A DNA stretch of 64,000 nucleotides, taken from Spongiactinospora rosea (lineage in GTDB: Bacteria; Actinomycetota; Actinomycetes; Streptosporangiales; Streptosporangiaceae). The DNA lies in assembly GCF_003315795.1 (NCBI RefSeq), contig NZ_QMEY01000012.1, positions 62,001 through 126,000 of the forward strand, written 5' to 3'. A model generated the notes under the pieces. The model saw only the letters and a program-made list of their open reading frames with translations, was not told where the DNA came from and did no database searches. Positions 1 to 64,000 of the stretch are shown in pieces. Numbering within the stretch: the first letter of the stretch is position 1; each line of letters begins with the position of its first letter. Position numbers and translations under genes: made by a program.

Positions 1-596
1 TCGGGCACGGCCTCACCCCGCAGGCAGCGGCCGACACCCTGGCCCAGCGCCTCGATCAGAACCTCGACGCGGGCGGGGTGCTGATCGTGCTGCTGGTACT
101 GGCGGCACTGGTGTTCGCCGTGGCCCTTTCGATCGTCTACGTAATGCGGATGACGCTGACCATCGTGCTGGTGAGCGCCGCGCCGATCCTGCTGGCCTGC
201 CACGCCTTACCTCAAACCGAAGGACTTGCGTTCCTATGGTGGCGGGCGCTGGCCGGGGTGCTGGCGGTGCAGGTGACCCAGGCGCTGGTGTTCGTGATCA
301 CGCTGCGGGTGCTGCTCACCCCCGACAACGGCGGCGTGCTCACCACCGACAACCAAGGCTGGGACCTGCTGATCGTGATCTGCATGCTGTACGTGCTGCT
401 CCGCATCCCCACCTGGATCATGCGCCGGGTCATGCACGGCGGTGGCCGCGGCCTGGTCGGCCTGGTCGTCCGGGTCATGGTGCTCCGCCGGATCGTCACC
501 TCCCCCCTCATCCGCACCCTCGCCCACCGTGCCCGAAAGACCCCGAAAAGCGGCGAACGGCCACGTCCTGGGCCTGGTGGGGGTGAAGGGTCGTGA
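1..596 (+). CDS. Conjugation-module multi-pass membrane protein (5' partial)
   Basis: The reading frame is open to the left edge, so the N-terminus lies outside the window. The visible ~197 residues carry at least three or four strongly hydrophobic segments (e.g. VLIVLLVLAALVFAVALSIV, LTIVLVSAAPILLACHA, LLIVICMLYVLLRIPTWIM) and end in a basic, Pro/Gly-rich cytoplasmic tail. Its position directly before PrgI-like and VirB4-like genes suggests a VirB6/TrbL-like channel component of a type IV secretion system. That role is inferred from topology and neighbours, not from a signature motif. The stop codon overlaps the next gene's GTG start (GTGA), so the two are probably translationally coupled. 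Confidence 0.65.
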   Translation, partial: GHGLTPQAAADTLAQRLDQNLDAGGVLIVLLVLAALVFAVALSIVYVMRMTLTIVLVSAAPILLACHALPQTEGLAFLWWRALAGVLAVQVTQALVFVITLRVLLTPDNGGVLTTDNQGWDLLIVICMLYVLLRIPTWIMRRVMHGGGRGLVGLVVRVMVLRRIVTSPLIRTLAHRARKTPKSGERPRPGPGGGEGS

Positions 597-1723
597 ACGA
601 GCGTGTGACCATCCCTGCCAACATCGACATCGAGGACCGGCTGATCGCCAACCTGACCGGGCGGCAATGCGTGATCCTCACCATCGCAGCGGCGATCATC
701 TGGGCCGTCCACACCCTTGCCGGGCCACGCCTGCCGTTGACGGTGCTCGCCGGGATCGCCGTGCCGGTGCTGGCCACGGCGGGGGCGCTGGCGTTCGGGC
801 AACGCGACGGACTCACTCTGGACCGCTTCCTGGTCGCGGCATGGCGGCAGGCCCGCGATCCCGGCCGTCTGGTGTTCGCCCCCCACGGGCTACCCGGGCT
901 GCCGCCGTGGGCGCCACACGCCCGTGACCTCGCCGAGCCCGGCGATATCCCCGACACTGATCGATACGGCGATCCCCGCGAATGGCCCGGCGGCTCACTG
1001 CGCGGCGGGTCCGGCGGCCACGAGCACGGCTGGGACGAACGGCCTGACCACGGGCTCCGGCGACGGCCCAGCACTTCATCCGCCTTAGCCTCGGCAGGCC
1101 GGCGCAGGCCGCCGGCCCCGGCTTGGCTACCGGTCGAACACATCAGCGCCGACGGCGGCATCGACCTGGGCGGGCACGGCGTCGCAGCGATCGTGTCCTG
1201 CTCCACGATCAGTTTCGCCCTGCGCACCCCCGCAGAGCAGCAGGCGCTGGTGGACGCCTTCGCCCGCTGGCTGAACTCCCTCACCGGCCCGGTGCAAATC
1301 GTCCTCACCGCCGAGGCCGTCAACCTGGCCCCGGCGATCCAACGGCTACGCGCCGACGCCCCCGCGCTGCCGCACGTCGCCCTGGAACACGCCGCTCTGC
1401 AGCATGCCGCGTTCCTCGCCCGCCTGGACGCCTCCCGAGACCTGCTCCGCCGTCGCGTCCTGCTGGTGCTGCGCGAACCGCACCCGCCCCGGGCGGCCGG
1501 GCGGCATGACATCGACGGCGCCGGCCGCCGGGTCCTGCGCCGCGCCGAAGACGCCTGCCGCGCCCTGGCCGCCGCCTCCGTCCACGCGCGGCTGCTCACC
1601 GGCGACCAGGCGATGGCCGCCTTGCAGGCGGCCATCGACCCCGCCTTCCCACCCGGCCTGTCCGCCCTCGCCCTGCCCGGCGCGACGATCACGAGGAGGA
1701 GAGCCTCCGATGAGCACCGCTGA
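593..1723 (+). CDS. PrgI-like / SCO6880-type conjugation protein
   Basis: 376 residues starting at a GTG that overlaps the previous stop; a purine-rich GGGTGAAGGG lies just upstream. The N-terminus has the PrgI-family layout: a short polar start (NERVTIPANIDIEDRL), two hydrophobic helices at about residues 25-65, then a soluble domain beginning near FGQRDGLTLDRFLVAAWRQ. The rest is soluble and Arg/Pro rich. PrgI/SCO6880-type proteins sit beside VirB4 ATPases in actinobacterial conjugation clusters and probably anchor the ATPase at the membrane. The next gene starts 14 bp before this stop. The family call rests on the N-terminal pattern and on synteny. Confidence 0.7.
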   Translation: MNERVTIPANIDIEDRLIANLTGRQCVILTIAAAIIWAVHTLAGPRLPLTVLAGIAVPVLATAGALAFGQRDGLTLDRFLVAAWRQARDPGRLVFAPHGLPGLPPWAPHARDLAEPGDIPDTDRYGDPREWPGGSLRGGSGGHEHGWDERPDHGLRRRPSTSSALASAGRRRPPAPAWLPVEHISADGGIDLGGHGVAAIVSCSTISFALRTPAEQQALVDAFARWLNSLTGPVQIVLTAEAVNLAPAIQRLRADAPALPHVALEHAALQHAAFLARLDASRDLLRRRVLLVLREPHPPRAAGRHDIDGAGRRVLRRAEDACRALAAASVHARLLTGDQAMAALQAAIDPAFPPGLSALALPGATITRRRASDEHR

Positions 1724-3584
1724 CCACCACCCCTCGACCCGCCGCCTCCTGGACCTCCTCCTGCCGGGCCGCCGCCCGACCGGCCACCGCCGCGCCACGG
1801 CCATCCCCGTCCCCGCCATCGGCGTGCGAGCCCGGCAGGTCAGCCTGGACGGCGCCTGGGCGGCGAGCTTCCTGATCACCGGCTACCCCCGCGAAGTCGG
1901 ACTCGGCTGGCTGGAACCGCTGCTCACCTACCCCGGACGCCTGGACGTCGCCTTGCATGTGGAGCCGATCCCGCCACAGGTCGCCGCCGACCGGCTACGC
2001 CGCCGCCTCGCCCGCCTGGAATCATCGGCCCGGGTGGACGCCGAACACGGCCGGCTCGCCGACTTCGCCGCCGAGGCCGCCACCGAGGACGCCTACGACC
2101 TGGCCTCCCGCCTGGCCCGCGGCCAGGGCAACCTGTTCCGCCTCGGCCTGTACCTGACCGTGCACGCCCCTACCGACGACGCCCTGCACATGGAGGTCGG
2201 GCGGGTACGGGCCCTGGCCGCTTCCCTGCTGCTGGACGCCAAACCGGCCACCTTCCGCGCCCTGCACGGCTGGATGTCCACCCTGCCCACCGGCGTCGAC
2301 CTGCTGGGCGTGCGGCGTACCTTCGACACGCAGGCCCTGGCCGCGGCGTTCCCGTTCACCAGCCCGGACCTAACCGCCGAGGTCGGCGACCATCCCGTGC
2401 TGTATGGGATCAACACCGACTCAGCCTCGCTGGTGATGTGGGACCGCTTCGCCCAGGACAACTACAACAGCGTCATCCTGGGCCGCTCCGGCGGCGGCAA
2501 GAGCTTCCTAGCCAAACTCGACATCCTCCGATCCCTCTACACCGGGGTCCAGGTCACGGTGATCGACCCGGAAAACGAATACGCCCGCCTAGCCCACGCG
2601 GTCGGCGGCACTCATCTGCCCCTCGGCGCGCCCGGTATCCGGCTCAACCCCTTCGACCTGCCCGATGTCGCGGCCACACGGCAGGCGACGACCTCGCCAG
2701 AGGACCCTCGCAACCGCGGTGGCGACACGGGCGAGGATGGGCTGGCGCGCCAGGCGATGTTCATCCACACCCTGATCGCTGTCATGCTCGCCACCCCCCT
2801 GGCGCCGGCGGAACGGGCCGCGCTGGACCGTGCCGTCATCACCGCCTACAACCACGCGGGGATCACCGCCGATACGCGTACCTGGGCTCGTCAGGCGCCG
2901 CTGATGCGCGACCTGGACGCCGCCTTACAGGCCGATGAGAAGGACCCGGCGGCGGCGGCGGGGCTGGCGGCACGCCTCGCCCCGTACGTGACCGGGTCGC
3001 ACAAGGCGCTGTTCGACGGCCCCACCACCATCCGCCCCACCGGTCATCTCCTGGTGTTCTCGCTGCGCGACCTACCCGAGGAGATCAAACCCGTGGGGGT
3101 GCTGCTCACCCTTGATGTGATCTGGCGGCACGTCGCCGACCCGGCGCGACGCCGGCCCCGCCTGGTCGTGGTCGACGAAGGCTGGCTGCTCATGCAGCAG
3201 GCCGAAGGCGCCCGGTTTCTGTACCGGATGGCGAAAAGCGCCCGCAAGCACTGGACGGGATTGACCGTGATCACCCAGGACGCCGCCGACGTCCTCGGCT
3301 CCGACCTGGGGCAGGCGGTGGTCGCCAACGCCGCCACCCAGATCCTGCTCCGCCAAGCTCCGCAGGCCATTGACGCCATCACCGACGCCTTCGCCCTGTC
3401 CGACGGCGAACGTGGCAAGCTCCTGGCCGCGCCCCGCGGCACGGGCTTGCTGGTGGCCGGCTCCTCGCGGGTGTCGTTCGAGGTGGTGGCCAGCAAAGCC
3501 GAACACGACCTGTGCACCACCTCCCCCGAGTACCTGGCGTCCTTGCAGGCCGATGAGGCCGGCTCCGGCATCGAGGAGCCGTGA
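1710..3584 (+). CDS. VirB4-like conjugation ATPase
   Basis: 624 residues from ATG 1710, preceded by AGGAGGA; a longer open frame exists upstream but overlaps the PrgI-like gene and is not chosen. A Walker A motif GRSGGGKS lies at about residues 258-265, after FAQDNYNSVILG, and a Walker B RLVVVDEGWLLM near residue 490. The following LYRMAKSARKHWTGLTVITQD segment is typical of the VirB4/TraC ATPase core (HerA/FtsK superfamily). The protein would energise the secretion channel at the inner face of the membrane. It overlaps the upstream gene by 14 bp, consistent with one transcript covering the conjugation module. Length is close to actinobacterial VirB4 homologues. Confidence 0.85.
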   Translation: MSTADHHPSTRRLLDLLLPGRRPTGHRRATAIPVPAIGVRARQVSLDGAWAASFLITGYPREVGLGWLEPLLTYPGRLDVALHVEPIPPQVAADRLRRRLARLESSARVDAEHGRLADFAAEAATEDAYDLASRLARGQGNLFRLGLYLTVHAPTDDALHMEVGRVRALAASLLLDAKPATFRALHGWMSTLPTGVDLLGVRRTFDTQALAAAFPFTSPDLTAEVGDHPVLYGINTDSASLVMWDRFAQDNYNSVILGRSGGGKSFLAKLDILRSLYTGVQVTVIDPENEYARLAHAVGGTHLPLGAPGIRLNPFDLPDVAATRQATTSPEDPRNRGGDTGEDGLARQAMFIHTLIAVMLATPLAPAERAALDRAVITAYNHAGITADTRTWARQAPLMRDLDAALQADEKDPAAAAGLAARLAPYVTGSHKALFDGPTTIRPTGHLLVFSLRDLPEEIKPVGVLLTLDVIWRHVADPARRRPRLVVVDEGWLLMQQAEGARFLYRMAKSARKHWTGLTVITQDAADVLGSDLGQAVVANAATQILLRQAPQAIDAITDAFALSDGERGKLLAAPRGTGLLVAGSSRVSFEVVASKAEHDLCTTSPEYLASLQADEAGSGIEEP

Positions 3585-3590
3585 GCACCC

Positions 3591-3610
3591 GGTGAACCCC
3601 GCGGTTCACC
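3591..3610. promoter_or_regulatory. 8-bp perfect inverted repeat between conjugation genes
   Basis: GGTGAACC and GGTTCACC are separated by four bases, starting seven bases after the VirB4-like stop codon. It could be a weak terminator, an mRNA hairpin or a regulator site for the following coupling-protein gene. There is no T-tract, so a strong intrinsic terminator is unlikely. Confidence 0.35.
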
Positions 3611-3814
3611 GAACCGCAAGTACCTTCCGCCCAGCGGCAATTGTCGGGTTCCGGCGCGGCCGTGACCGAGTGGAGCTCTCGCCTGCGGCGGCTCGCCGGT
3701 CTGGTCGATCCGCGTCCTTGTGGAGGCGCCGGCCGTCCCTGCCCCGGCCCGCGCCCTCACGCCTGCCACGGTGCTCAACCCTCTGCCCTGCCCCCAATCA
3801 TCTGGGAGAACGCA

Positions 3815-6496
3815 GTGATCGATGATCTGCTCGCCCGTCTCCGTGATGACCCGGCCCGGCTGCTGGACGATATGCTGTCCGGCCTTGCCGACCGGCCCCT
3901 GCGCTACGCCCTGCTGGCCGTGGGTCTGATCGCCGCCGTCGCTGTGCCCGCCACGTTGGCCCGGCATCTGATGCTGGCAGCGCGCCACCGCCACAACCGT
4001 GCCGGCGCCCGGCACGTCCTCATTTCGCCTCCACCCGAGGTCGATCCCTCCTCGGCCATCACCCTGTGGAGCAACCTGATCGGCCTGCTCCGCCCCGCCT
4101 GGCGCCGCCTGCTGTCCGGGCAGCCGCACGTGGCCTTCGAGTACCTTTGGCACGCCGACCGGCTGCACATCGCCCTTTGGGTCCCCGGCGCCATCCCTCA
4201 GCACCTGGTGGAAAAGGCCATCGAGGCCGCCTGGCCGGCCGCCCGGACCACCGTCACCCCGCACACCGAGGTCTCCCCGCCGATCCCTCTCGACGCCTGC
4301 GCAGAAGGTGGGCGTCTGGTACTGGCCCGGCCGGATCACTTCCCGCTGCGCTGGGAGTTCCCCACCGACCCCCTGCGCCCCCTGCTGGGTGCGGCCAGCG
4401 GTCTGGCGCCCGGCCAGCACGCCATCGTCCAAGTCCTTGCCCGCCCGGCCACCGGCCGCCGCCTCGGCCGCGCCCACCGCGCCGCCGCCGCCCTGCGCGG
4501 CCACGCCCGCTCCACCGGCCTGGGCAGACTGTTCGATCTCCTCACCCCCGGTCCCACGCCCCGGCCCGGCCCCGCCACCCCCGCCACCGCCCACCCCGAA
4601 CACAACGCCGAGATCCGCGGAATCTTGACCAAGGCCGCCCAGCCCCGCTTCGAGGTCCAGATCCGCTACGCAGTCGCCACCACCTGGACCACCGGCCCTC
4701 GCGCCAACACCGGCCCCACAGCGGCTCTTCCCTCGGCCGCTCCAAAAGACCGGCCCCGCAAATCCCAGCCCGCACAGACGCAACAGGTCGAACGCCATGA
4801 ACCGACCAGCACCGGCGGCGCGCACGCTCCCCAGATGTCGGCAGAGGCGGCCGAGACAGCGGCAAGGTCCTGGGCCAAAGGCACCGCCCACGCCATCGCC
4901 TCCGCCTTCGCCGTCTACGCCGCAACCAACCACCTGCGACGCCGCCGCCTCCCCCACCCCGCCCGCACCCTGGCCACACGACGGCTCGACCGCGGCGAAC
5001 TGCTGTCGGTGGGCGAACTGGCCGCCCTGGCCCACCTTCCCCTGGATGCGGCCGTTCCCGGCATGGCGCGAGCCGGAGCCCGCTCGGTCCCTCCACCGCC
5101 GAACGTGCCCCGCCCCGGCCGCTACGTCAAACCCCTCGGCACCACCGACGCCGGACCCGCCCGCCCGGTCGGCGTCCCGGTTACCTCGGCCCGCCACCAC
5201 CTGCAGATCATCGGCGCCACCGGCGTCGGAAAATCCACCCTCCTGGCCCACCAGATCCTCAACGACGCCGCCGCCGGCCGCGCCGTCGTGGTCATCGACC
5301 CCAAAGGCGACCTCGTCATCGACCTGCTCCGCCGCCTGCCCGAAGGCGCCGCCCACCACCTCGTCCTGCTCGACCCCGACGACTCAGGGACCCCACCCGC
5401 ACTGAACGTACTCGCCGGAGCCGACCCCGACCTGGCCACCGACAACCTGGTCAGCATCTTCCGCCGCATCTTCGCCGAATTCTGGGGCCCCCGCACCGAC
5501 GACATCCTCCGCTCCGCCTGCCTCACACTGCGCCACCAGCCCCACGCAACCCTCGCCGACATCCCCCGCCTCCTCGGCGAGGAGACCTACCGCCGCGCCG
5601 CCCTGGCCAGGGTCCGGGACGAAGTACTGGCCGGGTTCTGGGACTGGTACGGCCAGCTGTCCGCACCCTCACGCTCCCAAGCGGTGGGCCCGCTGATGAA
5701 CAAACTCCGCGCCTTCCTCCTGCGCCCTTACGTCCGCTCCATCGTCGGCACCCCCAACGCCGGACTCGACATGCCCCACCTCCTGACCACCGGCGGCATC
5801 TGCCTGGTCCGCGTCCCTAAAGGACTCATCGGCGAAGACACCTCCCGCCTCCTGGGCTCCATGGTGCTGGCCAAAGTCTGGGAGGCCGCCGCCCTGCGCG
5901 CCCGCCTCAGCGAACCCGCCCGCCACGACGCCACCCTGGTCGTGGACGAAGCACACGGCTTCCTCAACCTCTCCCACGGCATGGCCGACATGCTCGCCGA
6001 AGCCCGCGCCTACCGGCTCTCCCTCGTCCTGGCGCACCAGAACCTGGCCCAGCTCTCCCGCGACATGCGCGAAGCGATCTCCGCCAACGCCCGCAACAAG
6101 ATCATCTTCAACGTGTCCCCCGAAGACGCCCGCACCCTGGCCCGCCAGACCCTGCCCAACCTCACCGACCACGACCTCGCCCACCTGGGCGCCTACCAGG
6201 CCGCCGCCAGACTCCTCATCGACGGCGCCGACACCTCCGCCTTCACCTTCACCACCCGCCCCCTCCCCGACCCGATCCCCGGCCGCGAAGAGCAGATGCG
6301 CCGCGCCGCCCGCCGCAACGCCGCACACGCCGTCACCACCGACTCCCCCACATCCGACGGCCGGCACCCGCCGCACGCCCGGCCCCCAGCAGCAGACCCC
6401 CGCCGCGCCCCGGCCACACCCCCCGCACCCACCCCGCCGCTGGCCCCTGCATCCCCGCCGCCCGCTCCCGCACGCGACCGTGAACAGGAGGGCTGA
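3815..6496 (+). CDS. VirD4/TraD-like type IV coupling ATPase
   Basis: 893 residues from GTG 3815, preceded by GGGAGAA; the frame is open further upstream to 3641 but that stretch is low-complexity. A hydrophobic helix near residues 30-48 (LRYALLAVGLIAAVAVPATL) provides a membrane anchor. Walker A GATGVGKST is at about residue 466, followed by VVVIDPKGDLV, and Walker B ATLVVDEAHGF is near residue 707. The DPKGD motif and the late VLAHQNLAQL segment are typical of TraD/TraG/VirD4 coupling proteins, which bring DNA to the conjugation channel. The C-terminal ~80 residues are Pro/Ala-rich and probably disordered. The stop overlaps the next gene as TGATG. Confidence 0.85.
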   Translation: MIDDLLARLRDDPARLLDDMLSGLADRPLRYALLAVGLIAAVAVPATLARHLMLAARHRHNRAGARHVLISPPPEVDPSSAITLWSNLIGLLRPAWRRLLSGQPHVAFEYLWHADRLHIALWVPGAIPQHLVEKAIEAAWPAARTTVTPHTEVSPPIPLDACAEGGRLVLARPDHFPLRWEFPTDPLRPLLGAASGLAPGQHAIVQVLARPATGRRLGRAHRAAAALRGHARSTGLGRLFDLLTPGPTPRPGPATPATAHPEHNAEIRGILTKAAQPRFEVQIRYAVATTWTTGPRANTGPTAALPSAAPKDRPRKSQPAQTQQVERHEPTSTGGAHAPQMSAEAAETAARSWAKGTAHAIASAFAVYAATNHLRRRRLPHPARTLATRRLDRGELLSVGELAALAHLPLDAAVPGMARAGARSVPPPPNVPRPGRYVKPLGTTDAGPARPVGVPVTSARHHLQIIGATGVGKSTLLAHQILNDAAAGRAVVVIDPKGDLVIDLLRRLPEGAAHHLVLLDPDDSGTPPALNVLAGADPDLATDNLVSIFRRIFAEFWGPRTDDILRSACLTLRHQPHATLADIPRLLGEETYRRAALARVRDEVLAGFWDWYGQLSAPSRSQAVGPLMNKLRAFLLRPYVRSIVGTPNAGLDMPHLLTTGGICLVRVPKGLIGEDTSRLLGSMVLAKVWEAAALRARLSEPARHDATLVVDEAHGFLNLSHGMADMLAEARAYRLSLVLAHQNLAQLSRDMREAISANARNKIIFNVSPEDARTLARQTLPNLTDHDLAHLGAYQAAARLLIDGADTSAFTFTTRPLPDPIPGREEQMRRAARRNAAHAVTTDSPTSDGRHPPHARPPAADPRRAPATPPAPTPPLAPASPPPAPARDREQEG

Positions 6497-7488
6497 TGCC
6501 ACCCCCACGCGAACACGCCGGACCCGGCCGAATCGACCCCGCCCCCCGCCGCCAACTCGACCACGACCTACTCGCCCAGCTGACCACCCGGCTGACCGAA
6601 CGCGACCTGTGGCTCCTGAACCTCCTGCACGAACACCGGGTCCTCACCCTGCCGCAGATCACCCAACTCGCCTTCCCCAGCCGCCGCGCCGCCGCCCACC
6701 GCCTCCTCACCCTGTACCAGCACACCGCCGTCGACCGGTTCCGCCCCGCCCGCCCCCTCGGCTCCGCCCCCCACCACTACCTCCTCGGCCCCGCCGGAGC
6801 CGCCGTCTTGTCCCAGCGCCACGACACCGACATCGGCCACCGCGCCGAACACGTGACCGCCCTGGCCCACTCCGCGAAACTCACCCACCTGGTCGGCTGC
6901 AACGGCTTCTTCACCGCACTGATCGCACACTCCCGAAACACCACCGCCTCCCCAGCCGACGGTCAGAGCGTGCTGGAGCAGTGGTGGAACGAGAAACGCT
7001 GCGCCCAAAGCTGGGGCCACACCGTCCAACCGGACGGCTACGGCCGCTGGCGCCAAAGCGGGCGGATCGTCGATTTCTTCCTCGAGTACGACACCGGCAG
7101 CGAACCCCTCGCCCGCCTGACCGGCAAAGTCCACGACTACCTGGAGCTGGCCGACGCCACCGGCATCTACCACACCGCCGTACTGTTCGCCCTGCCCAGC
7201 ATCCGCCGCGAACACCACCTGCACGACCACCTCGGCCACCACGGGCGCAGCATGCCCATCCCCATCGCCACCACCAACACCGCCCTACTGACCGCTCACG
7301 GCCCCGCCCGGGCCATCTGGCAGACACTCGACAACACCAGCGGCGACGCCGAACACCGAACCGCCCTGATCGACCTGCCCATCTCCCGCTCGGCCGCGAC
7401 CACACCACCCGCCCACAACTCCACCCACCCAGGCGACGCCTCCGCAGCCGGACCGGGACAGGCCACAGGACGGGTGATGCCGCGATGA
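6496..7488 (+). CDS. Replication-relaxation family protein
   Basis: 330 residues; the ATG overlaps the upstream stop (TGATG). The N-terminus has a winged-helix-like stretch (residues ~20-70: LTERDLWLLNLLHEHRVLTL, then QITQLAFPSRRAAAHRLL), a Tyr-rich linker (HHYLLGPAGAAVL) and an acidic C-terminal half with FFLEYDTGSEPLARL. This is the layout of the replication-relaxation family (PF13814), which occurs in actinobacterial plasmids and integrative elements. A role as relaxase substitute or plasmid replication factor is inferred from the family name and is not proven. Stop and next start overlap by 4 bp. Confidence 0.75.
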   Translation: MPPPREHAGPGRIDPAPRRQLDHDLLAQLTTRLTERDLWLLNLLHEHRVLTLPQITQLAFPSRRAAAHRLLTLYQHTAVDRFRPARPLGSAPHHYLLGPAGAAVLSQRHDTDIGHRAEHVTALAHSAKLTHLVGCNGFFTALIAHSRNTTASPADGQSVLEQWWNEKRCAQSWGHTVQPDGYGRWRQSGRIVDFFLEYDTGSEPLARLTGKVHDYLELADATGIYHTAVLFALPSIRREHHLHDHLGHHGRSMPIPIATTNTALLTAHGPARAIWQTLDNTSGDAEHRTALIDLPISRSAATTPPAHNSTHPGDASAAGPGQATGRVMPR

Positions 7489-8108
7489 TCGGCAAAACCG
7501 CGATCGGCATCACCGTCATCTTTTTCGGCCTCATCACCGTGATCGGCGCCGCCGGCGGCGCGACACTCCCGCCACCCGAGATGCCCGACCGGCGCGAACG
7601 ATCAGACCCACGTCGTTCACCCGCCCCGAAGACCAGCCCGCCCGAGGTGCCCGAGGGTGGCACCGCCGCCGGACGCAAAGCGGTCCAGGCCGCGCTGCGC
7701 TGGCTCGGTACCCCCTACTCCTGGGGCGGCGGCGGACCCGGCGGCCCCTCCCGCGGCATCTGCTGTTCCCCCGGCGGCCACGACGGACGCAAAACCGTAG
7801 GGTTCGACTGCTCCGGCCTCACTGAGTACGCCTGGGCCCAAGCCGGAGCGCGTATCGGATCCACCACCGTCCCGCAATGGCGCGCCGGCCCTCGCATCCA
7901 CACCAGCGACCGGCTCCGCCCCGGCGACCTGGTGTTCTTCGGCGGCGGCTCCGGCGAGCCCACCCACGTCGGCCTCTACATCAGCAACGGCACCATGGTC
8001 CACGCCCCGCGCACCGGATCGGTCGTGCACACCGTCAACTTCTCCCGATCCGGCTACTACACGCTCCGTTACCGCGGCGCAGTCCGCCCTCGTACCAACG
8101 ACCGCTGA
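7485..8108 (+). CDS. NlpC/P60 peptidoglycan hydrolase of the transfer module
   Basis: 207 residues from ATG 7485, overlapping the previous stop by 4 bp; an open frame further upstream is Arg/Pro-rich shadow and is excluded. A membrane/signal helix covers residues 1-27 (MIGKTAIGITVIFFGLITVI). An NlpC/P60 domain spans about residues 65-200 with catalytic Cys in FDCSGLTEYAW and His in PTHVGLYISNG. A short Gly/Cys-rich insert (GGPSRGICCSPGG) precedes the catalytic Cys. Such enzymes cut stem peptides in peptidoglycan; beside VirB4/VirD4 genes it probably opens the wall locally for the conjugation apparatus. Confidence 0.85.
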   Translation: MIGKTAIGITVIFFGLITVIGAAGGATLPPPEMPDRRERSDPRRSPAPKTSPPEVPEGGTAAGRKAVQAALRWLGTPYSWGGGGPGGPSRGICCSPGGHDGRKTVGFDCSGLTEYAWAQAGARIGSTTVPQWRAGPRIHTSDRLRPGDLVFFGGGSGEPTHVGLYISNGTMVHAPRTGSVVHTVNFSRSGYYTLRYRGAVRPRTNDR

Positions 8109-8196
8109 CCCCGCCAAAGGGGCGCATCTCGCGCAGCGCACGTCACCCGTACGCTGCCGCCAGCCGTGTCACCGAAACGCGCTCCCGTCCGCGCCA

Positions 8197-8299
8197 CACG
8201 AACTGTTACAACGCACGCCGAGGAGAACTGCGGGCGGCTCGCCACAGCCCGCCGCCAAGGCGCACCAGACGGCGCTGAGCTGGGCGGTCACAGTTCGTG
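8197..8299. repeat. Pair of 10-bp inverted repeats upstream of small secreted gene
   Basis: CACGAACTGT at 8197-8206 recurs as its exact reverse complement ACAGTTCGTG at 8290-8299. The interval lies in the gap before the secreted protein at 8383. It may mark two binding sites of a regulator of that gene; chance is also possible at this length. Confidence 0.3.
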
Positions 8300-8382
8300 C
8301 AATACCCCGACGGCACCGTCAAGGCTGCGCGTCGCCACCCGGCGACCGCTCCCCCACGAACGAACCGTAAGGGAGCACCCTC

Positions 8383-8787
8383 ATGCCCTCCTCGACGCGA
8401 CCCGCCCGACCACACCTCACCACCGCGCTACGCCTGGCCGCCACCGCCCTCGCCACCACCGCACTGGCACTGGCCACCTCCCCCACACCCGCCCAGGCGG
8501 CCAGCGACGGCTGGCAGGACTACTACGCCGACGCCGGCAGGGTCTCGGTCAACACCGCCCGCAACCAGATCACCGTCTGCGACCAGCAATTCGACGACCT
8601 CTACATCAAGGCCGACTTCGTCACCACCTACACCGGCACCTGGACCGTACAGGCACCACAAGGCGACTGCACCACCGACCGCACCTGGATCAGCAAGATC
8701 ACGACCGTCACCCTCTGCGGCGGAACCAAACTCTTCGACACCGTCCGCTGGAACGACTGCAACACCCCCCTCCGGATCACCAGATAA
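8383..8787 (+). CDS. Small secreted protein, unknown function
   Basis: 134 residues with a convincing Sec signal: basic N-terminus (RPARPHLTTALRL), Ala/Leu-rich core and AQA-AS cleavage site near residue 39. The mature ~95 residues start at SDGWQDYYADAGRVSVN and contain four cysteines (in ITVCDQQF, QGDCTTD, TLCGGTK, NDCNTP), probably forming two disulfides. It starts at ATG 8383 after TAAGGGAG. I do not recognise the family. It follows the cell-wall hydrolase and may be exported cargo or a surface factor of the element. Confidence 0.7.
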   Translation: MPSSTRPARPHLTTALRLAATALATTALALATSPTPAQAASDGWQDYYADAGRVSVNTARNQITVCDQQFDDLYIKADFVTTYTGTWTVQAPQGDCTTDRTWISKITTVTLCGGTKLFDTVRWNDCNTPLRITR

Positions 8788-9391
8788 CGACCCACGACCA
8801 GGGGGTGTGCGCCGCGGTGCACACCCCCGCCACCTCACCAAGATCAGATACCTTCAGCCTGCCTCCTTGGCACGGGTCCTTCAGTCTCGTACACGTATCC
8901 GCCGAGCCCCCCGACATGCCGGAAAAGCCTGCAACGGCAACCGGGCCAAAACCATGATCGTCGGTGCGGCGTTCACGCTTGCCGCCCTCGAGGGACCTGT
9001 CTAATCCGAAGTCAGGCGAACGTTCTCATGGCGATGCGGGAATTGTTCCTCGACCCGCACCACTCGCCTCCCCTTACCGTCCCTATTGGTCCTTGCTGAC
9101 CAATGGTGTTGCCAAGCGAGCCGGACAGGAAACGACCAGATCAGGAATCGCCGTTGTCGATGTGGACATCGTGTTCGGCGTGGGTGATCTGCGGCTACCG
9201 CGTTAAAGTTTCACTGCGAACCGATGTGCACGCCCGGCGTCTGCCCGGTTGGCAAGGCGGCGCAGGAAGCGGACCATACCTGGCCTTCGTACCTGTCCTC
9301 GAGCTGCTCGCTCGGCCGCTCCCCGTGGCCTATCTCGAAAAGCTCATTTAGCCCGCGTCGGATCAAGTCCATCGTGAACGTCGACACGCCC
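8788..9391. other. Non-coding or degraded stretch
   Basis: About 600 bases with no reading frame of convincing actinobacterial codon use; short open frames here (such as the one ending near 9206) have no recognisable content. It separates the plus-strand conjugation module from the minus-strand pPIWI operon and probably contains the terminators of both. Confidence 0.4.
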
Positions 9392-11971
9392 CTAGATCAG
9401 GTACTCATCAGCCAGGGATGGCAGATGGAGCGGCAGAGGAAGCGTTGAGGCGATGTCGGTGTGAAGGGCGGCGCGGCGAAGTGCTTGGGTGTACGTTGCC
9501 CAGTCCCGGCGGTCATCTCCGGGCTGGAGGAAGGCGGTGACAATCTCGATGGGGTTGGGGTTACTGCCCTGTTTGAGGGCGTTCCTGGCCTGGTCGGGAT
9601 CGAGTTTGGTGACCGTCAGAGGGGTCTGCATCTGGTCCGATCTGGGGTTCACCGCGTAGAAGACGTGGTCGTTGCACGGGTATACACCGCTTGTCCGGCC
9701 GTACGCTTCTTCCTTGACACCGAGCCCTCGGGGGACCTCTTCCTGGCTGTCACGCTCGCGGATGCGAATGACGCGAAGGCCGGGGCATTTCGCGGGCAAG
9801 AGGTACTCGACGGTGTCTTCTGCGGGGTTGCGGCCGGGTAGCACGAGGCTGTTTGGGGTGAGGTGCTGGTCTTGGAGCCAATCCCAGCCACGGGTACGGA
9901 AGGTACTGGTCCGGATGAACACGGCACGGTCATGGGTGGCCTGGTCGATGCCGAGTGCCGCGATGAGGAACTCGGCGATCCGGATCCGGAAGTTGCCGTC
10001 CTTCGGCCGGGGCAGCCTTCCCTGGCCGGCGGTCAAAGCGAAAGGCAGATCAGCGTAGGGCAATTCCTCGGTACCGTCACCAGTGGCGAGTTGGGCGGTC
10101 GCAGTGCCGTCGCTGGTGATGCGGACGACGATGGGAATGTCGGCGCCGTTGTGGGTCTCGAGCCAGATGCCGATCAGTTCGAAGTCACCCGTGATTCCAG
10201 GCGGGCCAGGAAGAACACCCACGCGCCCCAGGGAGCGCAGAGCGTCCTGAACCGCTGCGGTGGCGCGGTGAATGTCGCCCAGCGTGAACTGCGTCCCGGG
10301 GAGAGTCTTCTTGACCACCTTGGCATCGGGTTTCGGCACATAGTGGTTGATGGGATGTATGCACTGCAGGCGCCGGTTCAACGGCGGAAACGCCTGCTTC
10401 AGGACACTATAAGGATCATCCTTGTTGATCGCCTCGAAGTAGGCAGGGGTTCGGATTTCGACGATGGCAGCACGACGATCGACACTTCTGCCAATCACTT
10501 GTTCGATGTGTTTGATCCGGCGGGCCGCCTGGGTTCCCTGTCTCTCGCCTTTAGCTGGCCGGGGGATGCCTGCGGCCATGTCGCGCTGGTGGCGAAGTTC
10601 CACCGTTAGGTTGCACGGGCCGTTGAAGGCGCGGGTCTCGATGACCTCACCGTCATCTGCGGTCCGGGTAGTTGGAGTTGTTTCGTTGTAGCCGAGACCC
10701 TGCGTGATCGCGGCAAGGATGGCCTGCCTGGTGACCGGCGACTCAGTCCACAACTCGAGCGTGTAGGACGCCTGGGTGTCCGCGTCGGGACGGAAGAGGC
10801 GAGGCATGGCGGTCTTGGCTTCTTGAAGGTCGGGCACCGCCACGATTCCCAGTGGCTCCAAGATCTTCCCCATGCTGACGTGAAGGTCATAGTGGTCGAT
10901 CGGCAGAAACCCGGTCTTGGCCGCGTGCAGCACGGACTTCGATGTCTTGTCGTCGGCATCTTCATCATTCGGAGCGCTGAGCTTGGTGCCGGTGGAGTAG
11001 AGGGCGTAGGCGGACACCGGCTGATTGATGTAGGCCGCTGGAGCGATGATGACGTCATGCGGGTCAGGGAAGGTGTGATGGGTGAGGTGAGCCAGGGCCT
11101 GCGCTAGTCCAGGGTTCCAGGCCCACCGATAGCCATCATCGAAGCGGCGTCGCCCGATGCTGGCGCTCACGAGGGTGGGCTGCTCGGCCGCCCGCAGGTA
11201 ACCGCTGCCTGCGAGGAGCCAGAGCGTCATGCTTGGCGACCGGCCTCCTCTCGCGGGCACGTATCGAACGGGTTGCAGGGGGAAGCGGACAGTGCTGAGC
11301 TCGGCATGGACACGGGCTCGGCCGTGAGTCGGCACGGTCTCCACATGAAAGTCGATCTTTGGTGCCCACAGGCCTGCTCCGAGCTTGGGGTCGTCGAGGC
11401 GCTCGGGCGGCCACCAGATGGCGGAACGGTGACCGGAGTTGTCCACTGGGCCGAGGATGAACGAGCGGTGTTCTCCACGGATCTGCATCCCGGCGGCTGC
11501 GACGAGGCCAGCGAGGTAGCCAGGCAGCATCCGAAAGACGGCCGGGTCCGGTTTGGCGGTGCCATTCGGGTGGGTCCGGCTTGCGAGAAGGTCCAGTTCG
11601 GCCGACCGCCAGTCGAGTTCTTCGTCATCGAGCAGGTCGAACCAGTCTAGGTCCGGCCGCGCGGACGTGACGCGTGTCGAGGCCCAGACGGCGACGGCGG
11701 TGCGGATGACCTGCCGGTCGACGCGAGCGTGGCTAATGAGCCAGTACTCGTCGTCGACGTTGCTGGCAACGTGGATGATGTTGGGGTCCAGGGTGTTCAG
11801 GAGTTCGACGAGAGACCAGGTGGGCAGTTTGCGGTCATCCCCATAGGGGGCCTGGCTCCTGATTCGACGCAGCCACAGCCTCGGGAACCTTGCTGTCAGA
11901 CACGTTACCGGCAGCGACGCTCCGGAGGTGATCTCATAGGCGATGAGTCGGAGATGGTCGTAACGCGGCAT
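9392..11971 (-). CDS. pPIWI_RE protein (PIWI/RNase H-like, Argonaute relative)
   Basis: 859 residues. The C-terminal half matches the pPIWI_RE pattern as I know it: AAIVEIRTP (about 501-509), then DPYSVLKQAFPPLNRRLQCI (519-538), GDIHRATAAVQDALRSLGRV (565-584), LIGIWLETHNGADIPIVVRI (599-618), ELPYADLPFAL, and LRVIRIRERDSQEEVPRGLG (732-751), which holds the Arg-rich and EVP positions. The first ~380 residues would be the N-terminal module, followed by a MID-like region and the RNase H-like domain (about 500-859). The family is predicted to bind nucleic acid in defence against mobile elements. It is the last gene of a three-gene operon; its ATG overlaps the helicase stop (TGATG). The catalytic state cannot be judged by eye. 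Confidence 0.82.
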   Translation of the reverse strand: MPRYDHLRLIAYEITSGASLPVTCLTARFPRLWLRRIRSQAPYGDDRKLPTWSLVELLNTLDPNIIHVASNVDDEYWLISHARVDRQVIRTAVAVWASTRVTSARPDLDWFDLLDDEELDWRSAELDLLASRTHPNGTAKPDPAVFRMLPGYLAGLVAAAGMQIRGEHRSFILGPVDNSGHRSAIWWPPERLDDPKLGAGLWAPKIDFHVETVPTHGRARVHAELSTVRFPLQPVRYVPARGGRSPSMTLWLLAGSGYLRAAEQPTLVSASIGRRRFDDGYRWAWNPGLAQALAHLTHHTFPDPHDVIIAPAAYINQPVSAYALYSTGTKLSAPNDEDADDKTSKSVLHAAKTGFLPIDHYDLHVSMGKILEPLGIVAVPDLQEAKTAMPRLFRPDADTQASYTLELWTESPVTRQAILAAITQGLGYNETTPTTRTADDGEVIETRAFNGPCNLTVELRHQRDMAAGIPRPAKGERQGTQAARRIKHIEQVIGRSVDRRAAIVEIRTPAYFEAINKDDPYSVLKQAFPPLNRRLQCIHPINHYVPKPDAKVVKKTLPGTQFTLGDIHRATAAVQDALRSLGRVGVLPGPPGITGDFELIGIWLETHNGADIPIVVRITSDGTATAQLATGDGTEELPYADLPFALTAGQGRLPRPKDGNFRIRIAEFLIAALGIDQATHDRAVFIRTSTFRTRGWDWLQDQHLTPNSLVLPGRNPAEDTVEYLLPAKCPGLRVIRIRERDSQEEVPRGLGVKEEAYGRTSGVYPCNDHVFYAVNPRSDQMQTPLTVTKLDPDQARNALKQGSNPNPIEIVTAFLQPGDDRRDWATYTQALRRAALHTDIASTLPLPLHLPSLADEYLI

Positions 11972-14900
11972 CAGTGCCCCATGTCTCGGTTGCGGAACAG
12001 GTCATCAAGCAGGCCCCAGACGGCCTCGGCGATGGCATGGTCGCGGATATCTTCCACGGACGCGCTGTTTGCGGGCTCTTTGAGCAGCCGGGACAGATGT
12101 TGGTCGGCCGCCACGATCAGGCTGGTGCGGGGCGTGTCTGGTGCCCGCTCGTCCGGATCGGCATGTCGAGGAGCGAAGGCCGCGTCGGTAAGAATTATGT
12201 GCGTGGGCTGGTGGCCGCGGATGCTGCGTCCGATGGTTTGGCCCATCGGGACGAGAGCGTTGGCGACAAAGGCGGGCCGCTCGGTCCGGTCGTCCAGGCG
12301 GCGGAAGAACACCGGGCGGCTCATCAGGTTGTACCAGTCTGCGCGCGCCTTGTTGCCCAGCTTCTTGGCCGCTTCCGCGATCGAGGATAGGGGCGTCGTG
12401 GACGAGCCGCCGGCGGGGTCCATGAGGTAGGCCATGGCGCGCTGATTGATGAGGGAGAGCGGAAACTTGGGGTCGGTGGGCGGCGGGTGAATACGCGCCA
12501 AGTAGAACACCGCTCCGAGGGCGGCGGTGCGATTGGCGTTGAGGATGTTGTAGCCGCGTTGGATCGCCATCTCCGCGGCGACGAGAATGTCGTCTCCGGA
12601 CTCTGGAAATTTGGTGATCATTCGGCGGTGGAGGCCGTACTGGCCGGGATCGTTGGCGTCTGGGGTCACGTTGCGGGCGCGGTAGGGGGTTCTCAGGTTG
12701 ATGTGCTCGGCCACCAACTTCGCTTCAGCTCCGCTGAGCACGACGAACAAGACCTGCTTGCGGTCATCGTCAAGGTCAGCCCGTACTTGCTCCAGCAGGC
12801 TGACCACCGCTCCAGGCCGGGGCAGGCAGATCCCGCTGACGAGCTGCCGGAGGGCGTCGTTGCGTTCCGTTCCCTGCCGCCCGGACACCGCGATGGGCTT
12901 CTTACCGTCCGGGCGCAGGCTCTTTCGGAACCACAGCTTGCTTTGTGCCAACGCGCGCCTGTCCTCCAAGGGCTCCCGTAGGACCGCCGATGGGGGAATC
13001 GGGATGTGGTAGAACGACGAGCCCGGCGCCCAGCTGGTGGCCGAGGTGAGAATAACGTGCGGTCCCTGGATACCTTCGGGTTCCAAGAGGTCATGCATGT
13101 GGTGCAGGAGCCATCGACCGACGCCGCGAATCCACAGGATTCTCAACGCGCCGGTGTTTCCCCGCCGGTTGGGCAGCCACTGCAGCGCAAGTAGGTTGCC
13201 CATGGGTGCTTCAGGGATCAGCGGCTGGTAGTCGCGGGGAGGTTGCTGCCGCCAGAAAGTGTCCTCATCGTCCAGGGGCAGAGATTCGGCCACCGCCGGA
13301 TAGAGCGTGGACATTTCGAAGAACGACGTGGTGACGCGGCTCGCCCAAAATCCTGCTTGGAAGAGCATCGTAAGCATGGCAACATTAGCCCGAACATGAT
13401 CTTGTTGCCCCGGCGGAGCGTGTTCCACTAGCCAGTCGTTGATCGCCTCGTCGATGGCCTCTTCGTCGGGGATATCGGCTTGCAGCGCCGCGACCATCTG
13501 AGCGAACTGCTCGGGGACTGCGGTCAGGATGCCTTCGGTGAAGATCTCCAGGTGTTCGCGGAAGAAGTCGTCGGCAGCGTCCTCGAGCGCGGCGTTGTCG
13601 TCCATGCGCTTCAGCGGCAGCCCGTGCATCATTCGAGCGACCTGCAGCAGCAGCGAGAATCCGGTGAACGGCGCCTTTCCTATCACCTCGTACAGGCCTT
13701 GGTCGTTTAGGACGAGTTCGTACAGCTTGTCGATGGCGCGCTGGTGGATCCGGTCGTAGTCGTTGAACCGGATCACGTTGCGGTCCCGGAGCTGGAGCCG
13801 GCCGATCCGGTCGAAGCCGTTCACCTTGCTGATCGTGGTCCGGTCGGTCCAGCCCTCACCGGGGGCGACGAGGGTTTCGTACTGCACGAACCGGTCGTCG
13901 AGGTCCTGCTGTACGTTGTCCGCCTCGTCGATGATGATCAGGTCGCTGTGATGCTGACAGGCTTCGAGCCACCGCATCTTCGCCTCAGACGGCTCGGCCC
14001 GGCTGGCGACAAGACCGGGCGCGGTCGTCACCCACACCTGCGCGTGAGCGATGCGCCTCTCGGTCTCCTGATGGGGACAGACGGCTAGCAGCGGGCAATC
14101 GTGAATCTTGTTCTCGCCATCGGTGGAGCGCAGGGCGTTCCGGCAGGGAAAGTTCTCCGGCGAGAGTGGTGCCCACTCGGGATGGTTTGTCTCGCGCACT
14201 GGGTCGAGCAGGCAGATCGTGTTGACGAAGTCAGCCGCGGGATCATCGTCAGTGGGGAAGACACTGGGCGAGGTTGCCAGCGTCGACCGCCAGTACCGTG
14301 CGGCGTGTTCAGTGCGGCTGTTCTTACCGACCAGCGGCACGGCGTCGATCCCGACGCTGCGCAGAAACGACACTTTGGCATAGACATCGGTGACCGACCC
14401 GACTACCAGGGTGACGTGGTACCCCTTCTCGACTCGGTCCCCGGTCATCAGGTCGGCTAGCGTGGACTTGCCGCTGTTCATCAGTCCGACGATGTGCTCG
14501 ACCCCGTCGATGTCGAAGGTCTCGGGCATCTCGATGAGTTTGCCTGTCTCGTTGTCGACAGCACAGAAGACGATCTTGTCGAGGCGGTCGACCCAGTTCC
14601 GGTTCGTGATCTCAGGCTTGCCCGCAAGGACGCTATCGAAGCGCACGGCAACTGGTGCCAGATCCCCCTCGAAACTGATTCGCCAAGCGTCGCGCTCCCG
14701 ATGCTGCCGTAGCGTCAGGGCGGGAGGAGGCGGCAGTACCTTGATGTCCTTCGGGATGCGAACGCGTTCCTCGACCTTGTCCCGCCTCAAGACGGTGTAG
14801 AGCTTGCCCGGCTCAGCCTGCGGCCGCACGGGCTCCAGGGTGTGGACCACTGGATCGGTCAGCGCCGCCTCGTAGTAATCGAACCGCTGGGGACACACCG

Positions 14901-15276
14901 ACGAGCGATGTGGAACGAAACCGGTCTGATCGTTGATCTTCCGGGTCGGGTCATCTGTACGGGTGAAACCGCAGACCTCAACAGGCAGCCGCCGGTAGTG
15001 ATCGAGAGACAGTCGCCAGTACCCTCGCCGCCCCATGTCGCCCATCCGGTGCCTGAGCCTGCGCACCACTGGTTGGAGCTCAGGCTCCACGAGCACGTAG
15101 CCGGACAGGATCGGCCACAGTGCACCGATCGGTTCGCCTTCGAAGTGACGATGCAAGAAATGCAGGCCAAGTTCGAGCGCAACCAGATCACGTGCCGACA
15201 GACGCCCTTCCGGGAGGACATCGCTGTCCTTCAGTTCGTTCACCAGCTCCTCGCACCACGAGGAATGATCCCTCAT
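11971..15276 (-). CDS. DinG/XPD-like helicase of the pPIWI_RE island
   Basis: 1101 residues. Walker A is GLMNSGKST (264-272), Walker B DLIIIDEADN (445-454, a DEAD box), and a late helicase motif is GQTIGRSIRG near residue 1035. Between the Walker boxes lie four cysteines (355, 378, 394, 400) followed by HAQVWVTTAPGLV, the position of the 4Fe-4S domain in XPD/DinG helicases; an iron-sulfur cluster is therefore plausible. The N-terminal ~240 residues are an unrecognised specific domain. In the pPIWI_RE three-gene islands described by comparative genomics, a DinG-type helicase is the constant partner of the PIWI protein. It is coupled to both neighbours by overlapping start and stop codons. Confidence 0.8.
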   Translation of the reverse strand: MRDHSSWCEELVNELKDSDVLPEGRLSARDLVALELGLHFLHRHFEGEPIGALWPILSGYVLVEPELQPVVRRLRHRMGDMGRRGYWRLSLDHYRRLPVEVCGFTRTDDPTRKINDQTGFVPHRSSVCPQRFDYYEAALTDPVVHTLEPVRPQAEPGKLYTVLRRDKVEERVRIPKDIKVLPPPPALTLRQHRERDAWRISFEGDLAPVAVRFDSVLAGKPEITNRNWVDRLDKIVFCAVDNETGKLIEMPETFDIDGVEHIVGLMNSGKSTLADLMTGDRVEKGYHVTLVVGSVTDVYAKVSFLRSVGIDAVPLVGKNSRTEHAARYWRSTLATSPSVFPTDDDPAADFVNTICLLDPVRETNHPEWAPLSPENFPCRNALRSTDGENKIHDCPLLAVCPHQETERRIAHAQVWVTTAPGLVASRAEPSEAKMRWLEACQHHSDLIIIDEADNVQQDLDDRFVQYETLVAPGEGWTDRTTISKVNGFDRIGRLQLRDRNVIRFNDYDRIHQRAIDKLYELVLNDQGLYEVIGKAPFTGFSLLLQVARMMHGLPLKRMDDNAALEDAADDFFREHLEIFTEGILTAVPEQFAQMVAALQADIPDEEAIDEAINDWLVEHAPPGQQDHVRANVAMLTMLFQAGFWASRVTTSFFEMSTLYPAVAESLPLDDEDTFWRQQPPRDYQPLIPEAPMGNLLALQWLPNRRGNTGALRILWIRGVGRWLLHHMHDLLEPEGIQGPHVILTSATSWAPGSSFYHIPIPPSAVLREPLEDRRALAQSKLWFRKSLRPDGKKPIAVSGRQGTERNDALRQLVSGICLPRPGAVVSLLEQVRADLDDDRKQVLFVVLSGAEAKLVAEHINLRTPYRARNVTPDANDPGQYGLHRRMITKFPESGDDILVAAEMAIQRGYNILNANRTAALGAVFYLARIHPPPTDPKFPLSLINQRAMAYLMDPAGGSSTTPLSSIAEAAKKLGNKARADWYNLMSRPVFFRRLDDRTERPAFVANALVPMGQTIGRSIRGHQPTHIILTDAAFAPRHADPDERAPDTPRTSLIVAADQHLSRLLKEPANSASVEDIRDHAIAEAVWGLLDDLFRNRDMGH

Positions 15277-16502
15277 TGCTGCGCCACCTCCTCAGCTCTA
15301 GCAACGACGCCGGCAATAAAAGTGTCCTCGCTAACGACCGAGACACCCGACACTCTCCCCTGCAACTCGGCCCGCAGATCGGCGAAATAGCCAGGCTGGT
15401 CAGCGCGGTGTTTCGGCAATACCAGGAAGCGCCTGTCGCATGGTGGGTCGGGTCGCCATGTGAATCCGAGCCCCAAAAGACCCGGACTCACCTGATCCTT
15501 GGCGTCTGCGCCCCACACCTCGATCACGTCGCGTCCGGACAGGAACGACACCCGGATGTCGTAGGCGTCCAGGCCCGGCCACGCCTCGACGCTGATCGTT
15601 CTTTCCGCCGACATCTCGGCGAGACGATCCAGGATTCTAGCCTCGACCAGTCCGGGATCGTGGAAGAATCTCCTGGTCGCACGATGCTGAACGTAGTAGC
15701 CACCTACTGTGTCAATGACAAGAGCAACTCCGCGTCCACTGCAGCCCGTAGTGCCGCAGCCGTCGATGCCTTGCTGCGTCGGGTTACCGCATATGTCGCA
15801 GACATCGATTTTCACCTGCCCCTGAGATGCCCGATGCAGGTATGCCGCCTGGATGAAACGCTGCACAATCGGCTGCCCGTTACGCCCACACTTAGGAAGC
15901 CGGCCAGTGAGCCGACGTACCTTGACTTCGGTCAGGATGGGGTTGTCGATGAGGAGCCGACGTAGTTCACAGTAATGCGCTTGGACTTCGGCCTCGTCTT
16001 TCGCGTTCAATTCCGCGACGAGCATGAGCTCCCGGAACACCCGGTTCTCAACAAGCTCAGCCTCGACATCCCGGACCGACAGTCGCGTTGCCTGCTCCGC
16101 CATCGGCGTCAACTCGTCGCCGTCCAGCAAGCTCTGCTCAATGTCGGCCACCGACAAGCGTAGCCTGATCGGCCACTCGCTGAACGGCCTCCGGCACAGC
16201 TCGAAAAGCTTCAGATCGTTTTGCGGCGGAGTCTTCCCCGCGGTAAGGAACCGCCACCACAACCGGGTCATCCCCGACCGCCACGGCACGGGCAGCAATC
16301 CCTGCTCCGCTGACGTGCGCGTCAGGTACTCGCCTGCATCCATACGACGTCGATCATCCCTAATCCTTGCGAGCCCTGCCGCCAACAGCATTACGGTGAC
16401 GTAGTCACCGTCTTCCTCCCGGAACGACAGCCCCTCAGCCCAGCCAGCCGCATCCAATGCGGCCAACTGGACGTCGTTGTCCTTCGGCCCTGGCAGTGTC
16501 AC
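15273..16502 (-). CDS. Zinc-ribbon/REase-fold protein of the pPIWI_RE island
   Basis: 409 residues from GTG 16502, with GGAGGT about nine bases upstream; this is the promoter-proximal gene of the operon. Residues 1-230 are helical and of unknown function. A zinc-ribbon-like set of cysteines follows (C235, C238, C249, C254 in CDICGN...GCGTTGC). Residues ~283-400 resemble a restriction-endonuclease fold: E287 in LVEARI, D315 in LDAYDIRV and DAKD (333-336) after VIEVWGA, close to the D-(x)n-(D/E)xK arrangement. This matches the third, REase-bearing member of pPIWI_RE islands. It ends in a 4-bp overlap with the helicase. Confidence 0.75.
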   Translation of the reverse strand: MTLPGPKDNDVQLAALDAAGWAEGLSFREEDGDYVTVMLLAAGLARIRDDRRRMDAGEYLTRTSAEQGLLPVPWRSGMTRLWWRFLTAGKTPPQNDLKLFELCRRPFSEWPIRLRLSVADIEQSLLDGDELTPMAEQATRLSVRDVEAELVENRVFRELMLVAELNAKDEAEVQAHYCELRRLLIDNPILTEVKVRRLTGRLPKCGRNGQPIVQRFIQAAYLHRASQGQVKIDVCDICGNPTQQGIDGCGTTGCSGRGVALVIDTVGGYYVQHRATRRFFHDPGLVEARILDRLAEMSAERTISVEAWPGLDAYDIRVSFLSGRDVIEVWGADAKDQVSPGLLGLGFTWRPDPPCDRRFLVLPKHRADQPGYFADLRAELQGRVSGVSVVSEDTFIAGVVARAEEVAQQ

Positions 16503-16968
16503 CGCGACACCTCCGTCACGACGAACATCGAGTGGGACACTGCTCGATGGCCATGCGGCGGGGCACGACGGTTCGTGATAAGCAGTTCATCCATGGCTGT
16601 GAGACCTTGGTGGTGAGCCGCCTTCTCAGGCGGATAGTCCGAACTAGTCCAACCTGCCCTCGGACACCCAACGTCGCTCTCGGTGTGCCTTCGGCTGGGC
16701 TACGTGACCAAGGTACGCTCATCTACAGACAGTTTTCAGGTTGCCGGAGAAATTTAGGATGGCGTCTTACAGCTCGCAACGTCCGCATGAGCTCCGGGCT
16801 CTGACTGAGCGGATCCCGGACCAGCTGCGCGAACGCCCGGAGCAGCGCGCTGTCGTCGGCGCCTGGTTCAGCTCTTCCTCAGCGAGGTGCTGCGCAAGAA
16901 GTCCTAGTGCTGTAGCAGCTCGGGTTTGCCCTGTTTGACGTGAAACGCCGATCAAGGTCCCCCCTCAG
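16503..16968. other. Intergenic region upstream of the pPIWI_RE operon
   Basis: About 465 bases. The part next to 16502 should hold the promoter of the minus-strand operon, but I cannot pick a clear -10/-35. Around 16790-16910 the plus strand encodes a short plausible peptide (LTERIPDQLRERPEQRAVVG), and a second frame then reads LVQLFLSEVLRKKS to a stop. This may be a decayed gene end; no function can be named. Confidence 0.4.
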
Positions 16969-17718
16969 TCAGCGTGATCGCTCCAGACTCTGCTCGTGGC
17001 TGAACGGGTTCGTGTACGCGAGATCGATGACGATGAGGGAAACCGGCTGCTGCGCATCATCCGGCGTAGCAGCAGGTCGGTGCAGCGACACCAGCAACGC
17101 CGGCTGCTCCAGCTCCAACGCCACGTGCAACGCCAGATTGATCAACACCACCGACTTACCGACCGCCGGCCGCGCACCAACCGTGACGAGCTGCCCCGGC
17201 TGCAACCGGATCAGCAACTCGTCCGAGTCGGCCCAGCCCGTCGTCACCCCCGGCAACGGCTCACGCGACCCCAGCCGATCCACGTACGGCTGCACCAGCG
17301 CCGACATCGGCCGCTCCGTCGCGGCCTCGGCCACACCGGTCACCTCATCCAGCACCCGATTCACCGACTCGTGCCGGCCCTCCAGGTCCAGGGCCCGCTG
17401 AGCGTAGATCTGGCCGATCCGCGCCTCCGCCTCCAGGCCGTGCCACGTCCCGGCGCCTCCCGCAGCAGGGCCGATCCAGTGGCGGACGTTCACGGCGGTG
17501 GGCACCTGGCCGAGCAGGTCGGTCAGCGTAGCCGCACCGCCGACATTGGCCAGCACGCCGCGCCGCTCCAGGTGCCCCTTCACGGCGACGACGTCAGGAG
17601 CGGCGCCGCCAGCGGCGAGGGCCTGGATGCTCTCGAAGGTGAGCTGTGGGCGGGCCGGTAGAAGTCCGCGGGCCTTGACGGCCTCGAGGACCTCCTCGGC
17701 GGCGTCAGGGGTGAGCAT
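16969..17718 (-). pseudogene. DnaB-like replicative helicase remnant
   Basis: The frame encodes a DnaB N-terminal domain (e.g. AVLGAAMLTPDAAEEVLEAV, read partly upstream of the listed ATG) and the start of the RecA domain, including LQPGQLVTVGARPAVGKSVV (Walker A-like). After PALLVSLHRPA it jumps to VSLIVIDLAYTNPF, as if the segment between the SLEM-like strand and the Walker B strand were deleted, and it stops soon after. The total of 249 residues compares with roughly 450 for a full helicase. The frame is also open upstream of 17718 without a good start codon. It is most likely a broken element-borne helicase gene. Confidence 0.65.
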
Positions 17719-17822
17719 GGCCGCGCCAAGGACGGCGATCTCGACTTCCAGGTTGTGCGGGAGCAGGGCGCCGGGAGCGTCGGCCGGGGTCGGTGTGCTG
17801 TCAGGCGTGATGGTCAGGCGAT

Positions 17823-18142
17823 GAGGTGGACCTGCGGCTGGCCACGGCCAACCGCGGCATCTGGAAGGCCAGCGAGCCCCAGCGGATACTCGCCGAGCAC
17901 GGCCTGATCATCAGCGCCGGGAATATGTCAGAGCTTTGATCCGGCGAGCCGGCCAGCATCAAGCTCGACGACCTGGACGTCGTCCGCGCCGACTAGGTTG
18001 CGGAGTGGAGGAACTCCTCATTCCACAGCCGGAGAAGGTCCACCGGATCGGCGAGCACGAGCAGCCCGCCGCGGCGGCGTCCAGTGGTGGCCCCTTGGTG
18101 ACGCCCAAGCAGCTGGACGGCCGGTCCCCGCCGCCCCATTGA
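17823..18142 (+). pseudogene. XRE-type element regulator with stop and frameshift
   Basis: Translation from 17823 gives LRLATANRGIWKASEPQRIL, then IISAGNMSEL, a TGA at 17937-17939, SGEPASIKLDDLDVVRAD and a TAG at 17994-17996. Another frame continues with GCGVEELLIPQPEKVH. Joined, this resembles a helix-turn-helix regulator seen next to integrase genes in actinobacterial elements, where the usual text is close to MSxLWSGxPxSIKLDDLDVV. The first stop probably replaces a Trp codon, and the second break is a frameshift. The gene cannot make a full-length product. Confidence 0.55.
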
Positions 18143-18239
18143 GATGGGCCCCTCACCCGATCTGCCCGGCCAGTTGCGTCGACTGCCTGGCCTGGGGCTC
18201 CTTGAACGGGCGCCGCTGCGCCGCGCGTCTACATGGCGA

Positions 18240-18398
18240 TCATGAGCCTGGATCTGACCGGCGCTCTTGCAGGTGATCGCGGTAAGGATCGACGAGAGTG
18301 GGCCGGTAGCGCGGAGCGCGGCGCAATGCCTTGGGCTCGCAGGTGCGGGCGTAGCGCTTGACGGTGTTGAGGGACAGGTTCAGGTGGCGGGCGCATTC
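18240..18398 (-). pseudogene. Transposase helix-turn-helix fragment (ISL3-like)
   Basis: The minus strand encodes CARHLNLSLNTVKRYAR followed by RRAPRYRPTLVDPYRDHLQE, a pattern I associate with the linker after the helix-turn-helix of ISL3-type transposases. Only about 50 residues remain, directly abutting the recombinase fragment, so this is a scar of an insertion or recombination event. Confidence 0.5.
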
Positions 18399-18401
18399 CA
18401 G

Positions 18402-18863
18402 GAGGTCGAGGACCTCGACTTGGAGCACCGCCGCGCGCCTCTGCGGTCCAAGGGCGGCGCCGTCGAGTGGGTGTCTTGGGACCGCGGCAGCGCCCACCTG
18501 CTGCCCCGCCTGCTCCGGCTCCCGGACGGCAGCGCCCGTACGCACGGCCCGCTGTTCCTGTCCGAGCGGCGTCCGGTCCCGGCCCGTCGGCCCGGTCCCG
18601 GCGACATCTGCCCCCACACCGGCCGCGCCCGCCTCGGCTACGACCGCGCCCGTGTCCTGCTGGAGAAGTACGCCGGGCTCGATCTGCACCAGCTGCGCCA
18701 CAGCGCGGCCACCCACCTCGGCGAAGCCGAGATCCCGCTGCAGCTCATCATGGGCAAGACCCGGCACAAGAACCCCCGCACCGCCATGCGCTATGTCAAA
18801 CCCGGTGCCGAGGCCATCGCCAAGGTCACCGAGGTGCTGGCGCCCCGCCGCCGTACCCACTGA
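18402..18863 (+). pseudogene. Tyrosine recombinase (integrase) C-terminal fragment
   Basis: About 153 residues of a tyrosine recombinase catalytic domain. DLHQLRHSAATHLGE supplies the HxxR motif; LIMGKTRHKNPRTAMRYVKP supplies the second His region and the nucleophilic Tyr; the product ends at RRRTH. The N-terminal arm-binding and core-binding domains and the first catalytic Arg are missing, and the upstream sequence is replaced by a reverse-strand transposase scrap. It is probably the remains of the integrase of this or an older element. An intact integrase must be elsewhere if the island still moves. Confidence 0.7.
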
Positions 18864-19135
18864 TCAATTGAGTGGCGGCTCGCCGGAGCTATAGGAGTTC
18901 CGGGCCAAGACGGGGTGTGCCCGCCACGCTGTGGCGGATGATGGCGGCGGTGTGCTGCCCGCTGCATCACCTGGCTGGCCGGACACCGCAGCCCGGCTCT
19001 CGATCGACGTCAGCGAATTGGCAGATCCGCCGATCCACGGAGCGAAGCGATCGGCATCGCTCGCTCGCGTGGTTTCCGCGCTGCGCTTGGACGGTCTGCC
19101 GGGCGGCAGGTCTTGTTCTGTCAGTAGTGTCTGCC

Positions 19136-20773
19136 ATGCTGCCGCTCGTGTCAGATCAGGGTGGGGATACCGAGCGGCAGGGGCAATGGGCTCGCCTGCA
19201 GAATGAGTTCGTGTCGAACATCACGAATCCGGGGCTCCGGCTGGAGGAGATGTCACGGACGGCCAAAGACCGTTGCTGGTGGCGATGTTCGAACGAAGGC
19301 TGTGACCACGTGTGGCAGACAGTCTTGCAGTTCCGGACCCGGCGCAATCCGACAGGCTGTCCGGAATGCTGGCGGAAGCGGAACAGGCGGGCCGAGCCGG
19401 GTGAGTCGCTCGCCGAGGTCAATCCTGCTCTGGCAAAGCAGTTCCGCAGGAATCTGAGCCGTCCGGAGCGAGGGCCGGATACTTTGCTGCCACAGGCTCA
19501 TGATCTTGTCGAGTGGGAGTGCGCGCAAGGGCATCTGCGGTCGGCAACAGTCGCCAACCGGACGAACGGACGCGGCTGTCCGGACTGCAGCGGTCAGGGG
19601 CGTTCCTTCTTCGAATGCAAGGTGGCGGCACTTGTTGAGGCCGCGTCCGGGCTTGCCATCGAATTGGACCATCGGCTGCGCCTGGAAGGACGAAGAGAGG
19701 ACCGCTTCGATCTCTTCTTGCCGGAACTGGGCCTGCTCATCGACTATGACCCTGCATGGGGCCATGACAGTGCGGCCAGCGTCGCGCGCGACACCGCGAA
19801 GACGGCAGCGGCCATGGCTGCTGGACTCGATCTGGTGCGGATCCGCGAGCGCGGATTGCCCCCGTTGCAAATTTCCGGCCTGACGCACTACGAGGCTGGA
19901 CGGGGACTTGATCCCAGAGAGTGGGCCGCCGTCGTCGGTGACGTACTGCGTCAGCGCGGCATGCCATGGAAAGATCTTGACGCCGCTCAAGTCAATGCTG
20001 CCCTGGAGAAGGCGTCACAGGTGTGGCAGGCTGTCGTAGCTGGGCCCACCGTCTCCGCTCTGGACGCGGCACCTCATCTTGCCGATGAGTTTGTTGCCAA
20101 CTGCGACAACCCTGGCAAGGGCCTTGATCGGATGCCGCCGGGATGCAATGACGTCTGCTCCTGGCGTTGCTCGAAGCCGGACTGCGGTCATGAATGGGAG
20201 GTCGCGCTTTCCTCTAGAACCCTCGCGGGACGAGGGTGCAAGGAATGCGGTCATCGTAAGACCGGGGCGGACAACAGTCGGCCCGGCCCAGGCGAATCGC
20301 TGGCGGAGGTCAACCCCGAGTTGGCCGCCCAACTCGTCGAGGTCGTCGACCACCCCGGGTGGACCGCGTGGGATCTTCTGCCCAATTCGAATAAGCCTTG
20401 CATCTGGCGATGCCCGAACGCTGACTGCCGACACGAGTGGCCGGCTCCGCCTGGGCGACGGACGAACCAAGGCAGTGGTTGTTCTGAGTGCGGGCGCAAG
20501 CGCACCGCCGCAGCGCGGGTCCGGCCGAAGCCTGGCCGGTCGCTGCAAGACCTGTTCCCGCAGCTTGCGGCCGATCTGGCCGAGGTGATCGGGCGACCAG
20601 AGTTAACGGCGTTCGACCTGCGTATCAACTCCCGCATGGACTGCAAGTGGCAGTGCGCGAAGCCGGGATGTGATGGCTCATGGGAGGCGACCCCTGAGCA
20701 GCGGACACGTCGCGGCGCGACCGGGAAACGGTGTCCGAAGTGTTATCCGCCTCGACGGCCGGCCACGAGATAA
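19136..20773 (+). CDS. Five zinc-ribbon repeats around a Vsr-like nuclease core
   Basis: 545 residues from ATG 19136; the frame is open back to 18872 but the added part is unconvincing. Units of about 65-70 residues recur: two before and three after a central domain, each with W-x-C, a GH/CxH-W element and CxxC (e.g. WWRCSNEGCDHVW...GCPEC; WECAQGH...GCPDC; WRCSKPDCGHEW...GCKEC; WRCPNADCRHEW...GCSEC; WQCAKPGC...RCPKC). The core (about residues 160-260) reads FFECKVAALVEA, RFDLFLPELGLLIDYDPAWG, ARDTAKTAAAMAAGLDLVRI, with the acidic and Lys positions of a Vsr-type endonuclease fold. Zinc-ribbon arrays with such cores suggest a DNA-targeting nuclease; function is inferred. Confidence 0.65.
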   Translation: MLPLVSDQGGDTERQGQWARLQNEFVSNITNPGLRLEEMSRTAKDRCWWRCSNEGCDHVWQTVLQFRTRRNPTGCPECWRKRNRRAEPGESLAEVNPALAKQFRRNLSRPERGPDTLLPQAHDLVEWECAQGHLRSATVANRTNGRGCPDCSGQGRSFFECKVAALVEAASGLAIELDHRLRLEGRREDRFDLFLPELGLLIDYDPAWGHDSAASVARDTAKTAAAMAAGLDLVRIRERGLPPLQISGLTHYEAGRGLDPREWAAVVGDVLRQRGMPWKDLDAAQVNAALEKASQVWQAVVAGPTVSALDAAPHLADEFVANCDNPGKGLDRMPPGCNDVCSWRCSKPDCGHEWEVALSSRTLAGRGCKECGHRKTGADNSRPGPGESLAEVNPELAAQLVEVVDHPGWTAWDLLPNSNKPCIWRCPNADCRHEWPAPPGRRTNQGSGCSECGRKRTAAARVRPKPGRSLQDLFPQLAADLAEVIGRPELTAFDLRINSRMDCKWQCAKPGCDGSWEATPEQRTRRGATGKRCPKCYPPRRPATR

Positions 20774-21207
20774 CCTCAACGTGCGTGTCGCTCCTCGACA
20801 ATGAGGTAGCCGGCCTCAGGCCGGGCCCCTCATGCTTCTCAGACGCGCTCCACTGCTGCTCTCGTGGCTCGGTGGGTGTGCACTCGTTCTGTCGGTGGAT
20901 TCTGTCATGATGCAGCCGTTGAGAGATCGGAACGGAGACGCCGACCTGCAACAGGAGGGCAGCCTGTTGAAGCGCCGACGAAGGACCGCTTGCGGGGCAT
21001 CTGCCGCCTGTCACGTCATTCGTTCGGGCCATTTGTCGAAGCCCGTGATCCTGGCGAGGGATATCGTTGGCGGGTCACCCATGCAGCAGTACGCCGCCTT
21101 GTGTGTCCTTCCCCAGGCCACGCCCGGTGTCGCACCCGGTTCGGGTGACCAGTAGAAATTCCACGGCCTTCGAGCAGCCATCTTGACGAGCGAGGACCCC
21201 CCGACTG
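20774..21207. other. Intergenic region before the type I RM operon
   Basis: About 430 bases without a convincing gene on either strand. It contains the hairpin at 20801-20833 and must hold the promoter of hsdM. Short plus-strand frames here are Arg/Cys-rich and not gene-like. Confidence 0.4.
20801..20833 (+). terminator. Nested hairpin after the zinc-ribbon gene
   Basis: ATGAGG pairs with CCTCAT, and inside it GCCGGCCT pairs with AGGCCGGG across a minimal loop. It begins 28 bases after the zinc-ribbon gene stop codon, the right place for a terminator, though no T-run follows. Confidence 0.4.
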
Positions 21208-22782
21208 ATGGAAGTGACCCAGCAGGAGATTGAGAACCGGTTGTGGGATGCAGCCGACGAGTTGCGCGTTGCGATGCCCGAAGCGCAATACGCCTCCGTC
21301 ATCTTCCCGCTGATGTTCTGGAAATACCTATCGGATACCTGGGAGCACCAGCACGAGCTGTTCCTGGCCGAGAACGCGGGCTTGGACGGCCTATCTCCCG
21401 AGGAGGCCCACGAGATCGAGTACCGCGACTACCAGTCGTTCGAGATCCCGTTCATCCACCCTGGCACCGTCCACCAGCGTCGCGCCTCCTGGACGTCCAT
21501 CCTCGCCACCATCACCCAGCCGGGCCTCGGCCAGCGCATCCGCGCTTCCCTGCAAGCCATCGAGACGGCCAACCCTGACAAGTTCTCCCGCCTGTTCGGG
21601 TCCATGACCTGGACCTCCGAAGAGGTGCTGTCGGGGGAGGTGCTGGCGGCGGTCATGCAGACGATGGACCGCACCCCGAAGATGCACGAGGGCAACATGT
21701 CCCACGACGTCCTCGGTGGGGCGTACGAGTACCTGCTGAAGCGGTTCTCCGACGGGTCCGGCACCCGAGCCGGCCAGTTCTTCACCTCCCGCGAAGTCGT
21801 CGAGCTGATCGTCGAGGTCCTGGACCCCAAGGGCCACGAGTCGGTGTACGACCCGACCTGCGGATCGGGCGGCATGCTCATCGCCTCCGCGAACCTCCTG
21901 AAGGCCCGCGGCGGGCGGGGCTACACACTCAAGCTGTACGGGCAGGAGGCCGTACCGGACACAGCGGGCGTGGCCCGCATGAACCTCTTCATGCACAACC
22001 TCACCCAGTTCAAGGTCGAGGTCGGCGACACCCTGAAGGACCCGCGCTTCAAGAAGCCGGACGGGTCCGTCGCGCAGTTCGACGTGATCGTCGCCAACCC
22101 GCCCTACAGCCTGAAGTGGAAGCCCTGGACCAACGACCCGCGTGCCCTCGGCGGGGTCGCCCCGCCCTCGACGGCGGACTGGGCGTTCGTGCAGCACATG
22201 ATCGCCAGCATGAGCCCGAAGAAGGGACGCGCCGGCGTCGTCCTGCCCCACGGCGTCCTCTTCCGAGGCGGCCAAGAGGCAGCCATCCGCCAGCGCGTCT
22301 TGGACGATGACCTGCTCGAAGCAGTCATCGGCCTGCCTGCCAACCTCTTCTACAACACCACCATCCCCACAGCGATCCTGGTGTTCCGCGCACCCGGCAC
22401 CAAGGACCCGGAGCGGCAGGACGGCGTGCTGTTCATCGACGCCTCCAAGCGGTTCGCCAAGGCCAAAAACCGCAATATCCTCACCGACGCCGACATCGCC
22501 GACATCGTGACCGCCTACCACTCCAAGGTGGACGCCGACGACAACCCGGTGGACCCCGACGGAAAAGGCGGACTCGCGGCGCGATACGTCCCCACCACGG
22601 AGATCGCTACGAACGGATACGACCTCAACATCGGGCGGTACATCAAGCAGGCCGCGGCTGAACAGGAGGATCTGGCCACCCTCATCGACGCTTACAACCT
22701 CGCCCGCGTTGAACGTCAGAAGACCGAGGCTCGCATGCTGCAGGTGCTCTCCGCCGCGGGGATCAAGGGCTTTGATGACTAA
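21208..22782 (+). CDS. hsdM: Type I restriction-modification methyltransferase subunit
   Basis: 524 residues with a standard HsdM layout. The helical N-terminal domain begins QQEIENRLWDAADELR; the N6-adenine methyltransferase domain has SAM motif I VYDPTCGSGGML (213-224) and catalytic NPPY (297-300, in FDVIVANPPYS). The C-terminal tail would contact HsdS. It methylates adenine in the system's recognition sequence and forms M2S with HsdS. It is the first gene of hsdM-hsdS-hsdR and overlaps hsdS by 8 bp. No lesion is visible. Confidence 0.93.
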   Translation: MEVTQQEIENRLWDAADELRVAMPEAQYASVIFPLMFWKYLSDTWEHQHELFLAENAGLDGLSPEEAHEIEYRDYQSFEIPFIHPGTVHQRRASWTSILATITQPGLGQRIRASLQAIETANPDKFSRLFGSMTWTSEEVLSGEVLAAVMQTMDRTPKMHEGNMSHDVLGGAYEYLLKRFSDGSGTRAGQFFTSREVVELIVEVLDPKGHESVYDPTCGSGGMLIASANLLKARGGRGYTLKLYGQEAVPDTAGVARMNLFMHNLTQFKVEVGDTLKDPRFKKPDGSVAQFDVIVANPPYSLKWKPWTNDPRALGGVAPPSTADWAFVQHMIASMSPKKGRAGVVLPHGVLFRGGQEAAIRQRVLDDDLLEAVIGLPANLFYNTTIPTAILVFRAPGTKDPERQDGVLFIDASKRFAKAKNRNILTDADIADIVTAYHSKVDADDNPVDPDGKGGLAARYVPTTEIATNGYDLNIGRYIKQAAAEQEDLATLIDAYNLARVERQKTEARMLQVLSAAGIKGFDD

Positions 22783-23974
22783 GCTCACCGAGTGGGAGCC
22801 AGGCACCCTTGATGACGTCCTCGAACACGTCGATGTCCGCAACCAGGATAGGGAAGTTGACCTGGTTCTCAGCGTCACCGAGGGGCGGGGCATAGTCCCC
22901 CAGAGCCAGGTGTTCAACAAGAGGATCGCTACCGAAGACACGAGCAAGTACAAGGTGCTCCAGCCCCTCGACATTGCCTGGAACCCATACCTCCTCTGGA
23001 CCGGAGCTATCGGGCAGTGGCTTGGCGACACGGCTGGCATTACCTCTCCGGTTTACCCAGTTTTCCGTGTCCGCAAAGGGCAGAATGCGAGGTTCTGGGG
23101 GCTGGTCCTCGAAGGCGGTGTGCTCACCCCCTACTTCGGCAGTCGTGCGGTTGGCTCCATCGCCCGCCGCCGCCGTACGACTACGCCGGTCTTCAAGGAG
23201 GCCCCAACTTCCATCCCTCCTTTGCCGGTGCAAGAGCGAATCGTCGAGGTGATTAGCGCGGTCGACGACCAGATCACTGCACTCCACGCCGAGGCGGGAG
23301 GGTTGGCAGAGGTTCTGCGTCGCCGACGGGCTGACCTCTTCACCGACGACTCGGTCGAAGCCGTGAGAGCCGAGCACGTCTTCGACTTCTCCACCGGCGT
23401 GCGCCGGACACCTGACAGGGCGACCGGCCCGTACATGACGCCCTACCTCCGTTCCGCGAACGTCGGCTACGGGACGCTCGACCTGTCCGACGTGCTGGAG
23501 ATGAACTACGACCCAGTGGAGCGCGAGAAGTTTGGCCTCCGCTACGGCGACGTCGTGGTGTCCGAGGGCAGCGCAAGCGCGAATGCCGTCGGGATGCCTG
23601 CCATGTGGCGAGACGAGCTGCCGGGGCCTGTCTGTACACAAATGACCCTGCTCCGCCTCCGGGCGCTGGAAGGGGTCTGCATTCCTGAGTTCGTCTTCCA
23701 CTGGAGCATGTGGGCCTACGAATCCAGGGCCTTCCTCGACGTCGCGGGGGGCACCAATATCAAGCACATCAGCGCCAAGCGGGCGAAGGGCATGACTGTG
23801 CGCCTGCCGTCGCTCGACCGCCAACGCGAGATGGTGATCGAACTCGACGCGATGGAGTCTGTAGTGAAGGCGACCCGCGCGGAGGCCGCCCGTCTCCGTG
23901 ACGTTCGAGCGGGACTGATGGCGGGGCTGCTGGACCGCACGATCGAGATTGAGTCGGCCAAACTGGAGGTCTGA
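22775..23974 (+). CDS. hsdS: Type I restriction-modification specificity subunit
   Basis: 399 residues from ATG 22775. It has two target-recognition domains separated by conserved helical spacers: the first ends at SIPPLPVQERIVEVISAVDD (central coiled-coil, about residues 145-190), the second ends at VRLPSLDRQREMVIELDAME with a following helix. The TRDs set the bipartite DNA target and cannot be assigned a sequence by eye. It is translated in overlap with hsdM and ends three bases before hsdR. The two-TRD, two-spacer length is normal, so the specificity subunit appears intact. Confidence 0.9.
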   Translation: MTKLTEWEPGTLDDVLEHVDVRNQDREVDLVLSVTEGRGIVPQSQVFNKRIATEDTSKYKVLQPLDIAWNPYLLWTGAIGQWLGDTAGITSPVYPVFRVRKGQNARFWGLVLEGGVLTPYFGSRAVGSIARRRRTTTPVFKEAPTSIPPLPVQERIVEVISAVDDQITALHAEAGGLAEVLRRRRADLFTDDSVEAVRAEHVFDFSTGVRRTPDRATGPYMTPYLRSANVGYGTLDLSDVLEMNYDPVEREKFGLRYGDVVVSEGSASANAVGMPAMWRDELPGPVCTQMTLLRLRALEGVCIPEFVFHWSMWAYESRAFLDVAGGTNIKHISAKRAKGMTVRLPSLDRQREMVIELDAMESVVKATRAEAARLRDVRAGLMAGLLDRTIEIESAKLEV

Positions 23975-23977
23975 GCC

Positions 23978-26900
23978 GTGGCGAAGGGCATTCGGGAGCG
24001 CGAGTTCCAGAACCTGATGATCCAGTGGTCCCTCCCCATGGGCTGGACCTTCACCGCGGGCAGGGCGCTACCGCGTGAGACAACACAGACGGTGATGGCC
24101 AGCCTGTTGCGGGACGCCATCGTCCAGTTCAACCCCGGAGTGATAGACGGGTTCGACGTGGACGCGGTGGTCGAGGAGATCGCCGCCACGGTCAACGCCG
24201 TCGAGGGCGGGCTGGTGCGGGCCAACGAGCAGGTGCTGCGCCTGCTGCGCGGGTACAAGGAGTTCCGGGATGCCGACGGCGCGTGGCACGCCCTGAAGGT
24301 CATCGACTTCGAGCACCCGACTGCCAACACGCTGATCGTGTCGGACGAGGTAACCATCACCGTCCCCGGCAAGACCTCCCGCCGGTTCGACCTCGTGTAC
24401 TGGGTCAACGGCCTGCCCCTGGTCGTGGTCGAGGTGAAGTCGCCGACCACGAATTCTGGATGGGCAGACGCCGCCCGCGAGATCAACGACGTGTACGCCA
24501 CCGAGTACCCGTGGTTCTTCACCCCCAACGTCTTCGCCGTCGCCTCCGACGGGCTGAAGCTGCGCTTCGGTGCCGCCGGTGCCCCCACGAACCTGTGGCA
24601 GCCGTTCCGGTCCACCGCCGACGCCGAGAACCTGGCTGGGCAGGCCGACGTGCAGCGCTCCGTCGAACTGCTGCTCAACCCGGCCACCGTCTTGGACATG
24701 CTGGCGAACTTCGCCTTGTTCGACACCTCAGGAGGCGGGGTGGACACGAAATACCTGCCCCGCTACCCACAGATGGAGGCCGCCCACCTCATCCACCAGC
24801 GAGTCCTGGCCGGCGGCCGAAAAGGCCTGATCTGGCACCACCAAGGGAGTGGGAAGACGCTGCTGATGGTGTTCGCCGCCTCACTGATGTTGGCCGACAC
24901 CCGCACCGAGTCCCCCACGATCATCCTGCTCTCGGACCGGACCCAACTCGTCCGCCAGACCTCCGGGGTGTTCACCTCCGCCATGGGGAGCGCCTACTTC
25001 CACCAGCCCGCCACCAGCCAGGAGTTACGTTCCCTGCTGGCCGGCGACGTGCGCGGCGTCATCTCCACGACCGTCCACAAGTTCGCCGATGCCGGCAAGA
25101 ACCTGTCGGCCCGGGACAACATCATCGTGCTGGTCGACGAGGCGCACCGCACCCAGTCCGCCCGGTCGACGTCCCTGGCCGGGCAGATGCGCGCAGCGTT
25201 GCCGCGCGCGAAGTTCTTCGGCCTGACCGGCACTCCCGTCAGGAACCTCTCCACCGACACCTTCGCCCTCTTCGGTGAAGAGAGCGACCCGGGCAGGGTG
25301 CTGCACCGGTACTCGGTGTCCCGGTCTCTTCTGGACGGGGCCACTGTTCCGGTCCTGCTGGACCCGCACCCGGTCGCCTTCGATTTAGACGACCAGGCGT
25401 TGCAGGCTGAATTCGACCAGTTCGCCGATGACTTCGACCTCGACGACCCCGACCGTGAGCTCTTATCCCGCAAGTTCGGGCGTCTCACCTCGGTGTTCGC
25501 CAACCCCGACCGCATCCACGCGGTCTGCCAGGACATCGTGGACCACTACCTGGCCGGCGCCTACCGCAACGGTCTGAAGGCCCAGGTCGTCGCCTACAAC
25601 CGTGAGCTGGCCGTGGCCTACACAGACAAGATCAACGAGCTGCTGGCCGGTTTCGAGGCGTCACAGGTGCTCGCCGAGGTCGGTAAGCATGGCCGGATCA
25701 CCGCCGAGGTGAACATCTCCGTCTCGGACGCCAAGGGCGAAGATCCTGCCATGCGCCCGTTCCGGCTTTCGGAGGCCGAGGAGGAGGAGCAGAAGCGGCG
25801 GTTCCTCACCCCGGACGACCCGCTGTGCTTTCTGGTGGTGACCGCGAAGCTGATGACCGGGTTCGACGCCCCCAATGAGGGCGTCCTCTACCTGGACAAG
25901 CCGCTGAAGGCCCACAGCCTCTTCCAGACGATCACCCGCCCGAACCGTACCTGGGTGTCCCCGACCGGGTTCGTGAAGACCTCCGGCGTGATCGTGGACT
26001 ACATCGGGCTGGCCGAAGAGGTGCAGCGGGCCGTCGTCGATCCCACCTCGCCGGGCGCCGGTAAGGGCGGCGGGTTCGTCACCGACCTGTCCGAGCTCGT
26101 CGCCGAGTTCCGTACCACCTTCGCCCGCATCGAAGATCTTCTTGTGGACGTGGACGGACTGGACCTCACGGTTCACGGATACGAGTCAGTACGGGCCATC
26201 AACGCCTTCCTGGATGCCAACCCTGGCGCCGCTGAGGTGTTCAGCAAGGACTACCGGCTCCTGGCCCGCCTGTACCCGCTCATCAGCACCGACAGGCGGG
26301 TGGCCAAGTACCGGGACGGTTTCGGGCTGTTCGGGTCCGTGTACACGACCCTGTTCAAGAAGTCCTCCGACGAGGAGCGGAAAGAGCGGCTAAGTGAGCT
26401 GGGACCGATGGTCCTGGAGATCATCAACGCCCACGTCCACTCCTTCTCCGTGGTCGCCACCCGAGAGGAAGCCCTTGTCCTGGACGCGCAGGGCATCGCC
26501 ATCCTCAAGGAACTGATGGCCCTTGTCCGGCCCAAGCCCGGCAAGGACGGCGAGGACAAGAGGCCGCCGTCCGCAGCGGAGATCCTGGACCACATCAAGG
26601 CCGCCCTCGAAAAGGGCGTCGAACCGGGGTCCGCGAAGTACACCGCCCTCGCAGAGCGGATCAAGCTGCTGCGGGACCGGATCATTCAGAACGCAGAGGA
26701 CGCCCTGGAGTTCCTGTCCGAGGCACTCCGGATCGCTCGCGCCATCGTGAACGCCGGAAAACACCCCGACGAAGCCGTCGTACTAGACAACGACCACGTG
26801 GGAGTCCTGACGCGGATCATCCACGACCACGCACCTCCCGGCCTCACCATCACGGAAAGAAATCTGGCCGAGGAAATCGACCAGGTGGTCACCCGCACCC

Positions 26901-27049
26901 TCGCCCGGTCATGGGACAACGCCGACGCCCGCAACCGCGGCGTCCGTCGCGCCACCGCCGCAGTCTTCCGCAAGTACGCACTAAAGCCGGTGGGAGAGCC
27001 ATATGACTCCACCGTCGCCTACATCGAAGCCCACTATCTAGTCGACTGA
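23978..27049 (+). CDS. hsdR: Type I restriction endonuclease subunit
   Basis: 1023 residues from GTG 23978. The N-terminal nuclease domain carries D138 in RRFDLVYW and E152/K154 in VVVEVKSP (PD-(D/E)xK). The translocase follows, with Walker A HHQGSGKT (about 287-294) and DEAH in VDEAHRTQ (387-390), then helicase motif III-like GLTGTPV and motif VI region TITRPNRTW. The C-terminal helical domain contacts M2S. The enzyme cuts unmethylated DNA after ATP-driven translocation. The full length and all motifs indicate an active restriction system. Confidence 0.93.
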   Translation: MAKGIREREFQNLMIQWSLPMGWTFTAGRALPRETTQTVMASLLRDAIVQFNPGVIDGFDVDAVVEEIAATVNAVEGGLVRANEQVLRLLRGYKEFRDADGAWHALKVIDFEHPTANTLIVSDEVTITVPGKTSRRFDLVYWVNGLPLVVVEVKSPTTNSGWADAAREINDVYATEYPWFFTPNVFAVASDGLKLRFGAAGAPTNLWQPFRSTADAENLAGQADVQRSVELLLNPATVLDMLANFALFDTSGGGVDTKYLPRYPQMEAAHLIHQRVLAGGRKGLIWHHQGSGKTLLMVFAASLMLADTRTESPTIILLSDRTQLVRQTSGVFTSAMGSAYFHQPATSQELRSLLAGDVRGVISTTVHKFADAGKNLSARDNIIVLVDEAHRTQSARSTSLAGQMRAALPRAKFFGLTGTPVRNLSTDTFALFGEESDPGRVLHRYSVSRSLLDGATVPVLLDPHPVAFDLDDQALQAEFDQFADDFDLDDPDRELLSRKFGRLTSVFANPDRIHAVCQDIVDHYLAGAYRNGLKAQVVAYNRELAVAYTDKINELLAGFEASQVLAEVGKHGRITAEVNISVSDAKGEDPAMRPFRLSEAEEEEQKRRFLTPDDPLCFLVVTAKLMTGFDAPNEGVLYLDKPLKAHSLFQTITRPNRTWVSPTGFVKTSGVIVDYIGLAEEVQRAVVDPTSPGAGKGGGFVTDLSELVAEFRTTFARIEDLLVDVDGLDLTVHGYESVRAINAFLDANPGAAEVFSKDYRLLARLYPLISTDRRVAKYRDGFGLFGSVYTTLFKKSSDEERKERLSELGPMVLEIINAHVHSFSVVATREEALVLDAQGIAILKELMALVRPKPGKDGEDKRPPSAAEILDHIKAALEKGVEPGSAKYTALAERIKLLRDRIIQNAEDALEFLSEALRIARAIVNAGKHPDEAVVLDNDHVGVLTRIIHDHAPPGLTITERNLAEEIDQVVTRTLARSWDNADARNRGVRRATAAVFRKYALKPVGEPYDSTVAYIEAHYLVD

Positions 27050-27340
27050 CGCATGGAGGCCCGGCTCCCTGTGATGGTCGCTAGGCCTCCGATCCTAACG
27101 AACCACAGCAAGCCGGGCATCGCACCAGTGGATGTCAGCAGAAGGATCTTGGATGCGTTGCAGCGCTCAGTCGTCGTCGCCTTGCGCGTCCTCCCCCGAG
27201 GCTCATTCCTGCTCTTATCTTGGATTCGTGACCGCTTCTCGCAGACCAGCGCGAGATGATCTTTTCTTCCACGTGTGCCACGTTGGCGGATCTTTGCAGT
27301 GCTCAAGGGGCCGACACCGAGAGTGGCACAGGCGTCGCCG

Positions 27341-27664
27341 ATGAGCTACGTGGACACGCAGGGCGCGGTTGCGCTGATCTCACCGGGCCAGAACTCGATC
27401 AGTGCGGGGCAGCGGCTCCTGATCGACGCCGCGGCGATGCGCGCTGCGGTGGTGGCCACGGACACGTGGGACCTGGCCACAGGGACGGACAAGGCCAGCG
27501 TCGTCTCCGTGTTCGGCCCCGGGTCGGCGTCGCGGTGGCTGCACCTGACGCTGGCCGTGGCCGTGGGCGATCCGTTCTCCCGCGCCGTGCTGGTGTCGTG
27601 TACAGCTGCGGGGAGCACGGGGGCATCCCGATCGGAGATCCGAGGACGGCACTCGTTTCTCTGA
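27341..27664 (+). CDS. Hypothetical protein (weak)
   Basis: About 107 residues from ATG 27341 (MSYVDTQGAVALISPGQN) with evenly mixed, Ala/Val/Ser-rich composition and GC-rich third positions. It could be coding but shows no family I know. It lies between hsdR and an AT-rich patch in a region otherwise made of fragments. Confidence 0.3.
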   Translation: MSYVDTQGAVALISPGQNSISAGQRLLIDAAAMRAAVVATDTWDLATGTDKASVVSVFGPGSASRWLHLTLAVAVGDPFSRAVLVSCTAAGSTGASRSEIRGRHSFL

Positions 27665-27870
27665 ATAATTAGGGACGTTCCAGGACAATCAGGTCGTGAC
27701 TAAACGCCCTGTAACCCCAGTATGGGATTATCTGTTATAAAACGGGCGATGAGTCGCCTATGTTTTGCCGCGAATCCATCGCTAGTTAATTAATGCCGCA
27801 CTGTTAGGACTTAATTAAACTGGGCGGCTAAGTGCGATCGCTAACTGCGCTGCTACTATGCTTGTAGCAT
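27665..27870. other. AT-rich patch with small inverted repeats
   Basis: About 200 bases of clearly lower GC than anything around it. AGTTAATTAA and TTAATTAAACT (about 27784-27822) form an imperfect inverted pair, and TGCTAC/GTAGCA (27851-27869) forms a short hairpin. It could be a recombination scar, an origin-like element or a promoter region; no gene is visible. Confidence 0.4.
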
Positions 27871-27974
27871 CGCCGGACAGGACGAGACAGGCATGCCCGC
27901 CTGTTCTCGCTGGTCAGAAGGATGGAGGACCCCGCTCCGGCCTGGTAACCATGAACGGGGCCCTCTTCATCGGG

Positions 27975-28002
27975 GGCTCGGCTGGCTGTTGCTAGCCGAG
28001 CC
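27975..28002 (-). terminator. Hairpin with 9-bp arms
   Basis: GGCTCGGCT and AGCCGAGCC flank a 10-base loop. It overlaps the stop codon of the 36-residue minus-strand frame and would terminate that transcript. Confidence 0.4.
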
Positions 28003-28102
28003 CGCCGCTGTCCCGGAGCCATTCGATGACGAGGATCAGGAGCTGCACGAGCAGCAGCCGATCAGCGTCATCGTCGTTGTCTCCGGAGCCCAGCAGCGAC
28101 AT
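27992..28102 (-). CDS. 36-residue peptide with an amphipathic helix
   Basis: ATG at 28102, preceded by GGGAAGGGA, encodes MSLLGSGDNDDDADRLLLVQ followed by LLILVIEWLRDSGGLG. An acidic head leads into a strongly hydrophobic or amphipathic helix. The stop codon lies inside one arm of a 9-bp hairpin (27975-28002) that would act as a terminator. The ribosome site, helix and terminator together make a small gene plausible, perhaps a membrane peptide or toxin-like product. The family is unknown. Confidence 0.4.
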   Translation of the reverse strand: MSLLGSGDNDDDADRLLLVQLLILVIEWLRDSGGLG

Positions 28103-28349
28103 GATGATGTCCCTTCCCCGGACCGGGGGTCCTGGGAGGTGGCCGCGGTCCGGCTCGGCCGCCTCGCGAGAGCGGCGGACCCTTCCGCGTCATGTCTGCC
28201 TGCTGAACTGAGTGGCAGTCTAACGCGTTCCAGGGCTGAATCAATTCGCTACTTCGAGAGCGATTGCCGGGGGGCATCCAAACCTGTCGCTCATATTCTG
28301 GGCCCTCCACCACTTTCACCCAGGTCACGCAGGGAAACATCCCATTGAC
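28103..28349. other. No convincing gene
   Basis: About 250 bases between the small peptide frame and the frameshifted fragment; no coherent reading frame or strong structure is visible. Confidence 0.35.
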
Positions 28350-28688
28350 GTGGTCGCGGAATTGCTTCCTCCTGAGGAGGCGGACCGAATGTCGTTCGAC
28401 CTCTGGCTCATCGCCTATTACCCCAACGGCGCGCGGCGCGGCCTGCTGCCGCACCCAGGTCGAGGTGGCGTTCCCGTTCAACGACGTGCCCAGCCTGCGG
28501 TTCGGCTACAGCTCGAACGCGCCGGAGCTGACCTGATCGCCACTTCGGCCGAACTCCAGCTCCAGTGGACGACGGACGGGCATGCGTGGTTCGACTACGC
28601 CGAGGGCCGGTTTCTGCTGATCCGCCGCGAGGGCGACCAGTTAGCCGATACGGGCCGACTGGTCCCCCGAGTTGGTCCGAGACGCTGA
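28350..28688 (+). pseudogene. Frameshifted gene fragment
   Basis: One frame reads MSFDLWLIAYYPNGARRGLL. Near 28460 protein-like sequence continues in another frame as VEVAFPFNDVPSLRFGYSSN, and after about 28535 it returns to the first frame as AELQLQWTTDGHAWFDYAEG. A single gene with two compensating shifts explains this best. The text reminds me of phage tail-associated or actinobacterial hypothetical proteins, but I cannot name a family. Confidence 0.4.
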
Positions 28689-28881
28689 CGCACCGCAGCA
28701 GGGCACGGGGCGTTCAGCATGATCAAGCGTGTGTCACTTCTGGCCCGAAACCTCCTCGGTGTCCGCTGGCACCACCCGCTGATACCGCTCCCTCGGAGCA
28801 GTCCGGTGCTCCCCCCGCGCGCGGCCACCCGCGCGGCCGCTTGCAGAGGCCGGGCAATCATCCACGGGACAACAGCAGGCG

Positions 28882-29832
28882 TCACTTGACGCGGGTAGGC
28901 AGGAGCTGGGTGTTTTCCAGGCCGAGGTCCGTGAGGGCCTGGTCGATGCTGGGGCGGAGGGGATCATCATCGATGAGGGGACTTACCACGCTGGCGGCTT
29001 GGAGGAGCGCCACAGCCAGTTGGATGACGTCCGCATCGCCGAGCTTTGCGGCATTCTGTCGGGCCTGAAGGGTGCCGTCATCCATGTGCTCGACGTACGC
29101 ACTGGCGGTGGCCATGGTGGTGTGTGACAGCGAGGAGAGGTGCGAGTACACCGGGTAAACGTCTGCGACATCGTACCGCTCGAGCATGTCGTAGAAGTTC
29201 TTCAGCTCATACTTGAACTTTTCATGGAGTTCCTGCTCTGATGCGGTTCGGGCAGGCAGGGTCGACCGCTGTGTGGCAGCCAGTTCCAGGGTGGCCCGCA
29301 TCTCGGCGGCGCCGGTCCAGCCAGTTTCCTCCAGCTTCTTGCAGAGCTTCTCGCGCTCGTCGTCGCCACGGGCGACGAGCGCGTCCACAGCGGCATCGCC
29401 ATTGTCGACGAGCCAGTTGATGGCGTATGCGTGGTTGAAGACATTGCGGACCAGGGGGGCGACCTCGATCGTGAAGCCTCGCTCCGTGAGCATCAGTGCG
29501 GCCTCGGCCGTGCGGCAAGGTAAGACGCCACCAGCTGTACACCGGGCCGAACACCCGCGCCTTAGCCACGGCGGCTTCAGGCCCGTGGCGATGACGCTCT
29601 CGGCGGCCTTAAGGAGGGATGCAGCGGTTGCGCGAGCGAGTTCGCCGGTCTTCTGATCATTCGTCAGGTTCGAAATGGCAGGACTGTAAGGGCATACCGC
29701 GCGGAGCGGATCATCGGGAGGCGGCACAGTGCTGCGCTGGTCGTAGCGGGTCGCGGGGCGTTCCAGATGAGGATGCGCCAGTCGGTACCGTGCTCCGCTC
29801 CTCATCCAAGAAGTACTCCACCACCCCGACAT
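28882..29832 (-). CDS. DUF5677-like hypothetical protein
   Basis: 316 residues at most; the first ~50 look non-coding and the true start may be nearer residue 60. The recognisable part has AEAALMLTERGFTIEVAPLV then RNVFNHAYAINWLVDNG, a long charged helical stretch, and VYSHLSSLSHTTMATASAYV. This is the helical pattern of DUF5677-type proteins (an Arg-rich 'LvRn..E' helix followed by 'y..lS..vH'). Molecular function is unknown. Such proteins turn up in mobile and defence-rich regions. The segment CSARCTAGGVLPCRT is atypical and could mark an upstream frameshift. Confidence 0.5.
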   Translation of the reverse strand: MSGWWSTSWMRSGARYRLAHPHLERPATRYDQRSTVPPPDDPLRAVCPYSPAISNLTNDQKTGELARATAASLLKAAESVIATGLKPPWLRRGCSARCTAGGVLPCRTAEAALMLTERGFTIEVAPLVRNVFNHAYAINWLVDNGDAAVDALVARGDDEREKLCKKLEETGWTGAAEMRATLELAATQRSTLPARTASEQELHEKFKYELKNFYDMLERYDVADVYPVYSHLSSLSHTTMATASAYVEHMDDGTLQARQNAAKLGDADVIQLAVALLQAASVVSPLIDDDPLRPSIDQALTDLGLENTQLLPTRVK

Positions 29833-30393
29833 CTCGGCGTAGTCGGAGCAGCCGGGCGGTGGCCGTCGCCTAGCGCACCTACTCGACGGCGCCCGCCCTG
29901 GAGAGGGCGCGGGTGCGGCGCCTCAGGCAGGTGTCCCGAAATTGGTGACGGGGTGTTCGGTCAGGCGGTCATCCACGTGATCGCCCGCACGGGGACGGCG
30001 GGTACGCGGTGATCGGCCGGTCGCCGCTGACGGTGACCGGGAGCTGGCGGGCCGCCCGCTCCTGCTGCGATCGCGGCTGCTTTTGTTACCACGCCTCCTG
30101 GCGGGTCTTTCGCCGTTTGGGGGTGAAGGGCTCTCCGCGGTGGCATACCGGCTTTACCGGCTGGCCCTGCACGTGCACGGCCGGCCGCCCCTGGGCCGTC
30201 ACACTGGTCGTCCCAGCGGATGAACGGTTCGTCCCGGACGGGTTGCTGGTCATGGCCGACACGAACGAACTCCTGGCGGCCGCGCTGATCTACCCGCTGG
30301 CCCCCACGGCACCGGCCATGAAGCCACCGAGGGGCTACTGGGCGACGTGCTGATCCACCCGTCCGCCGATCGAGCGGCGATGATGACGGACGT
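29833..30393. other. Degraded region without a clear gene
   Basis: About 560 bases. Short plus-strand peptides such as VTLVVPADERFVPDGLLVMA look protein-like but are not part of a coherent frame. I see eroded sequence and no functional gene. Confidence 0.4.
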
Positions 30394-30519
30394 TCTTGGG
30401 TCATCATGGAACTGGTGCGCGGGCGCTCCCTGCAGGACCTGCTGACGACCGAGAGAGCGCTGCCGCTCAGTCGGGTCGCGCAGATCGGGTTACAGGTGCT
30501 AGAGGCTCTGAGCACGCGC
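30394..30519 (+). pseudogene. Ser/Thr kinase fragment
   Basis: The frame reads SWVIMELVRGRSLQDLLTTE then ALPLSRVAQIGLQVLEALST, which matches the hinge and alpha-D/alpha-E region of actinobacterial Ser/Thr protein kinases. There is no glycine-rich loop upstream and no HRDxKxxN downstream, so this is a remnant of about 42 residues. Confidence 0.5.
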
Positions 30520-30692
30520 TGTGGTCGCTTGCTCCCAATGCTCTCGGCCGCATAGAAGATCGACAGGAGCACCCGATCGATCCCAAATGCTCTCAACCGC
30601 CGGCAACCGACCCCATCAAACGCCACTGGCCTGCGAAGCTGGAAAAGCCGCAGGCCAGCGGACAGTCCGAACTACCTTGACACAGTAGAGGT

Positions 30693-30718
30693 CAGGGCGC
30701 CGCCTCAACGACGCCCTG
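30693..30718. terminator. Hairpin with CAGGGCG/CGCCCTG arms
   Basis: Seven-base perfect arms with a 12-base loop in the intergenic border region; possible terminator, no clear T-run. Confidence 0.3.
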
Positions 30719-30853
30719 ATTTGCCGCTGCACCAGCCGAGAGCACTGCGCATGGATCCGTTCGGCGGACAAGCTGACTTTTGAGGATCATGGAACTTACA
30801 CGATCATGACACGCGAGCACCATCCGAGCGCACCCAGGCCCAGAAACGACTGC

Positions 30854-30882
30854 GGGCGCCCTCGCGGGAAGCGAGAACGCCC
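30854..30882 (-). terminator. Probable terminator of tRNA-Lys
   Basis: Arms GGGCGCCCTCGC and GCGAGAACGCCC pair at 10 of 12 positions around a GGGAA loop, about 24 bases beyond the 3' end of the minus-strand tRNA. Placement fits transcription termination. Confidence 0.45.
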
Positions 30883-30905
30883 AGGTCGATCGCCAAGTGA
30901 TCGGG

Positions 30906-30979
30906 TGCGCCGCCAGGGACTCGAACCCCGGACCCGCTGATTAAGAGTCAGCTGCTCTGACCAACTGAGCTAGCGGCGC
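30906..30979 (-). tRNA. tRNA-Lys(CUU)
   Basis: On the minus strand the acceptor GCGCCGC pairs with GCGGCGC. The D arm contains AGCTCAGTTGGTCAGAGC, the anticodon loop GACTCTTAATC gives CUU, and the T arm carries GGTTCGAGTCC. The 3' CCA is not encoded (ACCC follows the acceptor). Its 3' end faces the mobile region on the left, consistent with use as an integration site. Confidence 0.95.
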
Positions 30980-31037
30980 GTCCAAGAAAGGATACAGGAC
31001 GGTTGCGGGGGTTCGTACGACATCAAGGGGGGCGGGG

Positions 31038-31643
31038 TCAGGGCCAGATGGGCTCGGTGGTGGGGGTGGGGGGTTCGGGGAGGACTTCGAGGCGGTGGAG
31101 GAGGGTGAGGAAGGTGGAGGCGTACGGGGAGGGGGCGGCGACGGAGGCGACGCGGTTCCAGTCGACCTGTTCGCGCAGGGCGCGGACCTGGGGGAGCAGG
31201 GAGCCGTAGTCGCAGCTGTGCTCCGACAGGGGCAGGAGCCAGGAGATGACCAGGTCGGTGGCCTCCAGGACGGGGAGGATGACGGCGTTGGCCTTCAGTG
31301 GCTCGGCGCGTTTGATCAGGTCGGCCGTGACCGGGCGGTCGGCCACCCGGAAGATGAGGTCGACCAGGTGGTCCTCCTCGTCGAACGCCTTGATCAGCCA
31401 GTCCTCCGGCGGCTGCGCCATGCGGAAGCCCAGGCTGGTGAGCGTTTCGGAGGCCAGCGGGATGTCCTCCTGTGGCACGACGAAGTCGACGTCGTGGAGG
31501 GAGGGAGCGGCACCGCGGGCGTACGCGGCGCAGCCGCCCGCGAGGGCGAAGCGGACGTCGGCGGTTTTGAGCCCGATGCCGGCTCGCTTGAGGGTTTCCA
31601 GGATGGCATCGGTGACCGCATGGCTGTGGCTGCCCATGCGCAT
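31038..31643 (-). CDS. Nucleotidyltransferase-fold protein
   Basis: 201 residues. The N-terminal half shows the small nucleotidyltransferase pattern FALAGGCAAYARG followed by HDVDFVVPQED, giving the GG and the DxD-type acidic pair, and later LVDLIFRV for the third acidic position. The C-terminal half is helical. Proteins of this type transfer nucleotides to a small molecule or protein, or act in toxin-antitoxin pairs; no adjacent HEPN partner is seen. It is the first gene on the host side of the tRNA. Confidence 0.65.
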   Translation of the reverse strand: MRMGSHSHAVTDAILETLKRAGIGLKTADVRFALAGGCAAYARGAAPSLHDVDFVVPQEDIPLASETLTSLGFRMAQPPEDWLIKAFDEEDHLVDLIFRVADRPVTADLIKRAEPLKANAVILPVLEATDLVISWLLPLSEHSCDYGSLLPQVRALREQVDWNRVASVAAPSPYASTFLTLLHRLEVLPEPPTPTTEPIWP

Positions 31644-31705
31644 CGGACTACCCCATCGGTCACAGGCTAGACATGACCTGCTCGGCGCCGGGTAGCCGCT
31701 CGCCC

Positions 31706-32206
31706 ATGAATGAGCCGGGCGTACGCCAAAATTCGGACGACGAGAGTCACAAGGAACGAGTGAACCGGGAGCTGGCCGAACTGCTCCAGGGGTTAAGAGT
31801 GGCCGTCACGGGTGTGCAGGTGCTGTTCGCGTTCCTGCTGACCGTCCCGTTCGCCGCCGGGTTCCCCAAGGTGGACCTCGTCGGGCGATGGTTGTTCTTC
31901 ATCTCGCTGATGGCCGCGGCCTTCGCCTCCATCTGCTTCATCGCCCCGGCCGCCCAGCACCGCCTGCTGTTCCGCACCGGTCTGAAGGAGCGGATGCTGC
32001 GCGAGGCGAACGCGCTGGGCGTGGCCGGGGCGGTGCTGCTGGCCGTGGCGATGACGAGCGCCGTGGCGCTGGTGACCGAAGTGGTCATCAACTCCTGGCA
32101 GGCGGCGCTGTTCGGGGCCGCGGTGATGCTCGCCAGCGGGTGGCTCTGGTTCGTGCAGCCGCTGCTGTCCCTTTACCGGCAGCGAAACGGGGAGCGCCCG
32201 CGATGA
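31706..32206 (+). CDS. DUF6328-type four-helix membrane protein
   Basis: 166 residues from ATG 31706. A charged cytoplasmic start (NDDESHKERVNRELAELLQGL-like) precedes four hydrophobic helices: TGVQVLFAFLLTVPFAAGF, WLFFISLMAAAFASICFI, GVAGAVLLAVAMTSAVALV, and AALFGAAVMLASGWLWFVQP. The RVNRELxELLQGLRVxxTGVQVLFAFLL signature is characteristic of the DUF6328 family of actinobacteria. Function is unknown. It stands alone, with a small membrane peptide gene just downstream. Confidence 0.8.
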   Translation: MNEPGVRQNSDDESHKERVNRELAELLQGLRVAVTGVQVLFAFLLTVPFAAGFPKVDLVGRWLFFISLMAAAFASICFIAPAAQHRLLFRTGLKERMLREANALGVAGAVLLAVAMTSAVALVTEVVINSWQAALFGAAVMLASGWLWFVQPLLSLYRQRNGERPR

Positions 32207-32253
32207 CGTCAAGGATGACGTTAAGCCGGTGAGCGGCCGGGCAGTAGCGGCCC

Positions 32254-32403
32254 ATGGCCACTTTGCTTTGGATCATCGCGGTAGTGCTCATCATCTCCGG
32301 GATCTACGTGATCCTGGCCCGTCGCGACATCCTATGGGGTGTCGTCCTCATCGTCCTCGGGTTCCTCGTCGGTCCGGGTGGTGTCAGCATCTTCAATGTA
32401 TGA
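32254..32403 (+). CDS. GPGG-motif small membrane protein
   Basis: 49 residues. ATG 32254 encodes MATLLWIIAVVLIISGIYVI, a short basic turn (LARRDI), a second helix LWGVVLIVLGFLVG and a C-terminal PGGVSIFNV. The two-helix hairpin ending in a GPGG motif is a conserved actinobacterial small-protein type. Function is unknown. Confidence 0.7.
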   Translation: MATLLWIIAVVLIISGIYVILARRDILWGVVLIVLGFLVGPGGVSIFNV

Positions 32404-32430
32404 ACACCGGGCCGGCCCTGCCTGCGGCGT

Positions 32431-33159
32431 CTACTCCTTGAGGTCCTCCTTGAGGCTGTAGACGCCGTAGGCACGGCCGAGCACCGGCAGCGCCACGTTG
32501 CGCACCCTGATGCCCCCGGGCGTCAGGCCCTTCTCGCTCCCCAGGTGGGCGTGGCCGTGCACGATGAGGTCGGCGCCCTCCGCGTCCACCGCCTCGGCCA
32601 GCAGGTAGCTGCCGAGGAACGGATAGATCTCCTTCGGCTCGCCCTCCAGGGTGTCCTTGACCGGCGAGTAGTGCGTGAGCACCACTCGGTGGTCGGCGGG
32701 AGTCTCCTTCAGCGCGACCCGCCAGCGTTCGGCGATGTCCTTGGTGTGACGGACGAACGCCTTGGTCTCCGGCTCACCGAACTCGCTCGCGCACTTGCCG
32801 GCGAACCCTCCGCCGAACCCCTTGCCGCCCACGATCCCCAAGGTCTCACCATGACACTCGATGACGGCCGCCTGGTCGTCCAGGACGATCACCCCGGCGT
32901 CCCGCAGCAACACGGAAATGATCTCCTCGGCGTCGGAGTGGTAGTCGTGGTTGCCCAGTACCGCCACCACCGGGATCGGCAGGTCGCGGAACTCATCGGC
33001 CACCACCCGCCCCTCCTCCTCGGTGCCGTGCCTGGTCAGGTCGCCGGCCAGGAGCAGTACGTCGGCCCGCTCCTCGATGCCGGCGAGCCGGGGACGGAAC
33101 CGCCCGCGCAGGTCTTCGCTCATGTGGATGTCGCCGACCGCGGCGATGCGCACCTTCAC
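32431..33159 (-). CDS. Calcineurin-like metallophosphoesterase
   Basis: 242 residues with the full metal-ligand series: GDIHMS (D, H), LAGDLTRHG (D), VLGNHDYHS (N, H), VVLTHYSP (H) and IVHGHAHLG (H). It should be a soluble dimetal phosphodiesterase or phosphatase; the substrate cannot be told. It overlaps the upstream BON-domain gene by 4 bp, so the two are co-translated. Confidence 0.88.
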   Translation of the reverse strand: MKVRIAAVGDIHMSEDLRGRFRPRLAGIEERADVLLLAGDLTRHGTEEEGRVVADEFRDLPIPVVAVLGNHDYHSDAEEIISVLLRDAGVIVLDDQAAVIECHGETLGIVGGKGFGGGFAGKCASEFGEPETKAFVRHTKDIAERWRVALKETPADHRVVLTHYSPVKDTLEGEPKEIYPFLGSYLLAEAVDAEGADLIVHGHAHLGSEKGLTPGGIRVRNVALPVLGRAYGVYSLKEDLKE

Positions 33160-33407
33160 AGGTTCTCCTCCTCACCGGGGTCGCGTACCTCGACCACGCT
33201 GATCTCGTTGTGGACCTCAAGTTCGGGGGCGGCCTCTCCGGCCACTCCCGCGATCGCCTCGCGGCGGTATTCGTCGCCGACCTGCCCGCGCAGGAAGATC
33301 TGGTCTCCCCGCACGTCCACGCGGATGCCGAGTTCGTGGGTGCGCTCGTCCTCGGCGAGCGCGCGCTGGACTCTGGCGGCGACGTACTGCGGCGCCTCAC
33401 CTGCCAT
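33156..33407 (-). CDS. BON-domain protein
   Basis: 83 residues. After a short start (MAGEAPQYVAARVQRALAED) the region RTHELGIRVDVRGDQIFLRG followed by EVHNEISVVEV has the alpha-beta pattern of a BON domain, including the conserved Gly of the strand turn. There is no signal peptide, so it is probably cytoplasmic, unlike OsmY. BON domains bind phospholipids or other ligands. It is first in a two-gene operon with the phosphoesterase. Confidence 0.75.
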   Translation of the reverse strand: MAGEAPQYVAARVQRALAEDERTHELGIRVDVRGDQIFLRGQVGDEYRREAIAGVAGEAAPELEVHNEISVVEVRDPGEEENL

Positions 33408-33646
33408 CGTGGCCCCTCTCCTAGGCCTGACATTCCGGGCCCCGGCGTTTCAAGCCGTTGCCAAGGTCCGCTTGCCCTGCGACCGGGCGACGAAACCGGC
33501 CCCGGGGGGTTCGGCGGGCCGGAAGCGGGAACATCCTCGCCAGGGCCGTGAGTGCCCCGTGTCTAGGACGCAGGCACACTCGTCGATTTCGTCATGCCTG
33601 AACCGGATTTCCCCGAGATCTCCGGCAGGCGTGCGAAGGAGTGGCC

Positions 33647-34579
33647 ATGCGCCTCGTCGGTGAACACCCCCATGCGCCCGGTCCCGGCGGCCTTCCGGGG
33701 CCGCGTGCCCTGGTGCTGGCCGGTCCCGGGCTCGGCGGGCTGCTGTCCGCCGTGCCCGCCCTGCGGGCGTTGCGCGGGTCCGGGCAGCAGGTACTGCTCG
33801 CGGCCCCCGCCCGGCTGCGCGAGGCGGCCGAGCTGACCGGCGCGGTCGATCGGCTGGTGCCGATCGTGCCCGGCCGTCCCATCCCGTGGTACGCCTCCTA
33901 CGGCGAGCCGCCGGACCTCACGGTCAACCTGCGCGACGCCGACCCGGCGAGCCGCCGCCGGCTGCTCGCCCTGCGCCCGGCCGACCTGTGGGCGTACGAG
34001 CCGGGCGGAGCCGCCCGGCCGCGCCGCGACGGCCCTCACTGGGACGGCGGCGAGGACGAGGTGCGGCGCTGGTGCCGCCTGCTGGGGTGGTACGGCCTGG
34101 CCGCCGACCCGGCGAACACCGCGCTGCCCGTTCCGCTGTGCCCGAACCCGGCCAAGGGCGCCGTGGTCGTCCACCCGGGGCACGCCGGGGCGCAGTGGCC
34201 CGAGCATCGGTTCGCGCTGGTGGCCGATGTGCTGTCGGGCGTGGGGTGGCCGGTGGTGCTGACCGGCGACCGGTCGGAGCGGGCGCTCGCCATGCGCGTC
34301 GCGGCGCAGGGCTTCCTGCCGCCGGGGGCGGTGCTGGCCGGGCGTACGTCGCCGCGGCGGCTGTGCGCGCTGGTCGCGGGGGCGCGGCTGGTGGTGTCCG
34401 GGCATCCGGGCCTGTCCCGGCTGGCGGCGGCGTACGGCACGCCGTGCCTCACCGTGCGCGGCCCGGACACCGGCGTGGACGAAGTGCTGTCCGCCGCGCT
34501 CGACCGGCTCGCCAGGTATGACCAAAACCGCATGGGGTACGGGGTTTCGGCCCCTGCAGAACAAAGGAGGGGAACATGA
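33647..34579 (+). CDS. Glycosyltransferase family 9-like protein
   Basis: 310 residues from ATG 33647 with GAAGGAG upstream. The GT9 (heptosyltransferase) fold is indicated by ALVLAGPGLGGLLSAVPALR at the N-terminus, VVVHPGHAGAQWPEHRFAL in the middle and LVVSGHPGLSRLAAAYGTPC then LTVRGPD near the C-terminus. The family moves sugars from nucleotide donors; in actinobacteria the acceptor is unknown. The last four bases overlap the next small membrane-protein gene. Confidence 0.8.
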   Translation: MRLVGEHPHAPGPGGLPGPRALVLAGPGLGGLLSAVPALRALRGSGQQVLLAAPARLREAAELTGAVDRLVPIVPGRPIPWYASYGEPPDLTVNLRDADPASRRRLLALRPADLWAYEPGGAARPRRDGPHWDGGEDEVRRWCRLLGWYGLAADPANTALPVPLCPNPAKGAVVVHPGHAGAQWPEHRFALVADVLSGVGWPVVLTGDRSERALAMRVAAQGFLPPGAVLAGRTSPRRLCALVAGARLVVSGHPGLSRLAAAYGTPCLTVRGPDTGVDEVLSAALDRLARYDQNRMGYGVSAPAEQRRGT

Positions 34580-34821
34580 CACGTCGTGAGAAGCCCGCCG
34601 TACCGGCGACACCGCTCGATGTCGTGCACATCCGGCTCGGCTCTTTCTTCCTGTTCTTCGCGATCGCCGTCGGCGCGCTGGGCATCGTGGCGAGCGTTCC
34701 GTGGCTGACGGCGGCGATGGCCGTCGTGGCGTTGATCACCATCATCGACATCGTGCTGGCCATGCGCCGTCAGCGGGCGCGTGAGGCCGAAGGGGAGGAA
34801 GGCAGTGACGGGCTCGAATGA
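34576..34821 (+). CDS. Small two-helix membrane protein
   Basis: 81 residues with a basic N-terminus (TRREKPAVPATPLDVVHIRL), two adjacent helices (FFLFFAIAVGALGIVASV and TAAMAVVALITIIDIVLAM) and a charged tail ending SDGLE. It overlaps both the GT9 gene upstream (4 bp) and the SDR gene downstream, so all three are translationally linked. Family not identified. Confidence 0.65.
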   Translation: MTRREKPAVPATPLDVVHIRLGSFFLFFAIAVGALGIVASVPWLTAAMAVVALITIIDIVLAMRRQRAREAEGEEGSDGLE

Positions 34822-35656
34822 CAGCCATACCGGCTACGGCGGCATCGATATGGAGGAACCATTCCAACGCGGGGGTGAGCAGGACGGCCGGCTCGCCGGT
34901 CAGGTGGTGGTGGTCACCGGCGCGGGTGGCGGCGTCGGCCGGGCGACCGCCGGGCGGCTCGGGCGGGAGGGCGCACTCGTCGCGCTGATCGCCCGCGGCG
35001 GGCCCGGGGTGTCCACCGCCGCCGTGGAGGTGGGCGCGGCGGGCGGCAGCGGGATCGTCTACGAGGCCGACGCGGCGGATTATGAGCAGGTCAGGACCGC
35101 CGCCGAACGGATCGAGACGGACCTTGGGCCGATCGACGTGTGGATCAACGTGACCGACGCGGCGCCCGGCGCGCGCTTCACGGACATGCCGCCGGAGGAG
35201 TTCCGGCGGAGCGCGGAGGCGGCCTTTCTGAGCGGCGCGTGGGGCACGCGGGTGGCGCTGGACCTCATGCGCCCGCGCGGGCGCGGCACGATCGTGCAGG
35301 CCGTCTCGGCCCTCGCGTACCGAGCCGTCCCCGGACGGTCCGCGTACTGCGCCGCCGAGCACGCCATCAGGGGCATGACCGAGTCGATCAGGTCCGAACT
35401 GCGCGAGACGGGCGACCAGCTCAAGATCACCATGGTCCGGCTCCCCGCCCCGGAGGCCGGGCCCCTCAAACCGCGCGGCCACGGACAGCAGGCCGACGCC
35501 CTGGTCTTCGCGGCCTGCCACCCGGAGCGCGCGGAGTACCGCGCGGACACCCTGATCAGCGGGCGCTGGCCGTCCCGGCACCCGGCGCTGACCGCCGCAC
35601 TGCTCGGCGTGGGCACCGGCGCGGCCATCGCCGCGCTCCGCCGCCGCCTCACCTGA
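34805..35656 (+). CDS. SDR-family protein lacking the catalytic lysine
   Basis: 283 residues from GTG 34805 with GGAGGAAG upstream. The Rossmann motif is TGAGGGVG (38-45). The substrate-site Ser is in AVSALAY (S168) and Tyr in SAYCAAEHA (Y181), but position 185, where SDR enzymes carry the essential Lys of YxxxK, is Glu. The usual NNAG motif is also altered (INVTDAAPG). NAD(P) binding looks possible, while ordinary SDR chemistry does not. It could be a cofactor-binding regulator or an altered enzyme. It is the last gene of a three-gene overlap with GT9 and a membrane protein. Confidence 0.8.
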   Translation: MTGSNDSHTGYGGIDMEEPFQRGGEQDGRLAGQVVVVTGAGGGVGRATAGRLGREGALVALIARGGPGVSTAAVEVGAAGGSGIVYEADAADYEQVRTAAERIETDLGPIDVWINVTDAAPGARFTDMPPEEFRRSAEAAFLSGAWGTRVALDLMRPRGRGTIVQAVSALAYRAVPGRSAYCAAEHAIRGMTESIRSELRETGDQLKITMVRLPAPEAGPLKPRGHGQQADALVFAACHPERAEYRADTLISGRWPSRHPALTAALLGVGTGAAIAALRRRLT

Positions 35657-35720
35657 TCCGCCGGAGGTTTTCGCCGGACTGGCCGGGTAGTCGGGGGGCA
35701 ATGCCGAGAAGGGAGTCCCG

Positions 35721-37553
35721 ATGCCCGAGCGTGACCTCCGCTACCTGGCCGACCTGGCGGCGCAGCTCCGCGTGGACGCGGTGCGGGCCTCGTCCGCCGC
35801 CGGGTCCGGTCACCCGACCTCGTCGATGTCGGCGGCGGACCTGATGGCCGTGCTGCTCGCCTGCCACCTGCGCTACGACTTCGACGATCCGCACGCCCCC
35901 GGGAACGACCACCTGATCTTCTCCAAGGGACACGCCTCGCCGCTGCTCTACGCGCTCTACAAGGCGGCGGGCGCGATCTCCGACGAGGAGCTGCTGAGCT
36001 TTCGCAAGCACGGCAGCCGGCTGGAGGGCCATCCCACCCCGCGGCTGCCGTGGGTGGACGTGGCCACCGGCTCGCTCGGGCAGGGACTGCCGGTCGGTGT
36101 GGGCGTCGCGATGGCCGGACGGCGGCTGGATCGCGTCCCGTACCACGTGTGGGTGTTGTGCGGGGACAGTGAGCTGGCCGAAGGGTCCATCTGGGAGGCA
36201 GCCGAGCAGGCGGGGTACGAGGGCCTGGCCAACCTGACCGCCATCGTGGACGTGAACCGCCTGGGCCAGCGCGGGCCGACCCGGCACGGCTGGGACACCG
36301 GCGCGTACGCCCGCAGGATGTGCGCCTTCGGCTGGCACACCGTGGAGATCGACGGGCACGACCCCGGGCAGATCGACTACGCGCTGTCCGACGCCCGCAA
36401 CGTCCGCAGGCGGCCCACCGCGATCCTGGCCAGGACGCGCAAGGGCGAGGGCGTCTCGGCGGTCGAGGACCGCGAGGGCGCGCACGGCAAGCCGCTGGCC
36501 GACGCCGAGCAGGCCATCGAGGAACTGGGCGGGCTGCGGGAGACGATCCGCGTGCAGGTGAACCCGCCCGAGCCGGTCAAGGAGCCCGACGGGGTGCCGC
36601 ACTCACCGCTGAAGCTGCCGGTGTTCGAGCTGGGCGACGACGTGGCCACCCGCTCGGCGTTCGGGGAGGCGCTGGCCGCGCTGGGCTCGGCGCGCGGCGA
36701 CGTGGTCGCGCTGGACGGCGAGGTCGCCGACTCCACCAAGGCCCAGGCGTTCGCTGACGCCCATCCGGACCGGTTCTTCGAGTTCTTCATCGCCGAGCAG
36801 CAGATGGTGGCGGCGGCGGTGGGCATGCAGGTCCGGGGGTGGGTGCCGTTCGCGGCGACGTTCGCGGCGTTCCTGACCCGGGCGGCCGACTTCATCCGCA
36901 TGGCGGCGGTGAGCCGGGCCGACGTACGGCTGGTCGGCTCGCACTCCGGGGTGGAGATCGGCCAGGACGGCCCTTCGCAGATGGGCCTTGAGGACCTGTC
37001 GATGATGCGCGCGGTGTACGGGAGCACGGTCCTCTACCCGTGCGACGCGAACCAGACCGCCAAGCTGGTGACCGCGATGGCCGACCGGCCGGGAGTGAGC
37101 TACCTGCGCACCACGCGCGGCGCGACCCCGGTGATCTACGACGCGGACGAGGACTTCCCGATCGGCCGGTGCCGGGTGCTGCGCGCCTCCCCCGACGACC
37201 TGGCGACGATCGTCGCCGCCGGGGTGACCGTGCACGAGGCGCTGGCGGCGGCCGGCGAACTGGCCGAGGAGGGCATCCGGGTCGGGGTGATCGACCTCTA
37301 CTCCGTCAAGCCGCTGGACATCGAGGCGCTGCGGGCGGCGGCCACCACCACGGGCAACCTGATCACCGTGGAGGACCACTGGCCGGAGGGCGGGCTGGGC
37401 GAGGCGGTGCTGTCGGCCGTGGCGGACCTCGGGCCGCGAGTCATCAAGCTGGCGGTGCGCCAGATGCCCGGTTCGGCCACCCCGCGCGAGCAGTTGCGCG
37501 ACGCGGGCATCGACCGCACCGCGATCCGGGACGCCGTCAAGCGCCTGCGGTGA
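35721..37553 (+). CDS. tkt: Transketolase
   Basis: 610 residues joining both halves of transketolase: thiamine-diphosphate-binding N-terminal domain with SAAGSGHPTSSMSAADL, FSKGHASPLLYAL, GDSELAEGSIWEA and VDVNRLGQRG; then the pyrimidine-binding domain (IAEQQMVAAAVGM, SHSGVEIGQDGPSQMGLED); then the C-terminal domain (VGVIDLYSVKPLD, TVEDHW). It moves two-carbon units between sugar phosphates in the pentose phosphate pathway. It is shorter than the ~700-residue housekeeping enzyme, so it is probably a paralogue. Confidence 0.9.
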   Translation: MPERDLRYLADLAAQLRVDAVRASSAAGSGHPTSSMSAADLMAVLLACHLRYDFDDPHAPGNDHLIFSKGHASPLLYALYKAAGAISDEELLSFRKHGSRLEGHPTPRLPWVDVATGSLGQGLPVGVGVAMAGRRLDRVPYHVWVLCGDSELAEGSIWEAAEQAGYEGLANLTAIVDVNRLGQRGPTRHGWDTGAYARRMCAFGWHTVEIDGHDPGQIDYALSDARNVRRRPTAILARTRKGEGVSAVEDREGAHGKPLADAEQAIEELGGLRETIRVQVNPPEPVKEPDGVPHSPLKLPVFELGDDVATRSAFGEALAALGSARGDVVALDGEVADSTKAQAFADAHPDRFFEFFIAEQQMVAAAVGMQVRGWVPFAATFAAFLTRAADFIRMAAVSRADVRLVGSHSGVEIGQDGPSQMGLEDLSMMRAVYGSTVLYPCDANQTAKLVTAMADRPGVSYLRTTRGATPVIYDADEDFPIGRCRVLRASPDDLATIVAAGVTVHEALAAAGELAEEGIRVGVIDLYSVKPLDIEALRAAATTTGNLITVEDHWPEGGLGEAVLSAVADLGPRVIKLAVRQMPGSATPREQLRDAGIDRTAIRDAVKRLR

Positions 37554-37586
37554 CAGCGCTCACCACAGGCGCTCGGGCTCAGGGGG

Positions 37587-37991
37587 TCAGCGGCTTCTGG
37601 CCTTGCTGGTGGCCCTTCTGTTGGCCTTCTTGATGGCGTCCACAAGTTCCTTCTTGCTCATCCTGCTGCGTCCGGTGATGTCCAGCCGCTGGGCGGTCGC
37701 GTACAGGTGCTCCTTGGGCGCGCTCGTGTCCACGCCCTCGGCCGTCCTGCCGGGGGCCGGGGTGCTCTTCCTGGCCTGCTTGTCCGAGGGGCCCCTCCGG
37801 CCGCCGGCCTTGCGCTCCCAGTGGTCGCCGACCTTCTCATAGGAGTGCTTGAGGGCGCTGAAGGCGGTCCGGTGGGAGCGGGCGCCCTCGCCGTACTCCT
37901 GCACCGCCGAATCGTGCGCCTTGATCCAGGTCTCCTGCGCCTCCTTCGGCGAGCGCCGCAGGGTGGACGGGAGTTCTTCGCGTGCGGGCAT
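37587..37991 (-). CDS. ChaB-family protein with Rho-N-like tail
   Basis: 134 residues from ATG 37991, which follows GGTGAGGG. Residues 1-65 (REELPSTLRRSPKEAQETWI, then KAHDSAVQEYGEGARSHRTA, KVGDHW) match the ChaB domain. A charged, disordered linker leads to MSKKELVDAIKKANRRATSK, a Rho N-terminal-like nucleic-acid-binding helix pair. Actinobacterial ChaB proteins are cytoplasmic and of unclear role. The gene converges with the transketolase gene. Confidence 0.85.
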   Translation of the reverse strand: MPAREELPSTLRRSPKEAQETWIKAHDSAVQEYGEGARSHRTAFSALKHSYEKVGDHWERKAGGRRGPSDKQARKSTPAPGRTAEGVDTSAPKEHLYATAQRLDITGRSRMSKKELVDAIKKANRRATSKARSR

Positions 37992-38151
37992 CGAACCCTC
38001 ACCTCCACATCGATCGATTCTGTGCCACGACTGCCCGGCCGGTCCGCTCCGAAACAAGCCCCGGATAGAAGGTCATCGAAGCGGGCAGGAGAATGGCTCT
38101 CATGTGCCTCGGCGCACGCGACCACCCCAGCCGACCCGGAGGTGACCGAGT

Positions 38152-38682
38152 TTGACGCCGCCCCCTTCCGACGCGACCCCCATCGTCGTGGTCGGGCTCA
38201 TGGGCTCAGGTAAGACGACCGTGTCCAAGCTGCTGGCCGAACGACTGCATCGCCGGATGCGCGACAGCGACCCCGACATGCGGCGCCGCTACGGCGCCAC
38301 GGCGGCCGAGATGGCCGAACGGCTCGGCCCCGCCGTACTCCACGAGCGGGAGTGGGAGCACCTGCGCGAATCGCTCGCCGACGACCCGCCGTCCGTGATC
38401 GCCGCCGCGGCGAGCACGCTGGACCGCCCCGAGGCCCCCGGCGCGCTCGAACCCGCCCTGGTGGTGTGGCTGGACGCCCCCGACGAGGTGCTGGCCGAGC
38501 GGATGGCGAGCGGCGCGCACCGCCCGCACTTCGAGGCCGACCTGCGCGCGATGCTGGCCAAGCAGCGCGCCCGCCGCGGGCCGGTGCTGGCACAGGTCGC
38601 CGACCTGACCTTCGACGTCGCGGCGCGCAAGCCGGAGGAGGTCGTGGCCGGCGTGCTCGACGCGCTCGGCGTCAAGGACTAG
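38152..38682 (+). CDS. P-loop small-molecule kinase, shikimate/gluconate-kinase-like
   Basis: 176 residues from TTG 38152, chosen because GGAGGTG lies nine bases upstream. The P-loop is GLMGSGKTT near residues 15-23, followed by LHRRMRDSDPDMRRRYGATA (acidic metal and substrate loop) and LDAPDEVLAERMASGAHRPH, resembling the lid of shikimate and gluconate kinases. It should phosphorylate a small hydroxylated metabolite, possibly a sugar acid given the transketolase nearby. Confidence 0.75.
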   Translation: MTPPPSDATPIVVVGLMGSGKTTVSKLLAERLHRRMRDSDPDMRRRYGATAAEMAERLGPAVLHEREWEHLRESLADDPPSVIAAAASTLDRPEAPGALEPALVVWLDAPDEVLAERMASGAHRPHFEADLRAMLAKQRARRGPVLAQVADLTFDVAARKPEEVVAGVLDALGVKD

Positions 38683-38689
38683 CCGAGGC

Positions 38690-39496
38690 TCAGGCCGGGT
38701 GCTCGGCGGCGGCTCCCACCGTCACGCCCGGGACGGGCACCTCCTCGTCCTCGGCGATGTCGGCGACCTCCAGGAAGTCGGCGGCCACGCAGGAGATGTT
38801 GTCGGGACCGCCGCCCTCGTTGGCCAGCTGGATCAGCCGGGTCACCACGTCGCCCAGGTCGTCCAGGCCGGTCAGCACCTCGTGCAGGGCCTCGGGCCCG
38901 AGGACGCTGGTCAGCCCGTCGGAGCAGAGCAGGTAGCGGTCGCCCGGCTCGCCCTCACGGACGCGTACGTCGGGGTCGCCGTCGCCGGTGCCCTCAAGCA
39001 CCCGCAGCAGCATCGAGCGGCGCGGGTGGACCGACGCCTGCTCGGGGGTGATCCGGCCGTCGTCCACGAGGGTCTGCACCAGCGTGTGGTCGTGGGTGAT
39101 CTGGTACAGCGCGCCATCGCGCAGCAGGTAGGCCCGCGAGTCGCCGATGTGCGCGAGGGCGAAGCTGCTGCCCTCCCAGAGCATGGCGGTCAGCGTGGTG
39201 CCCATGCCGCGCAGGCCCGGGTCGTTCTCGGTCATCTCGTAGATGGTGTGGTTGACGTCTTTGACCAGCGACCGCATGGCGCCGTGGAGGTCGACTCCGG
39301 CCGTGGCGGCGCGCAGGCTCTCGTCCAGCGCGGCGACGGCGGCGATGGCGACGGTACTGGCCACCTCGCCGTGGGCGTAGCCGCCCATCCCGTCGGCGAC
39401 GGCGAGCAGCCGGGGACTGGCGTAGGCCGAGTCCTCGTTCTGCTCGCGGCGGCGGCCTACGTCGGAGGCGACGGCGTAGCGCAGGATGTGTGCCAT
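38690..39496 (-). CDS. PP2C-type protein serine/threonine phosphatase
   Basis: 268 residues. The PPM/PP2C metal motifs are all present: ASDVGRRREQNEDSAY, LAVADGMGGYAHGEVAS, ALAHIGDSRAYLLRDGAL, LLCSDGLTSVL and GGPDNISCVA. A soluble cytoplasmic phosphatase is expected. Ser/Thr kinase genes are common partners; a kinase lies two genes away at 41574. Divergent from the methylase-like gene, with an 83-bp shared promoter region. Confidence 0.92.
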   Translation of the reverse strand: MAHILRYAVASDVGRRREQNEDSAYASPRLLAVADGMGGYAHGEVASTVAIAAVAALDESLRAATAGVDLHGAMRSLVKDVNHTIYEMTENDPGLRGMGTTLTAMLWEGSSFALAHIGDSRAYLLRDGALYQITHDHTLVQTLVDDGRITPEQASVHPRRSMLLRVLEGTGDGDPDVRVREGEPGDRYLLCSDGLTSVLGPEALHEVLTGLDDLGDVVTRLIQLANEGGGPDNISCVAADFLEVADIAEDEEVPVPGVTVGAAAEHPA

Positions 39497-39579
39497 GTCA
39501 GTAGTTAATCATTGGTTGAGTCACTTCACAAGCAAGTAGGTCGTAGACCGATGGGACAGGTTGAACTAGTCTGGCGGCC

Positions 39580-41529
39580 ATGAGCAGCGACGCCACCCTT
39601 AACGCGGGCGACATCGCCCGGCTCGCCGGTGTGGGGCGGGCCGCGGTGAGCAACTGGCGCCGCCGCTACGACGACTTTCCGCGCCCGGTGGGCGGCACGG
39701 CGGCCAGCCCGCTCTTCTCGCTGCGCGAGGTCGAGCACTGGCTGCGCGAGAACGGCAAGGCGTTCGAGGTCTCGCTGGGCGACCGGGTGTGGCAGTCGCT
39801 GCGCGGCGCGGGCGATGACCTGCGCCTGCCCGAGCTGGTCGCCAGGGCCGGGGCCGTGCTGCTCTACCTGCACCGCGACCCGGACGGCTGGCGCCGCCTG
39901 GCCCGCGACCCGGCCCTTCCCGGCCTGGCCGCGGCGCTGGAGAAGGCCACCGGCGACCTGCCGCGGGTGCGGCACGAAGGCGACGACCTGGGCCCCGACC
40001 TGGTCCGGCTGCTGGCCGGGCTGGCCGCCGAGCGCGGCGCGGCCGGGGCGTTCGAGCTGATCTGCGAGCGCTATGTGGAGGCCCACTCGCGCGCCCTGGA
40101 CGTGACCCGCGCCGACATCGCCGCCCTGCTGGCCACGCTGATCGGGCCGGAGCCGCGCGTGGTGCTCGATCCGGCGTGCGGCATCGGCACCCTGCTCCTC
40201 ACCGACCGTGGCCAGGACGTGCGGGTGCTCGGGCAGGAGCTGGACGAGACGGCCGCGGTGATCGCGGCCGTCCGCCTGCTGCTGCGCGGAATCCACGCAG
40301 AGATCATTGCAGGAGATGCGCTCACGCGTGACGCGTTCGCGACGACGAGTGCCGACGCGGTGGTATGTCATCCGCCGTTCAACGAGCGGGCGTGGGGCTT
40401 CGACGAGCTGACCGGCGACCCGCGCTGGGAGTACGGCCTGCCGCCGCGCGGCGAGTCGGAGCTGGCCTGGGTGCAGCACTGCCTGGCCAGGGTACGCCCG
40501 GGCGGCACGGTCGCCATCCTGATGCCCCCGGCCGCGGCGAGCCGCCGTTCCGGCCGCCGCATCCGCGGCAACCTGCTGCGCGCCGGGGCGCTGCGCGGCG
40601 TGGTCACGCTGTCGGCCGCCGGGCCCGATGTGTGGCTGCTGCGCCGTCCCGCGCCGGGCGAGCGCCCGCCGTCGGAGCTGCTGCTGATGGACGCGAGCGA
40701 CGATTTCGCCGCCGTCGCGGCGGCCTGGCCCGCACACCTGGCGGGCGCGCCACATGCCGCGGGCGCCGCCGGGCGTACCGTGCGGATCATCGACCTGCTG
40801 GACGACGAGGTGGACGTGAGCCCGGCCAGGCACCGGCCGCGCCGCGACGCGGCCGAGCTGGGCCGCGGGTTCGCCGCCGCCCGCGACGGCTTCCACGCGG
40901 CGCTCGAAGGGCTGCGCGGCGGGCCGCCGGAGCTGCGTACGGCGGGACGCGACCGCGAGCCGCTGATGACGACCGTCGCCGAGCTGGTCAAGGAGGGCGC
41001 GGTGACGGTCCTCCAGGCGCCCTTCAAGATCCCCATGGCGGAGTCCGGCGCCCCGGTGCTGACCGGCGAGGACATCGCCGCGGGCGGGCCGCCGTCCGGC
41101 CGTACCCGGCCGGGTCCCGCGCTGGTGACGCTCGCCGCGGGCGACATCGTGGCCGCGCCGACCGGCGTGGTGCGGGTGGTCGCGGCCGGGACGGGCGCGG
41201 GCGCGGTGCTGGGCCCGCAGCTCACCGCGTACCGGGTCGATCCCGACACGCTCGACGCCGACTTCGTGGCCGGGTTCCTGCGCTTCGCGGGCACCTCGGC
41301 CGCGGCCTCCTCACGCGTTCACCCGGCATCCAGCCGTACCGACGCCCGCCGGGTCCGCGTCCCCCGGCTGCCGCTGCCCGAGCAGCGGGCGTACGGCGGC
41401 GCGTTCCGGGGGCTCATCGCCCTCGCGGACGGGCTGCGCGAGACGGCCGCACTGGGCGAGACGCTGATCCGGCTAGGCTTCGAGGGACTGGTCGACGGTC
41501 ATCTGCTGCCGTGCGACCAGAGGGCGTAG
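39580..41529 (+). CDS. HTH / N6-adenine methylase / specificity-like fusion, HPPF motif
   Basis: 649 residues. Residues 1-60 form a MerR-like helix-turn-helix (GDIARLAGVGRAAVSNWRRR, LFSLREVEHWL). The Rossmann methyltransferase core has motif I VVLDPACGIGTLLL near residue 190-203, but motif IV reads VCHPPFNE with His264 where N6-adenine methylases have Asn/Asp (N/DPPY/F). The C-terminal ~190 residues resemble a type I S-subunit half (VTVLQAPFKI..., ending PRLPLPEQRAYGGAFRGLIA). No restriction gene is adjacent. It could be an inactive DNA-binding relative or a variant methylase. Confidence 0.8.
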   Translation: MSSDATLNAGDIARLAGVGRAAVSNWRRRYDDFPRPVGGTAASPLFSLREVEHWLRENGKAFEVSLGDRVWQSLRGAGDDLRLPELVARAGAVLLYLHRDPDGWRRLARDPALPGLAAALEKATGDLPRVRHEGDDLGPDLVRLLAGLAAERGAAGAFELICERYVEAHSRALDVTRADIAALLATLIGPEPRVVLDPACGIGTLLLTDRGQDVRVLGQELDETAAVIAAVRLLLRGIHAEIIAGDALTRDAFATTSADAVVCHPPFNERAWGFDELTGDPRWEYGLPPRGESELAWVQHCLARVRPGGTVAILMPPAAASRRSGRRIRGNLLRAGALRGVVTLSAAGPDVWLLRRPAPGERPPSELLLMDASDDFAAVAAAWPAHLAGAPHAAGAAGRTVRIIDLLDDEVDVSPARHRPRRDAAELGRGFAAARDGFHAALEGLRGGPPELRTAGRDREPLMTTVAELVKEGAVTVLQAPFKIPMAESGAPVLTGEDIAAGGPPSGRTRPGPALVTLAAGDIVAAPTGVVRVVAAGTGAGAVLGPQLTAYRVDPDTLDADFVAGFLRFAGTSAAASSRVHPASSRTDARRVRVPRLPLPEQRAYGGAFRGLIALADGLRETAALGETLIRLGFEGLVDGHLLPCDQRA

Positions 41530-41573
41530 TTCCGGCTTTGCGAGGTCCCCTGGAAGGCCGCAGGAGGGGTGCG

Positions 41574-42485
41574 ATGGTCATCGCCGACCGCTACGTGCTC
41601 GATGACCTCCCCCTCGGGCAGGGCGGCATGGGCGCGGTCTACGGCGGTCACGACGAACACCTCGACCGCAAGGTGGCGGTGAAGTTCCTGCGCGTGCCCA
41701 TCGAGCACGACGCCGAGCTGGAGCAGCGGTTCATCCGCGAGGCGCGCATCCTGGCCCGGCTGGAGCACCCGGGCGCGCCGGTGCTGTACGACTTCGGCGC
41801 GCACGACCAGCGGCTGTTCCAGGTCATGCAGTTCATCGACGGCGTCACGGTGGCCGACGTGGTCAGCGAGCACGGCCCGCTGCCGGTCCAGTGGGCGGCG
41901 GGCATCGCCGCGCAGGCGTGCGCGGTGCTGGCGGCGGCGCACGCGCTGTCGATCTGCCACCGCGACCTCAAGCCCAACAACCTGATGCTGTGCCCGGACG
42001 GCGACGTGAAGGTCCTCGACTTCGGGCTCGCGGTGCTGCGCGAGGCGGGGGCCGCGCCGTTCACCCGGATCGGGCAGATCCTCGGCACGCCCGCGTACAT
42101 GGCGCCGGAGCAGATCCAGCGCGGGGTGGCGAGCCCGCGCAGCGACCTGTACGCGCTCGGCTGCGTGCTGCACGAGACCCTGACCGGGCGGCCGGTGTTC
42201 GCCGGGCCGACCGAGTACGCCGTGCTCGACGCGCACGTCAACCAGCCGCCGCCCCGGCTGGACGGCGTGCCGCCGGGCCTGGCCGCGCTCGTCACCGGCC
42301 TGCTGGCCAAGCGGCCGGAAGACCGGCCGGAGGACGCCGTGTCCGTCTACGGGCTGCTCGAACCCTATGCGGTGGACCTCCCGGCGCTGCCCGGCTTCCT
42401 GACCCCGCCGTCGGTGGCCTGTCCCGGGCGGATGTACGCGCGGATGGTCGGCCGGGTGCTCGGCGGCGGACGCCGGCTCACCTGA
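41574..42485 (+). CDS. Ser/Thr protein kinase (soluble)
   Basis: 303 residues from ATG 41574 after AGGAGGGG. The canonical kinase set is complete: glycine loop LGQGGMGAVYGG, VAVKFL lysine, HRDLKPNN catalytic loop, VLDFGLAV metal motif, GTPAYMAPEQ activation segment and SDLYALGCVLHETLTG. No transmembrane segment or extracellular sensor follows, only a ~50-residue tail. It begins 44 bases after the methylase-like gene and probably shares its transcript; PP2C upstream could oppose it. Confidence 0.92.
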   Translation: MVIADRYVLDDLPLGQGGMGAVYGGHDEHLDRKVAVKFLRVPIEHDAELEQRFIREARILARLEHPGAPVLYDFGAHDQRLFQVMQFIDGVTVADVVSEHGPLPVQWAAGIAAQACAVLAAAHALSICHRDLKPNNLMLCPDGDVKVLDFGLAVLREAGAAPFTRIGQILGTPAYMAPEQIQRGVASPRSDLYALGCVLHETLTGRPVFAGPTEYAVLDAHVNQPPPRLDGVPPGLAALVTGLLAKRPEDRPEDAVSVYGLLEPYAVDLPALPGFLTPPSVACPGRMYARMVGRVLGGGRRLT

Positions 42486-43313
42486 TCAGTCCCACCAGAA
42501 CGACCAGGCGTTCACCCCGGCGATCTGCTCGGCGTACCCGTGTAGGTCGCCGGGCCCCTGGATGATGCTGTCCGGGCAGAACGCCCAATGCTCGGCGGCG
42601 ACGTGCAGGGCGTGCTCGTGGGTGGCGGGCGGGGCGGCCACGCTCAGCTCCAGGGTGTTGAAGCCCATGGCGACCACCCGCGCGCCGAACCGCTCCTCCC
42701 AGCTCCGCACCACGGCGGCCAGCGGCGGGGTCCACTCGTTGTGGTGCAGCGCGCCCTGCCAGCCCATCACGGCCATGGCGTCGGCGCCCCGGTGCACCGC
42801 GGCCAGGCCGAGCGGCATCCCGCGTTCGGCGAGCACGCCCGCGTACCAGTCGGCGACCTGCTCGGGCGGGGCCATCGGACGGCCTGGCGGGGCGAGACCC
42901 GGGCACTCCACGCCGAACGGGGCAAGCTCCTCGGCCACCTGGTCGGGGTCGGCCTGCGCGCACCAGTCCTCCCAGACTTCGGCCATGAACTGCGCGGGCT
43001 TGTAGTTGTCGATCTCCCCGGGCACGTCGGGCACCAGATGCCCGGCCGACCACGGCTGCACCGACTCATCCAGCAGCACCGGCCACAGGCCGGAGCGCCC
43101 GTGCTCGGCCCGCAGCGCGGACCACAGCCCCGCCGAAGCCGGCTCGTCGCTCATCCAGAAGGCAGGCCGGTCGATGGATCGGAGAGCATCGCCGGGGTCG
43201 GGCCACAGGAAATCCCCGGGTGGGAGATCGACCGCGAGGGACCGGCCCACGCCGCCGTCGGCGAACAGCTCCCCAAGCCCTGCCGGCAGCCCTCCCCGCT
43301 CGCGCTCGTCCAT
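42486..43313 (-). CDS. DUF4253-domain protein
   Basis: About 275 residues from ATG 43313; an upstream ATG at 43337 would add eight. The C-terminal ~110 residues (GMPLGLAAVHRGADAMAVMG, WQGALHHNEW, SWEERFGARVVAMGFNTLEL, HALHVAAEHWAFCPDSI) show the DUF4253 pattern. The domain occurs in soluble, SUKH-like contexts; activity unknown. It ends one base from the kinase stop in convergent orientation. Confidence 0.8.
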   Translation of the reverse strand: MDERERGGLPAGLGELFADGGVGRSLAVDLPPGDFLWPDPGDALRSIDRPAFWMSDEPASAGLWSALRAEHGRSGLWPVLLDESVQPWSAGHLVPDVPGEIDNYKPAQFMAEVWEDWCAQADPDQVAEELAPFGVECPGLAPPGRPMAPPEQVADWYAGVLAERGMPLGLAAVHRGADAMAVMGWQGALHHNEWTPPLAAVVRSWEERFGARVVAMGFNTLELSVAAPPATHEHALHVAAEHWAFCPDSIIQGPGDLHGYAEQIAGVNAWSFWWD

Positions 43314-43360
43314 CCCAACCGTTCCGTTACCGATCACCAGACCATCCCGGCGCAGTCGAG

Positions 43361-44221
43361 ATGGTAGTGCCGTACCGCCGTCGCGCGCTGCCCCAGTACG
43401 CTGGTCCGGTGGAATGGGCCTTCTGTTCCGACGTCGCGGCCTTCCCCGCGGAGGCCGAGCGCAGGCTGCGCGACGACCCGGTCCGCAACACCGTTCCGCT
43501 GACGCTGCTGCTCCGGCTGCGGCTCGGGCAGGCGGTGGGCGGGGGGCTGCTCGGCTGGCTGGCCGACGGCCCGGCGGTGCGCGGCGTCGTCGTGCAGACC
43601 CCGCTCTATCCGCTGGTCATCACCGACGCGCCCGCCGAGTCGCTCGCGCCCCTTGCCGCCGCGCTGCGCGCGCACGACCTGCCGGGGGTGACCGGCCCGG
43701 CGCCGGTGGCGGCGGCGTTCGCGCGGGCCTACGGCCGGCCCGAGTCCGGCCGGATGGACCAGCGGCTCTATCACCTGACCGAGCCGCGTGAGCCGCGCGC
43801 CTCCGGCAGGGCCCGCGCCGCCGTGCCCGGCGATCTCGACCTGCTGGCGGGCTGGTACAAGGCGTTCCTCGACGAGTCGCAGCCGGGCCATCCGGACGAT
43901 GACCCCGTCCCGGGCGTACGCCTCGGCATCGAGCGCGGCGAGCTGTTCGTCTGGGAGGACGACGGCCGTCCGGTCGCGGCGGCCGGGCACACCCCGCCGG
44001 TCGAGTCCACCGCGCGGATCGCTGTCGTCTACACCCCGCCGCACGCCCGCCGCCACGGATACGGCGCGGCGGTCACGTACGCGGCCTCCATGGCCGTGCT
44101 GGCGACCGGCGTGGACCGCGTGCTGCTGTTCACCGACCTGGCCAACCCGACGTCCAACTCGATCTACCAGGCCATCGGCTACCGCCCGGTGGGCGACTAC
44201 GCGCAGATCGTCTTCGGCTGA
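43361..44221 (+). CDS. GNAT-family N-acetyltransferase
   Basis: 286 residues. The N-terminal ~130 residues are a degenerate GNAT-like half (VEWAFCSDVAAFPAEAERRL). The C-terminal half carries the acetyl-CoA site: IAVVYTPPHARRHGYGAAVT (R/Q-x-x-G-x-G/A) and LFTDLANPTSNSIYQAIGYR followed by PVGDYAQIVFG. Substrate unknown. ATG 43361 is used; GTG 43367 is an alternative. Confidence 0.8.
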   Translation: MVVPYRRRALPQYAGPVEWAFCSDVAAFPAEAERRLRDDPVRNTVPLTLLLRLRLGQAVGGGLLGWLADGPAVRGVVVQTPLYPLVITDAPAESLAPLAAALRAHDLPGVTGPAPVAAAFARAYGRPESGRMDQRLYHLTEPREPRASGRARAAVPGDLDLLAGWYKAFLDESQPGHPDDDPVPGVRLGIERGELFVWEDDGRPVAAAGHTPPVESTARIAVVYTPPHARRHGYGAAVTYAASMAVLATGVDRVLLFTDLANPTSNSIYQAIGYRPVGDYAQIVFG

Positions 44222-44230
44222 GCGGGCCCT

Positions 44231-47200
44231 TCACCCGCCGCAGCCACCGGGCTCCACGTCGGTGATCTTCCACCCCGCCCCCTGGTACGGCGACATGAAC
44301 TGCGCGAGCAGGTCGATGGCGTACCCCTGCACCTGCCCGCCGGGATCGAGGAAGGACACCATCTGCGGGCCGTCCGCGCCGCGCAGGGTGATGCCGTTCC
44401 TGCGCTCGGCGCTGACGAGCCCCGGCTGGGTGCTGATCGACACGCACGCCAGCTTGGCCGGGCCCATCATGAACCGCTGCTTGGCGCTCATCGGGCGCAG
44501 CCGGGTGTCGTAGCGGCGGAAGGACAGCGAGTCGGCGGGGCCGATGCGCAGCTTGTCGGTGAAGGCGTCGGGGCCGACACTGCGGTCCATGACGACGGCG
44601 ACGTCCACGTCGGGCCGCAGGTCCACGCCGCGGGCGGCGATGTCCAGGCGGCGGTAGTCGCCCTCGAAGGCGGGCGACAGGTAGCCGAGCGCCCGGTGCG
44701 CCGTCATCCCGAACGGGATCTTGCCCGGCCGGATCCGCATCCGCGAGATGCCGTCGATGCGCAGCGACAGGTCGCCGATCGTACTGCGGCCGAGGCCGAA
44801 GTGCCCGGCCAGCTTGAGGTCGAACAGGCCGCCGGTGTACGGGATCTCCTGTTCGGCGCTGACCTTCTGGCGGCGTACCGGCTCGATGGACAGGCCCGCG
44901 TGGACCTGGAGCCGTTTGGTGGGCACCGGCGCGGACACCAGGTCGGTGGAGTAGTCCTCGTTGAGCGTGACGGTCGTCTGCGCGGCCAGGTCGGTCACCT
45001 CCACCGAGGCGTCCAGCAGCCGCCCGCCGGCCGGCTTCCACACCTGCTCGACCAGCGAGCCCTGCACGGCGAACAGCCCGTCGAGGGTGTTCTCGCCGTG
45101 TTGCGCCCGGTAGGTGAACGTCGGCAGTTGCAGGCCGGTGTCCGGTACGTCGGAGGCGAGGCCGAACGCGGCGGGCACGTCACCGAACCGGACCACCCCG
45201 GTGCCGGGCCGCCCGCCGGGCGGGGCGGCGGTCACCCGGGCGAGCAGCTTCTTGATCGGGGCGGAGTTGCGCACGTCGATGCGGGTCTTCTTGCCGTAGA
45301 CGCCGGTCACGGACGCGCGGGCGGGGACCGGGTCCAGCTCCACCTGGCCGCGCAGAACACCCCTTACGGGCCCGGTGTCCACCTCGGCGTCGGCGCGCAG
45401 CGAGGTGATCGTGGCGGCGGGCTCGATCGCCCATCCGGCCCGCACCACGTTCGCGGGGCGGCCGTCGGCGTCCTTGCCGTCGCTCACCTCGAACGGGCCG
45501 ATCGCCATGCTGGTGATCGACCGGGGCAGGCCGTCCAGTACGGCACGCGCCTTGAACGGCAGCGGCGTCATCACCGAACCGGCCAGGTAGACGCCGATCT
45601 TGCGGTCCTTGGGCCGGAACCCGGCGAAGGAGAACGTCCGCTTCGCCGGATCCACCGTGATCTTGCTGGGCAGGCCGGTCAGCCGGACGTTGCCGAGCAC
45701 GCCGAAGCAGCCCCGGTCGGGGGTGCAGAAGGGACCGGCGTCCACGGCGCAGCCGGGTGCGCCCGGCTTGCAGCCCGCGTCCACCAGCGACACCCCGGAC
45801 TCGAACCCGGGCACGCCGGACTCGGCGCCCGCCACGGCGGCGGCCTTGCCCAGCCAGATGGTCGCGGCCAGGTCGAGGTTGGTGCCGCCACTGTCGTAGG
45901 TGACCGTGCCGCCCTTGCCCGCGGCGACGGAGAGGCGGCCGGGGATGGGGCCGACCGTGCCGAGCGCGCCGAACCGCAGGTCTCCGGCGAGCGACACGTC
46001 GGCGTCCAGGGCGACGGTCTGCCGCTTGCCGTCGAGGTCGGCCCGTAGGTCGGAGCCCGCGCCGGTGAGTTCGGCGGCGGTCAGCCCGTCGAGCCGGACG
46101 CTCGCGTCGAGGTTCTGGTCGGACTGGCGGTAGTGGGCGGCCAGGTGCGGCCCGGTGGGAGCGGTGGCGCCGTCGTGGTTGGTGACCGCGATGGCCGCCG
46201 TGCCGATCGGGCCGCTGACGCCGCGGAACCGGTAGGCGCCCTGGCTCCAGGTGGCCTCGAAGCGGGCGGGCACGTCCTTGACCTCGGCCGCGGCGCGGAA
46301 GTACCGGCCTTGGGCGCGGACGCGGGCCAGCGCGGACACCTCGGCCACCGGCTCGTCGGCGGTCCAGTCCAGGCGGCGGGCGGGGACGTCGGCGGTCACG
46401 GTCACCGACCGCCGTACGCCCTTGACGGTCAGGGCCAGGTCCTCCCCCTCGGCGGGGGCGACCTTGGTGACCGGGGCGCGGTTAACGTACAGCTCGACCT
46501 CGCCCAGCTTGTCTCCGGTGGACAGCTTGGCCGTCGTCCGCTCGCCGAGCTGCCAGGACGTCTCGACCTTGGACCGTACGCCGTGCACGGTGCCGTCGAT
46601 GGTCGGGCCGTGCTCGGTGCCTGCGTAGGCGGCGCGCAGCCGGGAGATCACGCCGCTGGCGCTGTACTCGGCCTTCCTGCCCTCGGGGTCGATCCGGACG
46701 CTGACCTTGGCGGGGGTGTTGGACAGCTCCATCCGGGTCAGGTGCGCGCCGTCGATGTCGGCGGCGGCCACGAACCCGCGGCCGGGCGTGGCAAGGCGCA
46801 GCGTGGCGGTCGGCCGGGCCCCGTAGGTGACCTCGAACGCCGACAGGCCGTTCATCCGGCCGGACACGCCGAGCCGGTCGCCCTTCTTGATCATGGTGAG
46901 GTGGCCGCCGTCCGGGGCGGCGATCGCGCCGCCGTTGCGCTGGAGCACCGCCTCGAAGCCGCCCAGCCGGGAACTGGCCTGCTGGCTGACGGTCCGCTTG
47001 GCGGCGTCGCTGACCAGGCGCAGGTTCGTGGGCAGCCCGGTGAGCCTGGCGGTGAACACGGTCCTGGCAGCGGCCTGGTCGTAGTAGACGACGTCGGCGG
47101 ACTCGGCGCGGCCCGAGCCGGTCGCAAGGGTGAGTCCTTGTGATTTGCCGCCGCCGGGGTCGTAGCGGGCGCGGAAGTCGGCGGGCAGACCGGTCATCGA

Positions 47201-48511
47201 GACGCCCGCGATCTTGACGGGCTTCGCGCCCTGGAAGACGTAGTTGTGCAGCTCCGCGGAGGGGACGCGACCGGAGGCGGTGAGTTTGATCTCGGCGGTG
47301 CCGTTCTTGCCGGTACGGCCGAGTTCGGCGGTGAGCCTGCGCGGCGGCTTGGTCACGCTCATCTGGGTGACCTGCTCACCACCGCCCCTGTCGGTCACCA
47401 CCAGCGCGTCCAGCCGGCCGCCGCCCTGCGAGGTGAGCGTGATCTCGCTCTCCCGCCTGGGCAGGTCGAGCCGGGCGCGGGCGGTCATCTCGGCGGGGGC
47501 GGGCTTCTGGATCAGGCTGGCCACGGTCGTACCGGCCGGCTTGCCGCCGCGCATGGCGGTGACGCCCGCGACGGTCGCGGTGGACTCGCCGGTGGCCGGG
47601 CGCTTGACCTCGGCGCGTACGTCGAACACGCCGTTCCCCGCCTTGGCGGCGCTGAAGACGCCCCACATCTCGGCGGGCAGCGAGTCGCCCCGGTGCAGGC
47701 CGTCGAAGCCCGCCGAGACCCGGGTGCCCGACTCGCCGGGCAGCTCGTACTCCGCCCACACCTGGGCCTTGAGCGGGCCGTCCTCGCCCTCGCCGCCGGA
47801 GGCCCGGGTCACCGAGACGCCCGCGCCGGCGGACCTGCCGCCCTTGCCGAACATCGGGACGACCCGCACGGTGACGTCCGGGGTGCCGTCGCCGGTCACG
47901 TCGGCGGAGGTGGGCTTGAACACCGGCCGGGGGCCGGAGCAGGACACGCCCCGGTCGGCGGATTCGGCGCACAGCCGGAAGGTGAACGCCGCGTAGGCGC
48001 CCGCGGCCTTCTTGCGCACGGCGTCGAGATCGATCCCGGTGAGGTCCTTCAGGCCCGAGGTCAGGCCACTGATCTCCTTCGCGGCGGGGATGCGGACGGG
48101 CAGTCCGGGCGCGTCGCCGGTGGCGGGCAGCAGCTTTCCCGCGTCGGGTACGCCGCCGCGGAGCCCGCCCGCCTTGAGCCGCTTCGCCGCGTCGGCGGCG
48201 ACGCGGTCGGCGAGGGCCGGTCCGGCGGGGATGGTCACCGGGGGCAGCTGCGGGCCGACCTGGCGGGCCGGTACGGGGCGGGCGGCCAGGGAGGGGCCGC
48301 GGGGCACGTTCACCGCCGTCTTGGGCGGGGCCTGGACGGCGGGGACGGCGGCGATCTCCGGTTTGGCGGCGCTCGTCCGGGGGGCCTGCCGAGGGGTCTC
48401 CAGGGCGTCGGCGGCGTCGGCGCGGACGGGCGCGGACGGGGCCGCCACGGCGCCGGCGGCCAGCGCGACGGCAAGGACACGCGCCAGGACGTGTCGATGG
48501 AGACGCGGCAT
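44231..48511 (-). CDS. Very large secreted beta-rich protein, unknown function
   Basis: 1426 residues from ATG 48511. A signal peptide covers residues 1-32 (PRLHRHVLARVLAVALAAGA, cleavage near APVRA). A Pro/Ala-rich spacer follows, then a helical segment (LADRVAADAAKRLKAGGLRG) and a long tandem series of beta-rich segments with recurrent phrases such as AxxTGLPxxxxV, RxxLDGLP and FxATWSQGAYRF. Clustered cysteines around residue 910 (GCKPGAPGCAVDAGPFCTPD) may form disulfides. The C-terminus is WKITDVEPGGCGG. No catalytic motif is visible; it is likely an exported scaffold or adhesin, lipoprotein-carrier-like at most by analogy. AT-rich DNA precedes it. Confidence 0.75.
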   Translation of the reverse strand: MPRLHRHVLARVLAVALAAGAVAAPSAPVRADAADALETPRQAPRTSAAKPEIAAVPAVQAPPKTAVNVPRGPSLAARPVPARQVGPQLPPVTIPAGPALADRVAADAAKRLKAGGLRGGVPDAGKLLPATGDAPGLPVRIPAAKEISGLTSGLKDLTGIDLDAVRKKAAGAYAAFTFRLCAESADRGVSCSGPRPVFKPTSADVTGDGTPDVTVRVVPMFGKGGRSAGAGVSVTRASGGEGEDGPLKAQVWAEYELPGESGTRVSAGFDGLHRGDSLPAEMWGVFSAAKAGNGVFDVRAEVKRPATGESTATVAGVTAMRGGKPAGTTVASLIQKPAPAEMTARARLDLPRRESEITLTSQGGGRLDALVVTDRGGGEQVTQMSVTKPPRRLTAELGRTGKNGTAEIKLTASGRVPSAELHNYVFQGAKPVKIAGVSMTGLPADFRARYDPGGGKSQGLTLATGSGRAESADVVYYDQAAARTVFTARLTGLPTNLRLVSDAAKRTVSQQASSRLGGFEAVLQRNGGAIAAPDGGHLTMIKKGDRLGVSGRMNGLSAFEVTYGARPTATLRLATPGRGFVAAADIDGAHLTRMELSNTPAKVSVRIDPEGRKAEYSASGVISRLRAAYAGTEHGPTIDGTVHGVRSKVETSWQLGERTTAKLSTGDKLGEVELYVNRAPVTKVAPAEGEDLALTVKGVRRSVTVTADVPARRLDWTADEPVAEVSALARVRAQGRYFRAAAEVKDVPARFEATWSQGAYRFRGVSGPIGTAAIAVTNHDGATAPTGPHLAAHYRQSDQNLDASVRLDGLTAAELTGAGSDLRADLDGKRQTVALDADVSLAGDLRFGALGTVGPIPGRLSVAAGKGGTVTYDSGGTNLDLAATIWLGKAAAVAGAESGVPGFESGVSLVDAGCKPGAPGCAVDAGPFCTPDRGCFGVLGNVRLTGLPSKITVDPAKRTFSFAGFRPKDRKIGVYLAGSVMTPLPFKARAVLDGLPRSITSMAIGPFEVSDGKDADGRPANVVRAGWAIEPAATITSLRADAEVDTGPVRGVLRGQVELDPVPARASVTGVYGKKTRIDVRNSAPIKKLLARVTAAPPGGRPGTGVVRFGDVPAAFGLASDVPDTGLQLPTFTYRAQHGENTLDGLFAVQGSLVEQVWKPAGGRLLDASVEVTDLAAQTTVTLNEDYSTDLVSAPVPTKRLQVHAGLSIEPVRRQKVSAEQEIPYTGGLFDLKLAGHFGLGRSTIGDLSLRIDGISRMRIRPGKIPFGMTAHRALGYLSPAFEGDYRRLDIAARGVDLRPDVDVAVVMDRSVGPDAFTDKLRIGPADSLSFRRYDTRLRPMSAKQRFMMGPAKLACVSISTQPGLVSAERRNGITLRGADGPQMVSFLDPGGQVQGYAIDLLAQFMSPYQGAGWKITDVEPGGCGG

Positions 48512-49005
48512 CTGTGGAATTCCCCCCGAGGGTCGGCAGAGCATCGACCGAATAAATCAGGAGTGATAGAGCCGACCACATCGACCCACTGGCCGTCAAT
48601 CGGAAGCTGACAACCCGATCGGCCGATCATGATGGCTCGGACCTGCCCTTTTGGCGGTCACTTGAGGGGTATATCCGTTATATCTGGACGGCCAGAACCT
48701 CCAGTAAATTACGAAATATCGGACCGGCCCGCTGCGCCGCCGGTCGGGGCCCACCTCTCCGAGCTGGCGGTCCGCCTCCGTCACGGTGGGTCGCACACTG
48801 CTCACGCATTTGTCATCATGGCCATTCGGGCGCGAATTCCCGGCCCTTTCCAGGGGCCGGAGAATGGCGGCCCGCGGCGCGGTGGAAGAATTATTGGGCG
48901 ATATGATTCGTCTCACATGGCGAGATGCGTCATGGTCGCCAGGTGATACCGACAGAGCGCCAGGTACCGTCATACCGGCACCGCACCGACGACAGGAGAC
49001 CCACG
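48512..49005. other. Intergenic region with divergent promoters
   Basis: About 490 bases separating the secreted-protein gene (minus) from the DinB-fold gene (plus). It includes lower-GC stretches, e.g. TATATCCGTTATATC near 48669, that could form promoters. No gene is visible. Confidence 0.45.
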
Positions 49006-49692
49006 ATGGTCGAAACCGGACAGGCACTCCGCTGGGTGGAGGAAGGGCAGCGGCTCTTCGAGGAGCAGGCCGCCACCGCCGATCTCACTGCGCCCTCGCT
49101 GCTGCCCGGCTGGACCCGCGCCCACGTGGTCGGGCACCTGGCGGGGTCCGCCGACGCCCTCGGCCGCCTGCTGACCGGGGTCCGCACCGGCGTCGAGGCC
49201 CCGATGTACACCAGCGACGAGTCCCGCGCCGCCGACATCGAACGCCGCGCCACTCAGACCCCGAAGGAGCTGTTCGAGGAGCTGGTCGCGTCCGGCAAGC
49301 GGTTCGCGGAGGAGTTCGCCACCCTGCCGGAATCGGCCCGGTCCACCCAGATCCGGCACCGGACCGGCATCATGTTCGCCGCCGGGGACATCCCCTGGCT
49401 GCGCGCTCGCGAGGTGTGGATCCACAGCGTGGACCTGGACACGGGGGTCGGCTTCGACGCCTTCCCCGCCGGCTTCGTCGACGCCCTCCTCGACGACGTC
49501 AGCCGCGACCTGGCCCGCCACGACGACTGCCCGTCCGTCACCCTCGCCCCGGACGACCGCCCCCGCACCTGGCAGATCGCCGGCACCGGCCCCGCCCACA
49601 CCGCCACCGGCCCGGCCGCCGACCTCCTCGCCTGGACCCTCGGCCGCCGCCCCGCCCCCACCGGCCTCCCCACCCTCCCCGCCTGGATCTGA
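49006..49692 (+). CDS. Maleylpyruvate isomerase-type DinB-fold protein
   Basis: 228 residues from ATG 49006 with ACAGGAGA upstream. The DinB-like four-helix N-terminal domain has LTAPSLLPGWTRAHVVGHLA (metal-ligand His in the 'W..HVVGHLA' helix) and WLRAREVWIHSVDLDTGVGF, the second ligand region. A C-terminal domain follows with WQIAGTGPAHTATGPAADLL. This is the layout of mycothiol-dependent maleylpyruvate isomerases and related thiol S-transferases (TIGR03083-like). The true substrate is uncertain. The product supports an actinobacterial source. Confidence 0.85.
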   Translation: MVETGQALRWVEEGQRLFEEQAATADLTAPSLLPGWTRAHVVGHLAGSADALGRLLTGVRTGVEAPMYTSDESRAADIERRATQTPKELFEELVASGKRFAEEFATLPESARSTQIRHRTGIMFAAGDIPWLRAREVWIHSVDLDTGVGFDAFPAGFVDALLDDVSRDLARHDDCPSVTLAPDDRPRTWQIAGTGPAHTATGPAADLLAWTLGRRPAPTGLPTLPAWI

Positions 49693-49727
49693 CGGTAGCC
49701 ATGCGCCTGAGGTGAGATGGTTTCCGC

Positions 49728-49841
49728 ATGGACTCTCTGGAGGACGCGTACACGAGCGCCTTCGCGGAATGGGACGAAGGCGGCGACGGCCCGCTGTGGG
49801 ATTCGGCAAGCGGAGACGGGCTGGCCGATGTGCCACATTGA
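49728..49841 (+). CDS. Short antitoxin-like peptide
   Basis: 37 residues (DSLEDAYTSAFAEWDEGGDG, then PLWDSASGDGLADVPH). The 'AxAEWxxxGDxxLWDxxxGDGL' text is the tail typical of antitoxins that precede MazF/PemK toxins in actinobacteria, here shortened at the N-terminus. Another frame just downstream reads CHIDVCWRPLNRVRSGAGFR, resembling the MazF start (RGDVYWAxLxPVRGSxxGxRRP). The pair is most likely a decayed toxin-antitoxin locus. Confidence 0.4.
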   Translation: MDSLEDAYTSAFAEWDEGGDGPLWDSASGDGLADVPH

Positions 49842-50049
49842 CGTCTGTTGGCGTCCACTGAACCGAGTTCGATCCGGTGCCGGGTTCAGGCCCATCCTGC
49901 CATCGCGGTCAGCGATGACCAGCGCGCGAGCTGAAGTTGCTCGACGAGGCGCTACGGCTGCATCTCAGCCTATAGGCGACGTGGGCTAGGCGGGGCGCGG
50001 GTGGGTAGGGGGGGTCTGTTGGGGCAGACCTAGAGAGGGGAAGGGTCCG

Positions 50050-50256
50050 ATGTCCACCGAAGATCCGCGGGCCAGGTTGCGGGAGATCGATGACGACCTC
50101 GCGCGGATGCGCGATGACCTGGGGAGCGGCGTGGACGGCCCGAAGGACGCCGCGGACGACGCGGCCGCGTTGAGCCAGCGGGAGGAGCACAACGCGCTGA
50201 TCGAGGCGCTGGAGTCGGAGCGGGCGCGGATCGCGCGGCAGCTCGGCGAGGAGTGA
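50050..50256 (+). CDS. Short coiled-coil hypothetical protein
   Basis: 68 residues, highly charged and helical (STEDPRARLREIDDDLARMR, then SQREEHNALIEALESERARI), with heptad-like hydrophobic spacing. AGAGGGGAAGGG precedes the ATG. Function unknown; no close partner. Confidence 0.6.
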   Translation: MSTEDPRARLREIDDDLARMRDDLGSGVDGPKDAADDAAALSQREEHNALIEALESERARIARQLGEE

Positions 50257-50333
50257 AGGCAGGCGGGGATGGGGTCCTCATGAGCATGCCACCCCCAGGC
50301 ACGCCCATGAGGACGCTTTCCCTCTGGGCGGCG

Positions 50334-51173
50334 TCAGTCCTTGACCGCGCCGCCGAGTCCGGCGACCAGCTTGCGCTGCACCGCCACGAAGAAGATCAGT
50401 ACCGGGATCGTCATCAGAGTCGAGGCCGCCATGATGCCGCCCCAGTCGTTCTCGTCCGGTTTGAAGAAGACCAGGAGGGCGGCCGGGAGGGTCTGGTTGT
50501 CCTTGGCGGAGATGATGAAGGTCCTGGCGAAGATGAAGTCGTTCCAGGCCGTGATGAAGGAGAACACGCTGGTGGCGATCAGGCCGGGGGCGACCAGCGG
50601 GAAGAGGATGCGCCACAGTACGACCGGGCGGCTCGCGCCGTCGATCATGGCGGCCTCCTCCAGGGCCTCCGGCACGGCCGCCACGAAGCCGCGCATCATC
50701 CAGATCGCGAACGGCAGCGAGAACGCCAGGTGGACCAGCACCAGCGAGCCCAGCGTGTTCAGCCCGACCCCGGGCACCGCCGTGCCGATGTCGCGCACCA
50801 GGAAGAACAGCGGGATGGTCAGCGCCTCCACCGGCACCATCTGGGCCACCAGGAACATGATCAGCACGGTGGTCCTGAACCTGAACGTGAACCGGGTGAC
50901 CGCCACCGCCGCCAGGAACGCCACCAGCGCCGACAGCGCCACCACGGTGAGCGCCACGGCGAGGCTGTTGAGCAGGTAGCGGGCGAAGTTCTCGCCGCCG
51001 AGCACGCGCTGGAAGTGCTCCAGGGTGGGAGCCAGGGTCCAGGGCCGTACCTGGAGCGACTGGATCTCCCCCGCGGGCTTCAGCGCGGAGAGCGCCATCC
51101 AGTAGATCGGGAAGAAGGTGACCACGGCGGCCACGATCGCCACCGTGTTGGCGGCCAGCCGGGCCCGCTTCAC
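50334..51173 (-). CDS. Sugar ABC transporter permease (MalG-type)
   Basis: 279 residues from GTG 51173, overlapping the upstream permease stop (GTGA). Six transmembrane helices are visible, starting AANTVAIVAAVVTFFPIYWM, and the EAA loop EALEEAAMIDGASRPVVLWR (about 190-209) contacts the ATPase. It belongs to the CUT1 carbohydrate importer family. It is last in the binding protein-permease-permease operon; no ATPase gene is present, so a shared ATPase such as MsiK/UgpC would be needed. Confidence 0.92.
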   Translation of the reverse strand: MKRARLAANTVAIVAAVVTFFPIYWMALSALKPAGEIQSLQVRPWTLAPTLEHFQRVLGGENFARYLLNSLAVALTVVALSALVAFLAAVAVTRFTFRFRTTVLIMFLVAQMVPVEALTIPLFFLVRDIGTAVPGVGLNTLGSLVLVHLAFSLPFAIWMMRGFVAAVPEALEEAAMIDGASRPVVLWRILFPLVAPGLIATSVFSFITAWNDFIFARTFIISAKDNQTLPAALLVFFKPDENDWGGIMAASTLMTIPVLIFFVAVQRKLVAGLGGAVKD

Positions 51174-52108
51174 AGCCGCTCCCCCGTCCGGTACAGCGCG
51201 CGGATGTAGAACATGGTGATGACCAGCAGGATCAGCGTCATGACCACGCCGATCGCCGAGCCGAGGCCGTACTCCGAGGACCCGAACGCGGTCTGGTAGG
51301 CGTAGACGTTGAGCACCGAGTTCTGCAGCGCGATGCCGCCGCCGTTGGTCATCACGTAGATCTGGGTGAAGATCTTGAAGTCCCAGATGATCGACTGGAT
51401 GACCACGATGGTGACCAGCGGGCGCAGCATCGGCAGGATGATCCGCCAGAACGACTGCCACTCCGACGCGCCGTCCAGCCAGGCGGCCTCGCGCACCGAG
51501 TGCGGGATGGCCTGGATGCCCGCGTACAGCGTGACCATGACCAGCGGGAACGAGTGCCACACCACGGTCGCGCCGATCACCCCGAAGGCGACCCACTTGT
51601 CATAGAACCAGTTGAAGCCGTCCAGCCCGAGCACCTGGTTGACCAGGCCCAGGTCGGCGTCGAACAGGAACATCCACACGGTGGACCCGGTCATCGCCGG
51701 GGCCGCCCAGGCGGCCATCGCGGCCAGCGACAGCAGCAGCCGCGGCCACCGTCCCGCCCTGGTCAGCACCACGGCGAGGGTCGCGCCGACGGCGAGCGTG
51801 ACGACGACCAGCGCCACCGCGAAGATGAGCGTCTGGAGGAGGATGGACCAGAAGCGTTCGTCGCCGAACAGCGTGGCGTAGTTGCCGAGACCGATGAACT
51901 TCGTCGGCTCGCCCCCGCTGACCTGGGCCTGCCGGTAGTCGAAGACCGACAGCAGGCCCAGCATGTAGATCGGATAGCCGAACAGCGGCACGAGCACCGC
52001 GGCCGCGGGCAGCAGGTAGAGCAGGGGCCGCCCGCGGCCCCGCCGGGTCGCCCGGGGCCGGGCGTGCCGTACACGCCCGGCGAGCGGCGCTGCGGGGATC
52101 TGGGTCAT
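51170..52108 (-). CDS. Sugar ABC transporter permease (MalF-type)
   Basis: 312 residues from ATG 52108, overlapping the binding-protein stop by 4 bp. A basic N-terminus is followed by PLLYLLPAAAVLVPLFGYPI and five more helices; the EAA loop is SVREAAWLDGASEWQSFWRI. A periplasmic-type loop after helix 1 is typical of CUT1 MalF-like subunits. It pairs with the MalG-type permease downstream. Confidence 0.92.
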   Translation of the reverse strand: MTQIPAAPLAGRVRHARPRATRRGRGRPLLYLLPAAAVLVPLFGYPIYMLGLLSVFDYRQAQVSGGEPTKFIGLGNYATLFGDERFWSILLQTLIFAVALVVVTLAVGATLAVVLTRAGRWPRLLLSLAAMAAWAAPAMTGSTVWMFLFDADLGLVNQVLGLDGFNWFYDKWVAFGVIGATVVWHSFPLVMVTLYAGIQAIPHSVREAAWLDGASEWQSFWRIILPMLRPLVTIVVIQSIIWDFKIFTQIYVMTNGGGIALQNSVLNVYAYQTAFGSSEYGLGSAIGVVMTLILLVITMFYIRALYRTGERL

Positions 52109-53367
52109 GACCGTCCGAACGCGGCGTTCACCGCCGTCGCCGCCTCTTCGGTCGCCTCTTCGACGCTCGACTGCTTGGTCGCGATCTTCTGGAGCATCGT
52201 GGGGATGACCTTCTGGTTGTCGATCTTCACCCAGGCCGGGTCGATCGGCACGAACTTGGTGCCCGCCGCCACGGCGTCCAGGAACGGCTTGAGGAAGGAG
52301 TCCTTGGCGGCCAGTTCCTCGCGTGCGGTGCTGAGCGTGGGCAGATTGCCCATCGCCTCGTACATCTTGACCTGGTAGGTCTTGCCGGACAGCAACTGCA
52401 GGAACTTCACCGCGAGCGACCGGTGCTTGCTGCTCTTCATCACGCCCAGGTTGTTGCCGCCCGCGAAGGCCGGCGCGACCGAGCCGGGCTCGGCGCCGGG
52501 CAGCGGCATGACCTCGTACTTGCCCGCGGCGGCTCCGGCGTCCACCGCCGAGCGGTTGAAGTTGCCGAGGATGCCCATCGCCGCCTTGCCGCTGGCGAAC
52601 AGCTCGACGGTCTTGCCGCCGGTCAGGCTGGCGCACGCCTGCGGCGGGCAGACGTCGTCGCTGAGCAGGTCGGTGTAGGCCTTGACGCCCTTGCGGGACT
52701 CGGGGGAGTTCAGCTTCTCGATGTCGCCGCCCGCGTCCCAGACGAACGGCAGCGCCCCGAAGGTGTACTCGCCGCCGACCGCGATGCCGTACAGATCGGG
52801 CTTCTTCTCACGGATCGTGCGCGCCGCCTTGGTGAGGTCCGCGATGGACTTCGGCGGGTCCAGCTTCAGTTCCTTGAAGACGTCGGTGCGGTAGTAGAGC
52901 GAGCGGATGCCGATGAACCACGGAACGCCGTACAGCTTGCCGTCCACGGTCGCGGACTGGAACAGGTCGGCGGAGATGTCCCCGCGCTCGGACCAGTTCG
53001 CGAGATCGGGGCCGAGGTCGGCGAAACCGCCCGCCGCGGCGTACTCGGCGAGGTCGGTGTTGCCGTACTCGGCGACGTCGGGGGCGCTCGCCGGGTCGTT
53101 GAACGCGCCCTTGAACCTCTCGTGCCTGGCCGGGGTGGTCGGGATGTAGGTGATCTCGACCGAGGTCCCGGCGTTTGCGGCGGTGAACTCTGCGATGGCC
53201 TCCTTGAGGACCTTCTCCTTGGGCGCCCGGTTGGGCTCGTCGAAGAGCCACACGCGCAGGGTGCCCGACTTCTCATCACCACCGGTCGCGGTCGGGGCGG
53301 TGGACGGCGCGCAGGCCGCCAGCACCACCAGCGCCGCACCGGCCACGGCAAAGTTAAGAATCTTCAC
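52105..53367 (-). CDS. Sugar-binding lipoprotein of ABC importer
   Basis: 420 residues from GTG 53367 with GGGAGGT upstream. The lipoprotein signal KILNFAVAGAALVVLAAC has a lipobox LAAC (Cys near residue 19). The mature protein shows a family-1 solute-binding fold: LRVWLFDEPNRAPKEKVLKE, EYGNTDLAEYAAAGGFADLG, YGVPWFIGIRSLYYRTDVFK and GKAAMGILGNF. It captures a sugar or oligosaccharide outside the membrane and is the first gene of the importer operon, 134 bp from a divergent IclR regulator. Confidence 0.92.
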   Translation of the reverse strand: MKILNFAVAGAALVVLAACAPSTAPTATGGDEKSGTLRVWLFDEPNRAPKEKVLKEAIAEFTAANAGTSVEITYIPTTPARHERFKGAFNDPASAPDVAEYGNTDLAEYAAAGGFADLGPDLANWSERGDISADLFQSATVDGKLYGVPWFIGIRSLYYRTDVFKELKLDPPKSIADLTKAARTIREKKPDLYGIAVGGEYTFGALPFVWDAGGDIEKLNSPESRKGVKAYTDLLSDDVCPPQACASLTGGKTVELFASGKAAMGILGNFNRSAVDAGAAAGKYEVMPLPGAEPGSVAPAFAGGNNLGVMKSSKHRSLAVKFLQLLSGKTYQVKMYEAMGNLPTLSTAREELAAKDSFLKPFLDAVAAGTKFVPIDPAWVKIDNQKVIPTMLQKIATKQSSVEEATEEAATAVNAAFGRS

Positions 53368-53442
53368 TAAAACCTCCCGATGGCGGCAGACACTAGGAGC
53401 GCGTCCACAGCACCGGAAGAGCACGACCGGTTTGTTCTGCAT

Positions 53443-53461
53443 TGCACAACTATGTTGTGCA
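53443..53461. promoter_or_regulatory. Palindromic operator between importer and IclR gene
   Basis: TGCACAAC and GTTGTGCA form a perfect 8-bp inverted repeat with a TAT centre, midway between the divergent binding-protein and IclR genes. IclR regulators bind palindromes of about this size, so it is a likely operator controlling both directions. Confidence 0.65.
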
Positions 53462-53501
53462 TACGTGACTTTGCCGGGAACCGCTCCTACCTTCTGATCC
53501 G

Positions 53502-54284
53502 GTGACGAACGAAACTGCCGCCGAACGCAACCGGTCGGCCTCCCTGCGGCGGGCGCTCGCCGTACTTGAGCACGTCCGCGACCACGCGGGGCCCGAGTTA
53601 TCCCTGACCCGGCTCGCCGAGGCGGTCGGGCTGCCCAAGAGCACGGTGCTCAGGCTGACCACGCCGCTGCTGGAGGCCGGGCTGCTGGTACGCGACCGCA
53701 GGAGCGGGGCCTACCGGCTGGGCCCGGCCGCGCTGCACCTCGGCCAGGCGTACCTGGCCAAGCTGGACCTGCGCACGGTCGCCGCGGAGGAGTCCCACCG
53801 GCTGATGCTGGAGGTCAGCGAGACCGTCCACCTGGTGATCTACGACCCGCCGGACGTGGTCTACATCGACAAGGTGGAGAACACCACCAACGTGCGAATG
53901 GCCTCGCGGATCGGCAGCCGCGCGCCCGTGTACTGCACCGCGGTCGGCAAGGCGATCCTGGCCTGGCAGCCCGACCACGTGGTGGAGGAGGTCGTGGCGG
54001 CCGGGATGCCGCCGGTGACCAAGTACACGATCACCGACGGCGCGAGCCTGCGCGCCGAACTGGGCCGGATCAGGCAGCGCGGCTACTCGGTGGACGACCG
54101 GGAGAACGAGCCGGAGGTGCGCTGCGTCGGCGCGCCGATCTTCAACCAGGCCAACACGGTGACCTCGGCCATCTCGGTCTCCGGGCTGACCTCGCGGATC
54201 ACCGCGGCGCGGGTGCGCACGCTCGGGCCGCAGGTGGCCGAGGCCGCGCTGCGAATCTCCAGGAAGCTAGGCTCCACCCGCTGA
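53502..54284 (+). CDS. IclR-family transcriptional regulator
   Basis: 260 residues from GTG 53502. The N-terminal winged helix-turn-helix is SLTRLAEAVGLPKSTVLRLT (about 30-50). The C-terminal ligand-binding domain includes VHLVIYDPPDVVYIDKVENT, PVYCTAVGKAILA, RQRGYSVDDRENEPEVRCVG and AISVSGLTSRI. It probably represses the adjacent sugar importer until its ligand appears. It reads away from the importer, across the palindrome at 53443. Confidence 0.9.
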   Translation: MTNETAAERNRSASLRRALAVLEHVRDHAGPELSLTRLAEAVGLPKSTVLRLTTPLLEAGLLVRDRRSGAYRLGPAALHLGQAYLAKLDLRTVAAEESHRLMLEVSETVHLVIYDPPDVVYIDKVENTTNVRMASRIGSRAPVYCTAVGKAILAWQPDHVVEEVVAAGMPPVTKYTITDGASLRAELGRIRQRGYSVDDRENEPEVRCVGAPIFNQANTVTSAISVSGLTSRITAARVRTLGPQVAEAALRISRKLGSTR

Positions 54285-54662
54285 GGCGTTCGAGGCCGCG
54301 GCCTCGTCGTACGCCGCGCGAGCGCGGAGCAGGTCCTCCAGGTGCGCGTCGGCCCACGCCCGGCACGCCCCGATCGGCCCGAACATGGTGCGCCCCAGGT
54401 CGGTCAGCTCGTACTCCACCCGGGGCGGGATCTCCGGATAGACCGTGCGGGTGACCATGCCGTCGCGCTCCAGGGTGCGCAGTGTCTGGGTGAGCACCTT
54501 GGGGGTCACGCCCCGGATCGGCACCCGCAGCTCGGAGAACCGGCGCGGGCCGTGCTCCAGGCAGACGATCACCATGGCGGCCCACTTGTCGCCGATCCTG
54601 ATCGGCATCGCGCTGGACGGGCAGGCCGGGTCGAACATCTCCGGGTCGAGCGGTTCCTTCAC
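54267..54662 (-). CDS. HxlR-family transcriptional regulator
   Basis: 131 residues from GTG 54662; a longer frame to 54761 runs into the divergent oxidoreductase gene and is not chosen. The winged-helix domain contains IGDKWAAMVIVCLEHGPRRF, SELRVPIRGVTPKVLTQTLR then TLERDGMVTR and RVEYELTDLG, the HxlR signature. These regulators often respond to electrophiles or quinones, fitting the divergent quinone oxidoreductase. Its 3' end overlaps the IclR gene end. Confidence 0.88.
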   Translation of the reverse strand: MKEPLDPEMFDPACPSSAMPIRIGDKWAAMVIVCLEHGPRRFSELRVPIRGVTPKVLTQTLRTLERDGMVTRTVYPEIPPRVEYELTDLGRTMFGPIGACRAWADAHLEDLLRARAAYDEAAASNASAGGA

Positions 54663-54750
54663 CCGCCTGATGGTAAGTAAGTATCGTTGAAGTAACAAGT
54701 ACCTGCTGGATACCGTCTCCGACGAGTCGATACGTCGGAAGGCGGACGAA

Positions 54751-55719
54751 ATGCGTGCCATTCGTTTTCATGAGTACGGCCCGGCCGAGGTGCTCCGGCT
54801 GGAGGAGGTCCCCGATCCGGTGGCCGGGCCGGGCGAGGTGCTGGTCCGGGTGGAGGGCGCCGGGATCAGCCACGTCGAGACCCAGATCCGGGCGGGCCTG
54901 ATGCCCGGAATCGCGCTGCCGCTGCCGTTCACGCCGGGGTTCGAGGTCGTCGGTACGGTGGTGGCCACCGGCCCGGACACCGACCCGGCGTGGACCGGCA
55001 GGCGGGTGCTGGCCCTCACCCCGGGCGGCGGCGGTTACGCCGAGCTGGCCGCGATCCCGGCGGGGTCGCTGCACCCGCTGCCCGACGGCCTGGACCCGCA
55101 CGCCGGGCTCGCGCTGCTCTCCTCGGGCGTCGCCGCCGTCGGCGCGTTCGCCGCGGGCGAGGTGCGGCCGGGTGAGACGGTACTGGTGGAGGCCGCCGCG
55201 GGCGTGGCGGGCGGGCTGCTCACCCAGCTCGCCAAGCACGCCGGGGCCCGGGTGATCGCCGCGGCGCGGGGCTCGCGGAAGCTGGCCGCGGCCGAGGACA
55301 ACGGCGCCGACGCGGCGGTGGACTACGGGCTGCCGGGGTGGGGCGACGCGGTGCGCGAGGCGGCGGGCGGCGACGTGCAGGTGGTCTTCGAGACGGTGGG
55401 CGGCGAGATCGCGCGGACGGCGTTCGGCCTGCTCGCGACCGGCACCGGCCGGATGGTCCTGTACGGTACGGCCGGCGGCACGCCCCCCGCGTTCGACGTG
55501 GCGGACGTCCTCCAGCGGGGGCTCACGGTCCGCGGTTTCGCCTCGGTGCTGCTGCCACCGGAGGAGGTCGCCGGGCTGGTCGGCCAGGTCTTCGAGCACG
55601 CGGCGGCGGGGCGGCTGCGGCCGGTGATCGGGGCGGTGTACCCGCTGGCCGAGGCCGCCGCCGCGCATCGCGCCCACGACGAGCGGACGACCATCGGCAA
55701 GACGGTTCTCACGCCCTGA
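54751..55719 (+). CDS. NADPH:quinone oxidoreductase-type MDR enzyme
   Basis: 322 residues. GroES-like N-terminal domain (RAIRFHEYGPAEVLRLEEVP, GFEVVGTVVATG), then a Rossmann domain with VEAAAGVAGGLLTQLAKHAG (nucleotide-binding AAxGVAG motif) and VVFETVGGEIARTAFGLLAT. There is no structural-zinc cysteine cluster, as in QOR-type zinc-independent enzymes. It probably reduces quinones or enones and is divergent from an HxlR regulator with an 88-bp gap. Confidence 0.88.
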   Translation: MRAIRFHEYGPAEVLRLEEVPDPVAGPGEVLVRVEGAGISHVETQIRAGLMPGIALPLPFTPGFEVVGTVVATGPDTDPAWTGRRVLALTPGGGGYAELAAIPAGSLHPLPDGLDPHAGLALLSSGVAAVGAFAAGEVRPGETVLVEAAAGVAGGLLTQLAKHAGARVIAAARGSRKLAAAEDNGADAAVDYGLPGWGDAVREAAGGDVQVVFETVGGEIARTAFGLLATGTGRMVLYGTAGGTPPAFDVADVLQRGLTVRGFASVLLPPEEVAGLVGQVFEHAAAGRLRPVIGAVYPLAEAAAAHRAHDERTTIGKTVLTP

Positions 55720-55725
55720 TTCATC

Positions 55726-56376
55726 TCAAAGTGTGGCGATCAGGGCGGGCAGTTCGCGCATGTCGGTGAACACGATGGTGTCCTGGCCTTCCAGCCGGGC
55801 CGCGGGGGTGAGCCCGCCTGCGTACCCGAAGGAGCGCATGCCCGCGGCGCGGGCCGCCTCGACGCCGAAGCGGCTGTCCTCGACCACCACGCAGCGCGCG
55901 GGCTCGACGCCCGAGCTGCGCGCCGCGTACAGGAACAGATCGGGCGCGGGCTTGCCGTGCGGGACCTCGGTACCGCTGAAGATCCGGCCCTCGAAGCGCG
56001 CGTACAGGCCGGTCTGCCCGAGGGTCCTGCACATCTTCGCGTGGCTGCCGCTGGAGGCGACGCAGGTGGGCAGGGTGATCGCGTCCAGCGCCTCGGCGAT
56101 GCCGGGGACCGGGGTCAGCTCGGCCTCCACCGCCTCCCAGTAGAGCCGCAGGAAGCGCTTCTCGACCTCCGCGGTCAGCTCGCCGCCCAGCCGTTCCTCG
56201 GTCAGCTCGTTGATCGACTTACTGGTCCGGCCCATGAACAGCTCGACGACCTCGGCCTCGGTGAGCGACCAGCCGAGCTCGTTCAGGATCGCCGTGTGGA
56301 CCCGGGTGGCGATGTGCTCGCTGTCCACGAGCACGCCATCGCAGTCGAAAATCACCAATTCCACTGGTTCACTCAC
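55726..56376 (-). CDS. HAD-superfamily phosphatase (beta-PGM-like)
   Basis: 216 residues with motif I IFDCDGVLVDSE, a cap domain (LFMGRTSKSINELTEERLGG), motif II SSGSHAKM, motif III GKPAPDLFLYAA and motif IV VVVEDSRFGVEAARAAGM. The order matches subfamily IA phosphatases and phosphoglucomutases. Substrate unknown, probably a sugar phosphate. It converges with the quinone oxidoreductase gene. Confidence 0.88.
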   Translation of the reverse strand: MSEPVELVIFDCDGVLVDSEHIATRVHTAILNELGWSLTEAEVVELFMGRTSKSINELTEERLGGELTAEVEKRFLRLYWEAVEAELTPVPGIAEALDAITLPTCVASSGSHAKMCRTLGQTGLYARFEGRIFSGTEVPHGKPAPDLFLYAARSSGVEPARCVVVEDSRFGVEAARAAGMRSFGYAGGLTPAARLEGQDTIVFTDMRELPALIATL

Positions 56377-56413
56377 CAGTGCACGCTATCGGGTGAAGTG
56401 CGGCGTTATGAGG

Positions 56414-57337
56414 TTAGGTGTCCTTCAGGATGCGGCGCAGGAAGTCAGGCGTCTCGACGGCCGGGGCGGCCTCCGTGGCCAGGCGGTTCATCACGTGCGT
56501 GTAGTGCGAGACGTCCGCCGGGCGGTCAGGGTAGGTGGCGCTCGCCAGTTGTTCGAGGTACACGACGTCGGGCAGGTCGCGCTCGGGCAGCCGCAGGATG
56601 GTCACCGGCCCGCCGGACGCCGCGTGCCCGCCCGCGCTGAACGGCAGGATCTGGATGGTGACGTGCGGCAGCTCGGCCGCCTCCATCAGGTGCCGCACCT
56701 GGGCGCGCATCACGGTGGAGCCACCGATCGGCCGGCGCAGCACGGCCTCGTCCAGCACCGCCCACAGCCGCGGCGGATGCGCGGCGTGCAGGATCTGCTG
56801 ACGCCCCATCCGCAACTCGACGCCGCGGTCGATGCGGGCCTGGGAGACGAAGATGTCGCCGAGGGCGATGACGGCCCGGGCGTAGTCGGCGGTCTGGAGC
56901 AGACCGGGCACGAACTGCACCTCGTACGTGCGGATCAGGCTGGCCGCCTGCTCCAGCCCGAGGTAGGCGTGCAGCCAGTGCGGCGTCACGTCGGAGTACG
57001 CGCTCCACCAGCCGGGGGTGTTGGCGTGCTGGGCCAGTTCGAGCAGGGTGGCCCGCTCGGGCTCGTCGGTCACGCCGTACAGGGTGAGCAGGTCGGCCAC
57101 ATCCCGGATCTTGCACCCGATCCGGGCCAGTTCCAGCCGGCTGATCTTTGAATGGGACGAACGGATCGCATCCCCGGCCTCTTCCCGGGAGATCCCCCGA
57201 GTCTCTCGCAGCGCCCGCAGACGCGCGCCTAAGATCATGCGCGGCACCATGGGCCCGGCGTGCCGCCGCCCACGGTCAAGCGCCGCATCCAGATACTCCG
57301 CGGTCTCCAAGTCGGTCACTCCCCAGTCGGCGATCAT
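56414..57337 (-). CDS. XRE/DUF5753 regulator (Scr1-like)
   Basis: 307 residues from ATG 57337. HTH at about residues 35-85 (LGARLRALRETRGISREEAG, SSHSKISRLELARIG), followed by the DUF5753 domain (TPGWWSAYSDVTPHWLHAYL, EQAASLIRTYEVQFVPGLLQ then TADYARAVI). This type pairs with DUF397 proteins and RsbW-like ATPases in actinobacterial regulation of development or antibiotic production. The DUF397 genes upstream belong to the next operon, separated by the hairpin at 57466-57503. Confidence 0.88.
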   Translation of the reverse strand: MIADWGVTDLETAEYLDAALDRGRRHAGPMVPRMILGARLRALRETRGISREEAGDAIRSSHSKISRLELARIGCKIRDVADLLTLYGVTDEPERATLLELAQHANTPGWWSAYSDVTPHWLHAYLGLEQAASLIRTYEVQFVPGLLQTADYARAVIALGDIFVSQARIDRGVELRMGRQQILHAAHPPRLWAVLDEAVLRRPIGGSTVMRAQVRHLMEAAELPHVTIQILPFSAGGHAASGGPVTILRLPERDLPDVVYLEQLASATYPDRPADVSHYTHVMNRLATEAAPAVETPDFLRRILKDT

Positions 57338-57465
57338 TACGGACCCTCCAAGCCTCTCACTTGACAGGTGCGATGCACAGCGGGATGACATTCTTGACAA
57401 TTTTCACATCTCCGACATCCGTCAATCCACCGATGGCTTGATCTTGGATATCTCCCCAGACATGC

Positions 57466-57503
57466 GACAGGGGTGTCAAGCCTGGCTGCTTGACACCCCT
57501 GTC
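57466..57503 (-). terminator. 16-bp perfect inverted repeat after DUF397 operon
   Basis: Arms GACAGGGGTGTCAAGC and GCTTGACACCCCTGTC with a six-base loop, 14 bases beyond the last DUF397 stop. This is a strong stem, without a T-run, that should end the upstream operon. A dual role as operator for the following regulator gene is possible. Confidence 0.6.
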
Positions 57504-57516
57504 ACGGCGTTACGGA

Positions 57517-57723
57517 CTAACCGAATTCCCCGGCCTTCACCCGACCGAGGAACACCCGCCACTCCCGGGAAGGGAAGAAGAGTACGGCGTCAGCGGGAGC
57601 CTTACTGTCACGCACGGCAACAAGGCCATTGCGGATGCTCGCCACCTCCACACAGTTGCCGCCGCTGTCACCACTGAAGGAACTCCGCCTCCACACGGCC
57701 GTGGGCCTCGCGGTACCAGTCAA
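57517..57723 (-). CDS. DUF397 protein
   Basis: 68 residues: AVWRRSSFSGDSGGNCVEVA, VAVRDSKAP and FPSREWRVFLGRVKAGEFG, the full DUF397 pattern (W+.S.S...G..CVEVA....VRDSK......W..F...+.G.F). DUF397 proteins are small partners of XRE/DUF5753 regulators and RsbW-like ATPases. Third of three tandem copies; overlaps the second by 4 bp. Confidence 0.93.
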   Translation of the reverse strand: MTGTARPTAVWRRSSFSGDSGGNCVEVASIRNGLVAVRDSKAPADAVLFFPSREWRVFLGRVKAGEFG

Positions 57724-57926
57724 TCGAAGTCACCAGCCTTCACCCGGTTGAGGAACACTCGCCACTCGCGTGGGGGAAAGTACAGTACGGCCCCGGCGGG
57801 TACCCTGCTGTCACGCACGGCGATATAGCCACCTAAGCTGCTCGCCACCTCAACGCAGTTCCCACCACTCCCACCACTGTAGGAACTCCGCCTCCACTCG
57901 GCCATCGGCCTCGCGGTACCGGTCAA
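57720..57926 (-). CDS. DUF397 protein
   Basis: 68 residues, very close in sequence to its downstream neighbour (EWRRSSYSGGSGGNCVEVAS, IAVRDSRVP, FPPREWRVFLNRVKAGDFD), pointing to recent tandem duplication. Overlaps both neighbours by 4 bp. Confidence 0.93.
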   Translation of the reverse strand: MTGTARPMAEWRRSSYSGGSGGNCVEVASSLGGYIAVRDSRVPAGAVLYFPPREWRVFLNRVKAGDFD

Positions 57927-58144
57927 TCGAAGTCACCGGCCTTCACCCGCTTGAGGAACACCCGCCATTCGTCAGGGGAGAAGCAAAGGGCCGGCCCAGT
58001 GGAATCCTTGCTGTCCCTGACCCCGACAACCCCGGGAACCCCGTCGGCCACCTCAAGGCAGTCACCACCCCCCGAGCCGCTGTGGCTGCTCTTCCGCCAG
58101 ACGATATCGGCGAGGTCGGCGATGCTCAGTCTTGGCTTGTCCAT
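57923..58144 (-). CDS. DUF397 protein
   Basis: About 73 residues from ATG 58144. Contains VWRKSSHSGSGGGDCLEVAD, VGVRDSKDSTGPALCFSPDE and WRVFLKRVKAGDFD. More diverged than the other two copies. Its start overlaps the end of the truncated XRE gene, so the regulator and all three DUF397 genes form one operon. Confidence 0.92.
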   Translation of the reverse strand: MDKPRLSIADLADIVWRKSSHSGSGGGDCLEVADGVPGVVGVRDSKDSTGPALCFSPDEWRVFLKRVKAGDFD

Positions 58145-58674
58145 TGCTCCCATGCTTCCTGGATGAGCTTCACGGAATGCCCTGAACGATACGCCTCTGC
58201 CCGTATTCTTTCATAGCGCGCCAAGACGAGCGCTAGGGCCTCTGGATTCGACGTCACTTCGCCACCGACGGCAGATTCGACTGAAACCGCCATGGGGCGC
58301 CGGGGGCCTCGGCCACGCGACAAAGCCTGACATGAGGCCATCGCAGCACTGAGTGTCATGTGGCACGAGTTGTCGGGCTCGATCTCCTCGGCCCACCTTG
58401 TGAACCACTCAGGCCCACTCGGTGGGGGCTCGCCGATGCCTTTCGCCAGTCGGGTGAAGAACTGATTCAGCCCGAACAGCCGATCAAGGCCCCGCGCGAA
58501 ATCCGGTTGTGGTACTCGGGTGGCCCGCTCGACACTGGAGACCAGGCTTGCCGAACATCCACACGCCCGGCCCACCCGCGTCTGAGACAGCCCTGCCTCC
58601 TTACGGACCCTGCGAAGTTCACGACCGAACCGCTTTTCCGGCGTATCAGGGCTATTAGGGGGATTTTCCGTCAC
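58126..58674 (-). CDS. XRE regulator with internally deleted DUF5753 domain
   Basis: 182 residues. The HTH (about 13-65: FGRELRRVRKEAGLSQTRVG, ASLVSSVERATRVP) is normal and the linker EWFTRWAEEIEPDN begins the effector domain. The sequence then passes directly to the C-terminal tail (GEVTSNPEALALVLARYERI, RAEAYRSGHSVKLIQEAWEQ). Family members are about 270-290 residues; roughly 100 residues of the ligand-binding part are absent without a frame break. DNA binding should survive while sensing is lost or handed to the DUF397 proteins. Confidence 0.8.
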   Translation of the reverse strand: MTENPPNSPDTPEKRFGRELRRVRKEAGLSQTRVGRACGCSASLVSSVERATRVPQPDFARGLDRLFGLNQFFTRLAKGIGEPPPSGPEWFTRWAEEIEPDNSCHMTLSAAMASCQALSRGRGPRRPMAVSVESAVGGEVTSNPEALALVLARYERIRAEAYRSGHSVKLIQEAWEQWTSQD

Positions 58675-58847
58675 TTCACCCTCCTGCCCGTGACAGATAG
58701 CGCCCTAGAAATAACACAGAGTCATACCGGCCGATACGTGTTTCTGGAGAACTGCTCGCCAAAGTCCACAGAAGTCCAGAGATCCAAGCCGCTGAGCTGC
58801 GCCAAAGTAGGCCCACCGACCTCACTCGCCAAAAGACCGGACAGGCC

Positions 58848-59321
58848 ATGACGATAATAGGACAGCCATTCGACACAGCGGGATACGCCCCAAATGAGAT
58901 GATAAGGAGGATAGTCACTTTGCCCGGCGTGATGGAGAACGCCAGCGTGGTGCGAGAATTGATCAGGCGTCTATGGCAGGCCAATCCCCACCTCAACTCC
59001 GACATTCTCGACGATCTCCTCCTTATGGTGTCAGAGCTGTTCAGCAACGCCGTCCGGCACACCTGGTCCGGAGAACCGGGCGGCAGGGTGGGGCTGGCCA
59101 TCGCGGCGAACGAGAAATGGGTGCGGGTCGAGGTGACCGACGAGGGCTCTCGGTCCATCCCGCAGGCCATGGGCAAGGTGACGGAGGAAGAGGCACTGTC
59201 GCCGGGGGGCTGGGGCCTGGCGCTCGTCGGTATGCGCGCGGACACCTGGGGCCACCGCCCGCGCGGCAATGGGCGGGTGGTCTGGTTTGAGAAGGGGTCG
59301 AGTGAGGCCGTGGATGGGTGA
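58848..59321 (+). CDS. RsbW-like ATP-binding protein
   Basis: 157 residues with a GHKL/HATPase fold: N-box LLMVSELFSNAVRHT, G1 VEVTDEGSRS, and G2-like SPGGWGLALVGMRADTWG. There is no transmembrane or kinase dimerisation domain, as in anti-sigma-factor kinases and the abaA/whiJ-type ATPases that accompany XRE/DUF397 genes. It is divergent from the truncated XRE gene and probably part of the same regulatory set. Confidence 0.85.
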   Translation: MTIIGQPFDTAGYAPNEMIRRIVTLPGVMENASVVRELIRRLWQANPHLNSDILDDLLLMVSELFSNAVRHTWSGEPGGRVGLAIAANEKWVRVEVTDEGSRSIPQAMGKVTEEEALSPGGWGLALVGMRADTWGHRPRGNGRVVWFEKGSSEAVDG

Positions 59322-59420
59322 TGTCGGCATGGCGGGAAAGCCCGACAGGCGAAGCTGTGATCATGACATCATGAACGCATCCCCACCGGCCATTCCCGAC
59401 CCTCCGGGGTCGGCCGGGGT

Positions 59421-59960
59421 TCAGCTCGCGAGGGCGCGTTTTTGGATGCCGCGGAGCATGGCGCGGCGGGTGAGGCCGCTGAAGGGGCGGACGATCAGCC
59501 AGTAGAGGCGGAAGATGCGGCTGGAGCGGGGGTCGGTGGGCTGGACGCGGGTCTCGGTGGTCAGGATGCCGTCGGCGAAGTGGAAGTTCATCGCCGCCCG
59601 GTAGCCGGGCCGGTCGAAGCGGGCGTACTCCTCAAGCGGCTCGCCGGTCAGCGGCGTGATGCCGCGCAGCGAGTAGGGGGCCAGTACGCCGACGACCACC
59701 TCGTCCGGTTTGCGGCCCACCACCGCGAAGCCGCCGCCGGCGGCGAAGCCCCGGGCGGTGAGGCGGGCGAGGATGGAGGCGTCGGCGGGCGGGCGCGCCC
59801 GGCCGAGGGACGCGAGCGTCATGAGCCCCCGGAACAGCGGCGCCTCGCCCCACGTCACCTCTTCGACCGCGCGCATCACCGCCGCCTGCGGAGCGTCGAT
59901 CACCATCCGGTGCCGCTCCCCGTGCCGCCAAGCCGGAAGGATCTCATCGATCATCGCCAT
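59421..59960 (-). CDS. SRPBCC-like hypothetical protein
   Basis: 179 residues (AMIDEILPAWRHGERHRMVI, DAPQAAVMRAVEEVTWGEAP, FADGILTTETRVQPTDPRSS, ending IVRPFSGLTRRAMLRGIQKR). The 'h..vidAP...v..Av..v' start and the late beta strands resemble the START/SRPBCC ligand-binding fold. Ligand and function unknown. Stand-alone gene. Confidence 0.6.
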   Translation of the reverse strand: MAMIDEILPAWRHGERHRMVIDAPQAAVMRAVEEVTWGEAPLFRGLMTLASLGRARPPADASILARLTARGFAAGGGFAVVGRKPDEVVVGVLAPYSLRGITPLTGEPLEEYARFDRPGYRAAMNFHFADGILTTETRVQPTDPRSSRIFRLYWLIVRPFSGLTRRAMLRGIQKRALAS

Positions 59961-60003
59961 GATCCGCCACCCCCGATGACGTCGCCTGCCACCAGACTAC
60001 CGA

Positions 60004-60540
60004 TCAAGGCTCCGGATCGGCTCGCCGGTTCTCCAACAGCGCCTTGATCACGGATTCGTGCCCGGAATGGCCACGATCGATCGTGAGCTGCGTGGTGGCC
60101 CAGAAGGCGTCCTGGTTCGCGCGCTGATTGTCCAGCTCTCGCATTTTCTGGATATGGTCGTACATTCGATCATGCGACTTCATGAAGGTCGCCTTCAAGT
60201 ATAAAATCACTCCGGAAGCAATTGCGCTCAGAATGCTCACTCCCACCGTCGTCCCGGTGTCAGGCGCCTTCGTCGCCACGAGGACGACGCCTGACAGCAC
60301 GGTCGCGAGGCCGATGTACATCGCGATGTGCGAATTGAGCAGTTGACGGTCGCGGAACTGGACGAGCCGCTCGGCCTCGGCCTCGCGCTGGAGTCGCAGC
60401 ATGGCCCACTCGTCGCGACTGAGGCCGTTCGTCCGGTGCGCCGCCCCGTTCGGGCTGAGCAGGATGCTCTCCCTGATGACGTGGGCGTCGCCGCCGAGCG
60501 AGAACAGCACTTCCTGGGTGGGAGGATTCTTGATCTCCAT
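60004..60540 (-). CDS. Two-helix membrane protein with soluble flanks
   Basis: 178 residues from ATG 60540. The N-terminal ~75 residues are soluble (NPPTQEVLFSLGGDAHVIRE), then two helices (SHIAMYIGLATVLSGVVLVA and TVGVSILSAIASGVILYLKA) and a charged helical tail (DRMYDHIQKMRELDNQRANQ). The topology recalls the 2TM domain associated with TRADD-N-like modules, but that is only a resemblance. Follows an 81-residue gene by 13 bp, so the two form an operon. Confidence 0.6.
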   Translation of the reverse strand: MEIKNPPTQEVLFSLGGDAHVIRESILLSPNGAAHRTNGLSRDEWAMLRLQREAEAERLVQFRDRQLLNSHIAMYIGLATVLSGVVLVATKAPDTGTTVGVSILSAIASGVILYLKATFMKSHDRMYDHIQKMRELDNQRANQDAFWATTQLTIDRGHSGHESVIKALLENRRADPEP

Positions 60541-60553
60541 CCATCCTCCCGCG

Positions 60554-60799
60554 CTACCGGGTGATGGCTTTGCCGACGACGCTTTCCACCAGGGAGATGA
60601 CGTCCACCTGGACCTCACCATCGACGACCTGAATGAAAGCGAGGTTCTTGCCGGTGCGAATCGCGTGCGCGATCTGCCTGACGACCTCGTCCGCGAACCG
60701 TTCGGTCTGCTCTCTGTCGAGCTGCGGGTACCTTCTCGCTATCGCGTCCGCGATCAGCCGCTTTTCCAGTCCCCCGCTCGACCTGCGTAAAATGGCCAT
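60554..60799 (-). CDS. Small hypothetical protein, operon partner
   Basis: 81 residues, helical N-terminal part (EKRLIADAIARRYPQLDREQ, RFADEVVRQIAHAIRTGKN) and a short beta-like end (LAFIQVVDGEVQVDVISLVE). No known family. Placed just ahead of the 2TM gene, probably translated with it. Confidence 0.6.
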   Translation of the reverse strand: MAILRRSSGGLEKRLIADAIARRYPQLDREQTERFADEVVRQIAHAIRTGKNLAFIQVVDGEVQVDVISLVESVVGKAITR

Positions 60800-60972
60800 G
60801 CAGTAACTCCCCCAGACCCGGTCACCCCGCGTATCACGCTGATTGTGAACCGTATTCGCCGGCGCGTCGAGATTCCCGATGGAAACGGCATGTCATGTTG
60901 CGCACACGGCGGATAAAGGGTACGGCCGGCGCCCTGCCAGGGGGCGCCGGCCGTACTGGGGGTTGTGCCCCG

Positions 60973-62502
60973 TCAGGGGCGGGTGATGCGGATGGCGTCG
61001 GCGATGATGAGGCCGGTGCCGGAGGTCCAGCGGCTCGCCGCCACGACGTCCTGGGCACCGGCGGCAAGGGGGAAGGTGCCGAGGGGGTGCCAGGTGCCGC
61101 CGCCTGCGCGTTGGTCCACGTAGACGGTCTTGTTCCCGTTCGAGGTGGCCACGATGTAGGGGGCCGATCCGTTGTAACCGGGGTCGGCCGGGTACCAGGC
61201 CTCCACCAGGTAGTCGCCCGCGCTCGGGATCGTGGCGCGGAACCAGGCCGGGTCGCTGGCGGCCACCGGTTCGGCGTACCGGTAGTCGGCCCCGTGCTTC
61301 TGACCGGAGTACGCCGAGGTCTTCCACTCGGCGCTCGCGGTGAAGCCGCCCGCCGTGGCGTTGTCCACGGTGGTCCGCCACTCGGGGGTGTCGCCCCCGG
61401 TGACGTACCGCATGTAGGTGGTCCAGTTCCAGTTCGGCCCGGGGTCGGTGTGCGTGGCGCCGGGGACCTCGTTGTGGCCGACGATGGCGGCGCGGGTCTT
61501 GGGGATGCCGTACTTGTCGCACAGGTGGCGGGTCAGCGCCGCCGAGGAGCGGTACATCGCGTCGGTGAACCAGGACGCGTCGTTGACGAACCCCTCGTGC
61601 TCGATGCCGATGGACCGGGTGTTGTGGTCCCAGTTGCCCGCGTGCCAGGCGATGTCCTTGTCGCGGACCATCTGGGTGACCTTGCCGTCGGACGACCTGA
61701 TCACATAGTGCGCGGAGACGTTGGCGCTCGGGTTCTGGAACCAGGAGATCGTCCCGGCGTAGGAGCCCTGCGTCACATGGATGATCACGCGGTCGATGGC
61801 GTGGCTCGACTCGCGGTTCGCGGCGGTGTAGTTGCCGGAGTCGGCGGGCACCCAGGCGGCGGGCGGGTAGTCGGCGGCGGCGAAGCCGCTGCCGGCGTCG
61901 CGGGCGTTGAGGTCGCGGACGTCGGCGTACGGCCCGCGGTCAGCGATGATCTCCTGGGCGGCGACCGTGACGCCCCGCGCCGAGAAGCCGGTGCCGAGCA
62001 GTTCGTAGACCGTGTCGGCGTACAGGCGGGCGACTTCGGGGGCCTTGGCGTTGCCGTACTTCGCGACCGCCGTGTACCAGCGACCGGCGTCCTTGCGGGC
62101 GGCGGCGTTCAGGCCCGCCTGGTCGGCGTACGAGCGGAGCACGGCCGCGCCGCCGCGGATGTTGACGGCGGTGTCCGCGCGCAGCGCGGCCACGGGCTCG
62201 CCGGTGAGTTCGGCGGCGCGTTCGAGGGTGTGCGCGGCCGGGCTGCCGACCAGGTGCATGACGCCGTAACCGCCGCTCGCGCTGGGCTTGCCGCCGTGGC
62301 CGTCGAAGTGCGTCTCGGCGTACGCGACCGCGGCCAGCAGGTCGCGCGGCACGTCATGGGCGGCCGCCGCCTCGGCGAACGCGCCCGGGAGCGGATCGGC
62401 GGAAGCGGAGGCGGAAGCGGAGGCGGAAGCGGAGGCGGCCGGCGGGAACACGGCGAGCGCCACGAACACCGCGGCGACTAATCGGGGCAGGGCGAAAGTC
62501 AT
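60973..62502 (-). CDS. Secreted peptidoglycan amidase with lysozyme-like and C-terminal domains
   Basis: 509 residues from ATG 62502. Signal peptide (RLVAAVFVALAVFPPAASAS) followed by a Ser-Ala repeat. A lytic-transglycosylase-like region has LLAAVAYAETHFDGHGG and GGYGVMHLVG (about 55-85). An Amidase_2 domain includes IIHVTQGSYAGTISWFQNPS, SIGIEHEGFV and GHNEVPGATHTDPGPNWNW, with the zinc ligands. A C-terminal golvesin-like domain ends the protein (AGDYLVEAWYPADPGYNGSA, TFPLAAGAQDVVAASRW). It should cleave the MurNAc-alanine bond in peptidoglycan outside the cell. Confidence 0.9.
   Translation of the reverse strand: MTFALPRLVAAVFVALAVFPPAASASASASASASADPLPGAFAEAAAAHDVPRDLLAAVAYAETHFDGHGGKPSASGGYGVMHLVGSPAAHTLERAAELTGEPVAALRADTAVNIRGGAAVLRSYADQAGLNAAARKDAGRWYTAVAKYGNAKAPEVARLYADTVYELLGTGFSARGVTVAAQEIIADRGPYADVRDLNARDAGSGFAAADYPPAAWVPADSGNYTAANRESSHAIDRVIIHVTQGSYAGTISWFQNPSANVSAHYVIRSSDGKVTQMVRDKDIAWHAGNWDHNTRSIGIEHEGFVNDASWFTDAMYRSSAALTRHLCDKYGIPKTRAAIVGHNEVPGATHTDPGPNWNWTTYMRYVTGGDTPEWRTTVDNATAGGFTASAEWKTSAYSGQKHGADYRYAEPVAASDPAWFRATIPSAGDYLVEAWYPADPGYNGSAPYIVATSNGNKTVYVDQRAGGGTWHPLGTFPLAAGAQDVVAASRWTSGTGLIIADAIRITRP
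62399..62438 (-). repeat. 12-bp tandem repeat encoding Ser-Ala
   Basis: GCGGAAGCGGAG occurs three times head to tail (62399-62434) plus a partial copy, giving an SASASASA linker just after the signal peptide of the amidase. Such repeats can change copy number. Confidence 0.8.
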
Positions 62503-62602
62503 GAATGCTCCTCCATCGGGGGGCCGACGGCGAGCACAGTAGCGGCTTTTCATGACTCGTGGTGATAAATAACTTAACTGAGTGGTTAGTGGAAAATTTC
62601 CT

Positions 62603-63082
62603 TCAGGCCAACCGCTCGCGTACCGCCGCGCGGTCGACGCCCAGCCGGCCGATCAGCGCGGCGGCCGGGTCGGGCGGCTCGCAGGACAGCAGCGCCAGCA
62701 GCAGGTGGCCGGGCGCGGTCCGCCGGGTCCGCACGGTCGTCGCCTTCACCGCCTGGCGCAGCGCGTCGAGCGCGGCCGAGGTGATCGAGGCCGGCCGCAG
62801 CCGGGGGTGCCTGGGCGGCGCGGGCGGGTGGTCCAGCAGCTCGCCGAGGTCGCCCACCTCGATGCCCAGGGCTCGCAGCGCCGCCCGATCGAGGTCGTCG
62901 AGCCCCGCGCGGGCCGTCGCCAGGTCCACGCCGAACGCCCGCGCCGCGCCTGGTTCGTGCAGCAGCCCGAGCAGCAGGTGCTCGGTGCTCAACCGGCGGT
63001 CGCCGCGCCGCCTGGCCTCCTCCCGCGCGGCGTCGACCACCACGGCGAACGGGCTGTTGGATCGTCCCAGCATGCCGGGCAC
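62603..63082 (-). CDS. Clp N-terminal-domain protein without ATPase
   Basis: 159 residues made of two Clp-N repeats: AVVVDAAREEARRRGDRRLS then TEHLLLGLLHEPGAARAFGV, and SAALDALRQAVKATTVRTRR then TAPGHLLLALLSCEPPDPAA. No AAA+ domain follows. Stand-alone Clp-N proteins may act as adaptors. Two bases from the upstream HTH gene, so co-transcribed with it. Confidence 0.85.
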   Translation of the reverse strand: MPGMLGRSNSPFAVVVDAAREEARRRGDRRLSTEHLLLGLLHEPGAARAFGVDLATARAGLDDLDRAALRALGIEVGDLGELLDHPPAPPRHPRLRPASITSAALDALRQAVKATTVRTRRTAPGHLLLALLSCEPPDPAAALIGRLGVDRAAVRERLA

Positions 63083-63083
63083 C

Positions 63084-63287
63084 TCACTTTCCGTACTTCG
63101 CGTGCACGGACTGGCGGGACACGCCGAGCGCGTCGCCGATCTGCTCCCAGGTCCAGCCCTGCTCCCTGGCCGCCGCGACGGAAAGCGCCTCGACTCGCTC
63201 GGCCAGCCGGTGCAGCGCGGTCACCGCGCGCAGCGAGACCGCCGGGTCGCCGGACCTGATGCTCTCGGAGATCCGCTCGATGTCCAC
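63084..63287 (-). CDS. Small HTH regulator
   Basis: 67 residues. The C-terminal helix-turn-helix QGWTWEQIGDALGVSRQSVH resembles a sigma-70 region 4-like or homeodomain-like DNA reader ('tW..IG..LGvs+qs.h.ry'). Short helical start (DIERISESIRSGDPAVSLRA). First gene of the Clp-N operon and placed against the large palindrome at 63289-63336, which is probably its own operator. Confidence 0.82.
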   Translation of the reverse strand: MDIERISESIRSGDPAVSLRAVTALHRLAERVEALSVAAAREQGWTWEQIGDALGVSRQSVHAKYGK

Positions 63288-63288
63288 G

Positions 63289-63336
63289 CTGTCAGGCTAG
63301 GTTGACAAGGCCCGATTTGTCAACCTAGCCTGACAG
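63289..63336. promoter_or_regulatory. 48-bp operator: perfect 20-bp arms, 8-bp spacer
   Basis: CTGTCAGGCTAGGTTGACAA at 63289-63308 is matched by its exact reverse complement at 63317-63336. Each arm itself holds a TGTCA-8bp-TGACA dyad, so two identical 18-bp sites lie head to head between the HTH/Clp-N operon and the FAD monooxygenase gene. TTGACA also fits a -35 box on both strands. A shared operator/promoter is the best reading. Confidence 0.8.
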
Positions 63337-63361
63337 CCCCTCACCGATCTGGAGGCGAACC

Positions 63362-64000
63362 ATGGACACCGATGTCGTGATCGTCGGCGCCGGGCCGACC
63401 GGGCTGCTGCTGGCCTGCGAACTCCGGCTGGCCGGCGTACGTCCGATCGTGCTGGAACGGCGGCCCGAGCCGTCGGACGCCCCCAAGGCCAACGGGCTGG
63501 GCGGCCAGATCGTCCGCCTGCTCGACCACCGCGGACTGCTCGCGCCGGTGCGCGAGGGCAGCCCGTACGCCGGGCCGGTGCCGACGTACCCCTTCGCCCA
63601 CATCCCGCTGGAGCTGTCCCGGCTCGGCGATGACCTCCCGCTGGACGTGGTGCTGATCCAGCAGCCCCGCCTGGAACGGGTGCTCGCCGACCGCGCCGCC
63701 GCGCTGGACACCGAGATCAGGCGCGGCCACCGGATGACCGCCCTGTCCCAGGACGGCGAGGCCGTCACCCTGACCGTGGACGGCCCCGACGGGACGTACC
63801 GGCTGCGCGCCCGCTACGCCGTCGGCTGCGACGGCGCGAACAGCCCGGTGCGCAGGCTGGGCGGGATCGGCTTCCCCGGCACCACCGATCCGGGCGTGGT
63901 ACTGCTCGGCCACTTCCGGGCCACCGAGGCCACCGGCGACCTCTACGAGGCCCCCGACATCGAGGTGCCCGGCCACGGCAGGCTCCAGTCCGGCTGGAAC
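63362..64000 (+). CDS. FAD-dependent aromatic monooxygenase (3' partial)
   Basis: 213 residues visible from ATG 63362 with GGAGGCGA upstream; the gene runs off the right edge. The dinucleotide-binding motif is VVIVGAGPTGLLLACELRLA, then VLERRPEPSDAPKANGLGGQ, and the second FAD motif is YAVGCDGANSPVRRLGGIGF. Members of this group hydroxylate aromatics such as phenols, or act in antibiotic tailoring and rifampicin-type inactivation. Divergent from the HTH/Clp-N operon across the palindrome, so probably controlled by that regulator. Confidence 0.88.
   Translation, partial: MDTDVVIVGAGPTGLLLACELRLAGVRPIVLERRPEPSDAPKANGLGGQIVRLLDHRGLLAPVREGSPYAGPVPTYPFAHIPLELSRLGDDLPLDVVLIQQPRLERVLADRAAALDTEIRRGHRMTALSQDGEAVTLTVDGPDGTYRLRARYAVGCDGANSPVRRLGGIGFPGTTDPGVVLLGHFRATEATGDLYEAPDIEVPGHGRLQSGWN

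What the first reader, a model, noticed from the sequence alone, without database searches (positions are those of the whole stretch)
9392..16502. Complete three-gene pPIWI_RE island (Argonaute-related defence candidate)
Three overlapping minus-strand genes encode a Zn-ribbon plus REase-fold protein, a DinG-like helicase and a PIWI/RNase H-like protein with the IRIRE...EVP region. This matches the three-gene pPIWI_RE architecture known from comparative genomics, whose mechanism was, to my knowledge, not worked out experimentally. The frames are intact and translationally coupled, and the operon sits in a conjugative island beside a type I RM system.
Basis: partly seen in the sequence, partly recalled or inferred. 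Interest (0 to 1): 0.85.

Follow-up and report, generated by a model that had tools for sequence, protein, structure and literature searches.

The report
Argonaute-related three-gene defence cassette (pPIWI_RE)
A soil actinobacterium carries, beside conjugation genes, an intact copy of a known but barely tested three-gene set (an Argonaute relative that seems to have lost its cutting residues, a helicase and a DNA-cutting enzyme) that probably finds and destroys invading plasmids or phages.

Summary
Window 9392-16502 (minus strand) is a complete, intact pPIWI_RE island in the canonical order REase, DinG-like helicase, PIWI; the six Pfam pPIWI_RE models pass their cut-offs and the three PADLOC 'Ppr' models hit strongly. 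Sphaerisporangium melleum shares exactly this operon plus about 250 bp upstream (88% DNA identity, unrelated flanks), and all three genes are under purifying selection (dN/dS 0.12-0.13): a mobile, functional cassette. New detail: helicase and nuclease motifs are conserved, but the PIWI protein lacks both RNase H aspartates (T619, R687 instead) while keeping guide-pocket residues. I infer a guide-binding, non-cutting PIWI that directs a helicase and a PD-(D/E)XK nuclease to invader DNA, as in DdmDE/ApsAB. A structural resemblance of the REase protein to DdmD (Z 5.4) is only a weak lead. It is a new member of a known kind (Burroughs 2013; PADLOC 'Ppr'). The same genome holds a second, divergent pPIWI_RE locus with an extra Cas4/RecB-like nuclease gene, also already modelled in PADLOC.

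The parts
15273..16502 (-). Gene 1: Y domain + zinc ribbon (C235, C238, C249, C254) + PD-(D/E)XK nuclease (E287, D312, D315, D333, K335), 409 aa, GTG start
   Evidence: PF18156, PF18154, PADLOC PprRE; all listed residues invariant in 17 homologues; AF2 model with an alpha-beta-beta-beta-alpha-beta order in the nuclease part
11971..15276 (-). Gene 2: DinG/XPD-like SF2 helicase with N-terminal Z domain, 1101 aa
   Evidence: PF18155, PADLOC PprDinG; Walker A GLMNSGKS (264-271), four Cys of a presumed Fe-S cluster (C355, C378, C394, C400), DEAD (450-453), SAT (745-747), QTIGRSIRG (1013-1021); key residues invariant or nearly so in 19 homologues
9392..11971 (-). Gene 3: pPIWI_RE protein (X domain, MID, RNase H-like), 859 aa; predicted to bind a guide but not to cut
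   Evidence: PF13111, PF18157, PF13032, PADLOC PprPIWI; residues 8-586 resemble Argonautes; T619 and R687 replace the beta1 and beta4 aspartates, D519/K525/Q536 of MID retained in the window clade
16503..16751 (-). Upstream region that travels with the operon; probable promoter/leader
   Evidence: Block of 88% identity with Sphaerisporangium runs 9373-16751 and stops there; no sigma-70 consensus, no significant RNA fold in the window copy
21208..27049 (+). Type I restriction-modification genes hsdM, hsdS, hsdR; a neighbour, not shown to be part of the system
   Evidence: Pfam/PADLOC/NCBIfam; same hsd family (82-88% identity) sits head-to-head with a window-clade operon in one Streptomyces lineage but is absent from most relatives

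Best explanation
The locus is an intact, selectively maintained, horizontally moving three-gene pPIWI_RE island. Inferred mechanism: the PIWI protein binds a short guide by its 5' end in the MID pocket and pairs it with invading DNA, but does not cut, because its RNase H active site is lost. It then brings in the DinG-like helicase, which opens or travels along the DNA, and the zinc-ribbon PD-(D/E)XK protein, which cuts it. Shown here: family, gene order, intact frames, selection on all three genes, conserved helicase and nuclease motifs, lost PIWI aspartates (by alignment), mobility of the cassette. Inferred: guide use, complex formation, order of events, and that plasmids or phages are the target.
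For: Pfam/PADLOC hits for all domains. dN/dS 0.12-0.13 for all three genes. Cassette in unrelated flanks in several genera: Sphaerisporangium beside McrBC, Actinomadura, Streptomyces. REase motif and zinc ligands invariant in 17 sequences. Helicase motif residues invariant or nearly so in 19. T619/R687 in place of the RNase H aspartates, non-acidic in all 10 window-clade proteins, while an Azospirillum homologue has D at both aligned positions and a Nostoc one at the second. MID pocket residues conserved. Modelled PIWI residues 8-586 match Argonautes best (CpAgo Z 7.6, MpAgo Z 7.5; SPARSA 193 residues at rmsd 4.0). REase model's best matches are DdmD chains (Z 5.0-5.4, about 176 residues). DdmDE and ApsAB, which combine an Argonaute-like protein with a helicase-nuclease, eliminate plasmids (PMC12409362, PMC11096173).
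Against: No experiment on this triad. The DdmD resemblance is below the level the tool calls meaningful (Z under 8), rests on a model of pLDDT 64, has no Foldseek significance and no sequence support. The RNase H part was not modelled, so the catalytic positions rest on alignment alone. The studied PsPIWI-RE does cut, and its knockout gave a DNA replication stress phenotype; a defence phenotype has not been reported.
Confidence: 0.55

Rival explanations
1. R-loop sensor (Burroughs 2013): the PIWI protein recognises DNA-RNA hybrids of transcribed invading DNA without a dedicated guide set; the DinG helicase unwinds or travels along them and the REase cuts the DNA.
For: Original model of the family (PMC3702460); DinG-like helicases act on R-loops; PsPIWI-RE works only with DNA/RNA hybrid guide-target pairs (PMC10991935). 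Lost RNase H residues fit a sensor as well as a guide reader.
Against: PsPIWI-RE can be programmed with short guides in vitro. Differs from the preferred model mainly in where the guide comes from, which sequence cannot decide.
Confidence: 0.25
2. Housekeeping role in replication or DNA repair rather than defence: the triad helps finish or restart replication.
For: The P. stutzeri piwi-re knockout survives ciprofloxacin about 15-fold less well and forms filaments (PMC10991935).
Against: Patchy, mobile cassette: only 13 of 201 genomes of the family have any match to the PIWI protein; borders end at the operon; neighbours include McrBC, type I RM and, by eye, a cytosine methyltransferase; it sits beside conjugation genes.
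Confidence: 0.1
3. pPIWI_RE and the neighbouring type I RM form one system, the RM methylation marking self and the PIWI triad attacking unmarked DNA.
For: Same hsdMSR family divergent from a window-clade operon in four Streptomyces genomes and, 4.7 kb away, in the window; two other relatives have a different type I RM within about 4-8 kb.
Against: The four Streptomyces blocks are about 90-95% identical, so one lineage. HsdM/HsdR are 84-88% identical to the window's while PIWI/DinG are 37-44%, so they did not diverge together. Unlinked Streptomyces hsdR are closer to the window's (up to 91%). Most cassettes lack it.
Confidence: 0.06
4. A passenger or decaying remnant without present function.
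For: Neighbours are debris: truncated DnaB and integrase ORFs at 16969-18863.
Against: All three frames are intact with dN/dS 0.12-0.13 and the REase and helicase catalytic motifs are conserved.
Confidence: 0.04

Closest known systems
Three-gene pPIWI_RE island (Burroughs, Iyer, Aravind 2013; PADLOC 'Ppr')
   Same: All domains, strict gene order REase-DinG-PIWI, overlapping termini, conserved R and E, patchy mobile distribution
   Different: Nothing in architecture. It belongs to a divergent actinobacterial clade (PIWI 21-24% identical to the other three-gene, four-gene and single-gene types aligned), lacks the RNase H aspartates and lacks PADLOC's fourth component PprPDDEXK
PsPIWI-RE of Pseudomonas stutzeri (PMC10991935)
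   Same: PIWI-RE protein encoded just downstream of and overlapping a dinG gene
   Different: PsPIWI-RE has catalytic D525/D610 and cuts; the window protein has no aspartate at the RNase H positions inferred by alignment. The PsPIWI-RE sequence was not at hand for a direct alignment
DdmDE (Vibrio cholerae) and ApsAB (E. coli) plasmid-elimination systems
   Same: Parts list: Argonaute-like protein, SF2 helicase, PD-(D/E)XK nuclease; best structural neighbours of the REase model are DdmD chains (weak)
   Different: Helicase and nuclease are one polypeptide there and two here; no sequence similarity detected to the solved DdmD/DdmE chains
Catalytically inactive long-B pAgos with associated effectors
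   Same: Guide-binding Argonaute relative without slicer residues beside separate effector genes
   Different: Different domain families (X domain instead of N/PAZ) and different effectors (from general knowledge, not tested here)
Four-gene pPIWI_RE subtype with PprPDDEXK (present in the same genome, L028)
   Same: Same three core genes in the same order
   Different: Carries a Cas4/RecB-like nuclease gene upstream of the REase; forms a separate clade of the helicase tree

Membership tests
pPIWI_RE three-gene island | PIWI protein with X, MID and RNaseH_pPIWI_RE domains | tested here: met
   PF13111, PF18157, PF13032 above cut-off
pPIWI_RE three-gene island | Absolutely conserved Arg and Glu | tested here: met
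   R733, R736 and E809 invariant in 13 diverse proteins; spacing R736-E809 is 73, against 79 for R639-E718 in PsPIWI-RE
pPIWI_RE three-gene island | DinG-type helicase with Z domain and Cys-rich iron-binding region | tested here: met
   PF18155, PprDinG, four invariant Cys
pPIWI_RE three-gene island | Protein with Y domain, zinc ribbon and REase fold | tested here: met
   PF18156, PF18154; four Cys and E/D/D/D-x-K invariant
pPIWI_RE three-gene island | Fixed order REase, DinG, PIWI with overlapping or close termini | tested here: met
   4-nt and 1-nt overlaps
pPIWI_RE three-gene island | RNase H catalytic residues (retained only in a subset of the family, so not required for membership) | tested here: not met
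   T619/R687 at the aspartate positions
pPIWI_RE three-gene island | Restriction of invasive DNA | not testable with these tools
   Needs plasmid and phage assays
PADLOC Ppr, four-gene form | Fourth gene PprPDDEXK next to the REase gene | tested here: not met
   No hit to a profile of the fourth gene in the first 35 kb of the window, nor in the 14 other three-gene loci scanned
DdmDE / ApsAB | Helicase and PD-(D/E)XK nuclease in one polypeptide | tested here: not met
   Two separate genes here
DdmDE / ApsAB | Homology to DdmD or DdmE | tested here: inconclusive
   REase model to DdmD Z 5.0-5.4 but no Foldseek significance and no sequence hit
Argonaute superfamily | N/L1/PAZ-like plus MID plus PIWI arrangement | tested here: met
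   Residues 8-586 match pAgos and PIWIs best, Z 6-7.6; PIWI part by profile only, not modelled

The most novel reading that the evidence does not exclude
pPIWI_RE triads, DdmDE and ApsAB are branches of one family of plasmid-destroying systems, and the pPIWI_RE REase protein is the detached counterpart of the C-terminal nuclease region of DdmD. The window cassette would then be a split DdmDE-like anti-plasmid weapon carried by a conjugative element against its competitors.
Probability: 0.2. Interest if true: 0.7.

Novelty: new member of a known kind. Interest (0 to 1): 0.42.

Why it matters
pPIWI_RE was described from genome comparison in 2013, and in the papers I could read the whole triad has never been tested for defence. 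The window clade gives a sharp, testable prediction: a non-cutting PIWI with a separate, intact helicase and nuclease, in a compact 7.1 kb cassette with clean borders and relatives in Streptomyces, where plasmid and phage assays are routine. If confirmed, it would tie an orphan Argonaute branch to the DdmDE/ApsAB type of plasmid elimination.

Tried and rejected
AF2 model of the PIWI protein: RNase H part unusable (pLDDT below 50), probably for lack of alignment depth (10 sequences). Sequence search of solved structures with PIWI, DinG and REase queries: no Argonaute, DdmD or PD-(D/E)XK match (weak P-loop and cytochrome hits are taken as chance). Leader RNA: an 8-bp inverted repeat (ACCTTGGT/ACCAAGGT) seen by eye in the 5' leader, but fold z-scores are -0.3 and -0.9 in window and Sphaerisporangium and the fold differs in Actinomadura, so no structured RNA is claimed; Rfam finds only the tRNA. 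Joint system with type I RM: rejected as obligatory. tRNA-Lys attachment site: the tRNA at 30904-30979 is the edge of synteny with a congener, but no 3'-end copy was found to its left in contig C4 from 22001 on, so att sites are not claimed. The fourth-gene subtype looked new until PADLOC was found to hold a PprPDDEXK model. Phages: no relative among 50,697 records; plasmids: one weak match, in Nostoc.
Full report
What is there. Three minus-strand genes at 9392-16502 overlap by 4 and 1 nt. In order of transcription they encode a Y-domain/zinc-ribbon/REase protein (409 aa), a DinG-like helicase with Z domain (1101 aa) and a pPIWI_RE protein (859 aa). Pfam's six pPIWI_RE models pass their cut-offs and PADLOC's PprRE, PprDinG and PprPIWI hit strongly. 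The frames contain no stop, and against the closest relative dN/dS is 0.13, 0.12 and 0.13 for PIWI, DinG and REase, so all three proteins are maintained by selection.

Setting. To the left of the operon lie PrgI, TraC-like and TraG/TrwB-like ATPases, a replication-relaxation protein and an NlpC/P60 protein, i.e. conjugation genes. To the right lie truncated DnaB and integrase ORFs, a DUF4379 protein and a complete type I RM system. GC is lower from about 8 to 32 kb. The tRNA-Lys at 30904-30979 marks a right edge: from 30900 on, a congener is collinear (80% identity), to the left it is not. No left attachment copy was found.

A mobile cassette. Against S. melleum the 88% DNA match runs from 9373 to 16751, the operon plus about 250 bp upstream, and stops at both ends; there the neighbour is McrBC. 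An Actinomadura sp. KC216 copy (DinG 88% identity) and seven Streptomyces copies (DinG 41-46%) were found by name; pairs of them share just the cassette. In 344 Streptomyces genomes about 15 loci score in this clade's range. Four Streptomyces loci carry the operon head-to-head with hsdMSR of the same family as the window's (82-88%), but these blocks are about 90-95% identical to each other and count as one lineage. Since Hsd proteins are 84-88% and PIWI/DinG only 37-44% identical between that lineage and the window, and unlinked hsdR genes are closer to the window's, the association recurs but is not a fixed part of the system.

Active sites. In 17 REase proteins the four zinc-ribbon cysteines and E287, D312, D315, D333 and K335 are invariant, a complete PD-(D/E)XK site; the AF2 model (pLDDT 64) shows the matching order of helices and strands. 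In 19 helicases the key residues of the Walker A, DEAD, SAT and QxxGRxxRG motifs and four cysteines are kept. In the PIWI protein the beta1 and beta4 aspartates of RNase H are T619 and R687; no window-clade member has an acidic residue there, while an Azospirillum homologue has D at both and a Nostoc homologue at the second. MID residues D519, K525 and Q536 are kept throughout the window clade. Prediction: a guide binder that does not cut. This rests on alignment, because the RNase H part was not modelled.

Structure. Residues 8-586 of the PIWI model match Argonautes and PIWI proteins above all else (CpAgo Z 7.6, MpAgo Z 7.5, SPARSA 193 residues at rmsd 4.0). For the REase model the four best matches are all DdmD, the helicase-nuclease of the V. 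cholerae plasmid-elimination system DdmDE (Z 5.2-5.4, about 176 residues, DdmD 920-1190). The Z value is in the range the tool calls unremarkable, Foldseek gives no significance and no sequence search supports it. It is a lead, not a result.

What is known. Burroughs et al. 2013 defined the family and proposed DNA-RNA hybrid-directed restriction (PMC3702460). Huang et al. 2022 showed that a P. stutzeri PIWI-RE, whose gene overlaps dinG, is an RNA-guided DNA and DNA-guided RNA nuclease, and that its loss raises ciprofloxacin sensitivity (PMC10991935). DdmDE and ApsAB combine an Argonaute-like protein with a helicase-nuclease and remove plasmids (PMC12409362, PMC11096173). I found no paper that tests the whole pPIWI_RE triad; many subscription papers and all preprints were out of reach.

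Likely working. The PIWI protein would bind a guide and pair it with invader DNA; the helicase would open or travel along the DNA; the REase would cut. The parts list, the lost slicer residues next to an intact separate nuclease and the mobile, defence-rich settings support this; the guide source, the target and the complex are inferred. The R-loop model of 2013 is the main rival and differs mostly in the origin of the guide.

A second locus. The same genome has another, divergent pPIWI_RE operon (G000:C23, L028) with a fourth gene upstream of the REase gene: a PDDEXK_1 protein with an E-x-K nuclease motif and a Cas4/AddB-like cysteine cluster. This gene was present in all 20 further loci taken by helicase rank and absent from the 15 three-gene loci scanned, and its carriers form one clade of the helicase tree (26 of 26, support 0.93). 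PADLOC already holds a model for it, PprPDDEXK, so this is a known component, though I found no paper describing it.

Verdict. Observation confirmed, interpretation supported with corrections, new member of a known kind. Interest is moderate: the specialist would not be surprised by the locus, but the clade offers a clean test of an open question.

Noticed in passing
L028 (G000 contig C23), 9639-18936, minus strand: Second, divergent pPIWI_RE operon in the same genome, with a fourth gene (PDDEXK_1/PprPDDEXK, 544 aa) upstream of the REase gene. Invariant D414, E427-x-K429, Q447 and C306...C520-x2-C523-x5-C529 (numbering of the matched stretch) suggest an active Cas4/AddB-like Fe-S nuclease; the N-terminal half has a similar set of cysteines (C262, C265, C271).
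   Followed up: yes
26 loci, e.g. L034, L036, L037, L141-L160: The fourth gene is present in every scanned member of one clade of the pPIWI_RE helicase tree and in none outside it, so the family splits into three-gene and four-gene subtypes.
   Followed up: yes
L120 (Streptomyces sp. BB1-1-1 plasmid NZ_CP134205.1), 1803-10877: Plasmid-borne pPIWI_RE-type triad followed, with overlapping ends, by a 227-aa protein of unknown family and an Mrr-type restriction endonuclease: a possible five-gene variant.
   Followed up: partly
L119 (Azospirillum oryzae plasmid NZ_CP054617.1), 3913 to the end: RNaseH_pPIWI-type protein of about 3,250 residues downstream of an 'ATP-binding protein' gene; it has D at both aligned RNase H positions. 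The rest of this giant protein is unexplained.
   Followed up: no
L030 7103-10615 and L031 6594-10046: pPIWI_RE proteins of 1150-1170 aa with an N-terminal extension of about 320 aa without Pfam match, each preceded by a small overlapping ORF (77-82 aa); no DinG or REase match nearby.
   Followed up: partly
L053 (Streptomyces sp. MNU76), 10001-14604: The helicase gene of a window-clade operon is interrupted by an inserted 393-aa ORF (apparently a transposase), a natural disruption.
   Followed up: no
window 18872-20773: 633-aa protein with five DUF4379 treble-clef repeats and, by eye, a Vsr-like endonuclease stretch; a further defence candidate next to the type I RM.
   Followed up: no
window 16969-18863: Truncated replicative DnaB helicase (249 aa) and tyrosine recombinase (198 aa) ORFs between the pPIWI_RE operon and the RM genes: probably debris of other mobile elements.
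   Followed up: no
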